DNA from: Aquabacterium sp. CECT 9606
GTDB lineage: Bacteria; Pseudomonadota; Gammaproteobacteria; Burkholderiales; Burkholderiaceae_C
Direction of reading: 5' to 3'
NCBI RefSeq assembly: GCF_918741295.1
Contig: NZ_CAKKNB010000001.1
Location: 310,001 to 374,000 of the forward strand
DNA length: 64,000 nt
Shown: one piece after another, positions 1-64,000 of the stretch
Position numbering within the stretch: the first letter of the stretch is position 1
Layout of the letters: each line of letters starts with the position of its first letter
Translations under genes and position numbers: made by a program
Notes under the pieces: generated by a model
The model's database searches: none
Told to the model about the DNA's origin: nothing
What the model saw: the letters and a program-made list of their open reading frames with translations, nothing else

Positions 1-2
1 AG

Positions 3-92
3 CTGCGGTCACGGCAAATGCAGCGAGTTAAAACTTTGGTCAAATACGGGAAGTCGCGCATCAAAAAATGGGAGCAGCTCGGATGTCCATGA
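3..92 (+). CDS. Possible 3' end of a gene upstream of hsdR (partial)
   Basis: A frame open from the window edge runs 29 codons to a TGA whose bases overlap an hsdR ATG at position 89 as ATGA. The peptide is rich in lysine and arginine (it contains [14 protein letters not shown]). The ATGA overlap is the usual arrangement for coupled genes in restriction operons, so this may be the tail of the preceding gene. The fragment is too short to name, and it could be a chance open frame. Confidence 0.3.
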
Positions 93-3000
93 CAGAGGAT
101 CAACTCGAACAGGAATCACTGAGTTGGCTCATTGAGGTCGGCTATACCCACCTGAGTGGCTACGACATCGCCCCCGATGGCCCTGTTCCCGAGCGAGACA
201 ACTTTCGCCAGGTGCTGCTGCCCCAACGCCTGCGCGACGCCATCGCCCGCTTGAACCCGCACATTCCTCTGGCGGCCCGCGAAGACGCCTTCAAGCAGGT
301 GCAAGACCTGGGCACCCCGGTGCTACTTTCAGCCAATCGGCACTTCCACCGGCGGCTGGTGGGCGGTGTGCCGGTGCAGTATCAAAAGGATGGTGAAACC
401 CGTGGTGACTTCGTGCGCCTGGTGGATTGGGGCAACGCCGCTGCCAACGAATGGCTGGCCATCAACCAGTTTTCGCTCAAGGGCCCGCATCACACCCGCC
501 GCCCTGACATCATCCTGTTCCTCAACGGCCTGCCTGTGGTGTTGCTGGAGCTGAAGAACCCGGCCGATGAAAACGCCAACATCTGGAAGGCGTACGACCA
601 AATCCAGACCTACAAGGCGCAGATCCCTGACGTGTTCCAGTACAACGAGGTGCTGGTGGTGTCGGACGGCTCTGAGGCCCTGATGGGTTCGTTGTCGAGC
701 AACGCTGAGCGCTTCATGGCCTGGCGCACCATCGATGGCGTCACGCTCGAGCCGCTGGGCCAGTTCAACGAGCTGGAAACCCTGGTGCGTGGCGCGCTGG
801 CCCCGGCTTACCTGCTGGACTACTTGCGCTACTTCGTGCTGTTCGAGGACGACGGCGGCCTGATCAAGAAGGTCGCTGGCTACCACCAGTTCCACGCGGT
901 GCGCGCGGCCATCGAGCATGTGGTGGCTGCATCCCGCCCTGGCGGCTCCCACAAGGGCGGGGTGGTGTGGCACACCCAGGGCAGCGGCAAGAGCATCACC
1001 ATGACCTGCTTTGCCGCACGGGTGATGCAAGAGCCCGCCATGCAGAACCCCACCATCGTGGTCATCACCGACCGCAACGACTTGGATGGCCAACTCTTCG
1101 GCGTGTTCAGCCTGGCGCAAGATCTGTTGCGTGAGCAGCCCGTGCAGGTCGAGACGCGGCAAGACCTGCGCGCCAAGCTGGCCAACCGCCCCTCGGGCGG
1201 CATTGTGTTCGCCACCATCCAGAAGTTCATGCCGGGGGAAGACGAAGACACCTTCCCGGTGCTCTCAGACCGCAGCAACATCGTGGTGATTGCCGACGAA
1301 GCGCACCGCACGCAATATGGCTTCGAAGCCAAGCTCAAGACGATCAAGCGCAAGGCTGGCAAGGCCGATGGGGCAGCGTCTGTGTTGACGACGGGTGATG
1401 AGGCTAGCTCAGCAGTGCCTGCCAACTTCGTCCCGTCTGCATATGAGGTGGAACACAAGTACCAGGCCGGCTACGCCCAGCACTTGCGTGACGCCTTGCC
1501 CAACGCCACCTTCGTGGCCTTCACCGGCACGCCCGTATCCAGCGAAGACCGCGACACGCGTGCCGTGTTCGGTGACTACATCCATGTCTATGACATGCAG
1601 CAGGCCAAGGAAGATGGCGCCACCGTGGCCATCTACTACGAGAGCCGCCTGGCCAAGCTCAGCCTGAAAGAAGAAGAGCTGCCCCACCTCGACGAAGAGG
1701 TGGACGAGCTGGCCGAAGACGAAGAGGAAAGCACCCAAGCCAAGCTCAAGAGCCGCTGGGCCGCACTTGAAAAGGTGGTGGGCGCCGAGCCTCGCGTGGC
1801 CGCCGTGGCGTTTGATCTGGTCAAGCACTTCGAAGAGCGCAACAAAGCGCAAAACGGCAAGGCCATGGTCGTGGCCATGAGCCGCGACATCTGCGTGCAT
1901 CTGTACGACGAAATCATCAAGCTGCGCCCCGATTGGCATGACGCTGACCCAGAGAAGGGTGCCGTCAAGATCGTGATGACGGGCTCGGCCAGTGACAAGG
2001 CCCTGCTGCGTCCGCACATCTACAGCGGCCAGATCAAGAAGAGGCTGGAGAAGCGCTTCAAAGACCCAACCGACCCGCTGCGACTGGTCATCGTGCGCGA
2101 CATGTGGCTGACCGGCTTCGACGCACCTTGCGTTCACACCCTGTACGTGGACAAGCCCATGAAGGGCCACAACCTTATGCAGGCCATCGCCCGCGTGAAC
2201 CGCGTGTTCAAGGACAAGCAGGGTGGCCTGGTGGTCGATTACATCGGCATCGGCAACGAGCTGAAGGCCGCGATGAAGGAGTACACGGCCAGCAAAGGCC
2301 GTGGCAAGCCCACGGTGGACGCCCACGAGGCCTACGCCGTGCTGGAAGAAAAGCTCGATGTGCTGCACGCCATGCTGCACGGCTTTGACTACAGCGGCTT
2401 CCTCACGGGCGGACACAAGGTGCTGGCCGGGGCGGCCAACCATGTTCTTGGTTTGAAAAGCGAAGGCCAGCGCGACGGCAAGAAGCGCTTTGCCGACACG
2501 GCCTTAGCCATGAGCAAGGCCTTCACGCTGTGCTGCACGCTGGACGAAGCCAAGGCCGTGCGCGAAGAAGTGGCCTTCATGCAGGCCGTGAAGGTGATCC
2601 TGACCAAGAAGGACATCACCCAGCAGAAGAAGACCGACGAGCAACGCGAGCTGGCCATCCGCCAGATCATCAGCTCGGCTGTGGTGTCTGATAGCGTGGT
2701 GGACATTTTCGATGCCGTGGGCCTGGACAAGCCCAACATCGGCCTGCTGGACGACGAGTTCCTGGCGCAGGTGAAGAACCTGCCCGAGCGCAACCTGGCC
2801 GTGGAGCTGCTGGAGCGTCTGCTGGAAGGCGAGATCAAGAGCCGCTTTGCTACCAACGTGGTGCAGGAGCGCAAGTTCTCTGAGCTGCTGGGCAACGTCA
2901 TCAAACGCTACCAGAACCGGTCCATCGAAACCGCGCAAGTGATGGAAGAGCTGGTGGAGATGGCCAAGAAGTTCCGCGAGGCCGCCTCACGCGGCGAGAG

Positions 3001-3292
3001 CCTAGGCTTGAGCGACGACGAGGTGAAGTTCTACGATGCGCTGATCATCAACGAATCAGCGGTGCGAGAGCTGAGCGACGAGACGCTGAAGAAGATCGCT
3101 CACGAACTGACCGAAAGCCTGCGGCAAAACATCAGCGTGGACTGGGCGCAGCGAGAGAGCGTGCGGGCCAAGCTGAGGCTGATGGTCAAGCGGATTTTGC
3201 GCAAGTACAAGTACCCGCCCGATTTGGCTGATGCTGCGGTGGAGTTGGTACTGGAGCAGGCCGAAACGATTGGTGATGAGTGGGTGCAGTGA
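83..3292 (+). CDS. hsdR: Type I restriction enzyme, R (HsdR) subunit
   Basis: This is the motor and nuclease subunit of a type I restriction-modification complex: it translocates DNA with ATP and cuts unmodified DNA. The N-terminal nuclease is visible as PD at residues 141-142, ELK at 156-158 and a QxxxY motif shortly after. The helicase part has Walker A GSGKS near residue 300, a DEAH box in [16 protein letters not shown]-type motif FVAFTGTP and a late [10 protein letters not shown] motif. At 1069 aa it is full length for the family. I chose ATG 83 because GGAG lies 8 nt upstream; ATG 89 is possible through an ATGA overlap with an upstream frame. hsdM and hsdS are not in the window and should lie to the left. 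Its stop codon directly abuts the stop codon of the convergent gene, with no gap. Confidence 0.95.
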
Positions 3293-4150
3293 TTAGGTGG
3301 GCAGTTGTTCGCTCGGCTGCTTTTGGGGTCGCCAGCACCAAACCCTGGCCAGGTACTGCATGCGATCTCTGACTGTTCGCAGTCCCTGGGGGCACTGCCT
3401 CATGCGTTCTTGAAGGTGCCACTGTTGATCGAAGATCATCACTTCTCTAGCGCACCAATCCCAGTGCTTGCCGGGGTTCATCTCGCCAGTCAGGCCGAGG
3501 CCACAGTCAATGGCGTGGAGCATGTACCTGTGGCGCTCTTGGTAGAGCTGAGCTCGTGCCCACAGTGGGTCGAGGGGGTGCAGGACAGGTAGCAGCCAAA
3601 GGATCTGATCCAAGGCTGCACGGCGCTCCTTGAGCTTCTCTGCAATTGCCACCTCGCGTTCGCACCAGAACAGCAGCAGTGCATCGAGAAAGTCCAGCTT
3701 GTGAAGCTGAAGTGCATCTGGCAGCGACGGACGCACACCAACCTCCGCAGTCGGGAGATCGCGTAAATGGGACCTCGTCCGATGCCATTGGTCCGGCATC
3801 TGCTCCAGCAGTCTCCGAAGGTTCCGAGGGCTCATGCGGGGGTGAGCGAGCAAGTCCCACGCTGGATGATGCAGGCCGAAGCTCATCCCTGGAAACTTCT
3901 TCCGAAGTAAATCGATCAGATTTTGTCGAGGAAGGTATTCGCCTCGCAAGCGTGCCTGCCAAGCACCAAGCTGGATGTCTCCTCGTGTCGCCATGCTCAT
4001 CTCTACGATCAGTCCCTTTAGGGTCGCCTCTCCTGAGAGGAACAGCAATTCATCAAAAAAGACGCACATCCGCAGCTTGCGAAAGTCTGCTGGAAGCGTC
4101 ACGCGAAAGGTGCGCCAGGCCATTGGTTCGTCAGCAACTGCAAGGTCCAT
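3293..4150 (-). CDS. Uncharacterised 285-aa protein
   Basis: I do not recognise this family. The protein is soluble-looking, rich in Trp, Arg and Leu, with many charged amphipathic helices in the second half (for example FLDALLLFWCEREVAIAEKLKERR) and no signal peptide or membrane segment. It reads toward hsdR and ends exactly where hsdR ends. It is divergent from the XRE-like regulator at 4301, with 150 bp between the two starts. Its position between a restriction gene and a mobile island suggests an accessory, perhaps defence-related, role, but that is inference from location only. Confidence 0.6.
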   Translation of the reverse strand: MDLAVADEPMAWRTFRVTLPADFRKLRMCVFFDELLFLSGEATLKGLIVEMSMATRGDIQLGAWQARLRGEYLPRQNLIDLLRKKFPGMSFGLHHPAWDLLAHPRMSPRNLRRLLEQMPDQWHRTRSHLRDLPTAEVGVRPSLPDALQLHKLDFLDALLLFWCEREVAIAEKLKERRAALDQILWLLPVLHPLDPLWARAQLYQERHRYMLHAIDCGLGLTGEMNPGKHWDWCAREVMIFDQQWHLQERMRQCPQGLRTVRDRMQYLARVWCWRPQKQPSEQLPT

Positions 4151-4300
4151 AGGGGCGTTGGGTCAGATTTATTCGCCAGGGGGCAAGACAAATGTGGACA
4201 GATTTCCGTTGTCGACCGCGTGGACGTATGAGCGGGCGGTTATTAGCATGGGCGATCAAGATTAGTTGATTCAAAAATCCCAAGCGAACCACTGAACGTC

Positions 4301-4726
4301 ATGGCCGATCTGTTGCAATTTCCCGCCGCTTTGAGGCAGGCCAGAAGCAAGCGCGGGTTGATGCAAAAGACCGTCGCCCAAAGACTGAACGTCGACCCCA
4401 CCATGCTGTGTTCGGCAGAGAAAGGTGCGCGAGGCCCACTTGATGCTCAGATCTTGGGGAAACTTGCAGCGCTCTTGAAGCTCGCGCCAGATGAGGCGAA
4501 AGACCTGAACTGGGCTGCTCATCATGACCGTGCCATTGGGGCGCTGCGGCGTCATGGCTTCACTGACATTGAGTTGCTTGGCATCTCGGTCATCCTGTCA
4601 GCTCTACACGGGCTCCACGGTGATCAGCAGGCTGGACTGATCGACTATTGCCGCCAGGTTGGCCAGAGCGCACGCTTGGTGAATAGCCTGACCTCGAACA
4701 ATCAACGCGCGGAGGACCTCACATGA
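4301..4726 (+). CDS. XRE-family helix-turn-helix regulator
   Basis: This is a 141-aa protein with a Cro/CI-type helix-turn-helix in the first 70 residues: FPAALRQARSKRGLMQKTVA, then the second and recognition helices around RLNVDPTMLCSAEKGARGP. The C-terminal half is a helical tail of unknown role. It probably binds DNA as a dimer and may control itself or the divergent 285-aa gene, since they share a 150-bp intergenic region. The ATG at 4301 is the only good start. A hairpin sits 12 nt after its stop. It could belong to the neighbouring island or to an older accessory segment. Confidence 0.75.
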   Translation: MADLLQFPAALRQARSKRGLMQKTVAQRLNVDPTMLCSAEKGARGPLDAQILGKLAALLKLAPDEAKDLNWAAHHDRAIGALRRHGFTDIELLGISVILSALHGLHGDQQAGLIDYCRQVGQSARLVNSLTSNNQRAEDLT

Positions 4727-4730
4727 CATA

Positions 4731-4761
4731 AAAGAAAACGGCGGGCTGTTGAGGCCCGCCG
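4731..4761 (-). terminator. Hairpin with T-run on the minus strand
   Basis: A perfect 8-bp stem (CGGCGGGC at 4739-4746, GCCCGCCG at 4754-4761) encloses a 7-nt loop. On the minus strand it is followed by TTTTCTTT, so it would work as an intrinsic terminator for leftward transcription. No minus-strand gene ends here now. It may be left over from the sequence present before the island inserted, or may insulate the island from its neighbour. Confidence 0.6.
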
Positions 4762-4958
4762 CATCCGCTCGGTCAAAGACAGAGACTGTTGACGCTTCTA
4801 TTGTCTTTCTGATCGAGCGACCCGTCAACCGGGGCGCAGCCTTTCCCATTGTGGCAAGTCATCCGACTTGGCATCGCGTCGCCAATTATTTGGCGGGCGT
4901 GATGGGGCCGCTCGTCCATCTACTTACGCGCGGTTTTGTGCGCGGTCGGAAAGAAACA

Positions 4959-6149
4959 ATGAAATATCAAGTTCGCCTGCTCGTGATGAGCAGCGGTGAG
5001 CGGTTGCCCGTGCTCTGCACATCTGATGGGCAACCACTGATTGGACCCATGGTGTACGTCCTCACAGAGCTTCGTGCCCAAGGGCGTTCGAGTGCAACCA
5101 TTCGCCATTCGCTCGAGGCCATCATGGTCCTGCAGATGGCGCTGGATCAACAGCAGATCGACCTGGATGCGCGGATGCGTGGTGGCAAGTATCTGCAAAT
5201 CCATGAGGTTGACCTAATCGCACGTACTGCGAACCAACCGATTCGAGCGTTTGAACGTGAGCCGGCAAAGCAGCTCAGTCGAGCATCTGCCGCCAATCGG
5301 CTTCACTACATCCTTCAGTACCTGCGCTGGCAGGCCTTTGGATATCTGATGCAGTTGGATGCCCATGAAAATGGCTATCTGGCCCTGCGCGACCGCGTTG
5401 AGAAAGCCTGCAATGCCTTGAAGGCGCGCTCGCCATGTCTCAGCATCCGTAGCCAGAGCGACCAGAGACAAGGGCTGAGCGATAAATCTCTTGCAGTTTT
5501 GCAAACGGTGGTGGACGGTGTCCAACAGGTTTGGAAAAACGAGCATGCGCAAGCTCGGAACCAACTGATGCTGAGGTGGCTTCTTGAGCTGGGAATTCGA
5601 CGAGGGGAGTTGCTGGGGGTCCGTCTATGCGACATCAATTTTCAAAGGCTTGAAGTATTTATTGCTCGCCAAGCCGATGCAAAGGAAGATCCTCGCGCAA
5701 AGCAGCCGCTCGCAAAGACGCATGAGCGAGTGCTCCCGCTGAGCGATGAGCTTGCCGACCTGACTCACAACTACGTGATGTGGTGTCGTGCAAATCAGGG
5801 CTTGTCTCGGCGCCATGAGTACCTGTTTGTTTCTGGCGGGACAGGCAAGCCTTTGTCTCTGGCTGGAGCAAACAAGCTGTTTATCGCGCTGCGGGAGGCA
5901 GGCCTCAATCTGCCGGATGACCTGACGGCGCACATCCTGCGCCATAGTTGGAACGACCGATTCAGCAAGGAAATGAAGCGAGCAGGTGTGAGCCCCGAGC
6001 ACGAACAGAAGATGCGCTCTGTGCTGATGGGGTGGTCGCCAACCTCGGAGACCGCCGCAACCTACACCAGGCGATACGTTCGCGAGCGGGCCAGCGGAGC
6101 GATGAAGCTCATGCAAGGTCGGCTGCACATAGACGGAGGTAACCCGTGA
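4959..6149 (+). CDS. ginA: Tyrosine recombinase, first of three (GinA-like)
   Basis: This 396-aa tyrosine recombinase is the first gene of the mobility operon. The catalytic domain shows RRGELLGVRL (first Arg), HILRHSWNDRF (HxxR) and MGWSPTSETAATYTRRY (Trp and nucleophile Tyr). The frame stays open upstream to 4749, but ATG 4959 has GGAAAG seven to twelve bases before it and gives the expected length, so the longer form is unlikely. Its TGA overlaps the GTG of the next gene as GTGA. By family it should act with the next two recombinases and the small fourth protein in excision and integration of the island. Confidence 0.85.
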   Translation: MKYQVRLLVMSSGERLPVLCTSDGQPLIGPMVYVLTELRAQGRSSATIRHSLEAIMVLQMALDQQQIDLDARMRGGKYLQIHEVDLIARTANQPIRAFEREPAKQLSRASAANRLHYILQYLRWQAFGYLMQLDAHENGYLALRDRVEKACNALKARSPCLSIRSQSDQRQGLSDKSLAVLQTVVDGVQQVWKNEHAQARNQLMLRWLLELGIRRGELLGVRLCDINFQRLEVFIARQADAKEDPRAKQPLAKTHERVLPLSDELADLTHNYVMWCRANQGLSRRHEYLFVSGGTGKPLSLAGANKLFIALREAGLNLPDDLTAHILRHSWNDRFSKEMKRAGVSPEHEQKMRSVLMGWSPTSETAATYTRRYVRERASGAMKLMQGRLHIDGGNP

Positions 6150-7666
6150 ACGCGCTTGCACTTCATGATCTGCCTTCCGTTGCCTTCACCAGGAGCGGCG
6201 TCAAGTTCTGCCCGGCTGATGAGGTCTGGTCCTTCCAAGATGCAGTCACCCCCGGGCATTTTGACTTCCTTGTATTGAGAGACAGGGTGATGCCGGCGCC
6301 AATGCAGGGCCTTAAAGCTGCATTGACGTGGTTGCTACAGAACAGGGCCGTAGCAACGGCGCTCAATGCTTACTCGTGCTTCAAGCACTTTCTTGTTTCG
6401 ACCGGCCGAACCAAAGATCAGCCGATCAGGGAGATTACTCAGTTTGACTTGATCAGCTACCGATCGATGCTGACCAAACAACAAGGCAACCGCCTGCTGA
6501 TGCTGGCGGTGTTGTTGAAGAAGTGGCACAGCTTGGGCTTACGTGGGGTCAGCGATGATGCCGTCGGCTTCTTGAAAGGCCTACGTATGAAGAAGCCTGA
6601 CGTTGGTGTGCCAGTGTTGACGATGTGTCCGAAGCAGGGGCCTCTCACGCAGTTGGAGGATGAGGCGTTTCAGGACGGGCTGAACACGGCATTCGCACGA
6701 GGCGAGTTGAGTGAGGTGGCGTTCTTTGCTTGTTGGATCACGAGGGCCTTAGGTCAGCGACCATGCCAGACGGCGGCTTTGAAGGTCTGTGATCTGGTCG
6801 TTGAAGCTCGCCCTGACGGAAGCCACGAATACCTCCTGAAGGTTCCCCGAGCCAAGCAGAGGGATGCGATCCATCCGCGAAGTAGTTTGAAGGTTCGCCC
6901 CTTGATTCAGCAGCTGGGTGCCCCACTGCATGCCTACGCACGGCGGGTTCAGCGGATCTTGGAAGGGCGACTTGGCGACGCCTCTCAAGCCCCCATGTTT
7001 CCAGACCGCAACGATGCGCTGACAGACGGCCCGTTTTCGGGACATATGACCGCCAGACAAATGGGCATCCTTATCAAGGCTGCAAGCCGAAAGATCAAAG
7101 CCCATTCAGAACGAACGGGACGCCCCTTGCACGTTACGCCCTCTCGGCTTCGGCGGACAGTGGGCACACGTGCAGCCGAGGAGGGGCATGGCGAACTGGT
7201 TGTCGCAGAGATCCTCGATCACACCAACGTGGCCAGTGCCAGGTACTACGTTCAAGCCGTGCCTTCGATAGTCGCCCGTATTGATGCCGCGATGGCGCAC
7301 AGCATGGCGCCCTTGGCCCGTGCGTTTCAAGGTATGTCCCCCAAACGCTATGACTCGGAGAAGCACGACTCATCGAGTCTCATTCTGGATCTACGTGTTG
7401 ATCAAAGCGGTCAGTCGATGGGGCAGTGCAAAGGTACTGGTTCATGTACTTTTCTGGCCCCAGTCAGCTGCTACACATGCAGAAGCTTTAGGCCTTGGCT
7501 GGATGGTCCGCACCAGTCAGTACTTGACGACCTGATCGCCCGGCGCGATCAGCAGTTGAGTCGCAATGGTTTGCGGATGGCTTCAGTCAATGACCGGACC
7601 TTGGTGGCTGTGGCCGAGGTCATCCAAATCTGCGCTTCAGCGCGAGGGGAGATCAGCCATGGGTGA
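6146..7666 (+). CDS. ginB: Tyrosine recombinase, second of three (GinB-like)
   Basis: This 506-aa recombinase starts at GTG 6146, overlapping the previous stop by 4 nt. The core has a first Arg in TRALGQRPCQTAALKV, then PSRLRRTVGTRAAEEG, LDHTNVASARYYV with the His and nucleophile Tyr. A cysteine cluster follows near the C terminus (GQCKGTGSC, then SCYTC), likely a zinc-binding tail. Such tails are seen in the large recombinases of multi-recombinase elements. It overlaps the start of the third gene by 8 nt, so the genes are translated as one coupled operon. Confidence 0.85.
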   Translation: MNALALHDLPSVAFTRSGVKFCPADEVWSFQDAVTPGHFDFLVLRDRVMPAPMQGLKAALTWLLQNRAVATALNAYSCFKHFLVSTGRTKDQPIREITQFDLISYRSMLTKQQGNRLLMLAVLLKKWHSLGLRGVSDDAVGFLKGLRMKKPDVGVPVLTMCPKQGPLTQLEDEAFQDGLNTAFARGELSEVAFFACWITRALGQRPCQTAALKVCDLVVEARPDGSHEYLLKVPRAKQRDAIHPRSSLKVRPLIQQLGAPLHAYARRVQRILEGRLGDASQAPMFPDRNDALTDGPFSGHMTARQMGILIKAASRKIKAHSERTGRPLHVTPSRLRRTVGTRAAEEGHGELVVAEILDHTNVASARYYVQAVPSIVARIDAAMAHSMAPLARAFQGMSPKRYDSEKHDSSSLILDLRVDQSGQSMGQCKGTGSCTFLAPVSCYTCRSFRPWLDGPHQSVLDDLIARRDQQLSRNGLRMASVNDRTLVAVAEVIQICASARGEISHG

Positions 7667-9704
7667 TGTGCTCTACTTTTCTCCAGTGCATGGCTGGTCC
7701 GCTCAGGAGAATCTACGCCAGTTCCTCCAAGTTTGTCGTTCAGAACTTTCAGTGTTCGGTGCGGGTTTGGACTTTGAAAAGGACCGTTGGGATATCACCA
7801 GTCATGTCAATCGGAAAAGCCATCGAGGGCCAGTGTCGCTCTTGTTCACGGAGTTGCCACCCATTGGTCGCCGCAAATCCGCTCCGATGCAGGAGCCATT
7901 CAAGTCCTTTGCCAAATCAGCGATTCGATATCTTCAAGGACTCCGGCCTTCAAGGAGCTTGGCTACCCGGTTGGTAGGACTCCGGGCACTTCATCAAGCT
8001 CTGATGGAGGACGGTTGCGTGGCAGATCCGACTCGGCTGATACCGTTTCACTTCAATCGAGCCGTGGATCTCATCAAAGAGCGCGTGGCTGAGACGAGCG
8101 CGTACCAGTACTGCGGACAACTCGAAGTCATCAATAAAATGATGGTGGACTCTGGGCTTCTAGCTGCTCCGATGAGCTGGAGATCCTCTGTCAAGCGTGT
8201 TGAACGACTAGGCAAAGTTGGTCCCGAATTTGATAGACGCCGGTTGGAGCGCTTACCCAGCGCTGCAGCCCTGTCGGCGCTCGCCTCGATTTTCACTACT
8301 GCGACCGAGCCGTCAGACGTCATGGTCACTTCCGTGATGGCGATTCTTTGTTCCGCCCCAGAAAGAATTAATGAGGTGCTGCGGTTGACTGTCGATTCAG
8401 AGGTGACGCATCAAGATCCCACTACAGGGGAAGCGATCTACGGTCTCAGATGGTATCCATCAAAGGGCGCGAAGCCGCAAATCAAGTGGACAGTGAAGTC
8501 CATGACGGATGTCGCAAAACTTGCGTTTCGCAAAATGTTCAAAATCGGTGCGTCAGCCAGGGAGCTCGCTGCTTGGTATCAAGCGAATCCCACAAAGATC
8601 TTTTTGTCCGCGGATCTGGAGCATCTGCGGAGCCATCAGTGGTTGACGATGGGGGAACTGGCGGAGGTTTTGTTCGCCGGCAGTGTTGAGCGCAGAGTTG
8701 TTGATCTTTGGTGCCATGACAACAAGGTTCATGGCACGGGCAAGGGGCAGAGCCGTCGTGTTCGCTTTGAGGAGATCGAGCGCGTGGTTCTGGGCTTTCT
8801 GCCAACTGGATTTCCAATTTCAGACGTTGATCATGGTTTGCAGTACTCGCAGTTGCTCTTCCTCGTTCGCCGGAATGAGCTACACAAATCCAGGGCCACC
8901 TATCGATGCATGTTCATGCGACCTTGCACAGACGACATCAACAATCGTCTGTCTGCTGCTTCCCATAAGTCCCAGTCCATCTTCGAGAAATATGGCTTCA
9001 GGGAGCCAGATGGCACATCCATCCGTGCGACCACTCACCAGATTCGCCATTACCTGAACACCCTGGCTCAGCGAGGGGGGCTAAGCCAGCTGGATATCGC
9101 GCTTTGGTCGGGTAGAGCCAGGGTGTCAGAGAACAACGTCTACGACCACGTCTCCAACCGTGACGTACTGGCGATGCTCAGAGCTGCTGTGGGTGAACCG
9201 AACCAGACCAAAGGACCACTGGCACGGCTTCACGGGATCAAGATATTAAAGCGGAGTGAGTTCGCCCGGCTTAAGGTCCCAACTGCACACACTACAGATT
9301 TGGGGTACTGCATCCATGATTATTCGATGCTGCCTTGTCAGGCGCATCAAGATTGCTTGAACTGCGATGAGCACATTTGCGTGAAAGGCGAGCCTGAAAA
9401 AGAGGAGAGGCTCAAGCTTCTCATAGGAGAGACCAAGCACCTTCTGGCCAAGGCAGAAGAGGACCAAAGCCTCCAGCTGGCTGGTGTGCCTCGGTGGGTT
9501 GATCATCAGAAGCAAACCTTGGCAAGAGCCGAGGAGCTTCAGAGGATCATGGATGACCCTGCAGTGCCTGCTGGTGCGGTGATCAGTATCAGTACGCCGG
9601 TGATGCCGTCACGCCTGGCACAAGCCGTTCAGGAGCGGCAGAAACTGATTGAGCTTACGCCCACAACTGGCTCTGCAAAGGCGAATCGTAGGAGGCGAGC
9701 ATGA
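7659..9704 (+). CDS. ginC: Tyrosine recombinase, third of three (GinC-like)
   Basis: This is a 681-aa protein, the largest recombinase of the operon. I chose ATG 7659 because GAGGGGAGA precedes it and it overlaps the previous gene by only 8 nt; an in-frame start at 7566 would overlap far more. The catalytic region shows a first Arg in SAPERINEVLRL, HQIRHYLNTLAQ (HxxR), then LDIALWSGRARVSENNVYDH, with Trp in place of the second His and the Tyr nucleophile. A cysteine-rich stretch follows (CIHDYSMLPCQAHQDC, then NCDEHIC), probably a zinc-binding element. The C terminus is helical. It overlaps the fourth gene by ATGA. Confidence 0.85.
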   Translation: MGDVLYFSPVHGWSAQENLRQFLQVCRSELSVFGAGLDFEKDRWDITSHVNRKSHRGPVSLLFTELPPIGRRKSAPMQEPFKSFAKSAIRYLQGLRPSRSLATRLVGLRALHQALMEDGCVADPTRLIPFHFNRAVDLIKERVAETSAYQYCGQLEVINKMMVDSGLLAAPMSWRSSVKRVERLGKVGPEFDRRRLERLPSAAALSALASIFTTATEPSDVMVTSVMAILCSAPERINEVLRLTVDSEVTHQDPTTGEAIYGLRWYPSKGAKPQIKWTVKSMTDVAKLAFRKMFKIGASARELAAWYQANPTKIFLSADLEHLRSHQWLTMGELAEVLFAGSVERRVVDLWCHDNKVHGTGKGQSRRVRFEEIERVVLGFLPTGFPISDVDHGLQYSQLLFLVRRNELHKSRATYRCMFMRPCTDDINNRLSAASHKSQSIFEKYGFREPDGTSIRATTHQIRHYLNTLAQRGGLSQLDIALWSGRARVSENNVYDHVSNRDVLAMLRAAVGEPNQTKGPLARLHGIKILKRSEFARLKVPTAHTTDLGYCIHDYSMLPCQAHQDCLNCDEHICVKGEPEKEERLKLLIGETKHLLAKAEEDQSLQLAGVPRWVDHQKQTLARAEELQRIMDDPAVPAGAVISISTPVMPSRLAQAVQERQKLIELTPTTGSAKANRRRRA

Positions 9705-10171
9705 TCAGGCAGCGCAGCAGGAACTTGACTCCTGAAGATGTCGAGTTGATCGTGAGCCTGCTTGACGGATGGGGTGGAGCCCTGACCTGGAAATGGCTGA
9801 TCGACAATGTGGAACGGCGGCTGTTCTTTCGCTACACCCGCCAAGCCCTGCATGCCCATCAGCGCATTCAAGACGCGTTCAAGCTTTGCAAGGAACGTCT
9901 GGCCCGCGCGCCTCGCAAGCCGGGAGAAAAGCACGTGTCGCCGGAGATGCGCGTCCTGATGGAGCGCCTTGCCAGACGAGATGCAGAGGTTGAGCGGCTG
10001 AAGGCGGAGAACCAGCGGCTGATGGAGCAATTCGTTGTCTGGCTGTACAACGCGCAGATCAAGGCTGTCAGCCTAGCCGACCTTAAGAGGCCGCTGCCGA
10101 GAGTGGATAGGGGCCAGACAAAAAGCGAGTTGCGGGTCGTGGGCAGCGGACGGCGACCGTCAAGGACGTGA
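9701..10171 (+). CDS. ginD: Small coiled-coil protein of the mobility operon (GinD-like)
   Basis: This 156-aa protein starts in an ATGA overlap with the third recombinase. The N-terminal part is basic and helical (LTPEDVELIVSLLDGWGG, LTWKWLIDNVERRLFFRYTR). Residues about 85-115 form a coiled coil (LMERLARRDAEVERLKAENQ). It carries no catalytic motif. In GInt islands the fourth gene encodes a small accessory protein required with the three recombinases, probably for DNA binding or synapsis. Tn554 tnpC holds a similar place in another element type. The assignment rests on position, size and coiled coil. Confidence 0.7.
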   Translation: MIRQRSRNLTPEDVELIVSLLDGWGGALTWKWLIDNVERRLFFRYTRQALHAHQRIQDAFKLCKERLARAPRKPGEKHVSPEMRVLMERLARRDAEVERLKAENQRLMEQFVVWLYNAQIKAVSLADLKRPLPRVDRGQTKSELRVVGSGRRPSRT

Positions 10172-10643
10172 AGTTGAGAGCCCGGAGCGATTCAGTTGGC
10201 CTTTTGCTTAATGCTGTGGTGCTTGCCTACTGGCAGTGAATCTTGTCGCGGGCAATCTCTGGAGCTAACGTCGGCAGGAGCCATGTCGCGGTCAGGAGGG
10301 TGCGTTTGACACGTCAAACTTCTTTGGTTTAACTTATGAGAAACGCAGTGAGTGGCAACTTGGCAGCGGTTGCGGTCAGTCGCGCCATTGCGCCTAGCTT
10401 ACGCTCAGTGTCACCAAGCGGTCGTTAGGCTTCGCGACCTCGGGACGCCCTGAGATCAGTTGCACGAGGGACGATCAGACAGTCCGCCCCGGGGCACCAC
10501 CATATCGTGACGCCACAGGACTACTCTGCCCATACAGCGATCACGGCCAGATTGGCAAGGCGTTGAGCGAAGCTGGCAGAGCAGCGGCTCAGACCTATTT
10601 CGTCCGGGCGGGCGCCGAAGAACCAAGGGTTTGGTCGGCTCGG
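10172..10643. other. Gap between the mobility operon and the CBASS operon
   Basis: I see no convincing gene in this 472-bp stretch, into which the recombinase operon and the CBASS operon both converge. It contains a tight inverted repeat, GTTTGAC (10304-10310) and GTCAAAC (10313-10319), two bases apart. A further pair, GCCTAGC (10392-10398) and GTTAGGC (10424-10430), faces each other. Open frames here overlap the CBASS gene antisense and look like shadows. It is the likely seam where cargo was joined to the mobility module. Confidence 0.5.
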
Positions 10644-11810
10644 CTACTTCAGCCGCAACGCCGGCCTCCACTCCGGCGCCTGCCACTCCCACACGTGCAC
10701 CTCCTCAAACGTCTTCGGGAGAAGCAGACGGCCAATCTCGATGCTCGCCGACAGCGGTGTGGCCGGATGAATGTGCACGACACGGGCGCCGGCAGCGAAG
10801 AGATGCTGCAGGAATGCGTTGAAGCTCGTGCGGAACTGCTGCAGGTGCGCCTCTTTACGGATGATGCCGCGTCCAGGGGTTACTGCCGCGAACTCGACCA
10901 CAGCGCGTCCAACGGGGTGCTGTGCTCTGCCTGAGAGGCTCACCACTGCGGAAACTTCCCTTGGAAGCGTCTTCGGAACGTCGAAGATGTACGAAGGCTC
11001 CGGGCAGTCGTCACGAGCATCCCAAAGCCACCTTTCGCCCGGCAGGTCCAGGACGGCTGCCAGCGTCTTGTCGCCGACGAGCGCGCCGAGCTTCATCAGC
11101 ATTGGAATAGGGGCGAATCCGGCGATGGTCAGATGCCCGGCGCCGCCGCGGGTGGTTAGCGCGGGAAGCACTCGCTGCTCGTACTGCTGCGTGAGCGCAC
11201 GCTGGGCGTTCCTCCAGAAGTCCGGGTCGTTGTCCTGGAGGTGGAAGTTGCTCTGGTCGATGTGGACAGCGGTCGATGTCGGAAACAGCTTGAAGTTGCT
11301 GTTCGTAAGCATCGCGTAGTGGATGTCCCGAACCTCGACTACGGGCACGTGGGCGCCAACGGGAAACGACATGATGAGCGGCGTGCTTTCGACTACACCG
11401 GTGGCGGAGTAGATGTGTTCGATGCGCACTTCATGCTCGCGCTTCATTGCACGCAGCTGTTCGGCCGTGAACTCGTTGCTCCGGCCATCGCGGTCGATGC
11501 GGGCATGGCAGTCAAAGCACGCGAGCATCAGGTTGCTCGGGTCAGCGGCGAGCCTCTCAGACTCGCCAGGGACGCCGCGAGCACCTGCGGGGCTGTCGGC
11601 AATGATGTGGGCGTACTCGCCCACCGTGCATTTGGCCTTGGTCAGGAAATCCCGGTCCACCGGCTTGCAGCAGCCCCTGAACTCGCATCGACCGGCCGCA
11701 GCAATCCACAGGTCACGGCGAATCGACGTCGGGATGTAGGCGCGCTCAACTGTCCTGGCCGGGGCCTTCGACTTAGCGCCGCCACTGCTAGGTGCTTTCC
11801 TTGCGGGCAT
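10644..11810 (-). CDS. cap5: CBASS effector Cap5, HNH endonuclease with SAVED domain
   Basis: This 388-aa effector should degrade DNA when its C-terminal SAVED domain binds the cyclic oligonucleotide made by the CD-NTase. The HNH module shows RCEFRGCC (Cys42, Cys47, Cys48), EYAHII (His68), NLMLACFDCHARID (Asn93, Cys98, Cys101, His102). These are the catalytic His/Asn/His and a zinc site. The remaining 220 residues from about 165 fit a SAVED sensor, with VVSLSGR and HIHPATPLSASIEIGRLLLP near the end. Length is normal for Cap5. GGAG precedes the ATG, and the start lies inside the end of cap3 (23-nt overlap). It is the last gene of the operon. The family's DNA cleavage causes abortive infection. 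Confidence 0.9.
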   Translation of the reverse strand: MPARKAPSSGGAKSKAPARTVERAYIPTSIRRDLWIAAAGRCEFRGCCKPVDRDFLTKAKCTVGEYAHIIADSPAGARGVPGESERLAADPSNLMLACFDCHARIDRDGRSNEFTAEQLRAMKREHEVRIEHIYSATGVVESTPLIMSFPVGAHVPVVEVRDIHYAMLTNSNFKLFPTSTAVHIDQSNFHLQDNDPDFWRNAQRALTQQYEQRVLPALTTRGGAGHLTIAGFAPIPMLMKLGALVGDKTLAAVLDLPGERWLWDARDDCPEPSYIFDVPKTLPREVSAVVSLSGRAQHPVGRAVVEFAAVTPGRGIIRKEAHLQQFRTSFNAFLQHLFAAGARVVHIHPATPLSASIEIGRLLLPKTFEEVHVWEWQAPEWRPALRLK

Positions 11811-12285
11811 TTTTTTTCTCCAGCTTCAACTCTCGCAGCGCGCCACGACGACTCAGCGTCCAGACACGAATGCAGTGCGTACCGACGATTGGGAAGAACA
11901 GGCGGTCCCCCTCGTAGGTGTCGCCTGCGACGGCATGCTGCCAGTCGTTCCGGTCAACACAAGACGGCGTGGGGTCATGCTCGGGATGCGTATGCCAAAG
12001 GCCAAGGTAGGCGGAGGTGCTGTGCTCCTTCAGCCACCGCTGGCGAGCCACCTGCTCGTGCATGCGCGACCGGAAGAAATTGAACCGGCTGCGGCGGTCA
12101 GTGTCTTGGGGCGTTGAGACCTCGTCGACGACGACGTCGTGCGAGTCGAGCAGGTGCCGTCCCATCATCACGCCGCCAGCCTCCCTATCCCACCACCGGT
12201 GCTGCGCGAACGCCTGCATCTGCTTGAGGGCGTGCTCTACGATGATGAGGCGCTGCTTGGGCGTCACGCGATAGACCAGGTTCAC
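11788..12285 (-). CDS. cap3: CBASS Cap3, JAMM-type isopeptidase
   Basis: This 165-aa JAB/MPN metalloprotease should remove the CD-NTase from its conjugate, reversing Cap2. The zinc motif is complete: Glu35 in REAGGVMMG, then His98 and His100 in LWHTHP, seven residues, Ser108 and Asp111 (HxHx7SxxD). The start is GTG at 12285, which overlaps the cap2 stop as GTGA and has GGAGGA just upstream. A longer frame exists but runs inside cap2 and is not needed for the domain. The stop lies 23 nt inside cap5. Confidence 0.92.
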   Translation of the reverse strand: MNLVYRVTPKQRLIIVEHALKQMQAFAQHRWWDREAGGVMMGRHLLDSHDVVVDEVSTPQDTDRRSRFNFFRSRMHEQVARQRWLKEHSTSAYLGLWHTHPEHDPTPSCVDRNDWQHAVAGDTYEGDRLFFPIVGTHCIRVWTLSRRGALRELKLEKKNARKEST

Positions 12286-14021
12286 GGCGACGGCTCCTCC
12301 GGTGTGCGACAGTGGCGGCACCGGCGGCCGAACACCATGTGAGTGGCTTCCTCGAACGGCGTCGTCCGTGCCGCCTGGAACCACGGCGTCGTCCGCAAGC
12401 CCTGCTTGGCGGCAGCCGCTCCCTCACCGACCCAGAATCGGTAAGAGGGACTATGCACCTCGTCTCCAGCGGGCACCGAGGTCAACGCTGAAAGCAGATG
12501 CTCGGCAGCCAAGAGGCCAGTCTTTCGCGCTTGGATGGGCCCGAACGGCACGAACGCCCCGGCGCACCCCGTTAGATTGCGAGTAACCGGCTGGTTCGGC
12601 TCGAGAAACGAAGTGCGAGATGCTTGCGAGGGAAGGCCCTCGTCATCCCGATAGGCGCAGTCGAGGCAGCCCTCACCCTTGGTCCACATCAGCACAGAGT
12701 GACCTCCGAGGTCCATGGTCTCCAGCCACGTGAAGACCACCGGGATGTTGTGCCGCCGGCCCTTGAGCACTCGCGAGAACGAACGCTCTACCGAGGGGGC
12801 GCCGAACGCGAATACGACTCCGTCGTAGCGGCGAAGGTCGGCAGTCTTCCACCACTCCTGCGCGGTCGAATTGACCGGGGTAATGCTCAGGCCGGGGTAT
12901 CGACGTTCCAGCGCGAACTGGAGTCCGAAGGGCTTCGGGGTATCGATGTAGAGCGGCTCGAGCAGGTGGCGGAAGACGTTGTCCGCCGAGTACTCGTCGT
13001 AGTCGACCACCGTGAGCTGTCCAACGCCTGCCGCGGCTAACGTATCGACGACAACGCTGCCGACGGCCCCTGCTCCGAGCACGGCCACGTGCTTACCGAA
13101 CAGCTCCAGCGAGGCGCCGCCGCGCTCGCGCATGTAATGGGGCGCATGCCGGCGCATGGTCAGCGGTGTGACTGGCGCACTCTTGTCAATGCCGCCGGCG
13201 CGGGCGCCAAACACTGCGGCGACAAGCGAAAGGCCGCCGGGTTGGCGCGGCACCGAGACCAGGAGTGCCAGCTGCTTGGGCGAATTCTTCGACGGACCGA
13301 GGAGCTGATCCCAGAGCTCCAACTGCTCAGGCGTTAGCCGATGGTGAACCGCCTCGATGAAGGCCGGAGTCAGCTTGTCGGGCTTCGCAGGGGGCAACTC
13401 CAGCGCATCCAGGTGCACGTACAGCGCCCGTTGTGCGGCAAGCTTCTCCTGTCGTACATCCCAGGGCTGGTCGGCTTCGGGTTCGACGAAGTACCAGTTC
13501 GGCGGCTTCAGCCTGGAATTGACGAACCCCTTGACCATCCGCGACTTCCCGTCAACCTCGAGGTAGGCGCGCGAGCGTAGCGAACCGGGCAGGTGCAGCC
13601 AGTATCCCTCGAGTTCATTGAAGAACTCCGCATAACCGGTGGCTGCATCGGCAGCAGACTTTTCGAGCAAGTCGTAGGCCTTCAGAGCGGCGTGAGCCAC
13701 GATTTCCGCAGGGCGGCTCGGGTCCAGCGACAGCCCTTGGCCATCGTCGATACACACGGTCCCTGAATAGCTGACGTGCGCGAGCGGTGAGGTCGGAGAC
13801 TGCGTCGCGACCCACGGGAGGCGCAGGCGCGCCTCCTCGCAGTCGATGTAGAGGGGCCACTTGCGCGTCGCGCCCGTGAGCTCAACGGTCAGGATGGTTG
13901 GCCTCGGTTCCTCCATCCGCACGACTTCAATGCCGCGCAGGGAGCAGGCGGACTTCACCGCGTCGAACGCGGCATCGACCTTCACGGGCCCGCCAACCTC
14001 GGCGGCGACCTTGTCCGTCAA
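12282..14021 (-). CDS. cap2: CBASS Cap2, fused E2-E1 conjugating enzyme
   Basis: This is a 579-aa ubiquitin-transfer-like enzyme. By family it activates the C terminus of the CD-NTase with ATP and conjugates it to a target, which raises nucleotide synthesis. The N-terminal E2-like part carries the predicted catalytic Cys90 in SYSGTVCIDDG. The E1 part has the ATP motif HVAVLGAGAVGS (316-321), VVDYDEYSADN, and predicted active Cys486 in NLTGCAGAF. Cys452/Cys455 and Cys568/Cys571 can form the zinc site. The likely start is TTG 14021, overlapping the CD-NTase stop as TTGA; there is no strong ribosome site, so it probably depends on coupling. Domain content is what separates type II CBASS from other types. 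Confidence 0.92.
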   Translation of the reverse strand: MTDKVAAEVGGPVKVDAAFDAVKSACSLRGIEVVRMEEPRPTILTVELTGATRKWPLYIDCEEARLRLPWVATQSPTSPLAHVSYSGTVCIDDGQGLSLDPSRPAEIVAHAALKAYDLLEKSAADAATGYAEFFNELEGYWLHLPGSLRSRAYLEVDGKSRMVKGFVNSRLKPPNWYFVEPEADQPWDVRQEKLAAQRALYVHLDALELPPAKPDKLTPAFIEAVHHRLTPEQLELWDQLLGPSKNSPKQLALLVSVPRQPGGLSLVAAVFGARAGGIDKSAPVTPLTMRRHAPHYMRERGGASLELFGKHVAVLGAGAVGSVVVDTLAAAGVGQLTVVDYDEYSADNVFRHLLEPLYIDTPKPFGLQFALERRYPGLSITPVNSTAQEWWKTADLRRYDGVVFAFGAPSVERSFSRVLKGRRHNIPVVFTWLETMDLGGHSVLMWTKGEGCLDCAYRDDEGLPSQASRTSFLEPNQPVTRNLTGCAGAFVPFGPIQARKTGLLAAEHLLSALTSVPAGDEVHSPSYRFWVGEGAAAAKQGLRTTPWFQAARTTPFEEATHMVFGRRCRHCRTPEEPSP

Positions 14022-15031
14022 GCGGAGTTGCCGGTGCTGATGACGGCGGGCGCGACCATCTTGGCCATCTCAGCCTTCTCAGGCACCTTGAAGTCGTCGC
14101 CGAACTGCTTCTTCAGCACTTTGCACGCGTCCTCAGGCAGGTCTTCGTCGTAGGCCTCCTGCAGGGCGTCGCGCAGTGACTCGAGCCGCTCCTTGAAGTC
14201 CTTCATCTGCGCAGCGGTGCGCTTCGCCATCAAGTCGGTGTACGGCTGGACCGGCAGCGGCACCTGCAGACGCTCGTGCCACCCACCCTCGTCGCGGTAC
14301 TCGCTGGTGAAGTTGTCGAGCATCGCCTGGACCCAGTCGAGCATCGCCAGCAGGTCGACGGGTTTGCCGGACGTGCTGAAGTTCGGCTTGAACCACTTCA
14401 ACGCCGCCACCGTCAGCGCGATGCTGAGCGGCGCGCCTGAGCCCGAGAACTGCCAATGGCGCCAGCGCTTCAGGTAGCGAATGCAACGGCGGTACTGCGC
14501 GAGTTCTTCCGAGTCGTCGAACGCGCTGCACACCAGCTTGGTCAGACCCTTCGGTTCGGACGCTTCCCAGATGCGGTGCTCCGGGGCGGAGTTCTCCTTA
14601 CCCTTGGCGAGGTAGAGAGTCCCGCTGGCGTCCTGGCTGTAGATGGCCAGGTCGACGTGATAAGCCGTCTTGCCACCGCTGATGTAGTTGACAGTCACGC
14701 ACGGCCGGCGAATCTCGACCGTGCGGAAGTTCGTGTCTACCGCATCGCGTACCTTCTTCTTGAGCACGACCGGGTCGGGGTACTTGTCTTGGTTGCAGTC
14801 GAAGATGAGGCCGACGTCGATGTCGAAGTTGCCGTCCAGGGGCACCACGCCCGTGTGCATCGAGTAACTGCCCTGGTTGAAGTTGGTGAAGGCCGGTACG
14901 TCGTCGCCGAGATTGGCCCTCAGCGCCTTGATGATGGTTTCGCGCTTCTCGCGAAGCGTGGCCTTCTCGTCGTCGTCATCGAAGCAGATGGCCTTGTGAA
15001 AGTCCTCGAACTGCTTTTGCACTGCAGGCAT
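14018..15031 (-). CDS. CBASS CD-NTase (cyclic oligonucleotide synthase)
   Basis: This is the phage-sensing enzyme that makes a cyclic di- or trinucleotide second messenger. The nucleotidyltransferase core has NQGSYS (Gly54-Ser55), FDIDVGLIFD (Asp70 and Asp72) and AYHVDLAIYS (Asp127), the three metal-binding acids. I used ATG 15031 (337 aa), where AGGGA lies 7 nt upstream and homologous proteins usually begin. The frame stays open to GTG 15130 and would add a hydrophobic stretch. The last residues are GNSA; a terminal Gly or Ala is what Cap2 attaches in known type II systems. I do not assign the clade or the nucleotide product. It is first in a four-gene overlapping operon. Confidence 0.92.
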   Translation of the reverse strand: MPAVQKQFEDFHKAICFDDDDEKATLREKRETIIKALRANLGDDVPAFTNFNQGSYSMHTGVVPLDGNFDIDVGLIFDCNQDKYPDPVVLKKKVRDAVDTNFRTVEIRRPCVTVNYISGGKTAYHVDLAIYSQDASGTLYLAKGKENSAPEHRIWEASEPKGLTKLVCSAFDDSEELAQYRRCIRYLKRWRHWQFSGSGAPLSIALTVAALKWFKPNFSTSGKPVDLLAMLDWVQAMLDNFTSEYRDEGGWHERLQVPLPVQPYTDLMAKRTAAQMKDFKERLESLRDALQEAYDEDLPEDACKVLKKQFGDDFKVPEKAEMAKMVAPAVISTGNSA

Positions 15032-15529
15032 CTTCTTGTCCCTGTTGTCAAAGAGCCAGGCCAAGGCCGCCGCGAAGAGTCCGAGACCTAGAAGTGGGTG
15101 CATGAGTGTGAAGTGAGTTCGCGGCTGCACGCATTCTAGCGTGGCTACACACTATATCTGTGGTGCCGGTCAAGCCCAGGCGCTACCTATAGTGTGCTGC
15201 GGCGCAACACGAGCGGACCGGAGAGATGCCCGATATCTTAGCGTTCAGGCAAGAGCTCGCGGGCTAGTGCCCTCCGACACTGCCATCTCCAAGTCGAGCT
15301 GTTCCTACCCGCATTTGGCATTCCCACCATTCACGCCGTCGGCCTGAACGGCTTTGCGCGCCGAGGGAGGATTTCGTCGCCCGTCGTGAAGCTCCATACC
15401 TGGGGCCTGCGCGTCAACATGCAGTCCAGGCGGCTCGATAGTCCGCTATCGACTAGGCTGGTCCCTCGACGAAGGAACCTTGAGTGACCGCAACCAGCCT
15501 GATGGTGAAGTCCGCCGGGGTTCCGCCGC
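15032..15529. other. CBASS upstream region
   Basis: The first 99 bases may encode an N-terminal extension of the CD-NTase. The rest holds no convincing gene. It should carry the CBASS promoter, reading leftward. An imperfect inverted repeat lies here (listed separately). No regulator gene such as capW or capH is next to it. Confidence 0.5.
15144..15200. promoter_or_regulatory. Inverted repeat upstream of the CBASS operon
   Basis: GCTACACACTATA (15144-15156) faces TATAGTGTGCTGC (15188-15200); 11 of 13 positions match as an inverted repeat, including an unbroken CACACTATA arm of nine bases. The arms are 31 nt apart. It lies just upstream of the possible GTG start of the CD-NTase and could be an operator or part of a promoter. 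No binding protein is evident. Confidence 0.4.
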
Positions 15530-15970
15530 TCATACCTTGGCGAGGAAGGCCGCCGCATCACCCGCTTCACACTTCCAGTCTGCGAAGACCCCGACGAGAT
15601 TGCATTCCACGCAGTGGCAAGCGATGTAGTACCAGCGCACGTCATGTGTGCCCTCGTACACGGAGACGCCGGACATCAGCTCGAACACCTCGTTCTCGCA
15701 CACGCACTCGTGCGCCTCGGGAACGGCTTCTTCGACGTAGTCAGCGCTGTCGCCCATCAGGTGTTCCTGCCCGCAGTCGGTGCAGGTGCGGATTGCCACG
15801 CCGGCTTCTTCATCGGTTTGCAGCGCGAAGGTCCGGCACCCGCAATCGCATTTGGACGCGGCAAACCGGACGGCTTCATGGCGATTCGCAGCGCTGTAGC
15901 TGCGCAGCTCGGCTTGGGTGTCGCCAGACGTCGTCCCGTACCAGAACTCCCCTTTCTTCGTCAGTGCCAT
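15530..15970 (-). CDS. Uncharacterised zinc-ribbon-like protein
   Basis: This 146-aa protein carries several cysteine pairs: CDCGC near residue 39, CTDCG near 65, CVCEN near 90, and CHCVEC, WKC further on, an arrangement suggesting one or two zinc ribbons. Many acidic residues lie between them. I chose ATG 15970 because GGAG lies 8 nt upstream; the frame stays open to 16099 but without support. It has the same orientation as the CBASS operon and sits about 400-500 bp ahead of it. No function can be assigned. It might be an accessory gene of the island or an unrelated passenger. Confidence 0.6.
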   Translation of the reverse strand: MALTKKGEFWYGTTSGDTQAELRSYSAANRHEAVRFAASKCDCGCRTFALQTDEEAGVAIRTCTDCGQEHLMGDSADYVEEAVPEAHECVCENEVFELMSGVSVYEGTHDVRWYYIACHCVECNLVGVFADWKCEAGDAAAFLAKV

Positions 15971-16468
15971 TGATGCTGCTCCATTCTTCAAGGTGGGCTT
16001 CCCGGCAGGCCTGACGCCAAGCTCGCCCCTATCATCTGTATTTTGCCTGGAGGTCGGCGAATCGTCGTAAAGGGCCCGGATCGGGGTGGTCGCCGACAAG
16101 GGCTGCAGACATCCTTAAATGCCGAGTCTTGTGGATTGCAACCATCCGGCGGCCTCCGATTCGAATGGCTCACATCAGCCCGGAGCCGAGACGCATTGGA
16201 GACCGGCAGGTGTGCAGCGGTTGCTGCCCATGGGGGGATAGGCCGGGTATGCACGGTACCGGTCCTTTTGCGGCCATCCGCCGAAGTCCGTCGCGGTAGC
16301 GCAAATGAGTGGTGCAAGCGGAAATTGACTGAGACAAAGCCGCATGTGTCTAACAAGATGACCGGTTGCTCGCGAAGTCCGTCCGGGTCGGCTCCGATCA
16401 CTCTCAAGAGGCGGGGCCGAAGGCGCCTTGACTAACTGGGGTGCTCGTCATTTCGAGGCACCGCTTCG
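15971..16468. other. Intergenic stretch in the island cargo
   Basis: I see no gene here. Frames on both strands are short and lack coding character or ribosome sites. The stretch separates the zinc-ribbon gene from the nuclease-like gene, both on the minus strand. It may hold a promoter for the former. Confidence 0.4.
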
Positions 16469-17029
16469 CTACCACTCAGCCTGTCGTCCATGCAGATGGA
16501 TCTTCTTGCCTGATTTGCCAGCGATAGAGCAAGGAGCGCCTTCTTTCAAGACCTCGTCCAGGCCGACGATGTAGATGTCCCGACCCTGACTCGACTTCGG
16601 GATCACAATGAAAATGACCAGAACGCGAGTTGCGTCAGCGTTATTTTCCGTCATCCACTTTTCTGTAACGCAATACTTCTTTATCTCTGCGTCGGTTATG
16701 CAGAAGGCACGATCATCCGAGATATCACGGTGCTTTGCATCAAACAGTAGAACGATCTCTTGTCCTCCGTGAATCCATTTGGCAATGAAGTCCGGCCGCT
16801 TGCCTCCGCGCGTTTGTAGTTCCTCGTTGAATTGCCGCGCGGACTGGTCAACACGTAGATGCTCAATCTCACGAGAAACTAACCAAGCCTCGGCATAGCT
16901 CTCCCCTTGCTCGCCGTCAGCGACCCACTCTTCTTGACGCCTTTTATCGAGCTCTTTTTTTTTCTCGAATTCCACTCGGAAATGCTGAAAGACAGCAGCA
17001 TTCCGCTTCGGACCTTGTGATTGCACCAT
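16469..17029 (-). CDS. Putative PD-(D/E)XK-fold nuclease-like protein
   Basis: This 186-aa protein has a highly charged helical N terminus, then the motif RPDFIAKW followed eleven residues later by LLFDAKHRD. An Asp followed by (D/E)xK, here DAK, is the active-site pattern of the PD-(D/E)XK nuclease fold. A later strand VLVIFIVIPKSSQGRDIYIVG fits the fold core. The first ATG at 17035 sits only 2 nt from AGGAGG, so the second ATG at 17029, with 8 nt spacing, is the likely start. Codon use is more AT-rich than the CBASS genes, which suggests separate acquisition. A defence role is plausible from context but is not shown. Confidence 0.6.
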   Translation of the reverse strand: MVQSQGPKRNAAVFQHFRVEFEKKKELDKRRQEEWVADGEQGESYAEAWLVSREIEHLRVDQSARQFNEELQTRGGKRPDFIAKWIHGGQEIVLLFDAKHRDISDDRAFCITDAEIKKYCVTEKWMTENNADATRVLVIFIVIPKSSQGRDIYIVGLDEVLKEGAPCSIAGKSGKKIHLHGRQAEW

Positions 17030-17306
17030 CGTCATGCCCTCCTATTAATCGCAAGACGCGACTACCCGGCCGATATCTCACTGTCGATGTGATCTCAATT
17101 GCTGGAGAAGCGAGGGACTCTAGCATTGGTGCCTTTCAGCGCGTGTCGGGTTTCGGCCAGAAGCGGAAGTCTACGAGAGGCTGATTCGTTGCACCGGTTA
17201 GCGACTACAGCGGATTCCGGCCTGCCTCCGAGTCAGTGGCATGGAAAAAGGGGCGGGCAGCCGAGCAACGCTGCGGTAGGATTCAAACAAACTCGCCAAA
17301 TATCAA

Positions 17307-18380
17307 GTGTTTGTTCTCCTCGACTCCAATATCTATTGCGGCGACTGGTTTTTGAGGGGCGCACCGTTCCGCTACCTCTGCCACTTCCTGAACAACGAGG
17401 GCCACACGTTGCTTGTTCCACGTGTGGTTCTCGACGAAGTCGCGAACGTACGGGCTCGAAAATTCTCGGAGGAGGCAGCAGTTGCGGGGAAAGCAATTGC
17501 GGCTCTTCACCGACTAAATGGCGACGACACAAAGGCAGCAAGCACCCTTCCAGCAGCCAAGGAATACGAGCTGCTTTCGCTGTTGAAGGAGTCGATTGAG
17601 AGCGTCGTAGTCTTGGAGTACAACACTCTGCCGCACGACGAGATCTTTCGGCGTGCGCTGAAGGCGCAGCGTCCTTTCCGAGAGGGGGAAAAGGGCTATC
17701 GCGACACGCTGATCTGGATGTCGCTCCTTGCGTTCCTGAGGAAGCAGACCCGCCCTGAAGAGGTGGCGTTCATCACAACGAACAAGAACGACTTCTTCTC
17801 TCAATCTGAAGACGCTGAATTTCACCCGGACCTGCGCGAAGATATGGCGGGAGCGAACGTTGCGCCCTTCAAGTCGTTGGCCGCTTTTGTGGACCGGCAC
17901 GTGGACAAAGACCTCCACGGTATCGACCGCGTGATGTTGCGACCACAGATTGAAAGCTTTCTCGAGGACCAAACCAGCGAGATGCTTCTGGGAGGCGAGC
18001 CGCAGAAATTGCTCTGGCGGAACCTTGCACCTGGCGTGCGGTGGCCCGACGACCTTCGAGGCTGTGGAACTGAAATTATGGAGGGCGTGGAAGATCTGGA
18101 GTTCGACGCAATCGAGGCCCTTGACGACGACATTGTGTATTTGGCATGCCGCTACGATCTAAGAATCGTGATTGTGACGTTCATGATCTCGCGTGCGTTC
18201 TTCGAAGCTAACCGTCAAACCCTTGAAGAGGTATCGAAATTCTGGGAGACAGATGTCGACAACCAAGTTGTGACGCTGAAATCTTCTGGCCGCGTGTACG
18301 TGACTGCAAGCTTCACCTACGACAAACGCACCGCGCTATTCTCAGGCTTTAGCTACGCCGACGTTGCTTTCCGCACATAG
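17307..18380 (+). CDS. PIN-domain protein (DUF4935-like)
   Basis: This 357-aa protein has an N-terminal PIN-like RNase fold: FVLLDSNIY with the first acid, VVLDEV with the next, KGYRDTLIWMSLLAFL with a conserved Asp, and FITTNKNDFF with the late Asp. These give the acidic cluster that binds metal in PIN nucleases. A C-terminal region from about residue 220, ending in a run of predicted beta strands (VVTLKSSGRVYVTASFTY), is of unknown function. The start is GTG 17307 with a poor ribosome site; the domain would not tolerate a later start. It is the last gene before the island's right end, divergent from the nuclease-like gene. It may be a toxin-like or defence RNase. Confidence 0.7.
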   Translation: MFVLLDSNIYCGDWFLRGAPFRYLCHFLNNEGHTLLVPRVVLDEVANVRARKFSEEAAVAGKAIAALHRLNGDDTKAASTLPAAKEYELLSLLKESIESVVVLEYNTLPHDEIFRRALKAQRPFREGEKGYRDTLIWMSLLAFLRKQTRPEEVAFITTNKNDFFSQSEDAEFHPDLREDMAGANVAPFKSLAAFVDRHVDKDLHGIDRVMLRPQIESFLEDQTSEMLLGGEPQKLLWRNLAPGVRWPDDLRGCGTEIMEGVEDLEFDAIEALDDDIVYLACRYDLRIVIVTFMISRAFFEANRQTLEEVSKFWETDVDNQVVTLKSSGRVYVTASFTYDKRTALFSGFSYADVAFRT

Positions 18381-18606
18381 GTCGTTGAGCGTTCGCTTTC
18401 CGGCTTTAGGTTAGCGCCGATGTTCGGGTGTCAAATCTCATGCGACAGCAACCAGCCTGAAGCGGATATCCATTCATGCCTGCAGGCTGATTGATCCCAG
18501 TAGGTGGTTGTCGAATTGGTGCTGCACAGTGAGGCTTGTTTACAAGTCTTGAAAAGTAGCTTGTAGCCCGGAGAACACGCCAACCTCAAAGAACAACGTC
18601 AACAAG
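18381..18606. other. Right end of the island
   Basis: This 226-bp stretch has no gene and is somewhat richer in A and T than the flanking core. It carries TCAAAGA (18586-18592) and CGTCAACA (18597-18604), related in inverted orientation to sequence at the left end. The island seems to stop directly before the ssb terminator, so the insertion did not disturb ssb. Confidence 0.45.
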
Positions 18607-18638
18607 AAAAAAGCCCCAAGTGACAATCACTTAGGGCT
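18607..18638 (-). terminator. Intrinsic terminator of ssb
   Basis: Arms 18627-18638 and 18612-18623 form a 12-bp stem around a three-base loop on the minus strand, with one G-U pair that works only in the minus-strand RNA. A run of six T follows. It lies about 30 nt after the ssb stop. Confidence 0.85.
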
Positions 18639-18668
18639 ACTTGTTTACCGTTCAGGCAAAGGTAAATC

Positions 18669-19205
18669 CTAGAACGGAATATCGTCATCCATGTCATCAA
18701 ACCCAGTCGACGACTTTTGTGGCGCAGGGCGCGAAGCAGGCGCCGGACGTGCCGCAGGACGGCTAGGCGCGGCCGAAGGCGCATCCTGGCTGAAGTCATC
18801 GCCCCCACCTTGCTGGCCGCCACCGGCTTGGCCACCGCCATAACCGCCGCCACTGCGGCCACCACCACCGTCGCGCCCACCCAGCAATTGCATCTGGTCG
18901 GCCACGATTTCGGTCGTGTAGGTGTCCTTGCCGTCTTTGTCTTGCCACTTGCGGGTCTTCAGGCGGCCTTCCACGTACACGGGACTGCCTTTTTTCAGGT
19001 ATTCACCCGCGATTTCGGCCAGACGGTCGTAGAACACCACGCGGTGCCATTCGGTTTCTTCAACCTTGTCGCCGCTGGTCTTGTCTTTCCAGTTGCGCGT
19101 GGTGGCAACCGACACATTGCACATGGCCGCGCCACTCGGGGCGTAGCGTACTTCCGGGTCGCGACCCAGGTTGCCGATGATGATGACTTTGTTGATGGAG
19201 GCCAT
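18669..19205 (-). CDS. ssb: Single-stranded DNA-binding protein
   Basis: This 178-aa SSB binds exposed single-stranded DNA during replication, repair and recombination. The OB fold covers about residues 1-110 ([54 protein letters not shown]). A glycine, glutamine and proline-rich linker follows, ending in the acidic tip DDMDDDIPF that recruits partner proteins. The ATG at 19205 gives the canonical N terminus. It has its own strong terminator, and the mobile island lies immediately beyond that. Confidence 0.97.
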
Positions 19206-19343
19206 GGCCTGATTCCTGACTCGGTGAATTCAATTCGAAAATAACTTCAGCGATTATGCCCAAGGGGCCTGCGCACGCCCAGTCCCCATTTTGGGTTCGC
19301 CAGTAAGAGGGTGTGGCGTAGCATTCGCCCACAAGGAGACGAT

Positions 19344-20088
19344 ATGTGCCAACTGCTGGGCATGAACTGCAACACCCCCACTGACATTGTTTTCAGTTTT
19401 ACCGGATTTGCCACCCGCGCGCACGAACACTGCGATGGTTTCGGCATCGCATTTTTCGAGGGCCGGGGTGTGCGCCTGTTCGTGGACCACGCCGCCGCCA
19501 GCGATTCGCCGGTGGCCGAGCTGGTCAAGCAGTACCCGATCAAAAGCCAGAACGTGATCGCGCACATCCGCAAGGCCACGCAAGGCCGGGTCGCGCTGGA
19601 GAACTGCCACCCCTTTGTGCGCGAGCTTTGGGGCCGCTACTGGGTGTTCGCCCACAACGGCGACCTGAAAGGCTTTGCGCCCAAGCTGCACGCCGCCTTC
19701 AAGCCCGTGGGCGACACCGACAGCGAACAAGCCTTTTGCTGGCTGCTGCAAGAGCTGGCCAAGCACCACGCCCGCCTGCCCACCATCGAGGCCCTGACCG
19801 AAACCCTGCGCGAACTGGTGCCCGCCATCGCCCAGCACGGCACCTTCAATTTCATGCTCAGCCAGGGTGATGCCTTGTGGGCGCATTGCTCCACCAACCT
19901 GCATTACCTGGTGCGCCAGGCCCCGTTCGGCACGGCTCACCTGCAAGACCAGGACATGAGCCTGAACTTCGAGGATCTGACCGACCAGGACGACCGCGTG
20001 GCCGTCATCGCCACCGAGCCGCTCACGTCCGATGAAATCTGGACGCGCTTTCAGCCCGGCGAGCTCAAGGCCTTCGTGGCCGGCCAGG

Positions 20089-20108
<20 letters not shown>
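19344..20108 (+). CDS. Class II glutamine amidotransferase (YafJ-like)
   Basis: This is a 254-aa protein with an N-terminal nucleophile hydrolase fold. Met1-Cys2 ([12 protein letters not shown]) gives the catalytic Cys after Met removal, and [21 protein letters not shown] and [20 protein letters not shown] are the glutaminase motifs. No synthase domain is attached, so its acceptor is unknown; relatives are annotated as predicted amidotransferases. I used ATG 19344 rather than the upstream frame start because AAGGAG lies just before it and Cys2 must follow Met. Its end overlaps mmsA by 20 bp, convergently. Confidence 0.88.
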
Positions 20109-21606
<1,498 letters not shown>

Positions 21607-21692
21607 GAGGTTCTCCGAATTGGTGTCGATGTCTCAATGATGGCCCACAATGCGGGTCGATCCCATTTTTTGCCCTTCTGTTCGCCCCGTCC

Positions 21693-23573
21693 GTGTCTGC
21701 CACCGCCCTGAATCCACAGACCCCCGCCACCTCGGCCGAGGCCATCCTGCAAGAAGTGTTCGGCTACGGCGCTTTCCGTGGCCAGCAAAAAGCCATCGTG
21801 GACCACACCCTGGGCGGCGGCGATGCCTTGGTGCTCATGCCCACGGGCGGCGGCAAAAGCCTGTGCTACCAGGTGCCGGCCATTGCGCGGCACCGTGAAG
21901 GCAAGGGCGTCACCATCGTCGTCTCGCCCCTCATTGCCTTGATGCACGACCAGGTCGGCGCACTGGAAGAAGCCGGCGTGCACGCGGCGTTCCTGAACAG
22001 CAGCCACAGCCAGGAAGACGCCCAGCGCATCGAGCGCGAGATGATGTCTGGCCGCCTGGTCATGCTCTACGCTGCGCCCGAGCGCATCACCAACCTGCGC
22101 TTTCAAGCGCAACTGGCCAGCCTGCACGAACGCGGACTGCTCAGCTTGTTCGCCATTGACGAAGCGCATTGCGTGAGCCAGTGGGGCCACGATTTCCGCG
22201 AAGACTACCTGCAGCTCAGCATGCTGCACGAGCGCTTCCCGGATGTGCCACGCCTGGCCCTGACCGCCACCGCCGACGACCACACCCGCGCCGACATGAT
22301 CGAGCGCCTGAAGTTGCAGGACGCCCGCGTCTTCATCAGCAGCTTCGACCGGCCCAACATCCGCTACACCCTGGTCGAGAAGACCAACCCGCGCGACCAG
22401 TTGCTGCGCTTCATCCGCGATGAGCACGATGGCGACGCGGGCGTGGTCTATTGCCAGTCGCGCAAGAAAGTCGAAGAGACCGCCGATTGGCTGGCAGGGC
22501 AGGGCATCAACGCTTTGCCTTACCACGCGGGTCTTGATTCCGGCCTGCGCCGCAAGAACCAGGACCGTTTTTTGCGCGAAGACGGCATCGTCATGGTGGC
22601 CACCATCGCTTTCGGCATGGGCATCGACAAGCCCGATGTGCGCTTCGTGGCCCACCTGGACCTGCCCAAGAACATCGAAGGCTATTACCAGGAGACCGGC
22701 CGTGCGGGCCGCGATGGCCTGGAGGCCGACGCCTGGCTGACCTACGGCCTGGCCGATGTCGTCAACCAGCGCCGCATGATCGATGAAAGCCCGGCCGGCG
22801 ACGATTTCAAGCGCATCCAGCGTGGCAAGCTCGATGCCCTGCTGGCCCTGGCCGAAGCCCACGACTGCCGCCGCGTGCGCCTGCTGTCCTACTTTGGCGA
22901 AGACAGCCAACCCTGCGGCAACTGCGACAACTGCCTCAAGCCGCCCATCACCTGGGACGCCACCGAGGCCTGCCGCAAGATGCTCAGCGGCATCTACCGC
23001 TTCTGGCAGCACGGCCAGCAGCGCTTTGGTGCAGGCCACCTGATCGACGTGTTGCGCGGCAAGCGCACCGACAAGGTCGAACAACATGGTCACCACACCC
23101 TGACCACCTTTGGCATTGGCGCCGACCTGAGCGAAAACCAATGGCGGGCCGTGCTGCGCCAGTTGGTGGCCCTGGGCCATGTTGTGGCCGAGGGCGAGTT
23201 CAACACCCTGGTCCTGGCCGACAGCGCCCGCGCGGTGTTGAAGGGCGAGGTGCAACTTATCCTGCGGGAAGCCGCTGATGCGCCAAAGCGTGCCAAAACC
23301 GCGCGCACCTCATCCAGTGGCAAGGCGGCTGCCGGGGCCCCCAAAGACCTGGTGGGCGAGGCCTTGGTCCGCTTCCAGTCGCTCAAGGCCTGGCGCAGCG
23401 AGGTAGCGCGCGAACACAACCTGCCCGCCTACATCGTCTTCAACGACGCCACCTTGGCCGAAATGGCCTGCATCGCGCCGCAAACCCTGGGCGAGTTGAG
23501 CGGCATCAGCGGTGTGGGTGCCAAAAAGCTGGAAGCCTACGGCGCCGAGATCCTGTCCGTTTTGGCGGCCTGA
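21693..23573 (+). CDS. recQ: ATP-dependent DNA helicase RecQ
   Basis: This 626-aa 3'-5' helicase acts in recombination and stalled-fork repair. Motifs run in order: [14 protein letters not shown] (motif 0), [13 protein letters not shown] (Walker A), [17 protein letters not shown] (DEAH), [36 protein letters not shown] and [10 protein letters not shown]. The zinc site is [11 protein letters not shown] with CGNCDNC, then a winged helix, and an HRDC domain at the end ([20 protein letters not shown]). The start is GTG 21693; no strong ribosome site is visible. It is divergent from mmsA, with 86 bp between the starts. Confidence 0.96.
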
Positions 23574-23890
23574 GCTTCCTGATTCGTGCGCAGCAGCAGG
23601 TAGACCGCGAAACCGGTGGCCACGCCGGGCACCAGCCCCAGCAGCACGGCGATCCAGCCATGGCGCACGCCTTTGGCGCGGGCCTCGTGAACTACCCACA
23701 CGGTGAGCACGCACCAGCAGGAAATGGTGTCCATGGCATAGCCAGCCGCGTAGGGGTTCACGAAGCCTGCCAGCAAGGCGCCCAGCACATCACGGCTCTC
23801 AATCAGTGGCGGCACCACCACCAAGGCAAATGCCAGGGTGAACACGGTGGCGATGAGGATCACCAGGGCTCTGAAAAGAGAAGCTTGCAT
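23537..23890 (-). CDS. DUF2834-family membrane protein
   Basis: This is a small 117-aa inner-membrane protein with three predicted hydrophobic helices: [40 protein letters not shown] and [20 protein letters not shown], then LLRTNQEAQ at the cytoplasmic end. This size, spacing and the RTN-type end fit DUF2834. Function is unknown. I used ATG 23890 (MQASLFRAL); the frame continues to 23959 but the extra residues look non-coding. It is convergent with recQ, overlapping its end by 37 bp. Confidence 0.72.
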
Positions 23891-24140
23891 GGGTTTGACC
23901 TCATATCGTTGGGATTGGACTGTCCTATTCGACGCGCATTGAACGCGCGTCCGCACCATTTCGTTGCGTTTTGGAAACGAATTTGGCCGTTTTCATCCCC
24001 CCGATGGGTGAAATTGGTGCGTTCATACGGGAATACGCGAAACGACACGTAAGAATCAGTGTTGACGACGCTCAAAGTCGCGAACTCATTGCACACTTAT
24101 GGTGCATTGAGGCAAGATTCCATCAATGTTAGGAGATTTC

Positions 24141-25211
24141 ATGTTTGCTAAGAAAAATGTCGTGGCCGCTGCTGCCCTGACCCTGGTGGCTGTTGCTGCC
24201 CAAGCTCAAGTGACCGTGTATGGCAACTTGGACGTGTCCGTTGGTCGCAAGGAAACCATCACTGGTTTCGACACAAACGGCAAGGCCATCAAATCGGGCA
24301 CGGGCGCTGTTGACTCCAGCGATATGTACGACAGCTTCATTGGCTTCAAGGGCCAAGAAGACCTGGGCGGTGGTTTGAAGGCCATCTTCAAGCTGGAAAG
24401 CAGCTTGGCCGTTGACACGGGTGCTGCTGCTGGCGACACCTTCTGGAACCGCAATGCCACAGTTGGTTTGGCTGGTGACTTCGGTACCGTCAATCTGGGT
24501 CGCTTCGAAAACCTGTTCAAGCTCGAAGGCGCTGCTTTCAATCCTTTCGGTTCTTCGGACACCTTCTCGCCAACGTTCAACGCTATGGGCGTGTCTGACG
24601 CCAGCTGGGCAAACGGCATCAGCTACGTGTCTCCCAACCTCGGCGGCCTGACCCTGTCGGCTCAATACAGCGCCAAGGAAGCAGCCAAGTCCACTGCAGC
24701 AAACTACTCCGGTGGCGCCGTGGCTGTGTCGGCCAACTACGTGGCTGGCCCTCTGGCGCTGTCTGCAGTCATCGCTGACTTCCGTTCGGCTGACCCCGCA
24801 TCTGCCGCTGCTGCTACCGGCCCTACTGAAAAGTCGCGTCCTTGGCTGTTGGGCGCCAGCTATGACTTCGGCGCTGTGAAGCTGTTCGGTCAGTACGGGC
24901 AAGCAAAGTTCAAGGAAAAGCTCACTGGTGATGACACCGGCAAGACCAAGGGCTTCCAAGTGGGCGTTTCCGTGCCCGTGTCCGCTGACGGTGCCGTGCT
25001 GGCTTCTTATGGCGACAGCAAGACAACCGATCCCACGACCAGTGGCTCGTTCAAGACTCGTGACATCAGCGTTGGTTACACCCATAACCTGTCCAAGCGC
25101 ACCAACGTGTACGCAGCTGTGATCAATGAGCGTCAAAAGAACGCATTTGTTGTTCCAGAAGCCAAGGGCACCATCAACAACTTCGCTGTTGGCGTCCGTC
25201 ACGCGTTCTAA
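24141..25211 (+). CDS. Outer-membrane porin (first of three)
   Basis: This 356-aa trimeric general porin is of the Gram-negative type common in Burkholderiales. Signal peptide MFAKKNVVAAAALTLVAVAAQAQ is followed by the strand VTVYGNLDVSVGR. The loop-3 region LKAIFKLESSLAVDTG, the PEFG-like region NLGRFENLFKLEGAAFNPFG, and the closing strand NNFAVGVRHAF with C-terminal Phe are all present. ATG 24141 has AGGAG upstream. It has its own terminator. It forms a tandem array with two paralogues, which suggests duplication. Confidence 0.95.
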   Translation: MFAKKNVVAAAALTLVAVAAQAQVTVYGNLDVSVGRKETITGFDTNGKAIKSGTGAVDSSDMYDSFIGFKGQEDLGGGLKAIFKLESSLAVDTGAAAGDTFWNRNATVGLAGDFGTVNLGRFENLFKLEGAAFNPFGSSDTFSPTFNAMGVSDASWANGISYVSPNLGGLTLSAQYSAKEAAKSTAANYSGGAVAVSANYVAGPLALSAVIADFRSADPASAAAATGPTEKSRPWLLGASYDFGAVKLFGQYGQAKFKEKLTGDDTGKTKGFQVGVSVPVSADGAVLASYGDSKTTDPTTSGSFKTRDISVGYTHNLSKRTNVYAAVINERQKNAFVVPEAKGTINNFAVGVRHAF

Positions 25212-25238
25212 TCCGCGACAAAGTTACACCAGAGTTTC

Positions 25239-25262
25239 AAGCGCCCTTCGGGGCGCTTTTTT
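25239..25262 (+). terminator. Intrinsic terminator of the first porin
   Basis: GCGCCC (25241-25246), loop TTCG, GGGCGC (25251-25256), then six T. AA and TT extend the stem. It lies 28 nt after the stop. Confidence 0.9.
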
Positions 25263-25470
25263 GCGCCTCAAGTGTCCGATTAAGTTGGTTTAAAGTGGGA
25301 ATTTGTTGTCGTGTAGCAACGAAAATCCCTCTTTTGACATGACTGAACCTGTCACGGTTCTTGCTTGCAGTGTCGGCGGATGACTTTCAGTCCCACAATG
25401 CAACGCATGGGTTTACCCGCCAGATGGGTTCCCAAATGGTCCCTTTTTCACACATTGCTAGGAGAAATTG

Positions 25471-26522
25471 ATGTTTGCAAAGAAGAACTTGGTGGCCGCT
25501 GCTGCCCTGATGGCTTTGGTCGGCGCTGCTCAAGCTGACGTGAAGGTTTATGGCTCGGTTGAAGCGTCGTTTGGTTCGTTTGAGGCGGCTCATGCTGCAG
25601 GTGCCTCTGAGCGCACGACCGAAGTGTCGAGCGGCAACATGATGACCAGCTTCATCGGTTTTTCTGGTTCTGAAGATCTGGGCGGCGGCTTGAAGGCTGA
25701 ATTCGCCCCCTCGCTACTGACACCGGTTCGACCGCAACAGTGGCCAATAAGGCTGGCGGTTTCTGGAGCCGTGGTTCCTTCGTGGCTTTGACAGGTGGCT
25801 TCGGTAAGATCGCGCTGGGCCAATACGACAACCCCCTGTTCACTTCGGGCTACACGTATAACCCCTTTGGCAGCTCGATGGCCTTCTCGCCCACGATGCG
25901 TCACTTTTACTACAACCAAGGCAACATTGGTCAAGCCACGGGCGGCACCAGCTTTGACACGGGTTTCGTGAATTCGATCACGTATGAAACGCCTAACCTC
26001 GGTGGCTTCAGCGCCACGGCTCAGTTCTCGCCTAAGGAAACAACTTCCGCTCTTGCTGGTCGTGGCAACAGCTACGCTGTGTCGGCGACTTATGCCGCCG
26101 GTCCTTTCGCTGCATCGTTGACCTACGTTGATTCCGGCATTGCGGTGGCTTATGACGGCGATGAAAAGGTCATCGGTCTGGGCACCAGCTACGACTTTGG
26201 CGTGTTGAAGGCATTTGCTCAATACACTCAAATCAAGCAAACGGCTGACACTGTGACTCCCAACGTTGCTAACAAAGATCGCATCTATCAAGTGGGTGTG
26301 TCAGTTCCAGTGACGGAAAAGGGTTCGATCCTGGCTTCTTACGGCAAGGAAATGAACAAGCTCGAGGCTGGCGGCGCCAAGGAAAGCGATACCGTGGTGT
26401 CGGTTGGCTACGACTACTTCCTGTCCAAGCGCACGGACGTGTATGCGGTGTTCTCCAATAACCAGCACACTGATTTGAAGTCTGGCCAAACTTTCGCAGT
26501 TGGCATCAAGCACGCTTTCTGA
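25471..26522 (+). pseudogene. Outer-membrane porin (second of three), frameshifted
   Basis: Two overlapping frames together make one porin. The first, from ATG 25471 (AGGAG upstream), encodes the signal peptide MFAKKNLVAAAALMALVGAAQA and the first strands up to GGGLKAEFA. The second continues in another frame from about 25705 with LATDTGSTATVANKAGGFWS to the closing strand TFAVGIKHAF. In the paralogues four residues such as LESS sit between these parts (12 nt); here only two bases (25705-25706) remain. So about 10 nt seem to be lost in a conserved strand. The first frame ends at 25791. All other parts are intact, so the lesion is recent or an assembly error. Confidence 0.85.
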
Positions 26523-26543
26523 TCGTTCATTCGGTTTGAAGCT

Positions 26544-26568
26544 AAAGCGCTCCTCGGAGCGCTTTTTT
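26544..26568 (+). terminator. Intrinsic terminator of the second porin
   Basis: AAAGCGCTC (26544-26552), loop CTCG, GAGCGCTTT (26557-26565), then more T. It lies 21 nt after the stop of the second porin frame. Confidence 0.9.
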
Positions 26569-26732
26569 ATTGGGCCGTTTTGGTGCTCAATTGCACTCAT
26601 CTGATGCTAAAAATGGTTTTCTGGCGATTTTTGCAATAGATAGACTGGTTATTTCGGGCATGGAACCTGCGCAATCAATGGTGCCGCGCGTTCGACGCGG
26701 CACTTATTCAGGTCCATTCTTTCGGAGTATTC

Positions 26733-27806
26733 ATGGCCTTTGCACAAAAAATCATCCCCGCGATCTTCATGTCCCTGGGGGCCTGTGTTGGCGCACAAGC
26801 GCAAAGCAGCGTGACGATGTACGGCTTGTTCGACATCTCGTTCGGCTCTTTCCAGAATTCGTACAACGGCAGCACCGCCAATCCGCGCACGACGCAAGTG
26901 GCGTCCAATCCCATGACGACCAGCTACTTCGGTTTCAAGGGAACTGAAGACTTGGGCGATGGCCTGAAGGCGCTGTTTACGCTGGAAAGCTTTTTTCGCG
27001 GCGACATTGGCGCTTCTGGCCGCACTGGCTCGGACGTGTTCTGGGCGCGCAATGCCAACGTTGCACTGGCTGGTGGCTTTGGCAAAGTGGCGCTGGGCCG
27101 GATGGACAACCTGTTGTTCCTCCAGGCCCTGACGTTTAACCCACTTGGGGGGGCTTTCGGCTTCTCGCCGACGATCAGGCTCACCTATGGCGCTCCCTGG
27201 GGTAACGACAAGGGTGATTCGGGTTGGAGCAATGCGGTGTCTTACACCACCCCAACCATGGGTGGTTTCACTGGCGCCGTGCAATGGCAGGCGGGCGAAA
27301 CCTCCGCCACGACCGGCGAAAGCAACAGCGCTGGTTTGAGTGGAACCTATGTACTGGGTGGGTTTTCCATCGGCGCAGGCTACCAAGTGGTCAAATCGGC
27401 TGAATTGCCCAAAGGCAATCTGGCGTCGGACCAAAAGCAGACTTTGGCCTTGTTGGGCGCCAGCTATGACTTCGGCGTGGTCAAACTGTTCGGCCAATAC
27501 GGCCAGTTCAAGAACAAGGGCTTCACGCTCAATGCCGACAAGATCGACACCAAGCTGTACCAGGTGGGCGCCTCGGTGCCCGTCACCAGCGCGGGCAAGG
27601 TATTGGTGTCTTACGGCCAAAGCAAGGAGTCGGCGGTGGAGGGGGGCACCACGCCCGATGTGGACCACAGCATCTTCACGCTGGCATACGACCACTTCCT
27701 CTCAAAGCGCACCGACGTTTATGCCGCCTACATGCTGGACGACGAAGACCAGGCTGGCTGGAAGAAGGGCAACACCTTTGCCGTGGGCATCCGCCACCGC
27801 TTCTGA
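26733..27806 (+). CDS. Outer-membrane porin (third of three)
   Basis: This is a 357-aa porin of the same family as the two before it. It has the signal peptide MAFAQKIIPAIFMSLGACVG with cleavage after AQAQ, first strand VTMYGLFDISFGSF, LKALFTLESFF in the loop-3 region, VALGRMDNLLFLQALTFNPLGG, LLGASYDFGVVKLFGQYGQF, and closing strand TFAVGIRHRF. It is more divergent in its first 25 residues than the other two. No clear terminator follows; metW converges 17 bp away. Confidence 0.95.
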   Translation: MAFAQKIIPAIFMSLGACVGAQAQSSVTMYGLFDISFGSFQNSYNGSTANPRTTQVASNPMTTSYFGFKGTEDLGDGLKALFTLESFFRGDIGASGRTGSDVFWARNANVALAGGFGKVALGRMDNLLFLQALTFNPLGGAFGFSPTIRLTYGAPWGNDKGDSGWSNAVSYTTPTMGGFTGAVQWQAGETSATTGESNSAGLSGTYVLGGFSIGAGYQVVKSAELPKGNLASDQKQTLALLGASYDFGVVKLFGQYGQFKNKGFTLNADKIDTKLYQVGASVPVTSAGKVLVSYGQSKESAVEGGTTPDVDHSIFTLAYDHFLSKRTDVYAAYMLDDEDQAGWKKGNTFAVGIRHRF

Positions 27807-27823
27807 GCAGGTTCAGCCCAACG

Positions 27824-28408
27824 TCAAGCGCGGTCGAACTTGAAGACCGCCGTGCTGGCCCGCAGGTTGGGCCAGCTCTTGACCACCTTGCCGTCGGTCA
27901 GCCCGAAGGACTCGATGATGCGCAGGCCACTCTTGCGGGCCAGCACTTCGAAGTCGGCAAAGGTGGCCACCCGGATGTTCGGGGTGTCGTACCACTGGTA
28001 GGGCAGGGACTTGGTCACCGGCATGCGCCCGCGCAGCACGCTCAGGCGGTGCGGCCAGTGCGCGAAGTTGGGGAAGGCGACGATGCCTTGCCGCCCGACG
28101 CGCGCGGTCTCGCTCAGCATGGCTTCGGTGTTGCGCAGGTTTTGCAGTGTGTCGAGTTGCAGGACCACGTCAAAGCTGTTGTCGTCGAACAGGCTCAGGC
28201 CTTCTTCCAGGTTGCGCTGGATGACGTTGACGCCACGCTGCACGCATTCGTGCACCTTGGTGTCATCCAGTTCAATGCCGTAGCCGGTGCATTGGCGGCT
28301 GTCGCGCAGGTGCGCCAGCAGGGCGCCATTGCCGCAGCCCAGGTCTAGCACACGGGAGCCGGGGGGCACCAATTGCGCAACAACGTCGTGGATGCTTCGA
28401 TCGCTCAT
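27824..28408 (-). CDS. metW: Methionine biosynthesis protein MetW
   Basis: This 194-aa class I SAM-dependent methyltransferase-fold protein contains VLDLGCGNGALLAHL (motif I), GYGIELDD, VVLQLDTLQNL and the conserved GRMPVTKSLPYQWYDTPNIR block of MetW. It lies 8 nt after metX, in the order typical of betaproteobacteria, where the two proteins act together in homoserine acylation. I used ATG 28408, with GAGG upstream; a GTG at 28420 overlapping the metX stop is also possible. Confidence 0.95.
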   Translation of the reverse strand: MSDRSIHDVVAQLVPPGSRVLDLGCGNGALLAHLRDSRQCTGYGIELDDTKVHECVQRGVNVIQRNLEEGLSLFDDNSFDVVLQLDTLQNLRNTEAMLSETARVGRQGIVAFPNFAHWPHRLSVLRGRMPVTKSLPYQWYDTPNIRVATFADFEVLARKSGLRIIESFGLTDGKVVKSWPNLRASTAVFKFDRA

Positions 28409-28416
28409 GGCCGGCC

Positions 28417-29628
28417 TCACACCGCGATTTTCAAGGGTTGGCCAGCGGCCGTCGTGATGGCAGCTGTTGGGCTGCTGATCTCGCGGTGGATGCGGTCGAA
28501 GTAGGCCCAGACCACGTTGTGGTACCGGGCGTCGTCCAGCAGGAAGGCGTCGTGGCCATGGGGGGCGTCAATCTCGGCGTAGCTCACGTCGTGGCGGTTG
28601 TCGACCAGGGCCTTGACGATCTCGCGCGAGCGGGCCGGGGCGAAGCGCCAGTCGGTGGTGAAGCTGATGACCAAAAACTTGGCCACGGCCTGGGACAGGG
28701 CGGCGGCCAGGTCGCCGCCAAAGGCGCGGGCCGGGTCAAAGTAATCCAGGGCGCGGGTGATCAGCAAGTAGGTGTTGGCGTCAAAGTAGTCGCTGAACTT
28801 GTCGCCTTGGTAGCGCAGGTAGCTCTCGACCTGGAACTCGATCTCTTGCGTGCTGTAGCGGGGTTCTTCGCCAAGCTCGCGGCCCACCAGGCTGCGGCCA
28901 AACTTTTCGTCCATCACGTCGTCGGACAAATAGGTGATGTGGCCGATCATGCGGGCCACGCGCAGGCCGCGCCGGGGCACGACACCATGCTCGTAGAAGT
29001 GGCCACCATGGAAATCAGGGTCGGTGATGATGGCGCGGCGGGCCACCTCGTTGAAGGCGATGTTTTGCGCCGACAGGTTGGGCGCGGTGGCCACGGCGAT
29101 GCAGTGGCGCACGCGTTGCGGGTATTGCAGCGTCCAGCTGATGGCCTGCATGCCGCCCAGGCTGCCGCCCAGCACGGCGGCCAATTGCTCAATGCCAAGG
29201 CGGTCAAGCACGCGGGCTTGCGCGTCGACCCAGTCTTCCACCGTCACCACCGGGAAGTCGGCGCCGTAGACGCGGCCAGTGTCGGGGTTGATGTGCGTTG
29301 GGCCGGTCGAGCCGAAACACGAGCCGGGGTTGTTGACGCAGATGACGAAGAACTTGTGGGTGTCCAGCGGTTTGCCGGGCCCGATCATGTTGTCCCACCA
29401 GCCCTGGCTTTTGGGGATGGGCTTGCCGTGCTCATCGGCCTGCAAGCCGGCCACGTGGTGCGAGGCGTTGAGCGCGTGGCACACCAGAACGGCGTTGCTG
29501 CGGTCGGCGTTGAGCTGGCCGTAGGTCTCGACCATGAGCGTGTAGTCGCGCAAGGTGGCACCGCTGCGCAAGGGCAGGGGGGCTTCAAAGTGCATGGAGA
29601 CAGGGGTCACAACCCCGATGGAAGACAT
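28417..29628 (-). CDS. metX: Homoserine O-acyltransferase (MetX family)
   Basis: This 403-aa alpha/beta-hydrolase-fold enzyme acylates homoserine in the first step of methionine synthesis. Seen are [26 protein letters not shown], the nucleophile elbow [12 protein letters not shown], and the C-terminal catalytic [12 protein letters not shown]. Whether it uses acetyl- or succinyl-CoA cannot be decided by eye; many betaproteobacterial members use succinyl-CoA. I used ATG 29628 (MSSIGVVTP); the frame continues to 29790 without support. It is the first gene of a metX-metW operon. Confidence 0.94.
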
Positions 29629-29889
29629 GGCGCTACGTGAATCGTTCAATAAAAAACCGGCCGCGCATTGAAGCAGGGGCCGGGTTCCAGCGCCCTCTTT
29701 AGCGGTATTTCTTGAGCGCCCGCAAGCCGGACAAATCGGCGCTTTGACGCACAGTGTAGCGCCAAACGGCCAGGGTGGAAGGGCCTGCAAATGGGCTGAT
29801 CAGCCGGCTGATCATGGTGTTGATGATGCAACTGGCGGACGGCTCTGTCTTTACCATGGTGAAAAGTCCGCCTGGACAAGGAGCTTGCA

Positions 29890-31545
29890 ATGCCCGTGTG
29901 GTTGATCCGTTTGAACAAGCATGTGCCCATCCGCTACGGCGTTTGGGTGATGTCGGCCTTGCTGGCCTTGGCTGGCGGCCTGTGGTGGTTGGAGAGCCGA
30001 CAGGGGGCCTGGATGGTGGTGCTGGGGATGGCGTTGGTGCTGCTCGGCTTCAGGGATGTGCGTCAGAACAAGCGCTCGGTGTTGCGCAACTACCCGGTCA
30101 TGGGCCACATGCGCTACCTGCTGGAGTTCATCCGCCCGGAGATCCGGCAATACTTCATCGAGAGCGACAGCGAGGCCGCGCCGTTTTCGCGGCAGCAGCG
30201 GTCGCTGGTGTACCAGCGCGCCAAGGGTGAGCCGGACAAGCGGCCCTTCGGCACGCAAAAGGATGTTGGCGCGGCGGGCTATGAGTGGTTGAGCCACTCG
30301 CTCGCCCCCAGCCACATTGCCTCGCAGGATTTCCGGATCTCGATCGGGCAAGGAGGCTCTTCGTGCAAGCAGCCTTACAGCGCCAGTGTCTTCAACATTT
30401 CGGCGATGAGCTTTGGTGCCCTCAGCGCCAACGCCATCCTGGCCCTCAATGCGGGCGCGCGCAAAGGCAATTTTGCGCACGACACGGGCGAGGGCTCGAT
30501 CAGCGAGTACCACCGCCAGGCAGGCGGCGACCTGATCTGGGAGATCGGGTCGGGCTATTTTGGGTGCCGCAACGACGAAGGCCGCTTTGACGCCGACAAG
30601 TTCGCTGCCAACGCACGCGATCCCCAGGTCAAGTTGATCGAATTGAAGCTGAGCCAGGGCGCGAAACCTGGGCACGGCGGCGTTTTGCCTGGTCCCAAAG
30701 TCACGCGTGAGATCGCGGCGGCACGGGGGGTAACGATCGGGGTGGACTGCGTTTCACCGGCCAGCCACAGCGAGTTTTCCACCCCTATCGAGATGATGCA
30801 TTTCATCGAGCGGCTGCGGCAGTTGTCGGGCGGCAAGCCGGTGGGTTTCAAATTCTGCATCGGGCATCCCTGGGAGTGGTTTGCCCTGGCCAAGGCCATG
30901 CGCGAAACCGGCCTTTGGCCTGATTTCATCGTGGTGGATGGTGCGGAAGGGGGCACCGGGGCCGCGCCTCTGGAGTTCACCGACCACGTGGGTGCGCCTT
31001 TGCAGGAGGGCCTGCTGCTGGTCCACAACACCCTGGTGGGCATGGGTGAGCGGCACCGCGTCAAGATTGGTTGCGCGGGCAAGGTCATCAGCGCGTTCGA
31101 CATCGCCCGCATGATGGCGTTGGGGGCCGACTGGTGCAATTCGGCGCGAGGCTTCATGTTCGCGCTGGGTTGCATTCAAGCGCAAAGCTGCCACACCGGC
31201 GAGTGCCCCACGGGCGTGACCACGCAAGACCCCTTGCGCCAGCGCGCGCTGGTGGTGGCCGACAAGGCAGAGCGGGTGTATTACCTGCACATGAACACCT
31301 TGTACGCGCTGAAAGAGCTGGTGCAGGCTGCTGGCTTGCAGCACCCCAACGACATCACCGCCGACCACATCGTGCGCCGGGTGTCGAGCTCGGAAGTGCG
31401 CCGCCTGTCGAACCTGCTGGCCTTTGCCAAACCTGGCGAACTGTTGGCCGCAGAGCGCGGCGAAGCGCCCTGGCCGCAGCCTGTGTTTGAAGACTACTGG
31501 CGCCAGGCCCGGGCCGATTCGTTCAACAAGGCTGCTGGGGCCTGA
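29890..31545 (+). CDS. FMN-binding glutamate-synthase-like protein, membrane anchored
   Basis: This 551-aa protein contains the FMN/glutamate-synthase central domain: FNISAMSFGALSANAI, GEGSISEYH, KLSQGAKPGHGGVLPG, FIVVDGAEGGTGAAP, IGCAGKVISAFDIA, and the cysteine cluster CIQAQSCHTGECPTG of the iron-sulfur site. It lacks the glutaminase domain, so it is a stand-alone protein of this family. Two hydrophobic helices near the start (VWVMSALLALAGGLWWL and AWMVVLGMALVLLGF) would anchor it in the membrane. AAGGAG precedes ATG 29890. Its substrate is not known. Its stop abuts the convergent transferase stop with no gap. Confidence 0.85.
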   Translation: MPVWLIRLNKHVPIRYGVWVMSALLALAGGLWWLESRQGAWMVVLGMALVLLGFRDVRQNKRSVLRNYPVMGHMRYLLEFIRPEIRQYFIESDSEAAPFSRQQRSLVYQRAKGEPDKRPFGTQKDVGAAGYEWLSHSLAPSHIASQDFRISIGQGGSSCKQPYSASVFNISAMSFGALSANAILALNAGARKGNFAHDTGEGSISEYHRQAGGDLIWEIGSGYFGCRNDEGRFDADKFAANARDPQVKLIELKLSQGAKPGHGGVLPGPKVTREIAAARGVTIGVDCVSPASHSEFSTPIEMMHFIERLRQLSGGKPVGFKFCIGHPWEWFALAKAMRETGLWPDFIVVDGAEGGTGAAPLEFTDHVGAPLQEGLLLVHNTLVGMGERHRVKIGCAGKVISAFDIARMMALGADWCNSARGFMFALGCIQAQSCHTGECPTGVTTQDPLRQRALVVADKAERVYYLHMNTLYALKELVQAAGLQHPNDITADHIVRRVSSSEVRRLSNLLAFAKPGELLAAERGEAPWPQPVFEDYWRQARADSFNKAAGA

Positions 31546-32166
31546 TCAGGCTTTGGGCGGCGCAGTGTCGATGAAGCTCTGGCGCTGCGAGAGCTTGTCG
31601 AACAGCTTGCCCAGGTTGGGATAGCCGTCGCGCCAGTCGATCTGCGGAAAGCGGAAATCCACATAGCCCAGGGCGCAGCCCGCCGAGATGTCGGCCAGGC
31701 TGTGGTGGTTGCCGTTGCACCAGGGGCGGTCACCCAGGCCTTGGCTCATGGCCTTGAGGCCAGCGTGCACCTTGGCCATCTGGCGGTCGATCCAGGCTTG
31801 TGAGCGTTGGGCTTCGGTGCGGCCGGGCCAAGTGGCTTCAAGCCGAGCCAGGATGGCGGCGTCCATCACGCCATCGGCCAGGGCTTCCCAGGTGCGCACT
31901 TCCACGCGCTCACGCCCACTCAGCGGAATCAGCTTGCCCACGGGCGACAGGGTGTCCACGTACTCGACGATGACGCGCGAGTCGAACACCGCCTCGCCAC
32001 CTTCCATGACCAGGCAGGGCACCTTGCCCAAGGGGTTGGACTCAGAAATGCTGGTGTCTTCTGCCCAGACATCCTCCACGTCGAATTTGTAGTCGAGTTT
32101 TTTCTCGGCCAGCACGATGCGCACCTTGCGGACAAACGGGCTAGTCAGTGAACCGATCAGTTTCAT
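31546..32166 (-). CDS. Glutathione S-transferase family protein
   Basis: This 206-aa protein has a thioredoxin-like N-terminal domain (MKLIGSLTSPFVRKVRIVLAEKKL, NPLGKVPCLVMEGGEAVFDSRVIVEYV, the last part binding glutathione) and an all-helical C-terminal domain with SLADISAGCALGYVDFRFP. It resembles the YibF/YfcG type. It is a single-gene unit on the minus strand. Its particular substrate cannot be told. Confidence 0.88.
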   Translation of the reverse strand: MKLIGSLTSPFVRKVRIVLAEKKLDYKFDVEDVWAEDTSISESNPLGKVPCLVMEGGEAVFDSRVIVEYVDTLSPVGKLIPLSGRERVEVRTWEALADGVMDAAILARLEATWPGRTEAQRSQAWIDRQMAKVHAGLKAMSQGLGDRPWCNGNHHSLADISAGCALGYVDFRFPQIDWRDGYPNLGKLFDKLSQRQSFIDTAPPKA

Positions 32167-32312
32167 TCTGTGTCGTGATGTGTGGATGCGTGATGATTTT
32201 AGCGAAGCCTTGAGCGGCAGGCGCTTTCAGTGCTTCTCGTTTGAGGGCATCACCCCATCAGAGGGAACTCCCGGGGGTAATTTTGTATAAGACTGTTACA
32301 TTTGCGGCGGAA

Positions 32313-33665
32313 ATGAACAACTCCGCTGTACGTTCATCTGTGCGCATGGTCCGCTTGGCCGACCTTGAGCCCTTGCATGTGGCGCCTGCGTCACAGGCAG
32401 CGCCGTCTCCGTCCAGCGGTGCACCGGCCAGCCAAGCTTGGCCACCTCCCATCGGGTCCGACGCGGCCGAGGACCTCATGTCCGAGATGCGCGCCGCTTA
32501 TGTGGGGGCCATGGCCTCGACGCCCAAGGCTGCCGCCGTGCCCCCCGTTGAGGTGCCCCGCTTGCCGCGCGGCAAGGTGGTCAAGTTGCCCGTGGTGTTG
32601 AACGCCCGCGCTGCGGACTACGCCCGGATCTGGATCGTCAATCTGGTGCTGACTTTGCTGACCCTGGGGCTGTATCTGCCGTGGGCCCGGGTCAGGTCCC
32701 AACGCTACTTTTTAAGGCGCACCGTGGTGGCGGGCCATGGGCTGGATTACCACGCGCCACCCGCCAGCCATTTGCCCCGCTACGGCCTGGTACTCGCCTT
32801 GGCGGCCGGTGTGGTGGGCGCCTGCCTGGGATCGCCGTTGGCGGGGCTGCTCGCGTTCTCCATGGCCTTGGCGGTGGCCCCTTTGGCCGTGCACACCAGC
32901 CTCACCCAACGCATGGCCCACACCAGTTGGGCCGGGCGGCGCTTGAGCTTCAAGGGACAGTTCACCGCGGTCTACAGTGCGCTGTTGATGCCTTTGATGG
33001 GTGTGTTGGTCGCGGCTTGGCTGACGTTGGCGGGGGCCACTTTTCACCACCCTCTGTGGTGGGTGGCCTTGGGCTTTGTGGCCGCCTTGTGGCTGCTGGG
33101 GGTGCCGCTGTTCTTGTGGGCCTACTTTCATTACCGGCAAGGGCGACTGGAGATGGGGCCCTTGCGCTTGTGGTGGCAGGCCTCGCCGGTGGCCATGGTC
33201 GTGCTGTGGGCTCGCACGGCAGCCTGGTCGGTGCTGGTCTGTGGCCTGGTGCTGGGCTTGTCTGCGGTTTTGCTGGCCGCGCTGTTGTGGTGGCAAGGGC
33301 CAGCGCATGGGGCCTGGTGGCTGGGCATCATGGCCTTGTCGTTGGCGGCGGTGCTGGCGGCCGTGACACCCTATGTGCAAGCCCGTTTGCAGAACCTGGT
33401 CTGGAGCAAGACGGGCAACCGGTCATTGCGCTTTCGCAGCCGTTTGTCGGTGCAGGGCTACGTGCTGCTGCAGGTGCGGCATGCCTTGCTGCTGGTGCTG
33501 ACCTTGGGCTTATATTGGCCCTGGGCCGTGGTGGCGTCCAGGCGCATGCGCACCGAGGCCTTGACCGTGTGGGCCCGCGTGGACACCGAGGTGCTGAAGG
33601 CGCATTGGGTGCCGTTTGCCGAAGCCCGGGTCGGCACAGCGCCCAAACGCCGTGCGAGCGCCTAA
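32313..33665 (+). CDS. DUF898 (YjgN-like) membrane protein
   Basis: This is a 450-aa polytopic membrane protein. A proline- and alanine-rich cytoplasmic N terminus runs to about residue 100. Then come repeated hydrophobic segments such as IWIVNLVLTLLTLGLYLPWARVRS and, later, LLLVLTLGLYWPWAVVASRRM. The repeated TLGLY-(L/W)-PWA motif is typical of DUF898. Function is unknown. I used ATG 32313 (MNNSAVRSS); the frame continues upstream to 32241. The next gene, purB, begins 39 nt after its stop. Confidence 0.8.
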   Translation: MNNSAVRSSVRMVRLADLEPLHVAPASQAAPSPSSGAPASQAWPPPIGSDAAEDLMSEMRAAYVGAMASTPKAAAVPPVEVPRLPRGKVVKLPVVLNARAADYARIWIVNLVLTLLTLGLYLPWARVRSQRYFLRRTVVAGHGLDYHAPPASHLPRYGLVLALAAGVVGACLGSPLAGLLAFSMALAVAPLAVHTSLTQRMAHTSWAGRRLSFKGQFTAVYSALLMPLMGVLVAAWLTLAGATFHHPLWWVALGFVAALWLLGVPLFLWAYFHYRQGRLEMGPLRLWWQASPVAMVVLWARTAAWSVLVCGLVLGLSAVLLAALLWWQGPAHGAWWLGIMALSLAAVLAAVTPYVQARLQNLVWSKTGNRSLRFRSRLSVQGYVLLQVRHALLLVLTLGLYWPWAVVASRRMRTEALTVWARVDTEVLKAHWVPFAEARVGTAPKRRASA

Positions 33666-35072
<1,407 letters not shown>

Positions 35073-35082
35073 TCGGCTCGTC

Positions 35083-35922
35083 ATGAACTTCACCGACCAA
35101 CTCCAGCAGGCCCAGCGCCGCAATGACTCCATGCTCTGCGTGGGGCTGGACCCGGAGCCCTCGCGGTTTCCGGGGGCCTGGAAAGGCCAGCCTGACCGCA
35201 TCTTCGATTTCTGTGCGGCCATGGTTGATGCGACCAAAGACCTGGTCTGCGCCTTCAAGCCCCAGATCGCGTATTTCGCGGGCCATGGCGCTGAAAGCCA
35301 GCTTGAGCGCCTGATGGCGCACATCAAGCGCGTGGCACCGCATGTGCCCATCATCCTGGATGCCAAGCGGGGCGACATCGGCAGCACGGCCGAGCAGTAC
35401 GCCCGCGAAGCCTTCGAGCGCTACCAGGCCGATGCAGTCACGTTGTCACCTTTCATGGGCTTCGATTCGGTCGAGCCTTACCTGCGTTATCCGGGCAAGG
35501 GCGTGATCCTGCTGTGCCGCACCTCAAACCCCGGCGGCTCCGACCTGCAGAACCAGCGCCTGGCCGATGTGCCGGGGCAGCCTCGTTTGTACGAGCATCT
35601 GGCCGCCTTGGCGCAAGGGCCCTGGAACACCAATGGCCAGGTTGGCTTGGTGGTGGGCGCGACCTTTCCTGAAGAGATTGCCCGCGTGCGCGAATTGGCA
35701 CCGACCTTGCCCTTGCTGATCCCCGGCGTGGGCGCGCAAGGCGGTGATGCTGCGGCCACGGTGAAGGCTGGGCGGCGCATGGCGGCCGATGGCACGGTGA
35801 CGGGGGCCATCATCGTCAACAGTTCAAGGGCGGTGCTGTATGCCAGCGCGGGGGACGACTTCGCCAGCGCGGCGCGGCGGGTCGCACAAGACACCAGGCA
35901 AGCGCTGAACGCCGCACGCTGA
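35083..35922 (+). CDS. pyrF: Orotidine 5'-phosphate decarboxylase
   Basis: This 279-aa enzyme makes UMP. It belongs to the longer PyrF subfamily of about 270 residues. The catalytic block LDAKRGDIG has Asp93, Lys95 and Asp98, and [48 protein letters not shown] follow. Its TGA overlaps the ATG of the permease by one base, so the next gene is probably coupled. Confidence 0.96.
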
Positions 35923-37079
35923 TGTTCATCTTCAGGCTGCTGCTCAAGAATGCCTTCAGGCACCGCTTGCGCACAGCCCTGACGATGGTGGGCCTGGTGG
36001 TGGCCATTGGCGCCTTCGGCCTGCTGCGCACCATCGTCGATGCCTGGTACGCGGGTGTGGATGCATCTTCCAGCGCGCGCCTGGTCACGCGCAGTTCAAT
36101 CTCGCTGACCTTTCCGCTGCCCTTGAACTACGCCGACCGCATCAAGGCGGTGGACGGTGTGAAGGGGGTGTCGTGGGCCAACTGGTTTGGCGGCGTGTAC
36201 ATCGCAGAACGCAATTTCTTTCCGCAGTTCGCGGTGGACCCGCCCACCTACCTGGCGCTGTACCCCGAGTTCGTGCTGAGCGAGGACGACCGACAGGCGT
36301 TTTTCCGTGACCGCCAAGGCTGCATCGTGGGCCGCAAGCTGGCGCGCAAATATGGCTGGAAGCTGGGTGACACTATCGCCCTGCGCGGTACCATTTATCC
36401 GGGCAACTGGCGCTTCACCATCCGAGGCATCTACGACGGGATCGATGCCACGACGGATGAAAACCAGATGCTTTTCCACTGGAAGCGCCTGGCCGAAAGC
36501 ATCCGGGCGCGGGCAGGCCGCAACGCCGACTTCGTGGGCGTGTACATCGTGGGCCTGAGCGAGGCAGACCAGGCGCCAGTGGTGGCGCAGAACATCGACG
36601 CGCTGTTCAAGAATTCTTTGGCCGAGACCCTGAGCGAGACCGAGAAAGCCTTCCAGCTCAGCTTCGTGTCGATGAGCGAAGCCATCCTGGTGGCGGTGCA
36701 GGCCGTCAGCTTCATCATCATCGTGATCATCATGGCGGTGATGGCCAACACCATGACCATGACCGCGCGCGAACGCCTGGCCGAGTACGCCACCTTGAAG
36801 GCGCTGGGCTTCACGCCGGGCTTCATCAGCAAGCTGCTGCTGGGCGAAAGCCTGCTGATCGCCCTGATCGGTGGTGGCATCGGCATGGCGTTGACCTTTC
36901 CGCTGGCCAAGGCCTTTGGTGGCGCGGTGGGCAGTTTCTTCCCGGTGTTCCACGTGTCCGGCACGACCATCGTTTTGCAGCTTTTATCGTGTGGGGTGGT
37001 GGGGGGCGTGGCCGCCGCCTGGCCCGCCTGGAAGATGTCCCACATCGACATCGTGCAGGGTCTGAACCATGTGGCCTGA
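35922..37079 (+). CDS. FtsX/MacB-type ABC transporter permease (first)
   Basis: This 385-aa permease starts at an overlapping TGATG with pyrF. It has an N-terminal transmembrane segment (TALTMVGLVVAIGAFGLL), a large periplasmic domain of about 200 residues, and the FtsX core of three helices: SFIIIVIIMAVMANTMTMTARE, LLLGESLLIALIGGGIGMAL and a last helix near VLQLLSCGVVGGVAAAWPAW. The conserved ERLAEYATLKALGFTP coupling sequence is present. It probably pairs with the next gene. No ATPase gene lies beside them. Confidence 0.85.
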   Translation: MFIFRLLLKNAFRHRLRTALTMVGLVVAIGAFGLLRTIVDAWYAGVDASSSARLVTRSSISLTFPLPLNYADRIKAVDGVKGVSWANWFGGVYIAERNFFPQFAVDPPTYLALYPEFVLSEDDRQAFFRDRQGCIVGRKLARKYGWKLGDTIALRGTIYPGNWRFTIRGIYDGIDATTDENQMLFHWKRLAESIRARAGRNADFVGVYIVGLSEADQAPVVAQNIDALFKNSLAETLSETEKAFQLSFVSMSEAILVAVQAVSFIIIVIIMAVMANTMTMTARERLAEYATLKALGFTPGFISKLLLGESLLIALIGGGIGMALTFPLAKAFGGAVGSFFPVFHVSGTTIVLQLLSCGVVGGVAAAWPAWKMSHIDIVQGLNHVA

Positions 37080-38244
37080 GTTGCTGCCGCTGTCCTACAT
37101 CGCGCGCAACCTGTGGGTGCGGCGGGTGACGACGATGCTGACCGCCGGCGGCATGGCCCTCGTGGTCTATGTGTTCGCGACGGTGCTGATGATGGGCGAG
37201 GGCATCCGGGCCACCTTGGTGGCCACGGGGCAGCCGGACAACGTCATGGTGTTGCGCAAGGGCGCCGGGGCCGAGATCAATTCCAGCATTTCGCGCGGGC
37301 AGGCCGCCATCATCGAATCGCTGGCGGGCGTGGCCACCCATGGGCAGGGCGGCAAGCTGGTGTCCAAAGAGCCGGTGGTGCTGAACACCTTGCCCAAGCG
37401 CGGCACGGGCAAGCCCAGCAACATCACGGTGCGTGGCACGTCGGCCACGGGGCTGGCCCTGCGCCCGCAGGTGCGTTTCATCAAGGGGCGCATGTTCCGG
37501 CCTGGCACCAGCGAGATCGTGGCCGGGCAATCGGTGGCCAAAGGCTTCGTGGGCGCGGGCTTGGGCGAGACCTTGAAGTTCGCCGGGCGCGAGTGGTTGG
37601 TGGTCGGCATTTTTGACGCCAACCGAAGCGGTTTTGATTCCGAGATCTGGGGCGACACCGAGCAGATGATGCAGGCGTTTCGCCGATCCAACTTTTCCAG
37701 CGTGATCTTCAGGCTCAATGACCCGGGCACCTTCGAGAAGGCTCGTGCCACCCTGGAAGACGACCCGCGCCTGACCCTGGAGGCCAAGCCGGAGGTTCAG
37801 TTCTACGCCGAGCAATCGGAGATGCTGTCCACGTTCATCCGCTTGCTGGGGCTGTCCTTGTCGATCATCTTTTCGATCGGGGCGATTGTGGGCGCGATGA
37901 TCACCATGTTCGCCACCGTGGCCTCGCGCGTGGGCGAGATCGGCACCTTGCGGGCCTTGGGTTTCAGGCGCAACGCGGTGCTGCTGAGTTTCCTGGCGGA
38001 GTCCTTGCTGCTGTCGCTGGTGGGCGGCGTGATGGGACTGGGCGCGGCTTCGCTCATGCAGGCGGTGAGCATCTCGACCGTCAACTTCAAGACCTTTTCA
38101 GAGCTGGCGTTTCAGTTCAGACTGACGCCGATGATCGCTGTGCACAGCTTGTTGTTCGCCTTGGCCATGGGCTTGTTGGGCGGGTTCATCCCGGCATGGC
38201 GGGCGGCGCGGCTGAAGATCGTGGATTGCTTGCGCGAGGCTTGA
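37069..38244 (+). CDS. FtsX/MacB-type ABC transporter permease (second)
   Basis: This 391-aa permease overlaps the first by 11 nt. It has the same topology: first helix VTTMLTAGGMALVVYVFATV, a periplasmic domain of about 230 residues, then SIIFSIGAIVGAMITMFATVAS, the coupling block RVGEIGTLRALGFRRNAV, and LLLSLVGGVMGLGAASLM. The pair could form a heterodimer that moves lipid or peptide or does periplasmic mechanical work. The usual LolD-type ATPase is missing from the locus; an FAH-family gene follows. Confidence 0.85.
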   Translation: MWPELLPLSYIARNLWVRRVTTMLTAGGMALVVYVFATVLMMGEGIRATLVATGQPDNVMVLRKGAGAEINSSISRGQAAIIESLAGVATHGQGGKLVSKEPVVLNTLPKRGTGKPSNITVRGTSATGLALRPQVRFIKGRMFRPGTSEIVAGQSVAKGFVGAGLGETLKFAGREWLVVGIFDANRSGFDSEIWGDTEQMMQAFRRSNFSSVIFRLNDPGTFEKARATLEDDPRLTLEAKPEVQFYAEQSEMLSTFIRLLGLSLSIIFSIGAIVGAMITMFATVASRVGEIGTLRALGFRRNAVLLSFLAESLLLSLVGGVMGLGAASLMQAVSISTVNFKTFSELAFQFRLTPMIAVHSLLFALAMGLLGGFIPAWRAARLKIVDCLREA

Positions 38245-38277
38245 CGACGGCCTGCGCGGGTTCAAAAGGAAATCAAG

Positions 38278-39171
38278 ATGCAAGTTTGTACGTTCAAGAC
38301 CGACAGTGAGGCGGAGGTGGGCCTGGTCCACGAAGAATGGATCCTGCCGGTGCAGCGCGCGCTGCCCGATCTGTTGCGCCCGCACGACCCGATGCTGGAC
38401 CTCATCGCGCGCTGGGACAGCGTCAAGCCGGCCTTGCAAGGTTTGCTGAACAACCCTGCTGGCACCGAGAAACTGCGCCGCGAGCATGTGCGCCTGCTGG
38501 CGCCAGTGCCGCGACCCGGCAAGGTGCTGGGCATCGGCCTGAACTACCTGGACCACATCAACGAGAAGATCATTGGCGAGGTGCGCACGGCGCCCGAGCA
38601 CCAAGTGTGGTTCAGCAAGGCCACCACGGCCGTCAACGGGCCCTTTGACCCCATCGTGCTGCCGCCCGAGTCGGTGTCCACCATGACCGATTACGAGGCC
38701 GAGTTGGTCGTGGTCATCGGGCGGCGCTGCAAGCGTGTCACGCCGGAGGAGGCTCCGGCCTTTGTGTTCGGCTACTGCGTGGGCAACGATGTGTCGGTGC
38801 GCGACTGGCAAAAGCGCACGTCGCAGTGGACCTTGGGCAAGGGCTTTGACACGCACGCGCCCTTTGGCCCCTGGATCACCACGGCGGACGAGGTGCCTGA
38901 TCCGCACACCTTGGGCCTGCGTGGCTTGGTCAATGGCGAAGAGCGCCAGCGCAGCAACACCAGCCTGATGATCTTCAAGATCTGGGACCAGATCTCGGTG
39001 CTGAGCCAGGCCATGACGCTGGAGCCCGGCGATGTGATCTACACCGGCACGTGCAGCGGCGTGGGCGCGGGCATGACGCCGCCCACTTTTTTGCGCCCAG
39101 GCGACCACGTCCGCATCGAGATCGACCAGTTGGGCGCCATCGAGGCCTTGTGCACCGCTGATCCGATGTGA
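38278..39171 (+). CDS. Fumarylacetoacetate hydrolase family protein
   Basis: This 297-aa enzyme of the FAH superfamily acts on C-C bonds in dicarbonyl or hydroxydienoate substrates. It has VLGIGLNYLDHINEK, the metal-binding TDYEAELVVVIGRRC, GYCVGNDVSVRDWQ, and the closing block GDVIYTGTCSGVGAGMTPPTFLRPGD. Relatives include ureidoglycolate lyase-like and hydratase-type enzymes, so the substrate is open. The TetR gene converges 10 nt away. Confidence 0.88.
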   Translation: MQVCTFKTDSEAEVGLVHEEWILPVQRALPDLLRPHDPMLDLIARWDSVKPALQGLLNNPAGTEKLRREHVRLLAPVPRPGKVLGIGLNYLDHINEKIIGEVRTAPEHQVWFSKATTAVNGPFDPIVLPPESVSTMTDYEAELVVVIGRRCKRVTPEEAPAFVFGYCVGNDVSVRDWQKRTSQWTLGKGFDTHAPFGPWITTADEVPDPHTLGLRGLVNGEERQRSNTSLMIFKIWDQISVLSQAMTLEPGDVIYTGTCSGVGAGMTPPTFLRPGDHVRIEIDQLGAIEALCTADPM

Positions 39172-39181
39172 GGTGCTTGGC

Positions 39182-39793
39182 TCAGTCTGGCTGGGGGTTG
39201 AGGGACGTGAGCACCGCTTGCACAAAAGCAATGACGGTGGGCGCCAGCTCGGTGAGCTGGTGCACCTGATCCTGCTCGATCGCATTCAGGATCAATTCGT
39301 TGATGCCGCCGACCACGGCCATGGCCAGCTCGGGCGACAAGGCGCGCTTGCCTGGCTCCTTCGCCCGCGAAAGTTCCACCTGCATCTGCAGGAAGGCGGC
39401 AAAGCGCTGCTGGATCTGGCGTCGCGTGGCCAAGCCGGCGGGCCCGATGCCCAGCAGTTCGATGAACAGCGTGCGGATCAGCGCGGGCTGTGCCTGCAGG
39501 CTGGCCAGGTAGGCTCGGGTGACGTGGCCCAGTTGCTCGACCCAATCGGCGCTTGGATCGAAGCCCTCGGCGATGAGGCCCAAGGTGCGCTGGCTCAAGG
39601 TTTCGCACAGCGCGACCAGGCACGCGTCCTTGCTGCTGAACTGCTCGTAGAAGGTCCGCTTGGAGACATGCGCCCGCGCCACCACGTCCGCGATCGTCGT
39701 GTCGGCATAGGACTGGTGGGCCAGTGTGGCGGCCAGGGCGTCGATGAGACGCGCACGGTGGTCAACCGGTTCGGGCGAGGATGAGGGGTGCAT
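39182..39793 (-). CDS. TetR-family transcriptional regulator
   Basis: This 203-aa regulator has an N-terminal helix-turn-helix around TTIADVVARAHVSKRTFYEQ and a helical ligand-binding C-terminal domain. I used ATG 39793 (MHPSSSPEP); the longer frame to 39901 would run over the operators. It is divergent from an exported hydrolase, and two GGTAC/GTACC palindromes lie between them. The direct inference is that it represses itself and the hydrolase, with release by an unknown ligand. Confidence 0.9.
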   Translation of the reverse strand: MHPSSSPEPVDHRARLIDALAATLAHQSYADTTIADVVARAHVSKRTFYEQFSSKDACLVALCETLSQRTLGLIAEGFDPSADWVEQLGHVTRAYLASLQAQPALIRTLFIELLGIGPAGLATRRQIQQRFAAFLQMQVELSRAKEPGKRALSPELAMAVVGGINELILNAIEQDQVHQLTELAPTVIAFVQAVLTSLNPQPD

Positions 39794-39803
39794 TGTCGTC
39801 AAT

Positions 39804-39819
39804 GGTACTTGACAGTACC
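39804..39819. promoter_or_regulatory. Palindrome, probable TetR operator 1
   Basis: GGTACT (39804-39809), TGAC, AGTACC (39814-39819) is a perfect palindrome of 6-bp arms. It lies 11 bp from the start of the TetR gene, where it could block that gene's own transcription. Confidence 0.6.
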
Positions 39820-39847
39820 GCTGAGCGTTTGTTAAGGTTCGCGGCTG

Positions 39848-39869
39848 ATTGGTACCAGCTAGTACCAAT
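39848..39869. promoter_or_regulatory. Palindrome, probable TetR operator 2
   Basis: ATTGGTAC (39848-39855) and GTACCAAT (39862-39869) form perfect 8-bp arms around CAGCTA. It shares the GGTAC/GTACC core with operator 1 and lies about 60 bp upstream of the hydrolase start. Confidence 0.65.
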
Positions 39870-39927
39870 TCTTGAAAACAGTTTTCATAACGATGATTCA
39901 ATCGGTTTGTACCGAGGAGACCCCACC

Positions 39928-40911
39928 ATGCAGTCCATCTTCAAGCGTTGGCACCAACCTTTGCTGGTCGCCGCCGCCGTCCTGGCGTTCGGGCACCCCG
40001 CCCAGGCCGCTGCGCCCGCGCCTTACACCGTGGTCAACGCCAGCTTCGCCTGCCAGACGGCCACTTGCGATGCGGAACTGTGGCTGCCCAAGGGCATGAA
40101 CAAACCGCCCGTCATCGTGATGGCCCATGGCTTTGGCGGGTTGAAGGATTGGGGCTTGCAGCCCTATGCCGAGCGTTTCGTGAAGGCCGGCTTCGCGGTG
40201 GTGCGTTTCGATTACCGCGGCTTTGGCAAGAGCGGCGGCCAGCCGCGCCGGGTGGTCGATGGCCCGGAGCACGTCAAGGACTGGTTGTCCGCGATCGAGT
40301 CGGTGCGCGTGCGGGGCGATGTCGATGGCAGCCGGCTGGGCCTGTGGGGCTCTTCCTTCAGTGGCGGGCACGTGTTGGTGGCGGCGTCGCAAAGCCGTGG
40401 CGTGGTCAAGGCAGTCAGCTCCCAAGTGCCTTTCGTCAATGGCTTGCAAAGTGCTTTGACCTACCCGATGAAATACCAGCCTCGGGCTGCGTGGGATGGC
40501 TTGCGCGACTTGTTGCGTGGCGACAAGTCGGAGCCCATCTACATCCCCATCGTGGCCCAGGATGGCTTTGCGGCACTGGTTTGCCCCGAGTGCGTCAAGG
40601 GCTACCAGTCGCTGGTGCCCGCGGACCAGATGGCCAGCGAGAACAAAGTGGCTGCGCGCATTTTGATGACCCTGCCCTTTTACAAGCCCGCGTCCAGCGC
40701 CGCGCACATTTCTGCGCCGGTTCTGGTGGTAGCGGCCGAGAACGACGGCCTGATCCCCGTCAAGGGCGTGCGCGACATGGTCAAGGAATTGCCGCATGGT
40801 GAATACCTGGAGCTGAAAGGCGCGGACCACTTTTCGCCTTACACCCCGCCCCTGTTCGAGCAGGTGGTCAGCCGGCAGACGGCGTTCTTCTTGAAGAACC
40901 TGGGCAAGTAA
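39928..40911 (+). CDS. Exported alpha/beta hydrolase
   Basis: This 327-aa protein has a signal peptide (hydrophobic core [13 protein letters not shown], cleavage near AQA). The hydrolase core has [12 protein letters not shown] (oxyanion), [13 protein letters not shown], nucleophile Ser143 in WGSSFSGGH, an acid in [11 protein letters not shown] and the final His in KGADHFSPY. Substrate is unknown; relatives are esterase or dienelactone-hydrolase-like. GAGGAG precedes ATG 39928. It is divergent from the TetR gene and probably controlled by it. Confidence 0.85.
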
Positions 40912-40968
40912 CACCCGCGGGCCGAGGCGCCGTATGATGTTCGGTTGCCCAGCCTTGCACCGCGTCCG

Positions 40969-43866
40969 ATGTCCTCCCGTTCTGATTTGCCCGTCCGCCC
41001 CAATGTTCCGCTGATCCAGGTGCGGGGGGCGCGCACCCACAACCTCAAGAACATCGACCTGGACATTCCCCGGCACCAGTTGGTGGTGATCACCGGGCTG
41101 TCGGGCTCGGGCAAATCCAGCCTGGCGTTTGACACCCTGTACGCCGAAGGCCAGCGCCGCTATGTGGAAAGCCTGAGCGCCTACGCCCGGCAGTTTTTGC
41201 AACTGATGGACAAGCCCGATGTGGACGTGATCGAGGGCCTGTCGCCCGCCATCAGCATCGAGCAAAAAGCCACCAGCCACAATCCGCGCTCCACCGTGGG
41301 TACGGTGACCGAGATCCACGATTACCTGCGCCTGCTTTACGCGCGCGCCGGCACGCCTTTCTGCCCGGACCACGACCTGCCACTGCGCGCGCAAAGCGTC
41401 AGCCAGATGGTGGATGCCGTGCTGGCCATGCCCGAAGACACCAAGCTGATGATCCTGGCCCCGGTCATGCGCGACCGCAAGGGCGAGCACACCGACCTGT
41501 TCGCGCAGATGCAGGCTGAAGGCTTTGTGCGCTTTCGCATCGATGGCAAAGTGATCGAAGCCGCCGACCTGCCCGAGTTGAAGAAGAACGAGAAGCACGA
41601 TGTGGACGTGGTGGTCGACCGCCTGAAGGTGCGTTCGGACATGACGCAACGCCTGGCCGAAAGCTTCGAAGCCGCGATGCGCCTGGCCGATGGCCGCGCC
41701 ATCGCGCATGAAATGGACACGGGCACCGAGCACGTCTACTCGTCCAAGTTCGCCTGCCCGGTGTGCAGCTATTCGCTGGCTGAACTGGAGCCGCGCCTGT
41801 TCTCGTTCAACTCGCCGGTGGGCGCCTGCCCCACCTGCGATGGCCTGGGTCACGTCATTGCCTTCGATCCCGTGCGCGTGGTCGCCTTCCCCAGCCTGAG
41901 CCTGGGCAGTGGTGCCATCAAGGGCTGGGATCGTCGCAACCCCTATACCTACTCGATGATCGAGGCGCTGGGCAAGCACTACAAGGTCGACATCGACCAG
42001 CCCTTTGAAGAGTTGCCCGCCAACGTGCAGCAGGTGCTGCTCTACGGCTCGGGCGATGAAGAGATCGAGTTCGTCTACGAAGCCGATGGCACCGCGGGCA
42101 AGAAGCGCCGCGTCAAGCGCAGCCATCCCTTCGAAGGCATCTTGCGCAATTTCGAGCGGCGCTTCAAAGAGACCGATTCATCGGCCGTGCGCGAAGAGTT
42201 GTCGCGCTACCAGCAGCCCAAGGCCTGCCCCGATTGTCAGGGCACGCGCTTGCGCCGCGAAGCCCGCCACGTTTTCCTGCACGATGCCAAGAGCGGCGAC
42301 AAGCGCGCCATCTACCAAGTCGCCCACGCCACACTGGCCGAAGCCCAACGCTATTTCGAAGGCCTGAACCTGATCGGCTCCAAGGCCGAGATCGCCGACA
42401 AGGTCGTCAGCGAGATCCGCTCGCGCCTGCGCTTCCTGAACGACGTGGGCTTGACCTACCTGAGCCTGGACCGCAGCGCCGACACACTCAGTGGCGGTGA
42501 GGCTCAGCGCATCCGCCTGGCATCGCAAATTGGCTCGGGCCTGACCGGCGTGATGTACGTGCTGGACGAGCCCAGCATTGGCCTGCACCAGCGCGACAAC
42601 GACCGCCTGATCGGCACCCTGCAGCACTTGCGCAACCTGGGCAACAGCGTGATCGTGGTCGAGCACGACGAGGACATGATCCGTGCCGCCGATTACGTCA
42701 TCGACATGGGCCCGGGCGCGGGTGTGCATGGCGGCCACGTCATCGCGCAGGGCACGGCCAAGGAAGTCACCGACCACCCCGACAGCCTCACTGGTCAATA
42801 CCTGGGCCGCGTGTTGCGCATCGCCGTGCCGCCCAAGCGTCTGCCCTTCACCGATGACACGCCGCGCCTGCGCGTGGTCAACGCGCGTGGCCACAACCTC
42901 AAAGGGGTGACGGCCGAGATCCCTGTGGGCTTGTTCACCTGTGTGACCGGTGTGTCCGGTTCGGGCAAGAGCACCTTGGTCAATGAGACGCTTTATGCCT
43001 CCGTGGCCCGCAAGCTGTACCACAGCCACCTGGAGCCCGCCGCGCACGACGAGATCGAAGGCCTGGAGCTGTTCGACAAGGTCATCAATGTGGACCAGTC
43101 GCCAATTGGCCGCACGCCGCGCAGCAACCCGGCCACCTACACCGGCTTGTTCACGCCCATCCGCGAGTTGATGGCCGATGTGCCTTCAGCGCGCGAGCGG
43201 GGTTATGGCGCGGGCCGTTTCTCCTTCAACGTGGCTGGTGGCCGCTGCGAGGCCTGCCAGGGCGACGGCGTGCTCAAGGTCGAGATGCACTTTTTGCCCG
43301 ATGTCTATGTGCCCTGCGACGTGTGCCAGGGCAAGCGCTACAACCGCGAAACGCTCGAGATTTTGTACAAAGGCAAGAACATCCACCAGGTGCTGGACCT
43401 GACGGTCGAGGCTGCGCTGGAGTTCTTCAGCGCCGTGCCCACACTGGCCCGCAAGCTGCAAACGCTGATGGATGTGGGCCTGGGCTACATCCGCCTGGGG
43501 CAAAGCGCCACGACGCTGTCAGGTGGCGAAGCGCAACGCGTGAAGCTGGCGCTGGAGCTGTCCAAGCGCGACACCGGCCGCACGCTCTACATCCTGGATG
43601 AGCCGACCACCGGCCTGCACTTCCACGACATCGCCTTGCTGCTCAAAGTGCTGCACCAGTTGCGCGACGCGGGCAACACCATCGTCGTGATCGAGCACAA
43701 CCTGGACGTCATCAAGACGGCCGATTGGCTGATTGACATGGGTCCCGAAGGCGGCTCGGGCGGCGGCACGCTGGTGGTGGCCGGCACGCCCGAGACGGTC
43801 GCCGCGCATGCCGGCAGCCACACGGGCCACTACCTCAAGGCACTGTTGGACGAAGTCAGCCCATGA
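40969..43866 (+). CDS. uvrA: Excinuclease ABC subunit A
   Basis: This 965-aa damage sensor is for nucleotide excision repair. There are two ABC modules: [20 protein letters not shown] and the second [15 protein letters not shown]. Signature motifs [17 protein letters not shown] and [16 protein letters not shown], Walker [15 protein letters not shown] and [13 protein letters not shown] follow. Zinc knuckles CPVC...CPTC and CEAC...CDVC are visible. ATG 40969 fits the usual UvrA start; a TTG at 40945 extends the frame but is unlikely. No good LexA box was seen just upstream. Its end overlaps the DUF1501 gene by 11 bp, convergently. Confidence 0.97.
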
Positions 43867-45445
43867 ATCCCACGTCGTGGGCCGAGCTGTCGAAGTTGTG
43901 CAGGTTGGGCAAGATGCTGGCCAGGTCGGTGTTGCTCACGCCCATCCATTTGCCCAGGGTGTAGGCGTATTGGTCCACCGAGGTGGTGGGCAGCAAGATG
44001 CCGTTGTGGATCTGGTCCGGGCTGGAGAACACGCCGTTGCCGTTGGCAGTGCTGTACTGCGGGAAGGTGCCATAGACCTCGCCACCTTGAACCGCGCCAC
44101 CCATGATCAGGTGGTGGGCGCCCCAACCGTGGTCGGTGCCATCGCCGTTGCTGGTGAAGCTGCGGCCAAAGTCAGAAGCGGTGAAGGTGGTGACTTGCGA
44201 GCTCATGTCGCCGCCGGGCATGCTGCGCAGCACCTGGTCAAAGTAGGCCAGGCCGTGGTCCAGCTGGCGCAGGCGGTCGTTGTGCTCCTGGTTCTGCCCG
44301 CCGTGGTGGTCAAAGCCGCCCAGGTTCACCATGAACACCTGCCTCTGGATGCCGAAGTTGCCTTGACGGTTCGCGTTGATGATGCGAGCGACCATCTGGA
44401 ACTGCAAGGCCAGGCGATTGGTCACGAGCGCGCCCGCCATGTTGGTGTAGCTCAGCAAAGGATCGGTCCACACCGATTGGCCTGGGGTTCCCCATGGTGC
44501 TTGGGCGTTGGAGGGCAGGGCGCCCGACATCAAATCGGTGGCCTGAATGCCCCGAGCCACCACCTGTTGGTGGGCCTGGGTGAACAGGTTGTTGCTGGTG
44601 GACGAACTCATCACGGACTTCACGGCGGCATGCAGATCGGTGCTGCCCAGCATGCGCTGGTTCGCGCCCAGGCCAGGAATGCTGGCCAGGCCCACGGGGT
44701 ACTGCCGAACCGCCCGCCCGCTCAGCCAGGTGCTGGTGTTGCCCGGTGTGATGCACGTGAAAGACCGCTTGACGACGTCGGCATTCGAGCCGCTGCCATT
44801 GCGGCTCATCAACAGATCGCCGATGCGCCCCCCCCAGCCTTCGCTGGCGCCTTCGGGCGAGAACGACATCCAGGTGGACTGCTGGTCATTGTGAGAGAAC
44901 AGCTTTTCCGGCTTGGGGAAGCCGTCCTGGTAATACGCGTTCTTGGTGGTCGGCCGAACCAAGGGCCCCACATTGGCCATCACCGCCAGGCGGTTGGCCC
45001 CGTACAGTTGCTGCGTGCGCACGAGGGCGGGGTGCAGGGCGAACTGCCGCCCGGCATGGACTGCGCGGCCTGAATGGGCGATGGGCAAGACGCCCCCTAA
45101 CCTGGCTGGTGTGCCCGCGGCCGCCGTGGCATTGGCGGGCGTTCCCGGGCGCATCAAGGCGATCGAGGTGCTGCCGTCGCTGGGGTCCCGCGAAGAGGGG
45201 TCGCGGTGGGCCAGATAGTGTCCCCACGAGTCCGTGTCGGTGGCGAGCACCGTGTTGTACGAGTCGTTGCCGCCATTGAGGAAGACGCAGACCAGGGCTT
45301 GGTAGCCGCCACCCGTGGATTGGGCAGAGGCCTGGCCCATGGTGGCCAAGGTCAACCCCAAGGGGCCTGCCGCCCCCAGGGTCGAGAAAGCGGCGGCGTG
45401 GCGCAAGAAGCTGCGGCGGCTGGTGGAGCTCATGGGGATCGTCAT
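43856..45445 (-). CDS. DUF1501 protein with Tat signal
   Basis: This 529-aa exported protein has a twin-arginine signal ([18 protein letters not shown]). The DUF1501 body resembles the alkaline-phosphatase/sulfatase fold ([53 protein letters not shown]). It starts 4 nt after the DUF1800 gene ends. These two families usually occur as such a pair in bacteria, with unknown joint function outside the cytoplasm. Confidence 0.88.
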
Positions 45446-45449
45446 TTCT

Positions 45450-47240
45450 TCACTGTTGAACGATGAACTGCGGCGACACCGCCACCATCAGGATCGCGGC
45501 TTTGATGCGGCGCCGCTTGTCCGCCAGGGTGGTGTTGGGCATCTTGCCCACGCCAGTCAACATCAAGGCATTGAGTTCGCTGGCCGGTGGCCCGCCCAGG
45601 ATCTTTTGCGCTACAGCGGTGATCAGTTGCTGAGGCGCGTCGGCGGTGGGCTTGTCGACCAGCGCGTCAAAGCTGCTCAAGTCAAATCGGATGTCGCTGC
45701 GCTGGGTGTTGTAGTTGTATTGGCCCAAACCGTCCTCCAGCATCTGGGCCACATAGTTGGCGTAGCCCAGCACCGAGGTCTCGCTTGTGATCTGCATTTC
45801 CGGAGCCACGAGCCCCTGGTCGGCCAGGTCGGTCTGGGGCGGCTTGTAGCCAGGCCGGAAGAAGTTGAACACCGAGGGCGCGCGCATGGGCGTCTGGCCC
45901 AGGCCCAACACGGTGTCGTCGGTGCTGCTGGCCAGGTAGAAAGGCACCCGGTTGCCTGTCCGTGCGGCGCTGTAGGTGTCAGAGGTGTGCGGCAGGGCTC
46001 GGAGCAGGTGTGTGATGCGCACCAGCGGCTCACGCAGTTTCCCAAAGCCTGCGCTCTCGCGCAGCGCCATGTCGCGGGCTTCGGTGTCCAGCAAGACTGC
46101 TTTCACGGTGGCCCGGATGTTGCCGTTGGAGGCGCGGAAGGCCGCGCTCACGCGCTGCACATAGCTGGGGCTGGGGTTGCTGGTCACCATCCGTTGGATC
46201 AGTTGCTTGGCAAAGAAGGGCGCGGTGTTGGGGTGGCTGGCCAGGCGGTCCAGCGCGGCCTTCAGGCTGGCTTGAGGGTTGGGCGTGGACTGGAAGGGCA
46301 CCGTCACGCCCAGAAAGCGCTTCTCACTGTACGAGTGCTCCTGGGTGTAGGGCGACATGGCGGTGATGCTCTGGCTGCTGTCCTGGCAGAGCTCATAGCG
46401 GTAGAAGCAGTGCCACCAGATCACCGAGGCCTTGGCAGGTGGGAGGTACCAGCCCCAGCCTGTGAACACCTTGGCCAAGCCCTTGACGTCATCACCGTTG
46501 TAAGTCTCCTGGGGGAGTCCGTTGAGCAGCTTTTGCGTGCCATCGTCGTTCAGCTCGTACAAGCCGATCGAGAAAAGCTGCATCACCTCGCGTGCGAAAT
46601 TTTCGTCGGCGATGCGGCCAGTGCCGGGGTCTTCCCGGCGGCTGCTTCGGTGCGACAAGAACGCACCCATGGCCGGATGCAAAGCCACGCCTTCCAGAAG
46701 ATCGCGGTAGTTGCCGTCGATCTTCTGGGTCAACATGTCCATGTAGCTGGCCACCATGCGGCCATCGATTTCCAGCTCGGCATTGGTGGCCGACACCACG
46801 TAGATCTCGGACAAGGCGAAGGCCACGCGTTGGCGCAACTGGGCCGGGTCGGCGACTGCGTGCGTCCACCAGCTGTAGACCACGTCATCGATCCGGGGCT
46901 GGTCCGTGCCCAGCGAGGCTGATGACGCCTCAACGGTGGCCAGGTGGCTGTTCTGCAGCGGCGCTGCCAGTTGTTCGTCGATCCAGCGTTCGTAGCCAAT
47001 GGCCTTCACGCGGGCGACCTCCGCCGCAGTGGGTCCGAACGTGGCTTGTGTCAGGAAACGGTTCGCTTCCGCGTCATTGCCCGGCGTGGCGCTCACTGAT
47101 TGCAGATTGCTGGAGCCCGCACCACCTGGAGTGCTGGAGGCGCTTTCACCACCGCCGCCGCAGCCCCCCAGCAGGGCCGCGCTGACCAGCATCACCCATC
47201 CTGATTTGCACAGGACACCTTCGGACTTAGACCACCACAT
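45450..47240 (-). CDS. DUF1800 lipoprotein
   Basis: This 596-aa protein has a lipoprotein signal (VMLVSAALLGGCGGGG, lipobox Cys at 27). The DUF1800 body begins with ANRFLTQATFGPTAAEVARV and contains NFAREVMQLFSIGLYELNDDG and RAPSVFNFFRPGYKPP. It comes before the DUF1501 gene with which it likely forms an operon. Function is unknown; both should act on the cell surface or in the periplasm. ATG 47240 gives a long n-region; Met17 at 47192 is an alternative. Confidence 0.85.
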   Translation of the reverse strand: MWWSKSEGVLCKSGWVMLVSAALLGGCGGGGESASSTPGGAGSSNLQSVSATPGNDAEANRFLTQATFGPTAAEVARVKAIGYERWIDEQLAAPLQNSHLATVEASSASLGTDQPRIDDVVYSWWTHAVADPAQLRQRVAFALSEIYVVSATNAELEIDGRMVASYMDMLTQKIDGNYRDLLEGVALHPAMGAFLSHRSSRREDPGTGRIADENFAREVMQLFSIGLYELNDDGTQKLLNGLPQETYNGDDVKGLAKVFTGWGWYLPPAKASVIWWHCFYRYELCQDSSQSITAMSPYTQEHSYSEKRFLGVTVPFQSTPNPQASLKAALDRLASHPNTAPFFAKQLIQRMVTSNPSPSYVQRVSAAFRASNGNIRATVKAVLLDTEARDMALRESAGFGKLREPLVRITHLLRALPHTSDTYSAARTGNRVPFYLASSTDDTVLGLGQTPMRAPSVFNFFRPGYKPPQTDLADQGLVAPEMQITSETSVLGYANYVAQMLEDGLGQYNYNTQRSDIRFDLSSFDALVDKPTADAPQQLITAVAQKILGGPPASELNALMLTGVGKMPNTTLADKRRRIKAAILMVAVSPQFIVQQ

Positions 47241-47436
47241 GAACGCACTCGCACTGAGAACCTTGACTCAGGGATGTCGGCATCTGAAACGCCAGCTTGA
47301 GGCGTGTAGGGCGATCGACAATCTCTGAAACGAGTTCGCAAGGTGCCATGCAGCCTTCACCGCAGGGGATGCAAGATGCCTCAGTTGTAAGGGGGCGATA
47401 CGCCAGGCTTGTTCAAAGCCCGAAAGCGTCAATAGC

Positions 47437-50250
<2,814 letters not shown>

Positions 50251-50279
50251 GGCCGCCATTTTACGAGGCGGCGCAGATG

Positions 50280-50516
50280 TCACGCTTTCAACAAGGCGTA
50301 CAACTCATCCTTGAGGGTCACGCGCAGCACTTTCTTTTGTTCCAGTTCGGCAGACGAGCCATGCTCGATGCCGGTTTCCAGCCGGACGATGGCCTTGTCC
50401 AGGTCCTCGTATTCACGCTCCAGCCGCGCAAAGTGGGCGCTGGACGTCTTCAGCGCGTGGATCTTGTCCCGGCACTCCGGGAAATCCTTGACCAGCGGAT
50501 GGTGTTCTTGAATCAT
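50280..50516 (-). CDS. YdcH-like (DUF465) small protein
   Basis: This 78-aa basic, helical protein has [23 protein letters not shown] and a coiled coil in [19 protein letters not shown], then LKDELYALL. This matches YdcH/DUF465. Function is unknown. ATG 50516 has AAGGAG upstream; the frame extends to 50603 without need. It lies between the patatin gene and metH. Confidence 0.85.
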
Positions 50517-50599
50517 TCGTGCTCCTTCTTGGTTGAACTCAGCAGCGCTGCTGGGCAAATGATTTTCGAGGGTGCCTGCTTCAGGCGTCTTGCGGTAAA

Positions 50600-51709
50600 T
50601 CAACCCAGGCCCAGGAAGGTTTTTTCGATGTCCAGCGAGCTTCTGTGCCCGATGTCATCGCGGTGGGCGGCCAGCCAGCGGTCAGCGGCAGCATGGCCCA
50701 TGTCATGCAGCGTCTGCAGGAAAACGCGGTCGGTGTTGGACTTGCTGGACGCGTTGAACGGTGCCAGGTTCTCGTCGTCGGCCACCATGTGCATGTGCAG
50801 GTCCTTGTAGCGCCCTGGGTCGATCTTGTCTTCCCTGAGCAGCTTTTTCACGAAGGCAATGGCCCGCATCTCACCGATCAGGCTGGCGTTGAAGGTGATC
50901 TCACTCAGCCTATCGAGGATGTCCATGCTGCGCGTGGGCTTATCCAGGCGTTCCAGCGGATTGATTTTGATCAGCAAAATGTCCGAGGTGTCAGTGTTGT
51001 AGATCAGCGGGTAGAGCGCAGGGTTGCCGGTATAGCCGCCATCCCAATAGGGCTCGCCATCGATCTCGACTGCCTGGAACACCACCGGCAGGCAGGCCGA
51101 AGCCATCAAGGCGTCCAGCGTCAATTCTTCTTCGGTGAAGACGCGCGCCTGGCCGGTGCGCACCGAGGTGGCGGTCACGAACAACTGGGTGCCATGCTGG
51201 CAGCCTTCGTGCACCGATTCGATGGTCACGTGGCGTTGCACCACGTCGCGCAGAGGGTTCAGGTTCAGGGGGTTGATCTCATACGGACTGAAGGTCTGCA
51301 TGAACATGTTCATCCACTGGTAGCCGGGGATCTGGTCCAGGTTGAAGGCGGGTTTGAGTGAGCCGTTGGACTGCAGCGTCATGGGCGAAAAGATGGGCCC
51401 ATGCTGGCTCACATCGGCCCAGAAAGCGGCCAAGGCCTTTTGCGCCTGGGGGCGGGCCGCAGCCACGCCGCCTTTGGCGTGGCCTTCTACATACCCTGTG
51501 AGCATCACCGCGCCATTGAGCGCCCCCGCGCTGGTGCCGGATATGCCTGAAAAGTCCAGACCATCCTCGTCCAGCAGCCGGTCGAGCACCCCCCAGGTGA
51601 AGGCGCCATGCGAGCCGCCGCCTTGCAGCGCCAGGTCCACGCGCGGCCTGGGCGACGGATTCAGGGCGGCGGAGGAAAGGGCTTTGCGTTTTTTGCTGGG
51701 AATGGTCAT
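50600..51709 (-). CDS. Patatin-like phospholipase
   Basis: This 369-aa lipid acyl hydrolase has DLALQGGGSHGAFTWGVL (oxyanion loop), nucleophile Ser in SGTSAGALNGAV, and the catalytic Asp in WDGGYTGNPALYP, so the Ser-Asp dyad is complete. It lacks a signal peptide. This type of cytoplasmic patatin is often next to 3-hydroxybutyrate dehydrogenase in Burkholderiales, and here a PhaR-like palindrome lies just upstream. A role with polyhydroxybutyrate granules is thus an inference. Confidence 0.9.
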   Translation of the reverse strand: MTIPSKKRKALSSAALNPSPRPRVDLALQGGGSHGAFTWGVLDRLLDEDGLDFSGISGTSAGALNGAVMLTGYVEGHAKGGVAAARPQAQKALAAFWADVSQHGPIFSPMTLQSNGSLKPAFNLDQIPGYQWMNMFMQTFSPYEINPLNLNPLRDVVQRHVTIESVHEGCQHGTQLFVTATSVRTGQARVFTEEELTLDALMASACLPVVFQAVEIDGEPYWDGGYTGNPALYPLIYNTDTSDILLIKINPLERLDKPTRSMDILDRLSEITFNASLIGEMRAIAFVKKLLREDKIDPGRYKDLHMHMVADDENLAPFNASSKSNTDRVFLQTLHDMGHAAADRWLAAHRDDIGHRSSLDIEKTFLGLG

Positions 51710-51726
51710 GACCCAGTCTAGCTTGT

Positions 51727-51745
51727 AATGCTGCAGTGCAGCATT
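51727..51745. promoter_or_regulatory. Perfect palindrome, possible PhaR operator
   Basis: AATGCTGCAGTGCAGCATT is a perfect inverted repeat of 9-bp arms about one central base, 18 bp upstream of the patatin start. Its TGCNGCANTGCAGCA pattern resembles sites bound by PhaR, the polyhydroxyalkanoate-responsive repressor, in related bacteria. Confidence 0.5.
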
Positions 51746-51793
51746 GATTTTGAAGCTCCCTCTTCAGTGGGTGACAAATACCTGGTTGAAATA

Positions 51794-51809
51794 CTGTACA
51801 TCCATCCAG
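51794..51809 (+). promoter_or_regulatory. LexA (SOS) box of recA
   Basis: CTGTACATCCATCCAG matches the SOS consensus CTGT-N8-ACAG except for one base of the right arm. It overlaps a possible -35 (TGTACA, 51795-51800), which is 16 bp from CATAAT (51817-51822). It is 53 bp upstream of the recA start. Confidence 0.7.
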
Positions 51810-51861
51810 CTTTTGTCATAATGGCGGCAATTCATCAATTCCAGCCATCGGAGACACCTGA

Positions 51862-52905
51862 ATGGAAGCCACCGCGAAGTCCGCCCTGAGCACCGAAAAA
51901 GCCAAAGCCCTGCAAGTGGCGCTCGCTCAAATTGAAAAGCAGTTCGGCAAAGGCTCGATCATGCGCCTGGGCGAAGGCGAAGTGATCGACGACATCCAGG
52001 TCGTCTCCACCGGTTCGCTGGGCCTGGACATCGCCCTGGGCGTCGGCGGCCTGCCCCGTGGCCGCGTGGTCGAGATCTATGGCCCGGAATCCTCGGGCAA
52101 GACCACGCTGACCCTGCAGGTTGCCGCTGAAATGCAAAAGCAGGGCGGCGTCTGCGCCTTCATCGACGCTGAACACGCCCTGGATGCCCAATACGCGCAA
52201 AAGCTGGGCGTCAATCTGCAAGATTTGTTGATCTCGCAGCCCGACACCGGCGAGCAGGCCCTTGAAATCGTCGACGCCTTGGTGAGGTCCGGCTCGGTTG
52301 ACCTGATCATCGTCGACTCGGTGGCCGCGCTCACACCCAAGGCCGAGTTGGAGGGCGAAATGGGCGATTCCCTGCCCGGCCTGCAGGCCCGCTTGATGAG
52401 CCAGGCCCTGCGCAAGCTCACCGCCACCATCAAGAAGACCAACTGCATGGTTATCTTCATCAACCAGATCCGCATGAAGATCGGCGTGATGTTCGGCAGC
52501 CCTGAAACCACCACGGGCGGCAATGCCCTGAAGTTCTACGCCTCGGTGCGCCTCGACATCCGCCGCATCGGTTCCATCAAGAAGGGCGAAGAGATCATCG
52601 GCAGCGAAACCCGGGTCAAGGTCGTGAAGAACAAGGTAGCGCCCCCGTTCAAAACCGCTGAATTCGACATCCTGTATGGCGAAGGCATCAGCCGCGAAGG
52701 CGAGGTCATTGATTTGGGCGTGGTCGCCAAGATCGTCGACAAATCCGGCGCCTGGTACGCCTACCAAGGCGAGAAGATTGGCCAAGGCAAGGACAACTCC
52801 CGCGAATTCCTGCGCGAGAACCCCGCCTTGGCGCACGAGATCGAAAACAAGATCCGTGAATCGCTGGGTGTGGCCTTGCAGGCACCGGCCGCAGCCGCTG
52901 AATAA
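51862..52905 (+). CDS. recA: Recombinase RecA
   Basis: This 347-aa protein forms filaments on single-stranded DNA, exchanges strands and triggers LexA self-cleavage. Walker A is GPESSGKTT at 74-82; [40 protein letters not shown], and the L2 region [36 protein letters not shown] (split motif) are present. The C-terminal domain ends in an acidic, alanine-rich tail. It is controlled by the LexA box upstream, and recX follows 26 nt later. Confidence 0.99.
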
Positions 52906-52931
52906 GCCAGGCTTGCTGGCCAAGGTCCACG

Positions 52932-53405
52932 GTGGCCACGCGCGGATCCACCCTGTCCCTCAAGGGCAGGGCACTGAAATACCTGTCGGCGCGTGAGCAT
53001 TCGCGCGTCGAACTGGTGCGCAAATTGGCACCCCATGCCGAAGATCCCACCGAGATCAACCGTGTGCTGGACGACCTGGAGGCTCGAGGTTGGCTGTCAG
53101 CTGAGCGTTTCGTCGAATCGGTGGTTCACCGCAAGGCTGCACGCTATGGCACCGCCCGTATCCGGGGTGAATTGGTCGGGCATCAATTGCCCGACGATGC
53201 CGTGCGTTCGGCCCTGTCCGCTTTGAAAGACACGGAATTGCAGCGGGCGCAGGCGTTGTGGCAGCGCCGCTACGGTCAGGTGGCCGAGACGCCACAAGAG
53301 CGTGCCAAGCAAATGCGTTTTTTGGCGGGGCGAGGCTTCTCGGGGGATGTCATCCGCCGGGTCGTGCGTGGGTCTTCTGACACGGAAGACGCGAACGAAG
53401 CTTGA
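52932..53405 (+). CDS. recX: Regulatory protein RecX
   Basis: This 157-aa protein inhibits RecA filaments. It is made of three-helix repeats: LKGRALKYLSAREHSRVELVRKL, INRVLDDLEARGWLSAERFVESVV, YGTARIRGELVGHQLPDDAV and a last one ending FLAGRGFSGDVIRRVVRG. The start is GTG 52932. Placement right after recA is typical and suggests co-transcription under SOS control. Confidence 0.93.
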   Translation: MATRGSTLSLKGRALKYLSAREHSRVELVRKLAPHAEDPTEINRVLDDLEARGWLSAERFVESVVHRKAARYGTARIRGELVGHQLPDDAVRSALSALKDTELQRAQALWQRRYGQVAETPQERAKQMRFLAGRGFSGDVIRRVVRGSSDTEDANEA

Positions 53406-53503
53406 GCGTCGGGCAAAAGGTGGTGCTATTCTGAATGCTGCGCCGCAGTACGCTTTGTTTGTAGGTCTGCTGCGCCCCACGCAACCATCCTGCGAGTCAG
53501 TCC

Positions 53504-54667
<1,164 letters not shown>

Positions 54668-54697
54668 CACGCCATTGATGACGACAAGGATCCCGAC

Positions 54698-55591
54698 ATG
54701 AGCATCTTGATCAACAAAGACACCAAAGTCATCACGCAAGGCATCACCGGCAAGACCGGCCAGTTCCACACCCGTGGTTGCCGTGACTACGCCAATGGCA
54801 AGAATTGCTTCGTGGCGGGCGTCAACCCCAAGAAGGCCGGCGAAGATTTCGAAGGCATCCCCATCCACGCCACGGTGAAAGACGCCAAGGCCGCCACCGG
54901 CGCCACCGTCTCGGTCATCTACGTGCCGCCACCTGGCGCCGCCGCTGCCATCTGGGAAGCGGTCGAAGCCGACCTGGACCTGGCCATCTGCATCACCGAA
55001 GGCATCCCTGTGCGGGACATGCTGGAAGTGCGGAACAAGATGAAGGCCAAGGAAGCCGCCGGTGGCAAGAAGACATTGCTGCTGGGCCCCAACTGCCCCG
55101 GTTTGATCACGCCTGAAGAAATCAAGATCGGCATCATGCCCGGCCACATCCACCGCAAAGGCCGCATCGGCGTGGTCAGCCGCTCTGGCACGCTCACCTA
55201 TGAAGCGGTTGCACAGTTGACCGAGCTGGGCCTCGGCCAATCCAGCGCGGTGGGCATTGGGGGCGACCCCATCAACGGTCTCAAGCACATCGACGTCATG
55301 CGCCTGTTCAACGACGACCCGGACACCGACGCCGTCATCATGATTGGCGAAATCGGGGGGCCTGACGAGGCCGAGGCCGCGCGCTGGTGCAAAGCCAACA
55401 TGAAAAAGCCCATTGTGGGCTTCATTGCTGGCGTGACCGCGCCGGCTGGCAAGCGCATGGGGCATGCGGGCGCGCTCATCAGTGGTGGCGCGGACACGGC
55501 CGATGCCAAGCTGGCCATCATGGAAGAGTGCGGCTTCACCGTCACCCGCAACCCATCTGAAATGGCCAAGCTGCTCAAGAACCTGTTGTGA
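54698..55591 (+). CDS. sucD: Succinate-CoA ligase, alpha subunit
   Basis: This 297-aa CoA-binding subunit carries the phosphorylated histidine: the block [18 protein letters not shown] includes the active His. Also seen are [57 protein letters not shown] and [14 protein letters not shown]. It forms the enzyme with SucC. A terminator lies 35 nt downstream. Confidence 0.98.
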
Positions 55592-55625
55592 TCCAGCGCC
55601 GGTTGTTCGTGCTTTCTCACCCAGC

Positions 55626-55656
55626 ATCAGCCCCTACACTCGGGGCTGATTTCATT
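55626..55656 (+). terminator. Intrinsic terminator of sucCD
   Basis: ATCAGCCCC (55626-55634), seven-base loop, GGGGCTGAT (55642-55650), then TTCATT. It lies between sucD and the TerC gene. The T-run is weak. Confidence 0.65.
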
Positions 55657-55667
55657 GGTAGAAAGAC

Positions 55668-56357
55668 ATGGAAGCATTCCTGACGCCCGAATTCTGGCTT
55701 GCCGTGGGCCAGATCGTGATGATCGACATTTTGCTGGGGGGGGACAACGCCGTGGTCATTGCCCTGGCTTGCCGCAACCTTCCCACGGAATTGCGCCGCA
55801 AAGGCATCTTGTGGGGCACCGCTGGTGCCATCGTCCTGCGCGTGATCCTGATCTTTTTCGCAATGTCCCTGCTGGCCTTGCCCTACCTCAAACTGGTCGG
55901 GGCGGCCCTGTTGCTGTGGATTGGCGTGAAACTACTCATGCCCGATGATGACGGTCATGACAACATTCAGGCCAGTGACAAATTGTTGGGGGCCATCAAA
56001 ACGATCATCGTGGCAGACTTTGTCATGAGCGTCGACAACGTCATCGGCATCGCGGGTGCAGCCCAGGGCGCGGGCCACGAAGGGCATCAGATGCCGCTGG
56101 TGATTTTTGGCTTGCTGGTCAGCATTCCCATCATTGTGTGGGGCAGTACCTTGGTGCTCAAACTCATGGACCGGTTTCCCCTCATCATCACCGTGGGCGG
56201 CATGCTGTTGGGCTGGATTGCCGGCACCCTGGCCATTGGCGATCCCGCCCTCAAGGCCTACGCGCTCGACACCGACATGAACCGCTATGCCGCGGGCGTG
56301 GCGGGTGCCCTGCTGGTGCTGGGGTTGGGCACCTTGTTGTCCAGAAAAAAAAGCTGA
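55668..56357 (+). CDS. TerC family integral membrane protein
   Basis: This 229-aa protein has about seven membrane helices and the TerC signature acids: MIDILLGGDNAVVIALACRNL and FVMSVDNVIGIAGAA. Short TerC proteins such as YjbE/Alx type are linked to manganese export and metal handling. It is probably the first gene of an operon with the kinase, which starts 24 nt later. Confidence 0.9.
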   Translation: MEAFLTPEFWLAVGQIVMIDILLGGDNAVVIALACRNLPTELRRKGILWGTAGAIVLRVILIFFAMSLLALPYLKLVGAALLLWIGVKLLMPDDDGHDNIQASDKLLGAIKTIIVADFVMSVDNVIGIAGAAQGAGHEGHQMPLVIFGLLVSIPIIVWGSTLVLKLMDRFPLIITVGGMLLGWIAGTLAIGDPALKAYALDTDMNRYAAGVAGALLVLGLGTLLSRKKS

Positions 56358-56381
56358 CCCAGCCCGAGGTCCAAGCCCAGC

Positions 56382-58025
56382 ATGACACCTGACATCAACC
56401 TGATCGCGCCTTTGTTGATCCTGATTTTGCTGGTGGTGGCTGCGGCACTGGTGGTTTGGCTGTTGCGCCAGAACCGCCGTAACTCCTCTGCTCGCTCCAC
56501 CTTCGGGCCCAGCACCCAGCAAGGTGGAAGGCACAGCCGATCGGGCGCGAACACACGGCCGCGCCGCCGCTCGTCCATGCTCACCGAAGCCGAGCGCGAA
56601 AAGGCCATTGCCCGCATCCGCTTGAAGGCTGGGGCGGACGCGGGCCCAGAAACAGTGCTGTCTTACCTCCATTCGGCCGAAGACAGTCTGCCGCCCTCTG
56701 ACTTTGATTCCGCCTTGCCGTCTCAGATGGGTACGCCGGATTTTTCACAAACCACCCGCCCGCAGACCTGGCAGCGCAGTGCGGCGGACACGCTGGCCAA
56801 GCCACCGCCTGCGGTTCGCCAGAATGCGGCAAACGCGCCGGAGCCCGCCGAAGGCATGCAGCGCGTCGCGCACGCGCTCAATGCCTTGAAAGAAGGCCCG
56901 GCCGACCAGGCCTGGAACTCGCTCAAGGCGTTTCGCCCGGAACCTGGGCAGCGCGAGGCCTGTCTTGAAACCCTGGAAGGCATCGCGCTGGCTTTTGAGC
57001 GCGACCAGCGTTACCACAGTGCCCGGGACGTCTACGAGCACATGGCCGACATCGACCCTGAGTGGCGTCAGGTCAAATTGCGTTTGATGCGAGCCCGGGG
57101 CCTGGCCCAGGCGGCGGCCAGCAACACCTGGGGCACCGTGCCGTCGCGGCCCATGCCCGAGGAAAGCAAGCGCCAACTCGGCAAATACGTGGTCGAAAAA
57201 GAGATCGGTCGGGGCGCCATGGGCGCGGTCTACCTGGGCTACGACCCGGTCAAGGACCACAAAGTCGCCCTGAAAACCATGGCCCTGGCGCGTGAATTCC
57301 AGGGCGACGAGCTGGCCGATGCCCGCGCTCGGTTCCTGCGCGAAGCTGAAATGGCCGGCCGCCTGGACCATCCCGACATCGTCAGCATCATTGGCGCGGG
57401 TGAAACCGATGGCTTGGCCTTCATCGCCATGGAACTGGTTGAAGGCGTGGACCTGAGCCAATACGCACATCCCACCAAATTGCTGCCGTTGGCACAACTG
57501 CTGCCCATCATGGCCCGCGTGGCCGACGCCCTGGCCTACGCCCACACGCGCGGCGTCACCCACCGCGACATCAAGCCCGCCAACATCATGGTGGACCTGG
57601 CCTCGGGCAGTGTCAAAGTGATGGACTTCGGCGTGGCACGCGTGGCCGACGCAGCGCGGACACGCACGGGCGTTGTGCTGGGCACGCCCACGTTCATGTC
57701 GCCCGAGCAGTTGTCTGGCCAAACGCTGGATGGCCGCACCGACCTGTACTCACTGGGTGTCAGCCTCTTCCAGCTGTTAACCGGCTACCTGCCTTACCGC
57801 AACGACTCCATGGCCCAGTTGATGCGAGCGATTGCCCAGGAAGAAGTGCCCAATGTCTGTGATCTGCGTGATGATTTGCCCCGTCCCTTGGGCGACATCG
57901 TCGCGTTGGCGCTACAAAAGCATCCAAACACCCGCTATGCCAATGGCCAACAAATGGCCGAGGATCTGAGGGCCGTGGCGCAAGCCGTGTGGTCCACATC
58001 CAACGTTGACATCGAACTGGGCTGA
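56382..58025 (+). CDS. Serine/threonine protein kinase (membrane anchored)
   Basis: This is a 547-aa Hanks-type kinase. A transmembrane helix lies near the N terminus (LLILILLVVAAALVVWLL, residues 11-28), then an Arg/Pro/Ser-rich linker and a helical TPR-like segment (160-235). The kinase domain runs from about 266: GRGAMGAVYLG, Lys298 in VALK, catalytic HRDIKPAN (Asp396), DFG at 415-417, and an activation loop TRTGVVLGTPTFMSPEQ. All catalytic residues are present. It is followed by its likely phosphatase 26 nt later, and by an FHA protein that could be a substrate. Confidence 0.94.
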   Translation: MTPDINLIAPLLILILLVVAAALVVWLLRQNRRNSSARSTFGPSTQQGGRHSRSGANTRPRRRSSMLTEAEREKAIARIRLKAGADAGPETVLSYLHSAEDSLPPSDFDSALPSQMGTPDFSQTTRPQTWQRSAADTLAKPPPAVRQNAANAPEPAEGMQRVAHALNALKEGPADQAWNSLKAFRPEPGQREACLETLEGIALAFERDQRYHSARDVYEHMADIDPEWRQVKLRLMRARGLAQAAASNTWGTVPSRPMPEESKRQLGKYVVEKEIGRGAMGAVYLGYDPVKDHKVALKTMALAREFQGDELADARARFLREAEMAGRLDHPDIVSIIGAGETDGLAFIAMELVEGVDLSQYAHPTKLLPLAQLLPIMARVADALAYAHTRGVTHRDIKPANIMVDLASGSVKVMDFGVARVADAARTRTGVVLGTPTFMSPEQLSGQTLDGRTDLYSLGVSLFQLLTGYLPYRNDSMAQLMRAIAQEEVPNVCDLRDDLPRPLGDIVALALQKHPNTRYANGQQMAEDLRAVAQAVWSTSNVDIELG

Positions 58026-58051
58026 GTAACAAATCAAGCGACAATTGCACC

Positions 58052-58852
58052 ATGGAGTTTGAGTTTTTCAGTCAGACCGACACCGGCCGTGTGCGAACGA
58101 ACAATGAAGATTCGATCGCCATCGACGAGTCCTGCACCGTGGCCGTGCTGGCCGACGGCATGGGCGGCTACAACGCGGGCGAAGTCGCCAGCGGCATGGC
58201 CTGCGATTTCATCAAGGCCGAACTGGGGCGCTGGCTGACCGAAGCCGCGCCCGGTGCGAGCGACGGCGACGTCAAGCGCGCCATGGACATTTGCGTCGAC
58301 AACGCCAACCGCGCCATCTTCAACGCCGCCAACTCCAACCCGACTTATGCCGGCATGGGCACCACTTTGGTTGTCTCGGTTTTCCGGTCAGGACGCGCTT
58401 TGGTCGGGCACATCGGGGATTCGCGTGCCTACCGCTTGCGCAACGGCGTGCTGCAGCAAATCACCAAAGACCATTCCCTGCTGCAAGAGCAGATTGATGC
58501 CGGCATCATCACGCCCGAGCAAGCGGCTTTTTCTTCCAACAAGAACCTGGTCACGCGCGCTTTGGGCGTGGAAGACCTCGTTTTGATGGAAACCCACCTG
58601 CACGAAGTCCAATCCGGGGATATTTTCCTGATGTGTTCGGACGGTTTGTCTGACATGCTGACCGATGCGCACATTGCACAGGTCATGAACAGTCAAACTA
58701 ATTTGCCAGACATGGGTTCGGCCCTTATTTCTGCCGCCAACGATGTGGGTGGCCGGGATAATATCGCTGTTGTCCTGGTTCGGGCACAAGGTGTGGCCGA
58801 ACCTCAGCCCAAGTCCTGGTGGCCCTTCAAGCGCCTGGGGGGCGCATCTTGA
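58052..58852 (+). CDS. PP2C-type protein phosphatase
   Basis: This 266-aa metal-dependent serine/threonine phosphatase (Stp/PppA type) should reverse the action of the upstream kinase. Motifs: TGRVRTNNEDSIAID, VLADGMGGYNAGEVASG with both metal acids, MGTTLVVSVF, GHIGDSRAYRLRNG, TRALGVED, FLMCSDGLSDML and GRDNIAVVLV. It is complete. The FHA gene starts 35 nt later. Confidence 0.95.
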   Translation: MEFEFFSQTDTGRVRTNNEDSIAIDESCTVAVLADGMGGYNAGEVASGMACDFIKAELGRWLTEAAPGASDGDVKRAMDICVDNANRAIFNAANSNPTYAGMGTTLVVSVFRSGRALVGHIGDSRAYRLRNGVLQQITKDHSLLQEQIDAGIITPEQAAFSSNKNLVTRALGVEDLVLMETHLHEVQSGDIFLMCSDGLSDMLTDAHIAQVMNSQTNLPDMGSALISAANDVGGRDNIAVVLVRAQGVAEPQPKSWWPFKRLGGAS

Positions 58853-58887
58853 ACACTAATTAGTAGATCCAATCCGAGAGGTTCCGC

Positions 58888-59646
58888 ATGGGAAAACTGG
58901 TCGTCTCGCTAGACGGCGTGGTCATCAAGGAGGTCCAGATCACCAAGGACAAGACCTCCCTGGGCCGCCGCCCGTACAACGACATCGTCATCGACAACCT
59001 GGCGGTGAGCGGCGAGCATGCGGTGATGCAACTGGTGGGCACCGATGTGTTCATCGAAGACCTCAACAGCACCAACGGCACCTACATCAACGGCAAGGCG
59101 GTCAAGAAGCAACTGCTGCAGCACAACGACACCGTTGAAATCGGCAAGTACAAGATCAAGTTCCTGGCCGAAGAGGGCAACGACTACGAAAAGACCATGA
59201 TCATGCGACCCGGTAGTGGCGGGTTCAGCAACATGGGCAACTCGGCGCCCGCGGCATCGACCCTGTCGCCCACGACCGTAGCCGAGCGTGCAGCGCAGGG
59301 GCCATTGACGGCGCCCGGCGGCTTGTTCACCTCTTCTGGCACTTCTCCGCTTTCCAACACCAGTTTCGGTGGTTTGCCCCCTCAAGCGCCCGCCTTGATC
59401 AAGGTGCTCAATGGCGCAGCCGCGGGCCGTGAAGTGGCCCTGAGCAAAGTGGTGACGACCGTGGGCAAGCCCGGCGTGCAGGTGGCCTCGCTCACCAAGC
59501 GGCCTGGCGGTTATGTGTTCGCCCACGTCGAAGGCTCGGCCCGTCCGACCGTCAATGGCGCACCCGTGGGTGGCGAGCCGGTTCACCTCAAGAGCGGCGA
59601 CGTGATCGAGTTGGCGGGCACCCAGATGCAATTCGTGCAAGGCTGA
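58888..59646 (+). CDS. FHA-domain protein
   Basis: This 252-aa protein has a canonical N-terminal FHA domain: SLGRRPYNDIVIDNLAVSGE and STNGTYINGK, which read phosphothreonine. A flexible middle includes DYEKTMIMRPG, whose Thr is a likely kinase target. The C-terminal 80 residues resemble a second, degenerate FHA fold (GREVALSKVVTTVGKPGVQV, VHLKSGDVIELAGTQMQF). It is the probable adapter of the kinase/phosphatase pair. The phosphodiesterase gene begins 15 nt later. Confidence 0.92.
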   Translation: MGKLVVSLDGVVIKEVQITKDKTSLGRRPYNDIVIDNLAVSGEHAVMQLVGTDVFIEDLNSTNGTYINGKAVKKQLLQHNDTVEIGKYKIKFLAEEGNDYEKTMIMRPGSGGFSNMGNSAPAASTLSPTTVAERAAQGPLTAPGGLFTSSGTSPLSNTSFGGLPPQAPALIKVLNGAAAGREVALSKVVTTVGKPGVQVASLTKRPGGYVFAHVEGSARPTVNGAPVGGEPVHLKSGDVIELAGTQMQFVQG

Positions 59647-59661
59647 GGCCGGGGCGCCCCG

Positions 59662-60477
59662 ATGATCCGCGTCCTGGGTTGTTCAGGGTCCATCGCGGCG
59701 CGCTGCCACACCACGGCTTTCTTGCTGGATGACGACATCCTGATCGATGCCGGCAGTGGTGTGGGTGAAATGCGGCTGGATGAGTTGGCCCGCATTGACC
59801 ACATTCTGATCAGCCACAGTCATCTGGATCATGTGCTGAGCATCCCATTGCTGGCGGACAGTGTGATTCGCTTGCGGCAGGGGCCGGGTGGATTGAGTGA
59901 GCTTCGGCCTATCCATGTTCACGCTTTGCCGGAGACTTTGGAAGCCCTTCGGACGCACATTTTCAATGGTGTGATCTGGCCTGATTTCACCCGTCTGCCC
60001 AGCGCGGCCTATCCCATCCTGGTGTTTCATCCCTTTGCGGTGGGTGAGCAGCTGACATTTCCTGCCAAAGGCGGCCTGGGGGCTGATCGACGTGTTCACG
60101 TGCTGCCTGCTGCGCACACGGTACCCGGGGTGGGATTTGGATTGGAGACGCCTCAAGGCTGGTGGGTTTTCAGTGGCGACACGGGGCCTAATCCGGCACT
60201 TTGGAAAGCGTTGGAGGGACGTCGCATCGCCCAATTGGTGATTGAGACCGCCTTTGGCAACGAGGAAGCGCATTTGGCGAGCATCAGTGGGCATTTGTCG
60301 CCGCAGAGCTTGGCGCATGAGTTGACTCAGCTGGATGGCGAGGTGAGTGTGTATATCACTCATCCCAAACCGGGTGAGGTGCCGGCGGTGCTGGCCCAGA
60401 TCAGGGCGTTGGAGAGCAGGCATCGGATTGAGCCTTTGCGTGAAGGGCAGCGTTTCAATGCCCCAGTCGAAGGGTGA
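59662..60477 (+). CDS. Metallo-beta-lactamase-fold protein, cyclic-nucleotide phosphodiesterase-like
   Basis: This 271-aa protein of the metal-dependent class II phosphodiesterase-like group begins with MIRVLGCSGSIAARCHTTAFLL. It carries the metal motif HSHLDHV, then AAHTVPGVGFG, FSGDTGPNPALW, VIETAFGNEEAHLA, and THPKPGE. Class II cAMP phosphodiesterases have this layout, but the substrate is not proven. It is last in the kinase operon. Confidence 0.82.
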   Translation: MIRVLGCSGSIAARCHTTAFLLDDDILIDAGSGVGEMRLDELARIDHILISHSHLDHVLSIPLLADSVIRLRQGPGGLSELRPIHVHALPETLEALRTHIFNGVIWPDFTRLPSAAYPILVFHPFAVGEQLTFPAKGGLGADRRVHVLPAAHTVPGVGFGLETPQGWWVFSGDTGPNPALWKALEGRRIAQLVIETAFGNEEAHLASISGHLSPQSLAHELTQLDGEVSVYITHPKPGEVPAVLAQIRALESRHRIEPLREGQRFNAPVEG

Positions 60478-60614
60478 CCATTTTTGTCACTGGTTCTGGC
60501 TAGGTGACCAAACAGGGCTTTGCTACTGGCGGTAATGTGACTAAATAAGTTGCTGCAAAGACTGTGATTAGGGGTAAACGCGGTAAAAGTCACAGCATTT
60601 CCATGGATCTCGAT

Positions 60615-60630
60615 TGGCATGGCAACTGCG
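60615..60630 (+). promoter_or_regulatory. Sigma54-like promoter upstream of the pilin gene
   Basis: TGGCATGGCAACTGCG has GG and GC ten bases apart and matches TGGCAC-N5-TTGCW at most positions. It lies 79 bp before the pilin start. Pilin genes in related bacteria are often sigma54-dependent through PilR. It is not proven by sequence alone. Confidence 0.5.
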
Positions 60631-60708
60631 TAATAGAACTCACGCCCAGGCAAGCTGGGCCAGCAGTGACTAAATTTTCGCAGCGGGCTGAGCCCAAGGA
60701 GATTGACC

Positions 60709-61185
60709 ATGAAGACGATTCAACGAGTGCAAATGAATGTTCAAAAGGGTTTCACCCTGATTGAATTGATGATTGTGGTGGCAATTATTGGTATTTTGGC
60801 AGCCATTGCCATTCCCCAATACCAAGACTACATTACCCGCGCAAAATACCAGGATGGCGTGACCTCACTGGAATCGACCAAGACCGAAACTGCCTTGTGC
60901 ATTCAGAACTCCAGCGGTGATCCAACTCAGTGCGACAGCAATGCGGAATTGGGCAGCGCCTTCACGATGCCAACGTCTGCCGCGGCTGGCGAAATCACGC
61001 TGGGTCGCGGCACATTCACGGCTGGCACAGGCGGTGTGGGCGGTACTGCAGTCTTCACGGTTGTCGGCAGTGCCAAGCTTGGCTCGTGCACGGTGACCGC
61101 AACCGGCACTGTGACGTCCACCAATATCAATTGGAATTATGTGACGTCAGGCACAAACTGCACTAAGGCCAAGACTGGCTATTAA
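60709..61185 (+). CDS. pilA: Type IV pilin (major pilin-like)
   Basis: This 158-aa prepilin has a 14-residue basic leader ending in KG, followed by mature [20 protein letters not shown] with Glu5 for assembly and the N-methylated Phe. It contains the conserved [13 protein letters not shown] helix and four cysteines (two pairs: ALC, TQC and SC, NC) for disulfide loops. AAGGAG is 7 nt upstream of ATG 60709; the track-independent start at 60703 is not favoured. Type IV pili serve twitching, DNA uptake and adhesion. Glycosyltransferase-type genes follow directly, after a strong hairpin. Confidence 0.95.
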
Positions 61186-61200
61186 TCCATTCATGGATGC

Positions 61201-61231
61201 AGCAAAAGGGGCCGTGAGGCCCCTTTTGCTT
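61201..61231 (+). terminator. Hairpin after the pilin gene
   Basis: AGCAAAAGGGGCC (61201-61213), loop GTGA, GGCCCCTTTTGCT (61218-61230) is a perfect 13-bp stem. The T-run is inside the stem, so it may be an attenuator or mRNA stabiliser as well as a terminator. The next gene's AAGGAG follows within 10 nt. Confidence 0.75.
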
Positions 61232-61242
61232 AAGGAGAAGCC

Positions 61243-62388
61243 ATGGAGTTGACCATATTGATGCCGTGCTTGAACGAAGCGCGCACATTGCCCCGTTGCA
61301 TCAGCGAAGCTCAGATTTTTTTAGAAACGCATGCTTTGGCAGGTGAGGTTCTCATTGCTGACAATGGCTCGACCGACGGCTCCGTCCAGATGGCAGAGGA
61401 TCTGGGTGCCAGGGTCGTGCACGTTTCTGAGAGGGGTTATGGCGCTGCGCTCAAATCTGGCATTGCTTCTGCTCGGGGCAAGTATGTGATCTTTGGTGAC
61501 TCCGACGAGAGTTATGATTTTTCTCGCTTGGAGACTTTCCTAGCAGAACTCAGGTCGGGGGCTTCGCTGGTGGTCGGTAACCGATTCAAGGGAGGCATAG
61601 AAAAAGGTGCCATGCCTTTTTTGCACCGGTATTTGGGCAATCCCGTTTTGTCGTTCATTGGTCGGCGTTTGTTCAATGCGTCCATTGGTGATTTTCATTG
61701 TGGGTTGCGCGGTTTTGACAAGAAAAGCATCTTGGATTTGAATTTAAAAACAACCGGAATGGAGTTCGCCAGCGAAATCATCATCCGCGCGGTTTTATCA
61801 AATTTGAAAGTAACCGAGGTGCCCACGGTGCTCCGACGGGATGGGCGTGATCGCCCACCTCATTTAAAAACCTGGACGGATGGTTGGCGACACCTCATAT
61901 ACATGCTTCTGCATTCACCTCAGATCCTCTTTGTGATGCCAGGCTCAATGTTATTTGGTGTAAGTTTGCTTGCTTCAATCACGCTGTCAACTGGGCCCCA
62001 AGCCTTTGGGTCGGTCGTTTTTGATATTCATTCATTGCTTTTCTCGGCTGCTGCTGCTGTGGCTGGCATCCAATTGATCTTTGTCGGTCTACTCATGCAG
62101 TTGGCGGGGGTGAAATTTGATCTGTGGCCCCCTGGAAAATTAACATCATTCATTGAAGCAAAATTCCGCTTGGAGTGGGGCCTGATGGTCGGTGCAGGGG
62201 GCGTTATTGTGGCATTGCTGCTGGCGAGCAAGTCGCTTTCATATTGGCATGCCAGCCACTACGCTGCAATTAATCCATCCGTCGCAATGCGCATGGCCGT
62301 TCCAGCCGTCATGGTGGGTTTGGGGGGGCTTCAGACCATGATGTTCTCCATGGCCGTTGCTTTTATCATCTCAACCAAGAAGAAATAA
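61243..62388 (+). CDS. Family 2 glycosyltransferase, membrane bound
   Basis: This 381-aa enzyme begins with a GT-A catalytic domain: ILMPCLNEARTLPRCI, EVLIADNGSTDGS, GYGAALKSGI, YVIFGDSDESYDFS with the DxD-like acids, and FHCGLRGFDKKSI. Three to four membrane helices follow (for example LFVMPGSMLFGVSLLASITL). This resembles polyprenyl-phosphate hexosyl transferases of the DPM1/ArnC type. It probably loads a sugar onto a lipid carrier. AAGGAG precedes ATG 61243. Base use is more AT-rich than the core. The next gene starts 7 nt later. Confidence 0.9.
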   Translation: MELTILMPCLNEARTLPRCISEAQIFLETHALAGEVLIADNGSTDGSVQMAEDLGARVVHVSERGYGAALKSGIASARGKYVIFGDSDESYDFSRLETFLAELRSGASLVVGNRFKGGIEKGAMPFLHRYLGNPVLSFIGRRLFNASIGDFHCGLRGFDKKSILDLNLKTTGMEFASEIIIRAVLSNLKVTEVPTVLRRDGRDRPPHLKTWTDGWRHLIYMLLHSPQILFVMPGSMLFGVSLLASITLSTGPQAFGSVVFDIHSLLFSAAAAVAGIQLIFVGLLMQLAGVKFDLWPPGKLTSFIEAKFRLEWGLMVGAGGVIVALLLASKSLSYWHASHYAAINPSVAMRMAVPAVMVGLGGLQTMMFSMAVAFIISTKKK

Positions 62389-62394
62389 TCGGAG

Positions 62395-64000
62395 ATGCAT
62401 GCGGGCCACGCTAGTGAGTTGTATGGTCGTTTGAATTGGCCAAAATCGATTCAATGGTTTTTGATTTATTGGATCGGGTTATTTCTGATTTCTCTGTCCT
62501 TGGGAAAGGACCTGAGCTGGGATTTGTTGAATTATCACCTCTACGTGGGGCGATCTTTTTTTGACGACCGATTCGATCAGGATTTTCTGGCAGCCAGCGT
62601 TCAAAGTCATTTGAATCCTCTGCTGCATGTACCCTTCTATCTCATGGTGCATTCTGGATGGCACAGCATCGCGATTAACGCAGCACTCACAGGGATGAAT
62701 GCCTTGAACCTTTCGGTTCTGCAAAAAATAGCTGAGAAGCTTTTGCGCAATACTGGGCGAGAAAGAGGAGCTTTGAGAGAACTTGCCGTCTTATTGGCTG
62801 CACTGGCCCCCATATTTTTATCAGAGGTTGGCACCAGTTTTGTGGATGTGGTGGTATCCATTCCGTGCCTCATCGGCGTTCTTGCGGGACTGGCGTCGAT
62901 TGAGCACAAGAGACTGAAGTCAGCGGCTGTCGCAGGTGCTGCATTGGGTGCGGGCATTGGGCTTAAATTAACCGCCCTTTACATGGCTGCCCCTGTGGGC
63001 CTCGGCTTGGTCCTTGCCTTTTGGACCTTGAAAGGAGTTCGCCAAGGTGCGCTGGCCGGCCTGATATTTGGCGGGTGCTTATTCGGCGGCTTCATCTTGA
63101 CTTATGGTTGGTGGGGCCTTGCTTTATGGCGAAATTTTGGTAATCCTTATTTTCCGTTATTTAACAATATTTTCCACTCACCATGGTTCTCATTTCAAAT
63201 TTTAATGAACTTCAGATTCAAGCCGGAAGGATTTATTGAATATCTGGTATTTCCGTTTAGTATTGTTCGCGGTGATATCATGGCTTATGCCGAAGTGCGG
63301 GAGCCTGATGTCAGAATAATGGCTTTTTTCTTGCTGGGGCTGATTTTAATCGGAAAAAAAATTCGCGTGACGCTGGCCTTTCCTTGCGCTGCGTTGCGGG
63401 GCTTACTGGGGTCTTTGGAGGGCTTCCTGTGTCTGGTGGTGCTGGGCTCTTACGGGTTATGGCTGCGCTCCAGCGCCAATGGACGATACGCCGTGCCAAT
63501 GCTTTTGCTGATTGGTGTCGCTGTCGTCGTGTTAGTTGTAAACATCAGCAGCCATCGTAGATGGAAAGCCTATGCCCTGCTCTTAATTTTTGGGGTGCAA
63601 ATCACCATGGACGTCGTTAGCGCTGATTTGCGCTGGAACCCTGGTCCTTGGCGCGCGAAGTGGATCGACGTGCAGCCGCAACCTGGCAGCCAATGGCCCA
63701 AAGAGCCTGCCTTGTATTTGTCATTGAGCAATCAGACATTCGCTTCCTTGATCGATTATTTTCCGAAGGGCAGTGGGTTCATCAACTTGGTGGGGCAAAA
63801 AACAATACCTCATGAGGGCCCAACTCGTTCGAAAGTTGATGTCATGGTGAAAAGACGCATGCCTCAGGTCCGAACGCTTTCCCCTTTGGTGCTGCATTCT
63901 TCGGGCCTAGGTCCGGCATCCATGGGGCAAGCGGTGCTTAAGCAGGCTAGGCTATTGTCAAGCTATGGTTTGACCGTTACCGGGGAAGACTGTCAGGTGC
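62395..64000 (+). CDS. Large integral-membrane protein, GT-C-like (partial, runs off window)
   Basis: The frame is open without stop from 62395 to the window end, at least 535 residues. The N terminus reads MHAGHASELYGRLNWPKSIQ and is followed by a membrane helix, then LSWDLLNYHLYVGRSFFDD and FLAASVQSHLNPLL, acidic and aromatic loop residues after the first helix as in GT-C glycosyltransferases. About ten hydrophobic helices follow (LAVLLAALAPIFL, GLGLVLAFWTLKGV, GLIFGGCLFGGFI and others), then a soluble C-terminal part. It likely uses a lipid-linked sugar made by the preceding gene. GGAG directly touches the ATG, so the exact start is doubtful. AT-rich relative to the core. Confidence 0.7.
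   Translation, partial: MHAGHASELYGRLNWPKSIQWFLIYWIGLFLISLSLGKDLSWDLLNYHLYVGRSFFDDRFDQDFLAASVQSHLNPLLHVPFYLMVHSGWHSIAINAALTGMNALNLSVLQKIAEKLLRNTGRERGALRELAVLLAALAPIFLSEVGTSFVDVVVSIPCLIGVLAGLASIEHKRLKSAAVAGAALGAGIGLKLTALYMAAPVGLGLVLAFWTLKGVRQGALAGLIFGGCLFGGFILTYGWWGLALWRNFGNPYFPLFNNIFHSPWFSFQILMNFRFKPEGFIEYLVFPFSIVRGDIMAYAEVREPDVRIMAFFLLGLILIGKKIRVTLAFPCAALRGLLGSLEGFLCLVVLGSYGLWLRSSANGRYAVPMLLLIGVAVVVLVVNISSHRRWKAYALLLIFGVQITMDVVSADLRWNPGPWRAKWIDVQPQPGSQWPKEPALYLSLSNQTFASLIDYFPKGSGFINLVGQKTIPHEGPTRSKVDVMVKRRMPQVRTLSPLVLHSSGLGPASMGQAVLKQARLLSSYGLTVTGEDCQV

Follow-up and report, generated by a model that had tools for sequence, protein, structure and literature searches.

The elements closest to the locus described here are the GInts. 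As set out in the accessible text of PMC5385486, a GInt carries four overlapping genes in the order ginABCD, all of which are needed for recombination. The operon delimits the 5' end of the element next to the att site, the cargo starts just after ginD, the 3' end is short and conserved, and the element is flanked by imperfect direct repeats of 10-17 nt. Already known, as far as the accessible parts of these sources go, are GInts that insert at the end of ssb without changing its product, GInts with restriction systems as cargo (PMC5385486) and GInts that carry defence genes at several Escherichia coli hotspots (PMC10121019; the same part does not state that CBASS itself is carried by a GInt). 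In the literature examined, some of it available only in part, we found no report of a circle, excision or transfer of a full-length GInt. Among the open-licence papers that our searches listed, no title or abstract opening dealt with a central gin operon or with gin-less elements that have GInt ends.

We analysed a stretch of 64,000 nucleotides from Aquabacterium sp. CECT 9606, here called the window. It contains most of an island which shares with the GInts described in the accessible text of PMC5385486 the ginABCD order, the gene overlaps, insertion at the end of ssb, cargo after ginD, a conserved 3' end and restriction genes. It differs from them in its central gin operon with cargo on both sides, in an HTH gene and a further gene (orfB) beside ginA, and in having gin-less relatives with the same ends. 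Three other types of element are comparable, each as far as its source is accessible. The GInt/Tn6571-family defence carriers of E. coli (PMC10121019) are likewise multi-integrase elements with defence cargo at fixed chromosomal hotspots, but the host group and site are different and that text does not describe the element ends. The SEs (strand-biased circularizing integrative elements; PMC10214605) also have several recombinase genes, a small coiled-coil protein, site-specific insertion and no transfer genes of their own; their core is Tfp/Srap rather than the GinC/GinD clusters, a separation taken solely from the description in PMC10214605. Finally, the defence islands at tmRNA (PMC12595487) are chromosomal, carry defence cargo and lack transfer genes, but they have one integrase and a different target, and their transfer by a jumbo phage has been shown, whereas the window island is known from sequence alone.

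To delimit the island, the ssb region was compared across 42 genomes of the genus (Aquabacterium; the window genome is G000 and A. commune DSM 11901 is G001) and, for 20 relatives, 4-20 kb of sequence at ssb was retrieved. The sequence-only reading had expected an empty site downstream of ssb in related strains, and one was found. In G016, whose ssb region is 94% identical to that of the window genome, the chromosome runs to -10317 (in window numbering) and, after 5 nt, resumes at 18671. The island is therefore 28,987 bp long (G000:C1:299684-328670, about -10316 to 18670), with positions 1-18670 inside the window. The left 10.3 kb (G000:C1:299684-310000, mostly in locus L068) precede window position 1. 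Genome G017 also has no large insert at ssb, with 30 nt separating the matching flanks. The earlier reading had placed the whole element at 4787-18606; the empty site rules out this span, and the island measures 29 kb, not 14 kb. Two further candidates were rejected. Position 18536, where homology to several genomes begins, is not the right boundary, since the 135 bp from there to the stop codon of ssb turned out to form a conserved end. A direct repeat at 15486/18444 (79% over 28 nt) was dropped as att because it is incompatible with the empty site.

We consider it likely from these comparisons that the island is a GInt-type element that integrated site-specifically at the stop codon of ssb. 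The empty site, with only 5 nt between the flanks, supports this. The insertion point falls exactly at the stop codon of ssb (18669-19205, minus strand; Pfam SSB, E 2.3e-41), which reads TAG at the window-genome junction and TGA in the empty site of G016. In the window genome, the terminator-like hairpin that lies 3' of ssb in G016 is found to the left of the island, whose right end brings both a replacement stop codon (TAG, not TGA) and another terminator-like hairpin, so ssb should stay intact. Site-specific insertion at ssb is seen in G001 as well as in the window genome.

Both ends carry clusters of TTGTTKAC/GTMAACAA motifs. The right end (about 135 bp) has the order TTGTTTAC, GTCAACAA, a hairpin, TTGTTTACC and ...AAATCCTAG at the stop codon. 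In the window it occupies 18536-18670, with TTGTTTAC at 18536, GTCAACAA at 18598, the hairpin at about 18612-18638, TTGTTTAC again at 18641 and ...AAATCCTAG at the ssb stop. The left-end consensus is T(C/T)AGC.(G/C)GCTTGTGTTGA..., followed by TGTMAACA and, about 60 bp further, by a third motif. The flanking repeats, CCTTAGCAGG on the left and TCCTAGAACGG on the right, have only a short core in common. They are very short and weaker than the 10-17 nt reported for GInts, which counts against the GInt reading.

Searches with patterns derived from these ends support it. Of the 42 genus genomes, 7 have a single match to the left-end pattern and 8 a single match to the right-end pattern; neither reversed control matched. 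The window genome has one left and one right end. Ten of the 42 genomes carry one or both ends, including G041, whose diverged right end was missed by the pattern. Two of these ten, G000 and G001, have a GinC of the window subfamily; G003 has a distant GinC-like match elsewhere in its genome, and neither form was found in the other seven. At the family level the right end was detected in 5 of 399 genomes (control 0) and the left end in 9 (control 2). Each of the four left ends with no more than two mismatches (in G000, G425, G094 and G275) is accompanied by a right end on the same strand of the same contig. Matches to the left end with three mismatches, in five further genomes, are near noise (two genomes with the reversed control) and were not used. 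A right end in G184 (two mismatches) was set aside, no left partner having been found. In the classic GInts of G076 and G355, the end facing ssb is likewise arranged as motif, hairpin and motif; four other classic GInts share this arrangement only in part.

The gin operon itself had been correctly read. It occupies 4959-10171 on the plus strand, and the four ORFs of 396, 506, 681 and 156 aa, with overlaps of 4, 8 and 4 nt, are all present. As had been proposed, they are of the ginABCD kind, with three tyrosine recombinases and a small fourth protein. GinA (4959-6149, 396 aa; Pfam Phage_integrase, E 4.8e-17, and alignment) and GinB (6146-7666, 506 aa; Pfam and alignment) are tyrosine recombinases by Pfam. 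GinB has a Cys motif near its C-terminus and its match to NCBIfam NF041502 (E 4.9e-137) exceeds the cut-off of that family. GinD (9701-10171, 156 aa) was assigned from its homologues, which lie 3' of ginC in 13 of 15 fetched loci of relatives and in G001. Upstream of ginA is an HTH gene (4301-4726, plus strand; Pfam HTH_31 and HTH_3), kept beside gin in G001 (77% aa identity) and G275 (43%). It is preceded by orfB (3293-4150, minus strand), for which library searches gave no family match; its homologues in G001 (65% aa) and G275 (35% aa) also adjoin the HTH gene and ginA.

GinC (7659-9704, 681 aa) has no match in Pfam or NCBIfam. Judged by predicted fold and invariant residues, it is nevertheless a tyrosine recombinase. 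Residues R236, K269, H460, R463, H464 and Y495, which we take to be the catalytic positions of the tyrosine recombinase motif, are invariant in all 15 aligned sequences (GinC and 14 homologues); their retention supports the GInt reading. The predicted structure (mean pLDDT 77.6, pTM 0.52) was compared with the PDB using Foldseek and matched Cre, XerH, XerA, an integron integrase and the Tn1549 integrase, with 39 chains at E up to 0.001 (best 7e-6). The TM-scores by target are 0.43-0.59, but the rmsd is large (8-16 A). Used as a sequence query against the PDB, the GinC alignment returned two chains, neither of them a recombinase. GinC matched no phage record; it matched 77 plasmid records, every one at less than 60% identity. 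A scan of genome contigs with GinC gave one confirmed locus, that of A. commune.

Given the boundaries defined by G016, the gin operon lies in the middle of the island with cargo on both sides. The start of ginA is 15.3 kb from the left end, the end of ginD is 8.5 kb from the right end, and the operon reads towards ssb. The shorter extent proposed earlier had put gin at the edge of the element; it is central, not terminal. The operon thus does not delimit a 5' end next to an att site. This is contrary to the published tripartite plan and counts against the GInt reading; since gin lies away from the 5' end, we treat the island as a variant that would work like a GInt.

Relatives of GinC (E up to 1e-10) were found in 16 of 399 family genomes, the window genome included; the distant matches in G003 and G027 were excluded from its subfamily. 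Loci were fetched from 14 of the 15 other genomes (leaving out G079, with a match of 119 residues) and from G027. The gin operon is at ssb in eight of these 15 loci (G076, G355, G069, G282, G268, G240, G397 and G102), with ssb directly before ginA as in the published layout. In six, ssb was not found within the fetched stretch. G275, from another genus, has the order of the window island: orfB, HTH, ginABCD, cargo and ssb, with gin proteins 52-57% identical to those of the window. It has the same end motifs: the left end lies 13.8 kb left of ginA, and the right one coincides with the stop codon of ssb. The chromosomal sequence common to G275 and G194 ends a further 0.8 kb to the left of this left end. 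Its cargo is also on both sides, with SspF/G/H-like genes and a methyltransferase on the left and IetAS and RADAR genes on the right. The central layout is known from three elements (G000, G001 and G275), two of which, G000 and G001, are colinear and from one genus.

A central operon could also arise if two elements stood in tandem: the left element would carry the restriction system, the right one, of a more classic build, would carry orfB, HTH, ginABCD, CBASS and the right end, and the junction between them would have decayed. Stacking at the ssb site does happen. In G006 a stretch resembling a right end (117 bp, 76-80% identical to other right ends) lies 14 nt before a left end, and this tandem-like junction counts against the GInt reading. 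A tandem is also supported by G029, where hsdR is separated by 572 bp from a right end and the genome gives no GinC match. We nevertheless regard a tandem as unlikely for the window island: each end pattern occurs once in the genome, the interior of the island gave no second copy of the junction sequence, and G275 combines the same central layout with other left cargo that extends to a single left end. The recurrence of this layout in two genera, with unlike cargo on both sides, favours a real variant over a chance tandem.

The right cargo of the island consists of CBASS, two ORFs without match and a PIN-domain protein. The sequence-only reading had identified a complete CBASS operon of four genes next to ssb, and all four indeed match PADLOC models. 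The operon (10644-15130, minus strand) comprises cdn, a CD-NTase (DncV/cGAS-like cyclase; 14018-15130, PADLOC cyclase E 7.3e-134, Pfam DncV-like_NTFase), cap2, encoding an E1-E2 protein (12282-14021, PADLOC E1-E2 E 6.7e-301, Pfam ThiF), cap3, encoding a JAB peptidase (11788-12285, PADLOC JAB E 4.3e-93, Pfam Prok-JAB), and an HNH-SAVED effector of the Cap5 type (10644-11810, PADLOC endonuclease effector E 6.7e-103 and SAVED_HNH E 7.6e-86, Pfam SAVED). Type II CBASS with an HNH-SAVED effector has the same cyclase, Cap2, Cap3 and effector in one operon, and we saw no departure from it. The G+C content is 0.63-0.66 across most of CBASS, compared with 0.54-0.58 across gin. Library searches gave no family match for the two ORFs, one small and with CxxC pairs (15530-15973, minus strand), the other of 188 aa (16469-17035, minus strand). 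The PIN-domain gene is at 17307-18380 on the plus strand (Pfam PIN_12, E 7.5e-26).

Cargo had been seen to the right of gin only; CBASS stands as part of it, but the type I restriction system to the left of gin had been missed. This consists of hsdM (L068:12625-14220) and hsdS (L068:14210-15511), both left of the window, and hsdR (68-3292, plus strand; PADLOC REase_I E 0, Pfam HSDR_N and T1RH-like_C). The left cargo also includes a DUF4917 protein (a PADLOC PDC-S21 candidate), an HNH protein and a 764-aa protein without match. Near the left end of the island are genes for a 249-aa protein, an HTH protein (hth2) and a 174-aa protein (l1); hth2 or l1 is also present at the left ends of G001, G003, G006, G040 and G425. 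The claim that the island is free of transposase and phage genes was checked on the main ORFs with the family libraries.

Several observations indicate that CBASS is a passenger, which we hold to be likely as part of the GInt reading as a whole. A. commune (G001) has the same gin operon at ssb with other genes in place of CBASS, in agreement with the original proposal. CBASS was also looked for at ssb without the recombinases, and none of the 20 fetched stretches of relatives (4-20 kb) matches the CBASS DNA. Relatives of Cap2 (70-91% aa identity) are present in 3 of 398 other family genomes, a set that includes five other genomes of the genus rather than all 41. These three loci are in three other genera and, within 20 kb around each, there are matches to CBASS but none to gin, ssb or any other of the proteins used as queries, which again supports the GInt reading. 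Two of the loci have all four CBASS genes; the third (G226) has the cyclase, Cap2 and Cap3 and no match to the CBASS effector of the window.

Comparison of G000 and G001 shows that cargo is replaced between fixed borders. G001 has the same left side and gin operon, and its right side encodes a 456-aa protein without match and a 992-aa ATPase with a Ppl match. Homology between the two islands ends 19 bp past ginD and resumes at the right end; variable cargo thus begins at about the ginD stop codon, as in GInts. DNA identity is 73-80% for the gin genes and 79% for ssb, compared with 90-92% for hsdM, hsdR and the gene of the 764-aa protein. This difference between left cargo and gin implies that the left cargo moves separately from gin. 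From these sequence mosaics, the two sides were probably exchanged separately, by homologous recombination between the conserved core and the conserved ends.

Alternatively, there may be no element at all. The region behind ssb would then be a defence hotspot with content swapped by homologous recombination of the flanks, and the recombinases would be just one of several passengers. The content is indeed unlike in nearly every fetched relative, and hsdMSR occurs there both with and without gin. We nevertheless consider a hotspot very improbable: the ends are conserved and fixed in position, the junction falls precisely on the stop codon, and four genera share the same end pairs.

The GInt reading leads to the following model, which we regard as the most likely. 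GinA, GinB and GinC, helped by GinD as an accessory factor, would recombine a circular form with the end of ssb. The Gin proteins would bind the motif clusters at both ends, which are predicted sites, and would cut near the short core around T(T/C)AG or CTAG. As the sequence of the junction shows, the ssb frame is closed by a stop codon from the right end, which also brings the terminator-like hairpin. Together with the HTH gene and orfB, the operon forms a central core and reads towards ssb; the cargo on either side is probably swapped by homologous recombination between core and ends.

Both ends could be placed on a single contig for six elements: G000 (29.0 kb), G275 (31.8 kb), G005 (4.0 kb), G041 (5.2 kb), G425 (11.1 kb) and G094 (2.6 kb). 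By eye, the G094 element contains a transporter and an AsnC-like regulator, and two further genes of G425 resemble those for McrB and McrC. In the last four of the six, which represent four genomes and three genera, no gin homologue (E 0.01) and no Pfam integrase was found between the ends. Nor do these genomes have a GinC match anywhere (E 1e-3 in the genus search, E 1e-10 in the family search). Another end-bearing genome, G040, has two divergent recombinase genes adjoining its right end, with 28-33% identity to GinA and 24-29% to GinB over most matches. The contents of the gin-less elements are often, but not always, defence genes. For example, G005 has a GajA-like open frame and a 444-aa ORF without match, G041 has a PDC-M48B match, and G425 has relatives of hsdM and hsdS.

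These small elements could be dead GInt remnants that have lost gin by deletion, and the case for this is in our judgement evenly balanced. In the G094 element a fragment of 29 residues survives from hth2, which is what a deletion might leave behind, and the GajA-like frame of G005 covers only positions 1-252 of a 600-position profile. Other observations speak against remnants. G005 and G041 have two ends each, and the gin, hth2 and l1 proteins found no match in them (E 0.01). The left cargo of G425, from another genus, is 86% identical to that of the window compared with 71% for the ssb region, which points to transfer. G005 and G040 share left flanks at 97.6% identity to within 6 nt of the left end, but the genes inside are unlike. 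The G425 and G005/G040 comparisons speak for a two-tier system at ssb, in which complete central-gin GInts would act as helpers and would mobilise in trans, as satellites, the small elements that have the same ends and contain only cargo. We put this forward tentatively, as a possibility that we think is rather less than probable, and the hth2 fragment of G094 counts against it.

The analysis provides exact ends for a family of ssb-targeting GInts. It also indicates that the recombination operon need not sit at the end of the element, and that an element can enter an important gene harmlessly by bringing its own stop codon and terminator-like hairpin. The gin-less elements with the same ends make the mobilisation of defence cassettes in trans directly testable. 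If the two-tier system is real, defence and other genes would spread as end-flanked cassettes without a recombinase of their own.

The specificity subunit gene of the type I restriction cargo, hsdS (L068:14210-15511, in the window genome, to the left of the window), shares only 36-46% identity with its counterparts in Aquabacterium commune DSM 11901 (G001), in a second genome of the genus (G029) and in G425, from another genus. hsdM, by contrast, is 92-97% identical. Judging from this disparity, hsdS is swapped independently. In G226, a genome of the family with a relative of Cap2, the CBASS locus (L150, on G226:C6) carries the same cyclase, Cap2 and Cap3; other genes then stand where the HNH-SAVED effector would be expected, an arrangement that looks like an effector swap. 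G275, from another genus, carries a single 32-kb element (G275:C1, loci L090 and L104) with a central gin operon, around which the cargo includes SspFGH-like genes, a methyltransferase, IetAS genes and RADAR genes.

Past ssb, at 23500-27000 of the window, G+C drops for a second time, to 0.53-0.57 versus about 0.65.

The final 4.5 kb of G040:C25 (L047, same genus) hold two divergent recombinase genes adjoining the right end, a count bounded by the contig end, past which a third could lie. Their products (392 and 497 aa) are GinA-like and GinB-like, at about 30% identity. A short UmuC-like ORF lies beside the pair, near the right end.

In G006, also Aquabacterium, a 117-bp stretch resembling the right end (76-80% identity to other right ends) occurs at about 3400 in locus coordinates (L129, on G006:C26), 14 nt ahead of a left end. 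This arrangement shows that more than one element can stack at this ssb site.
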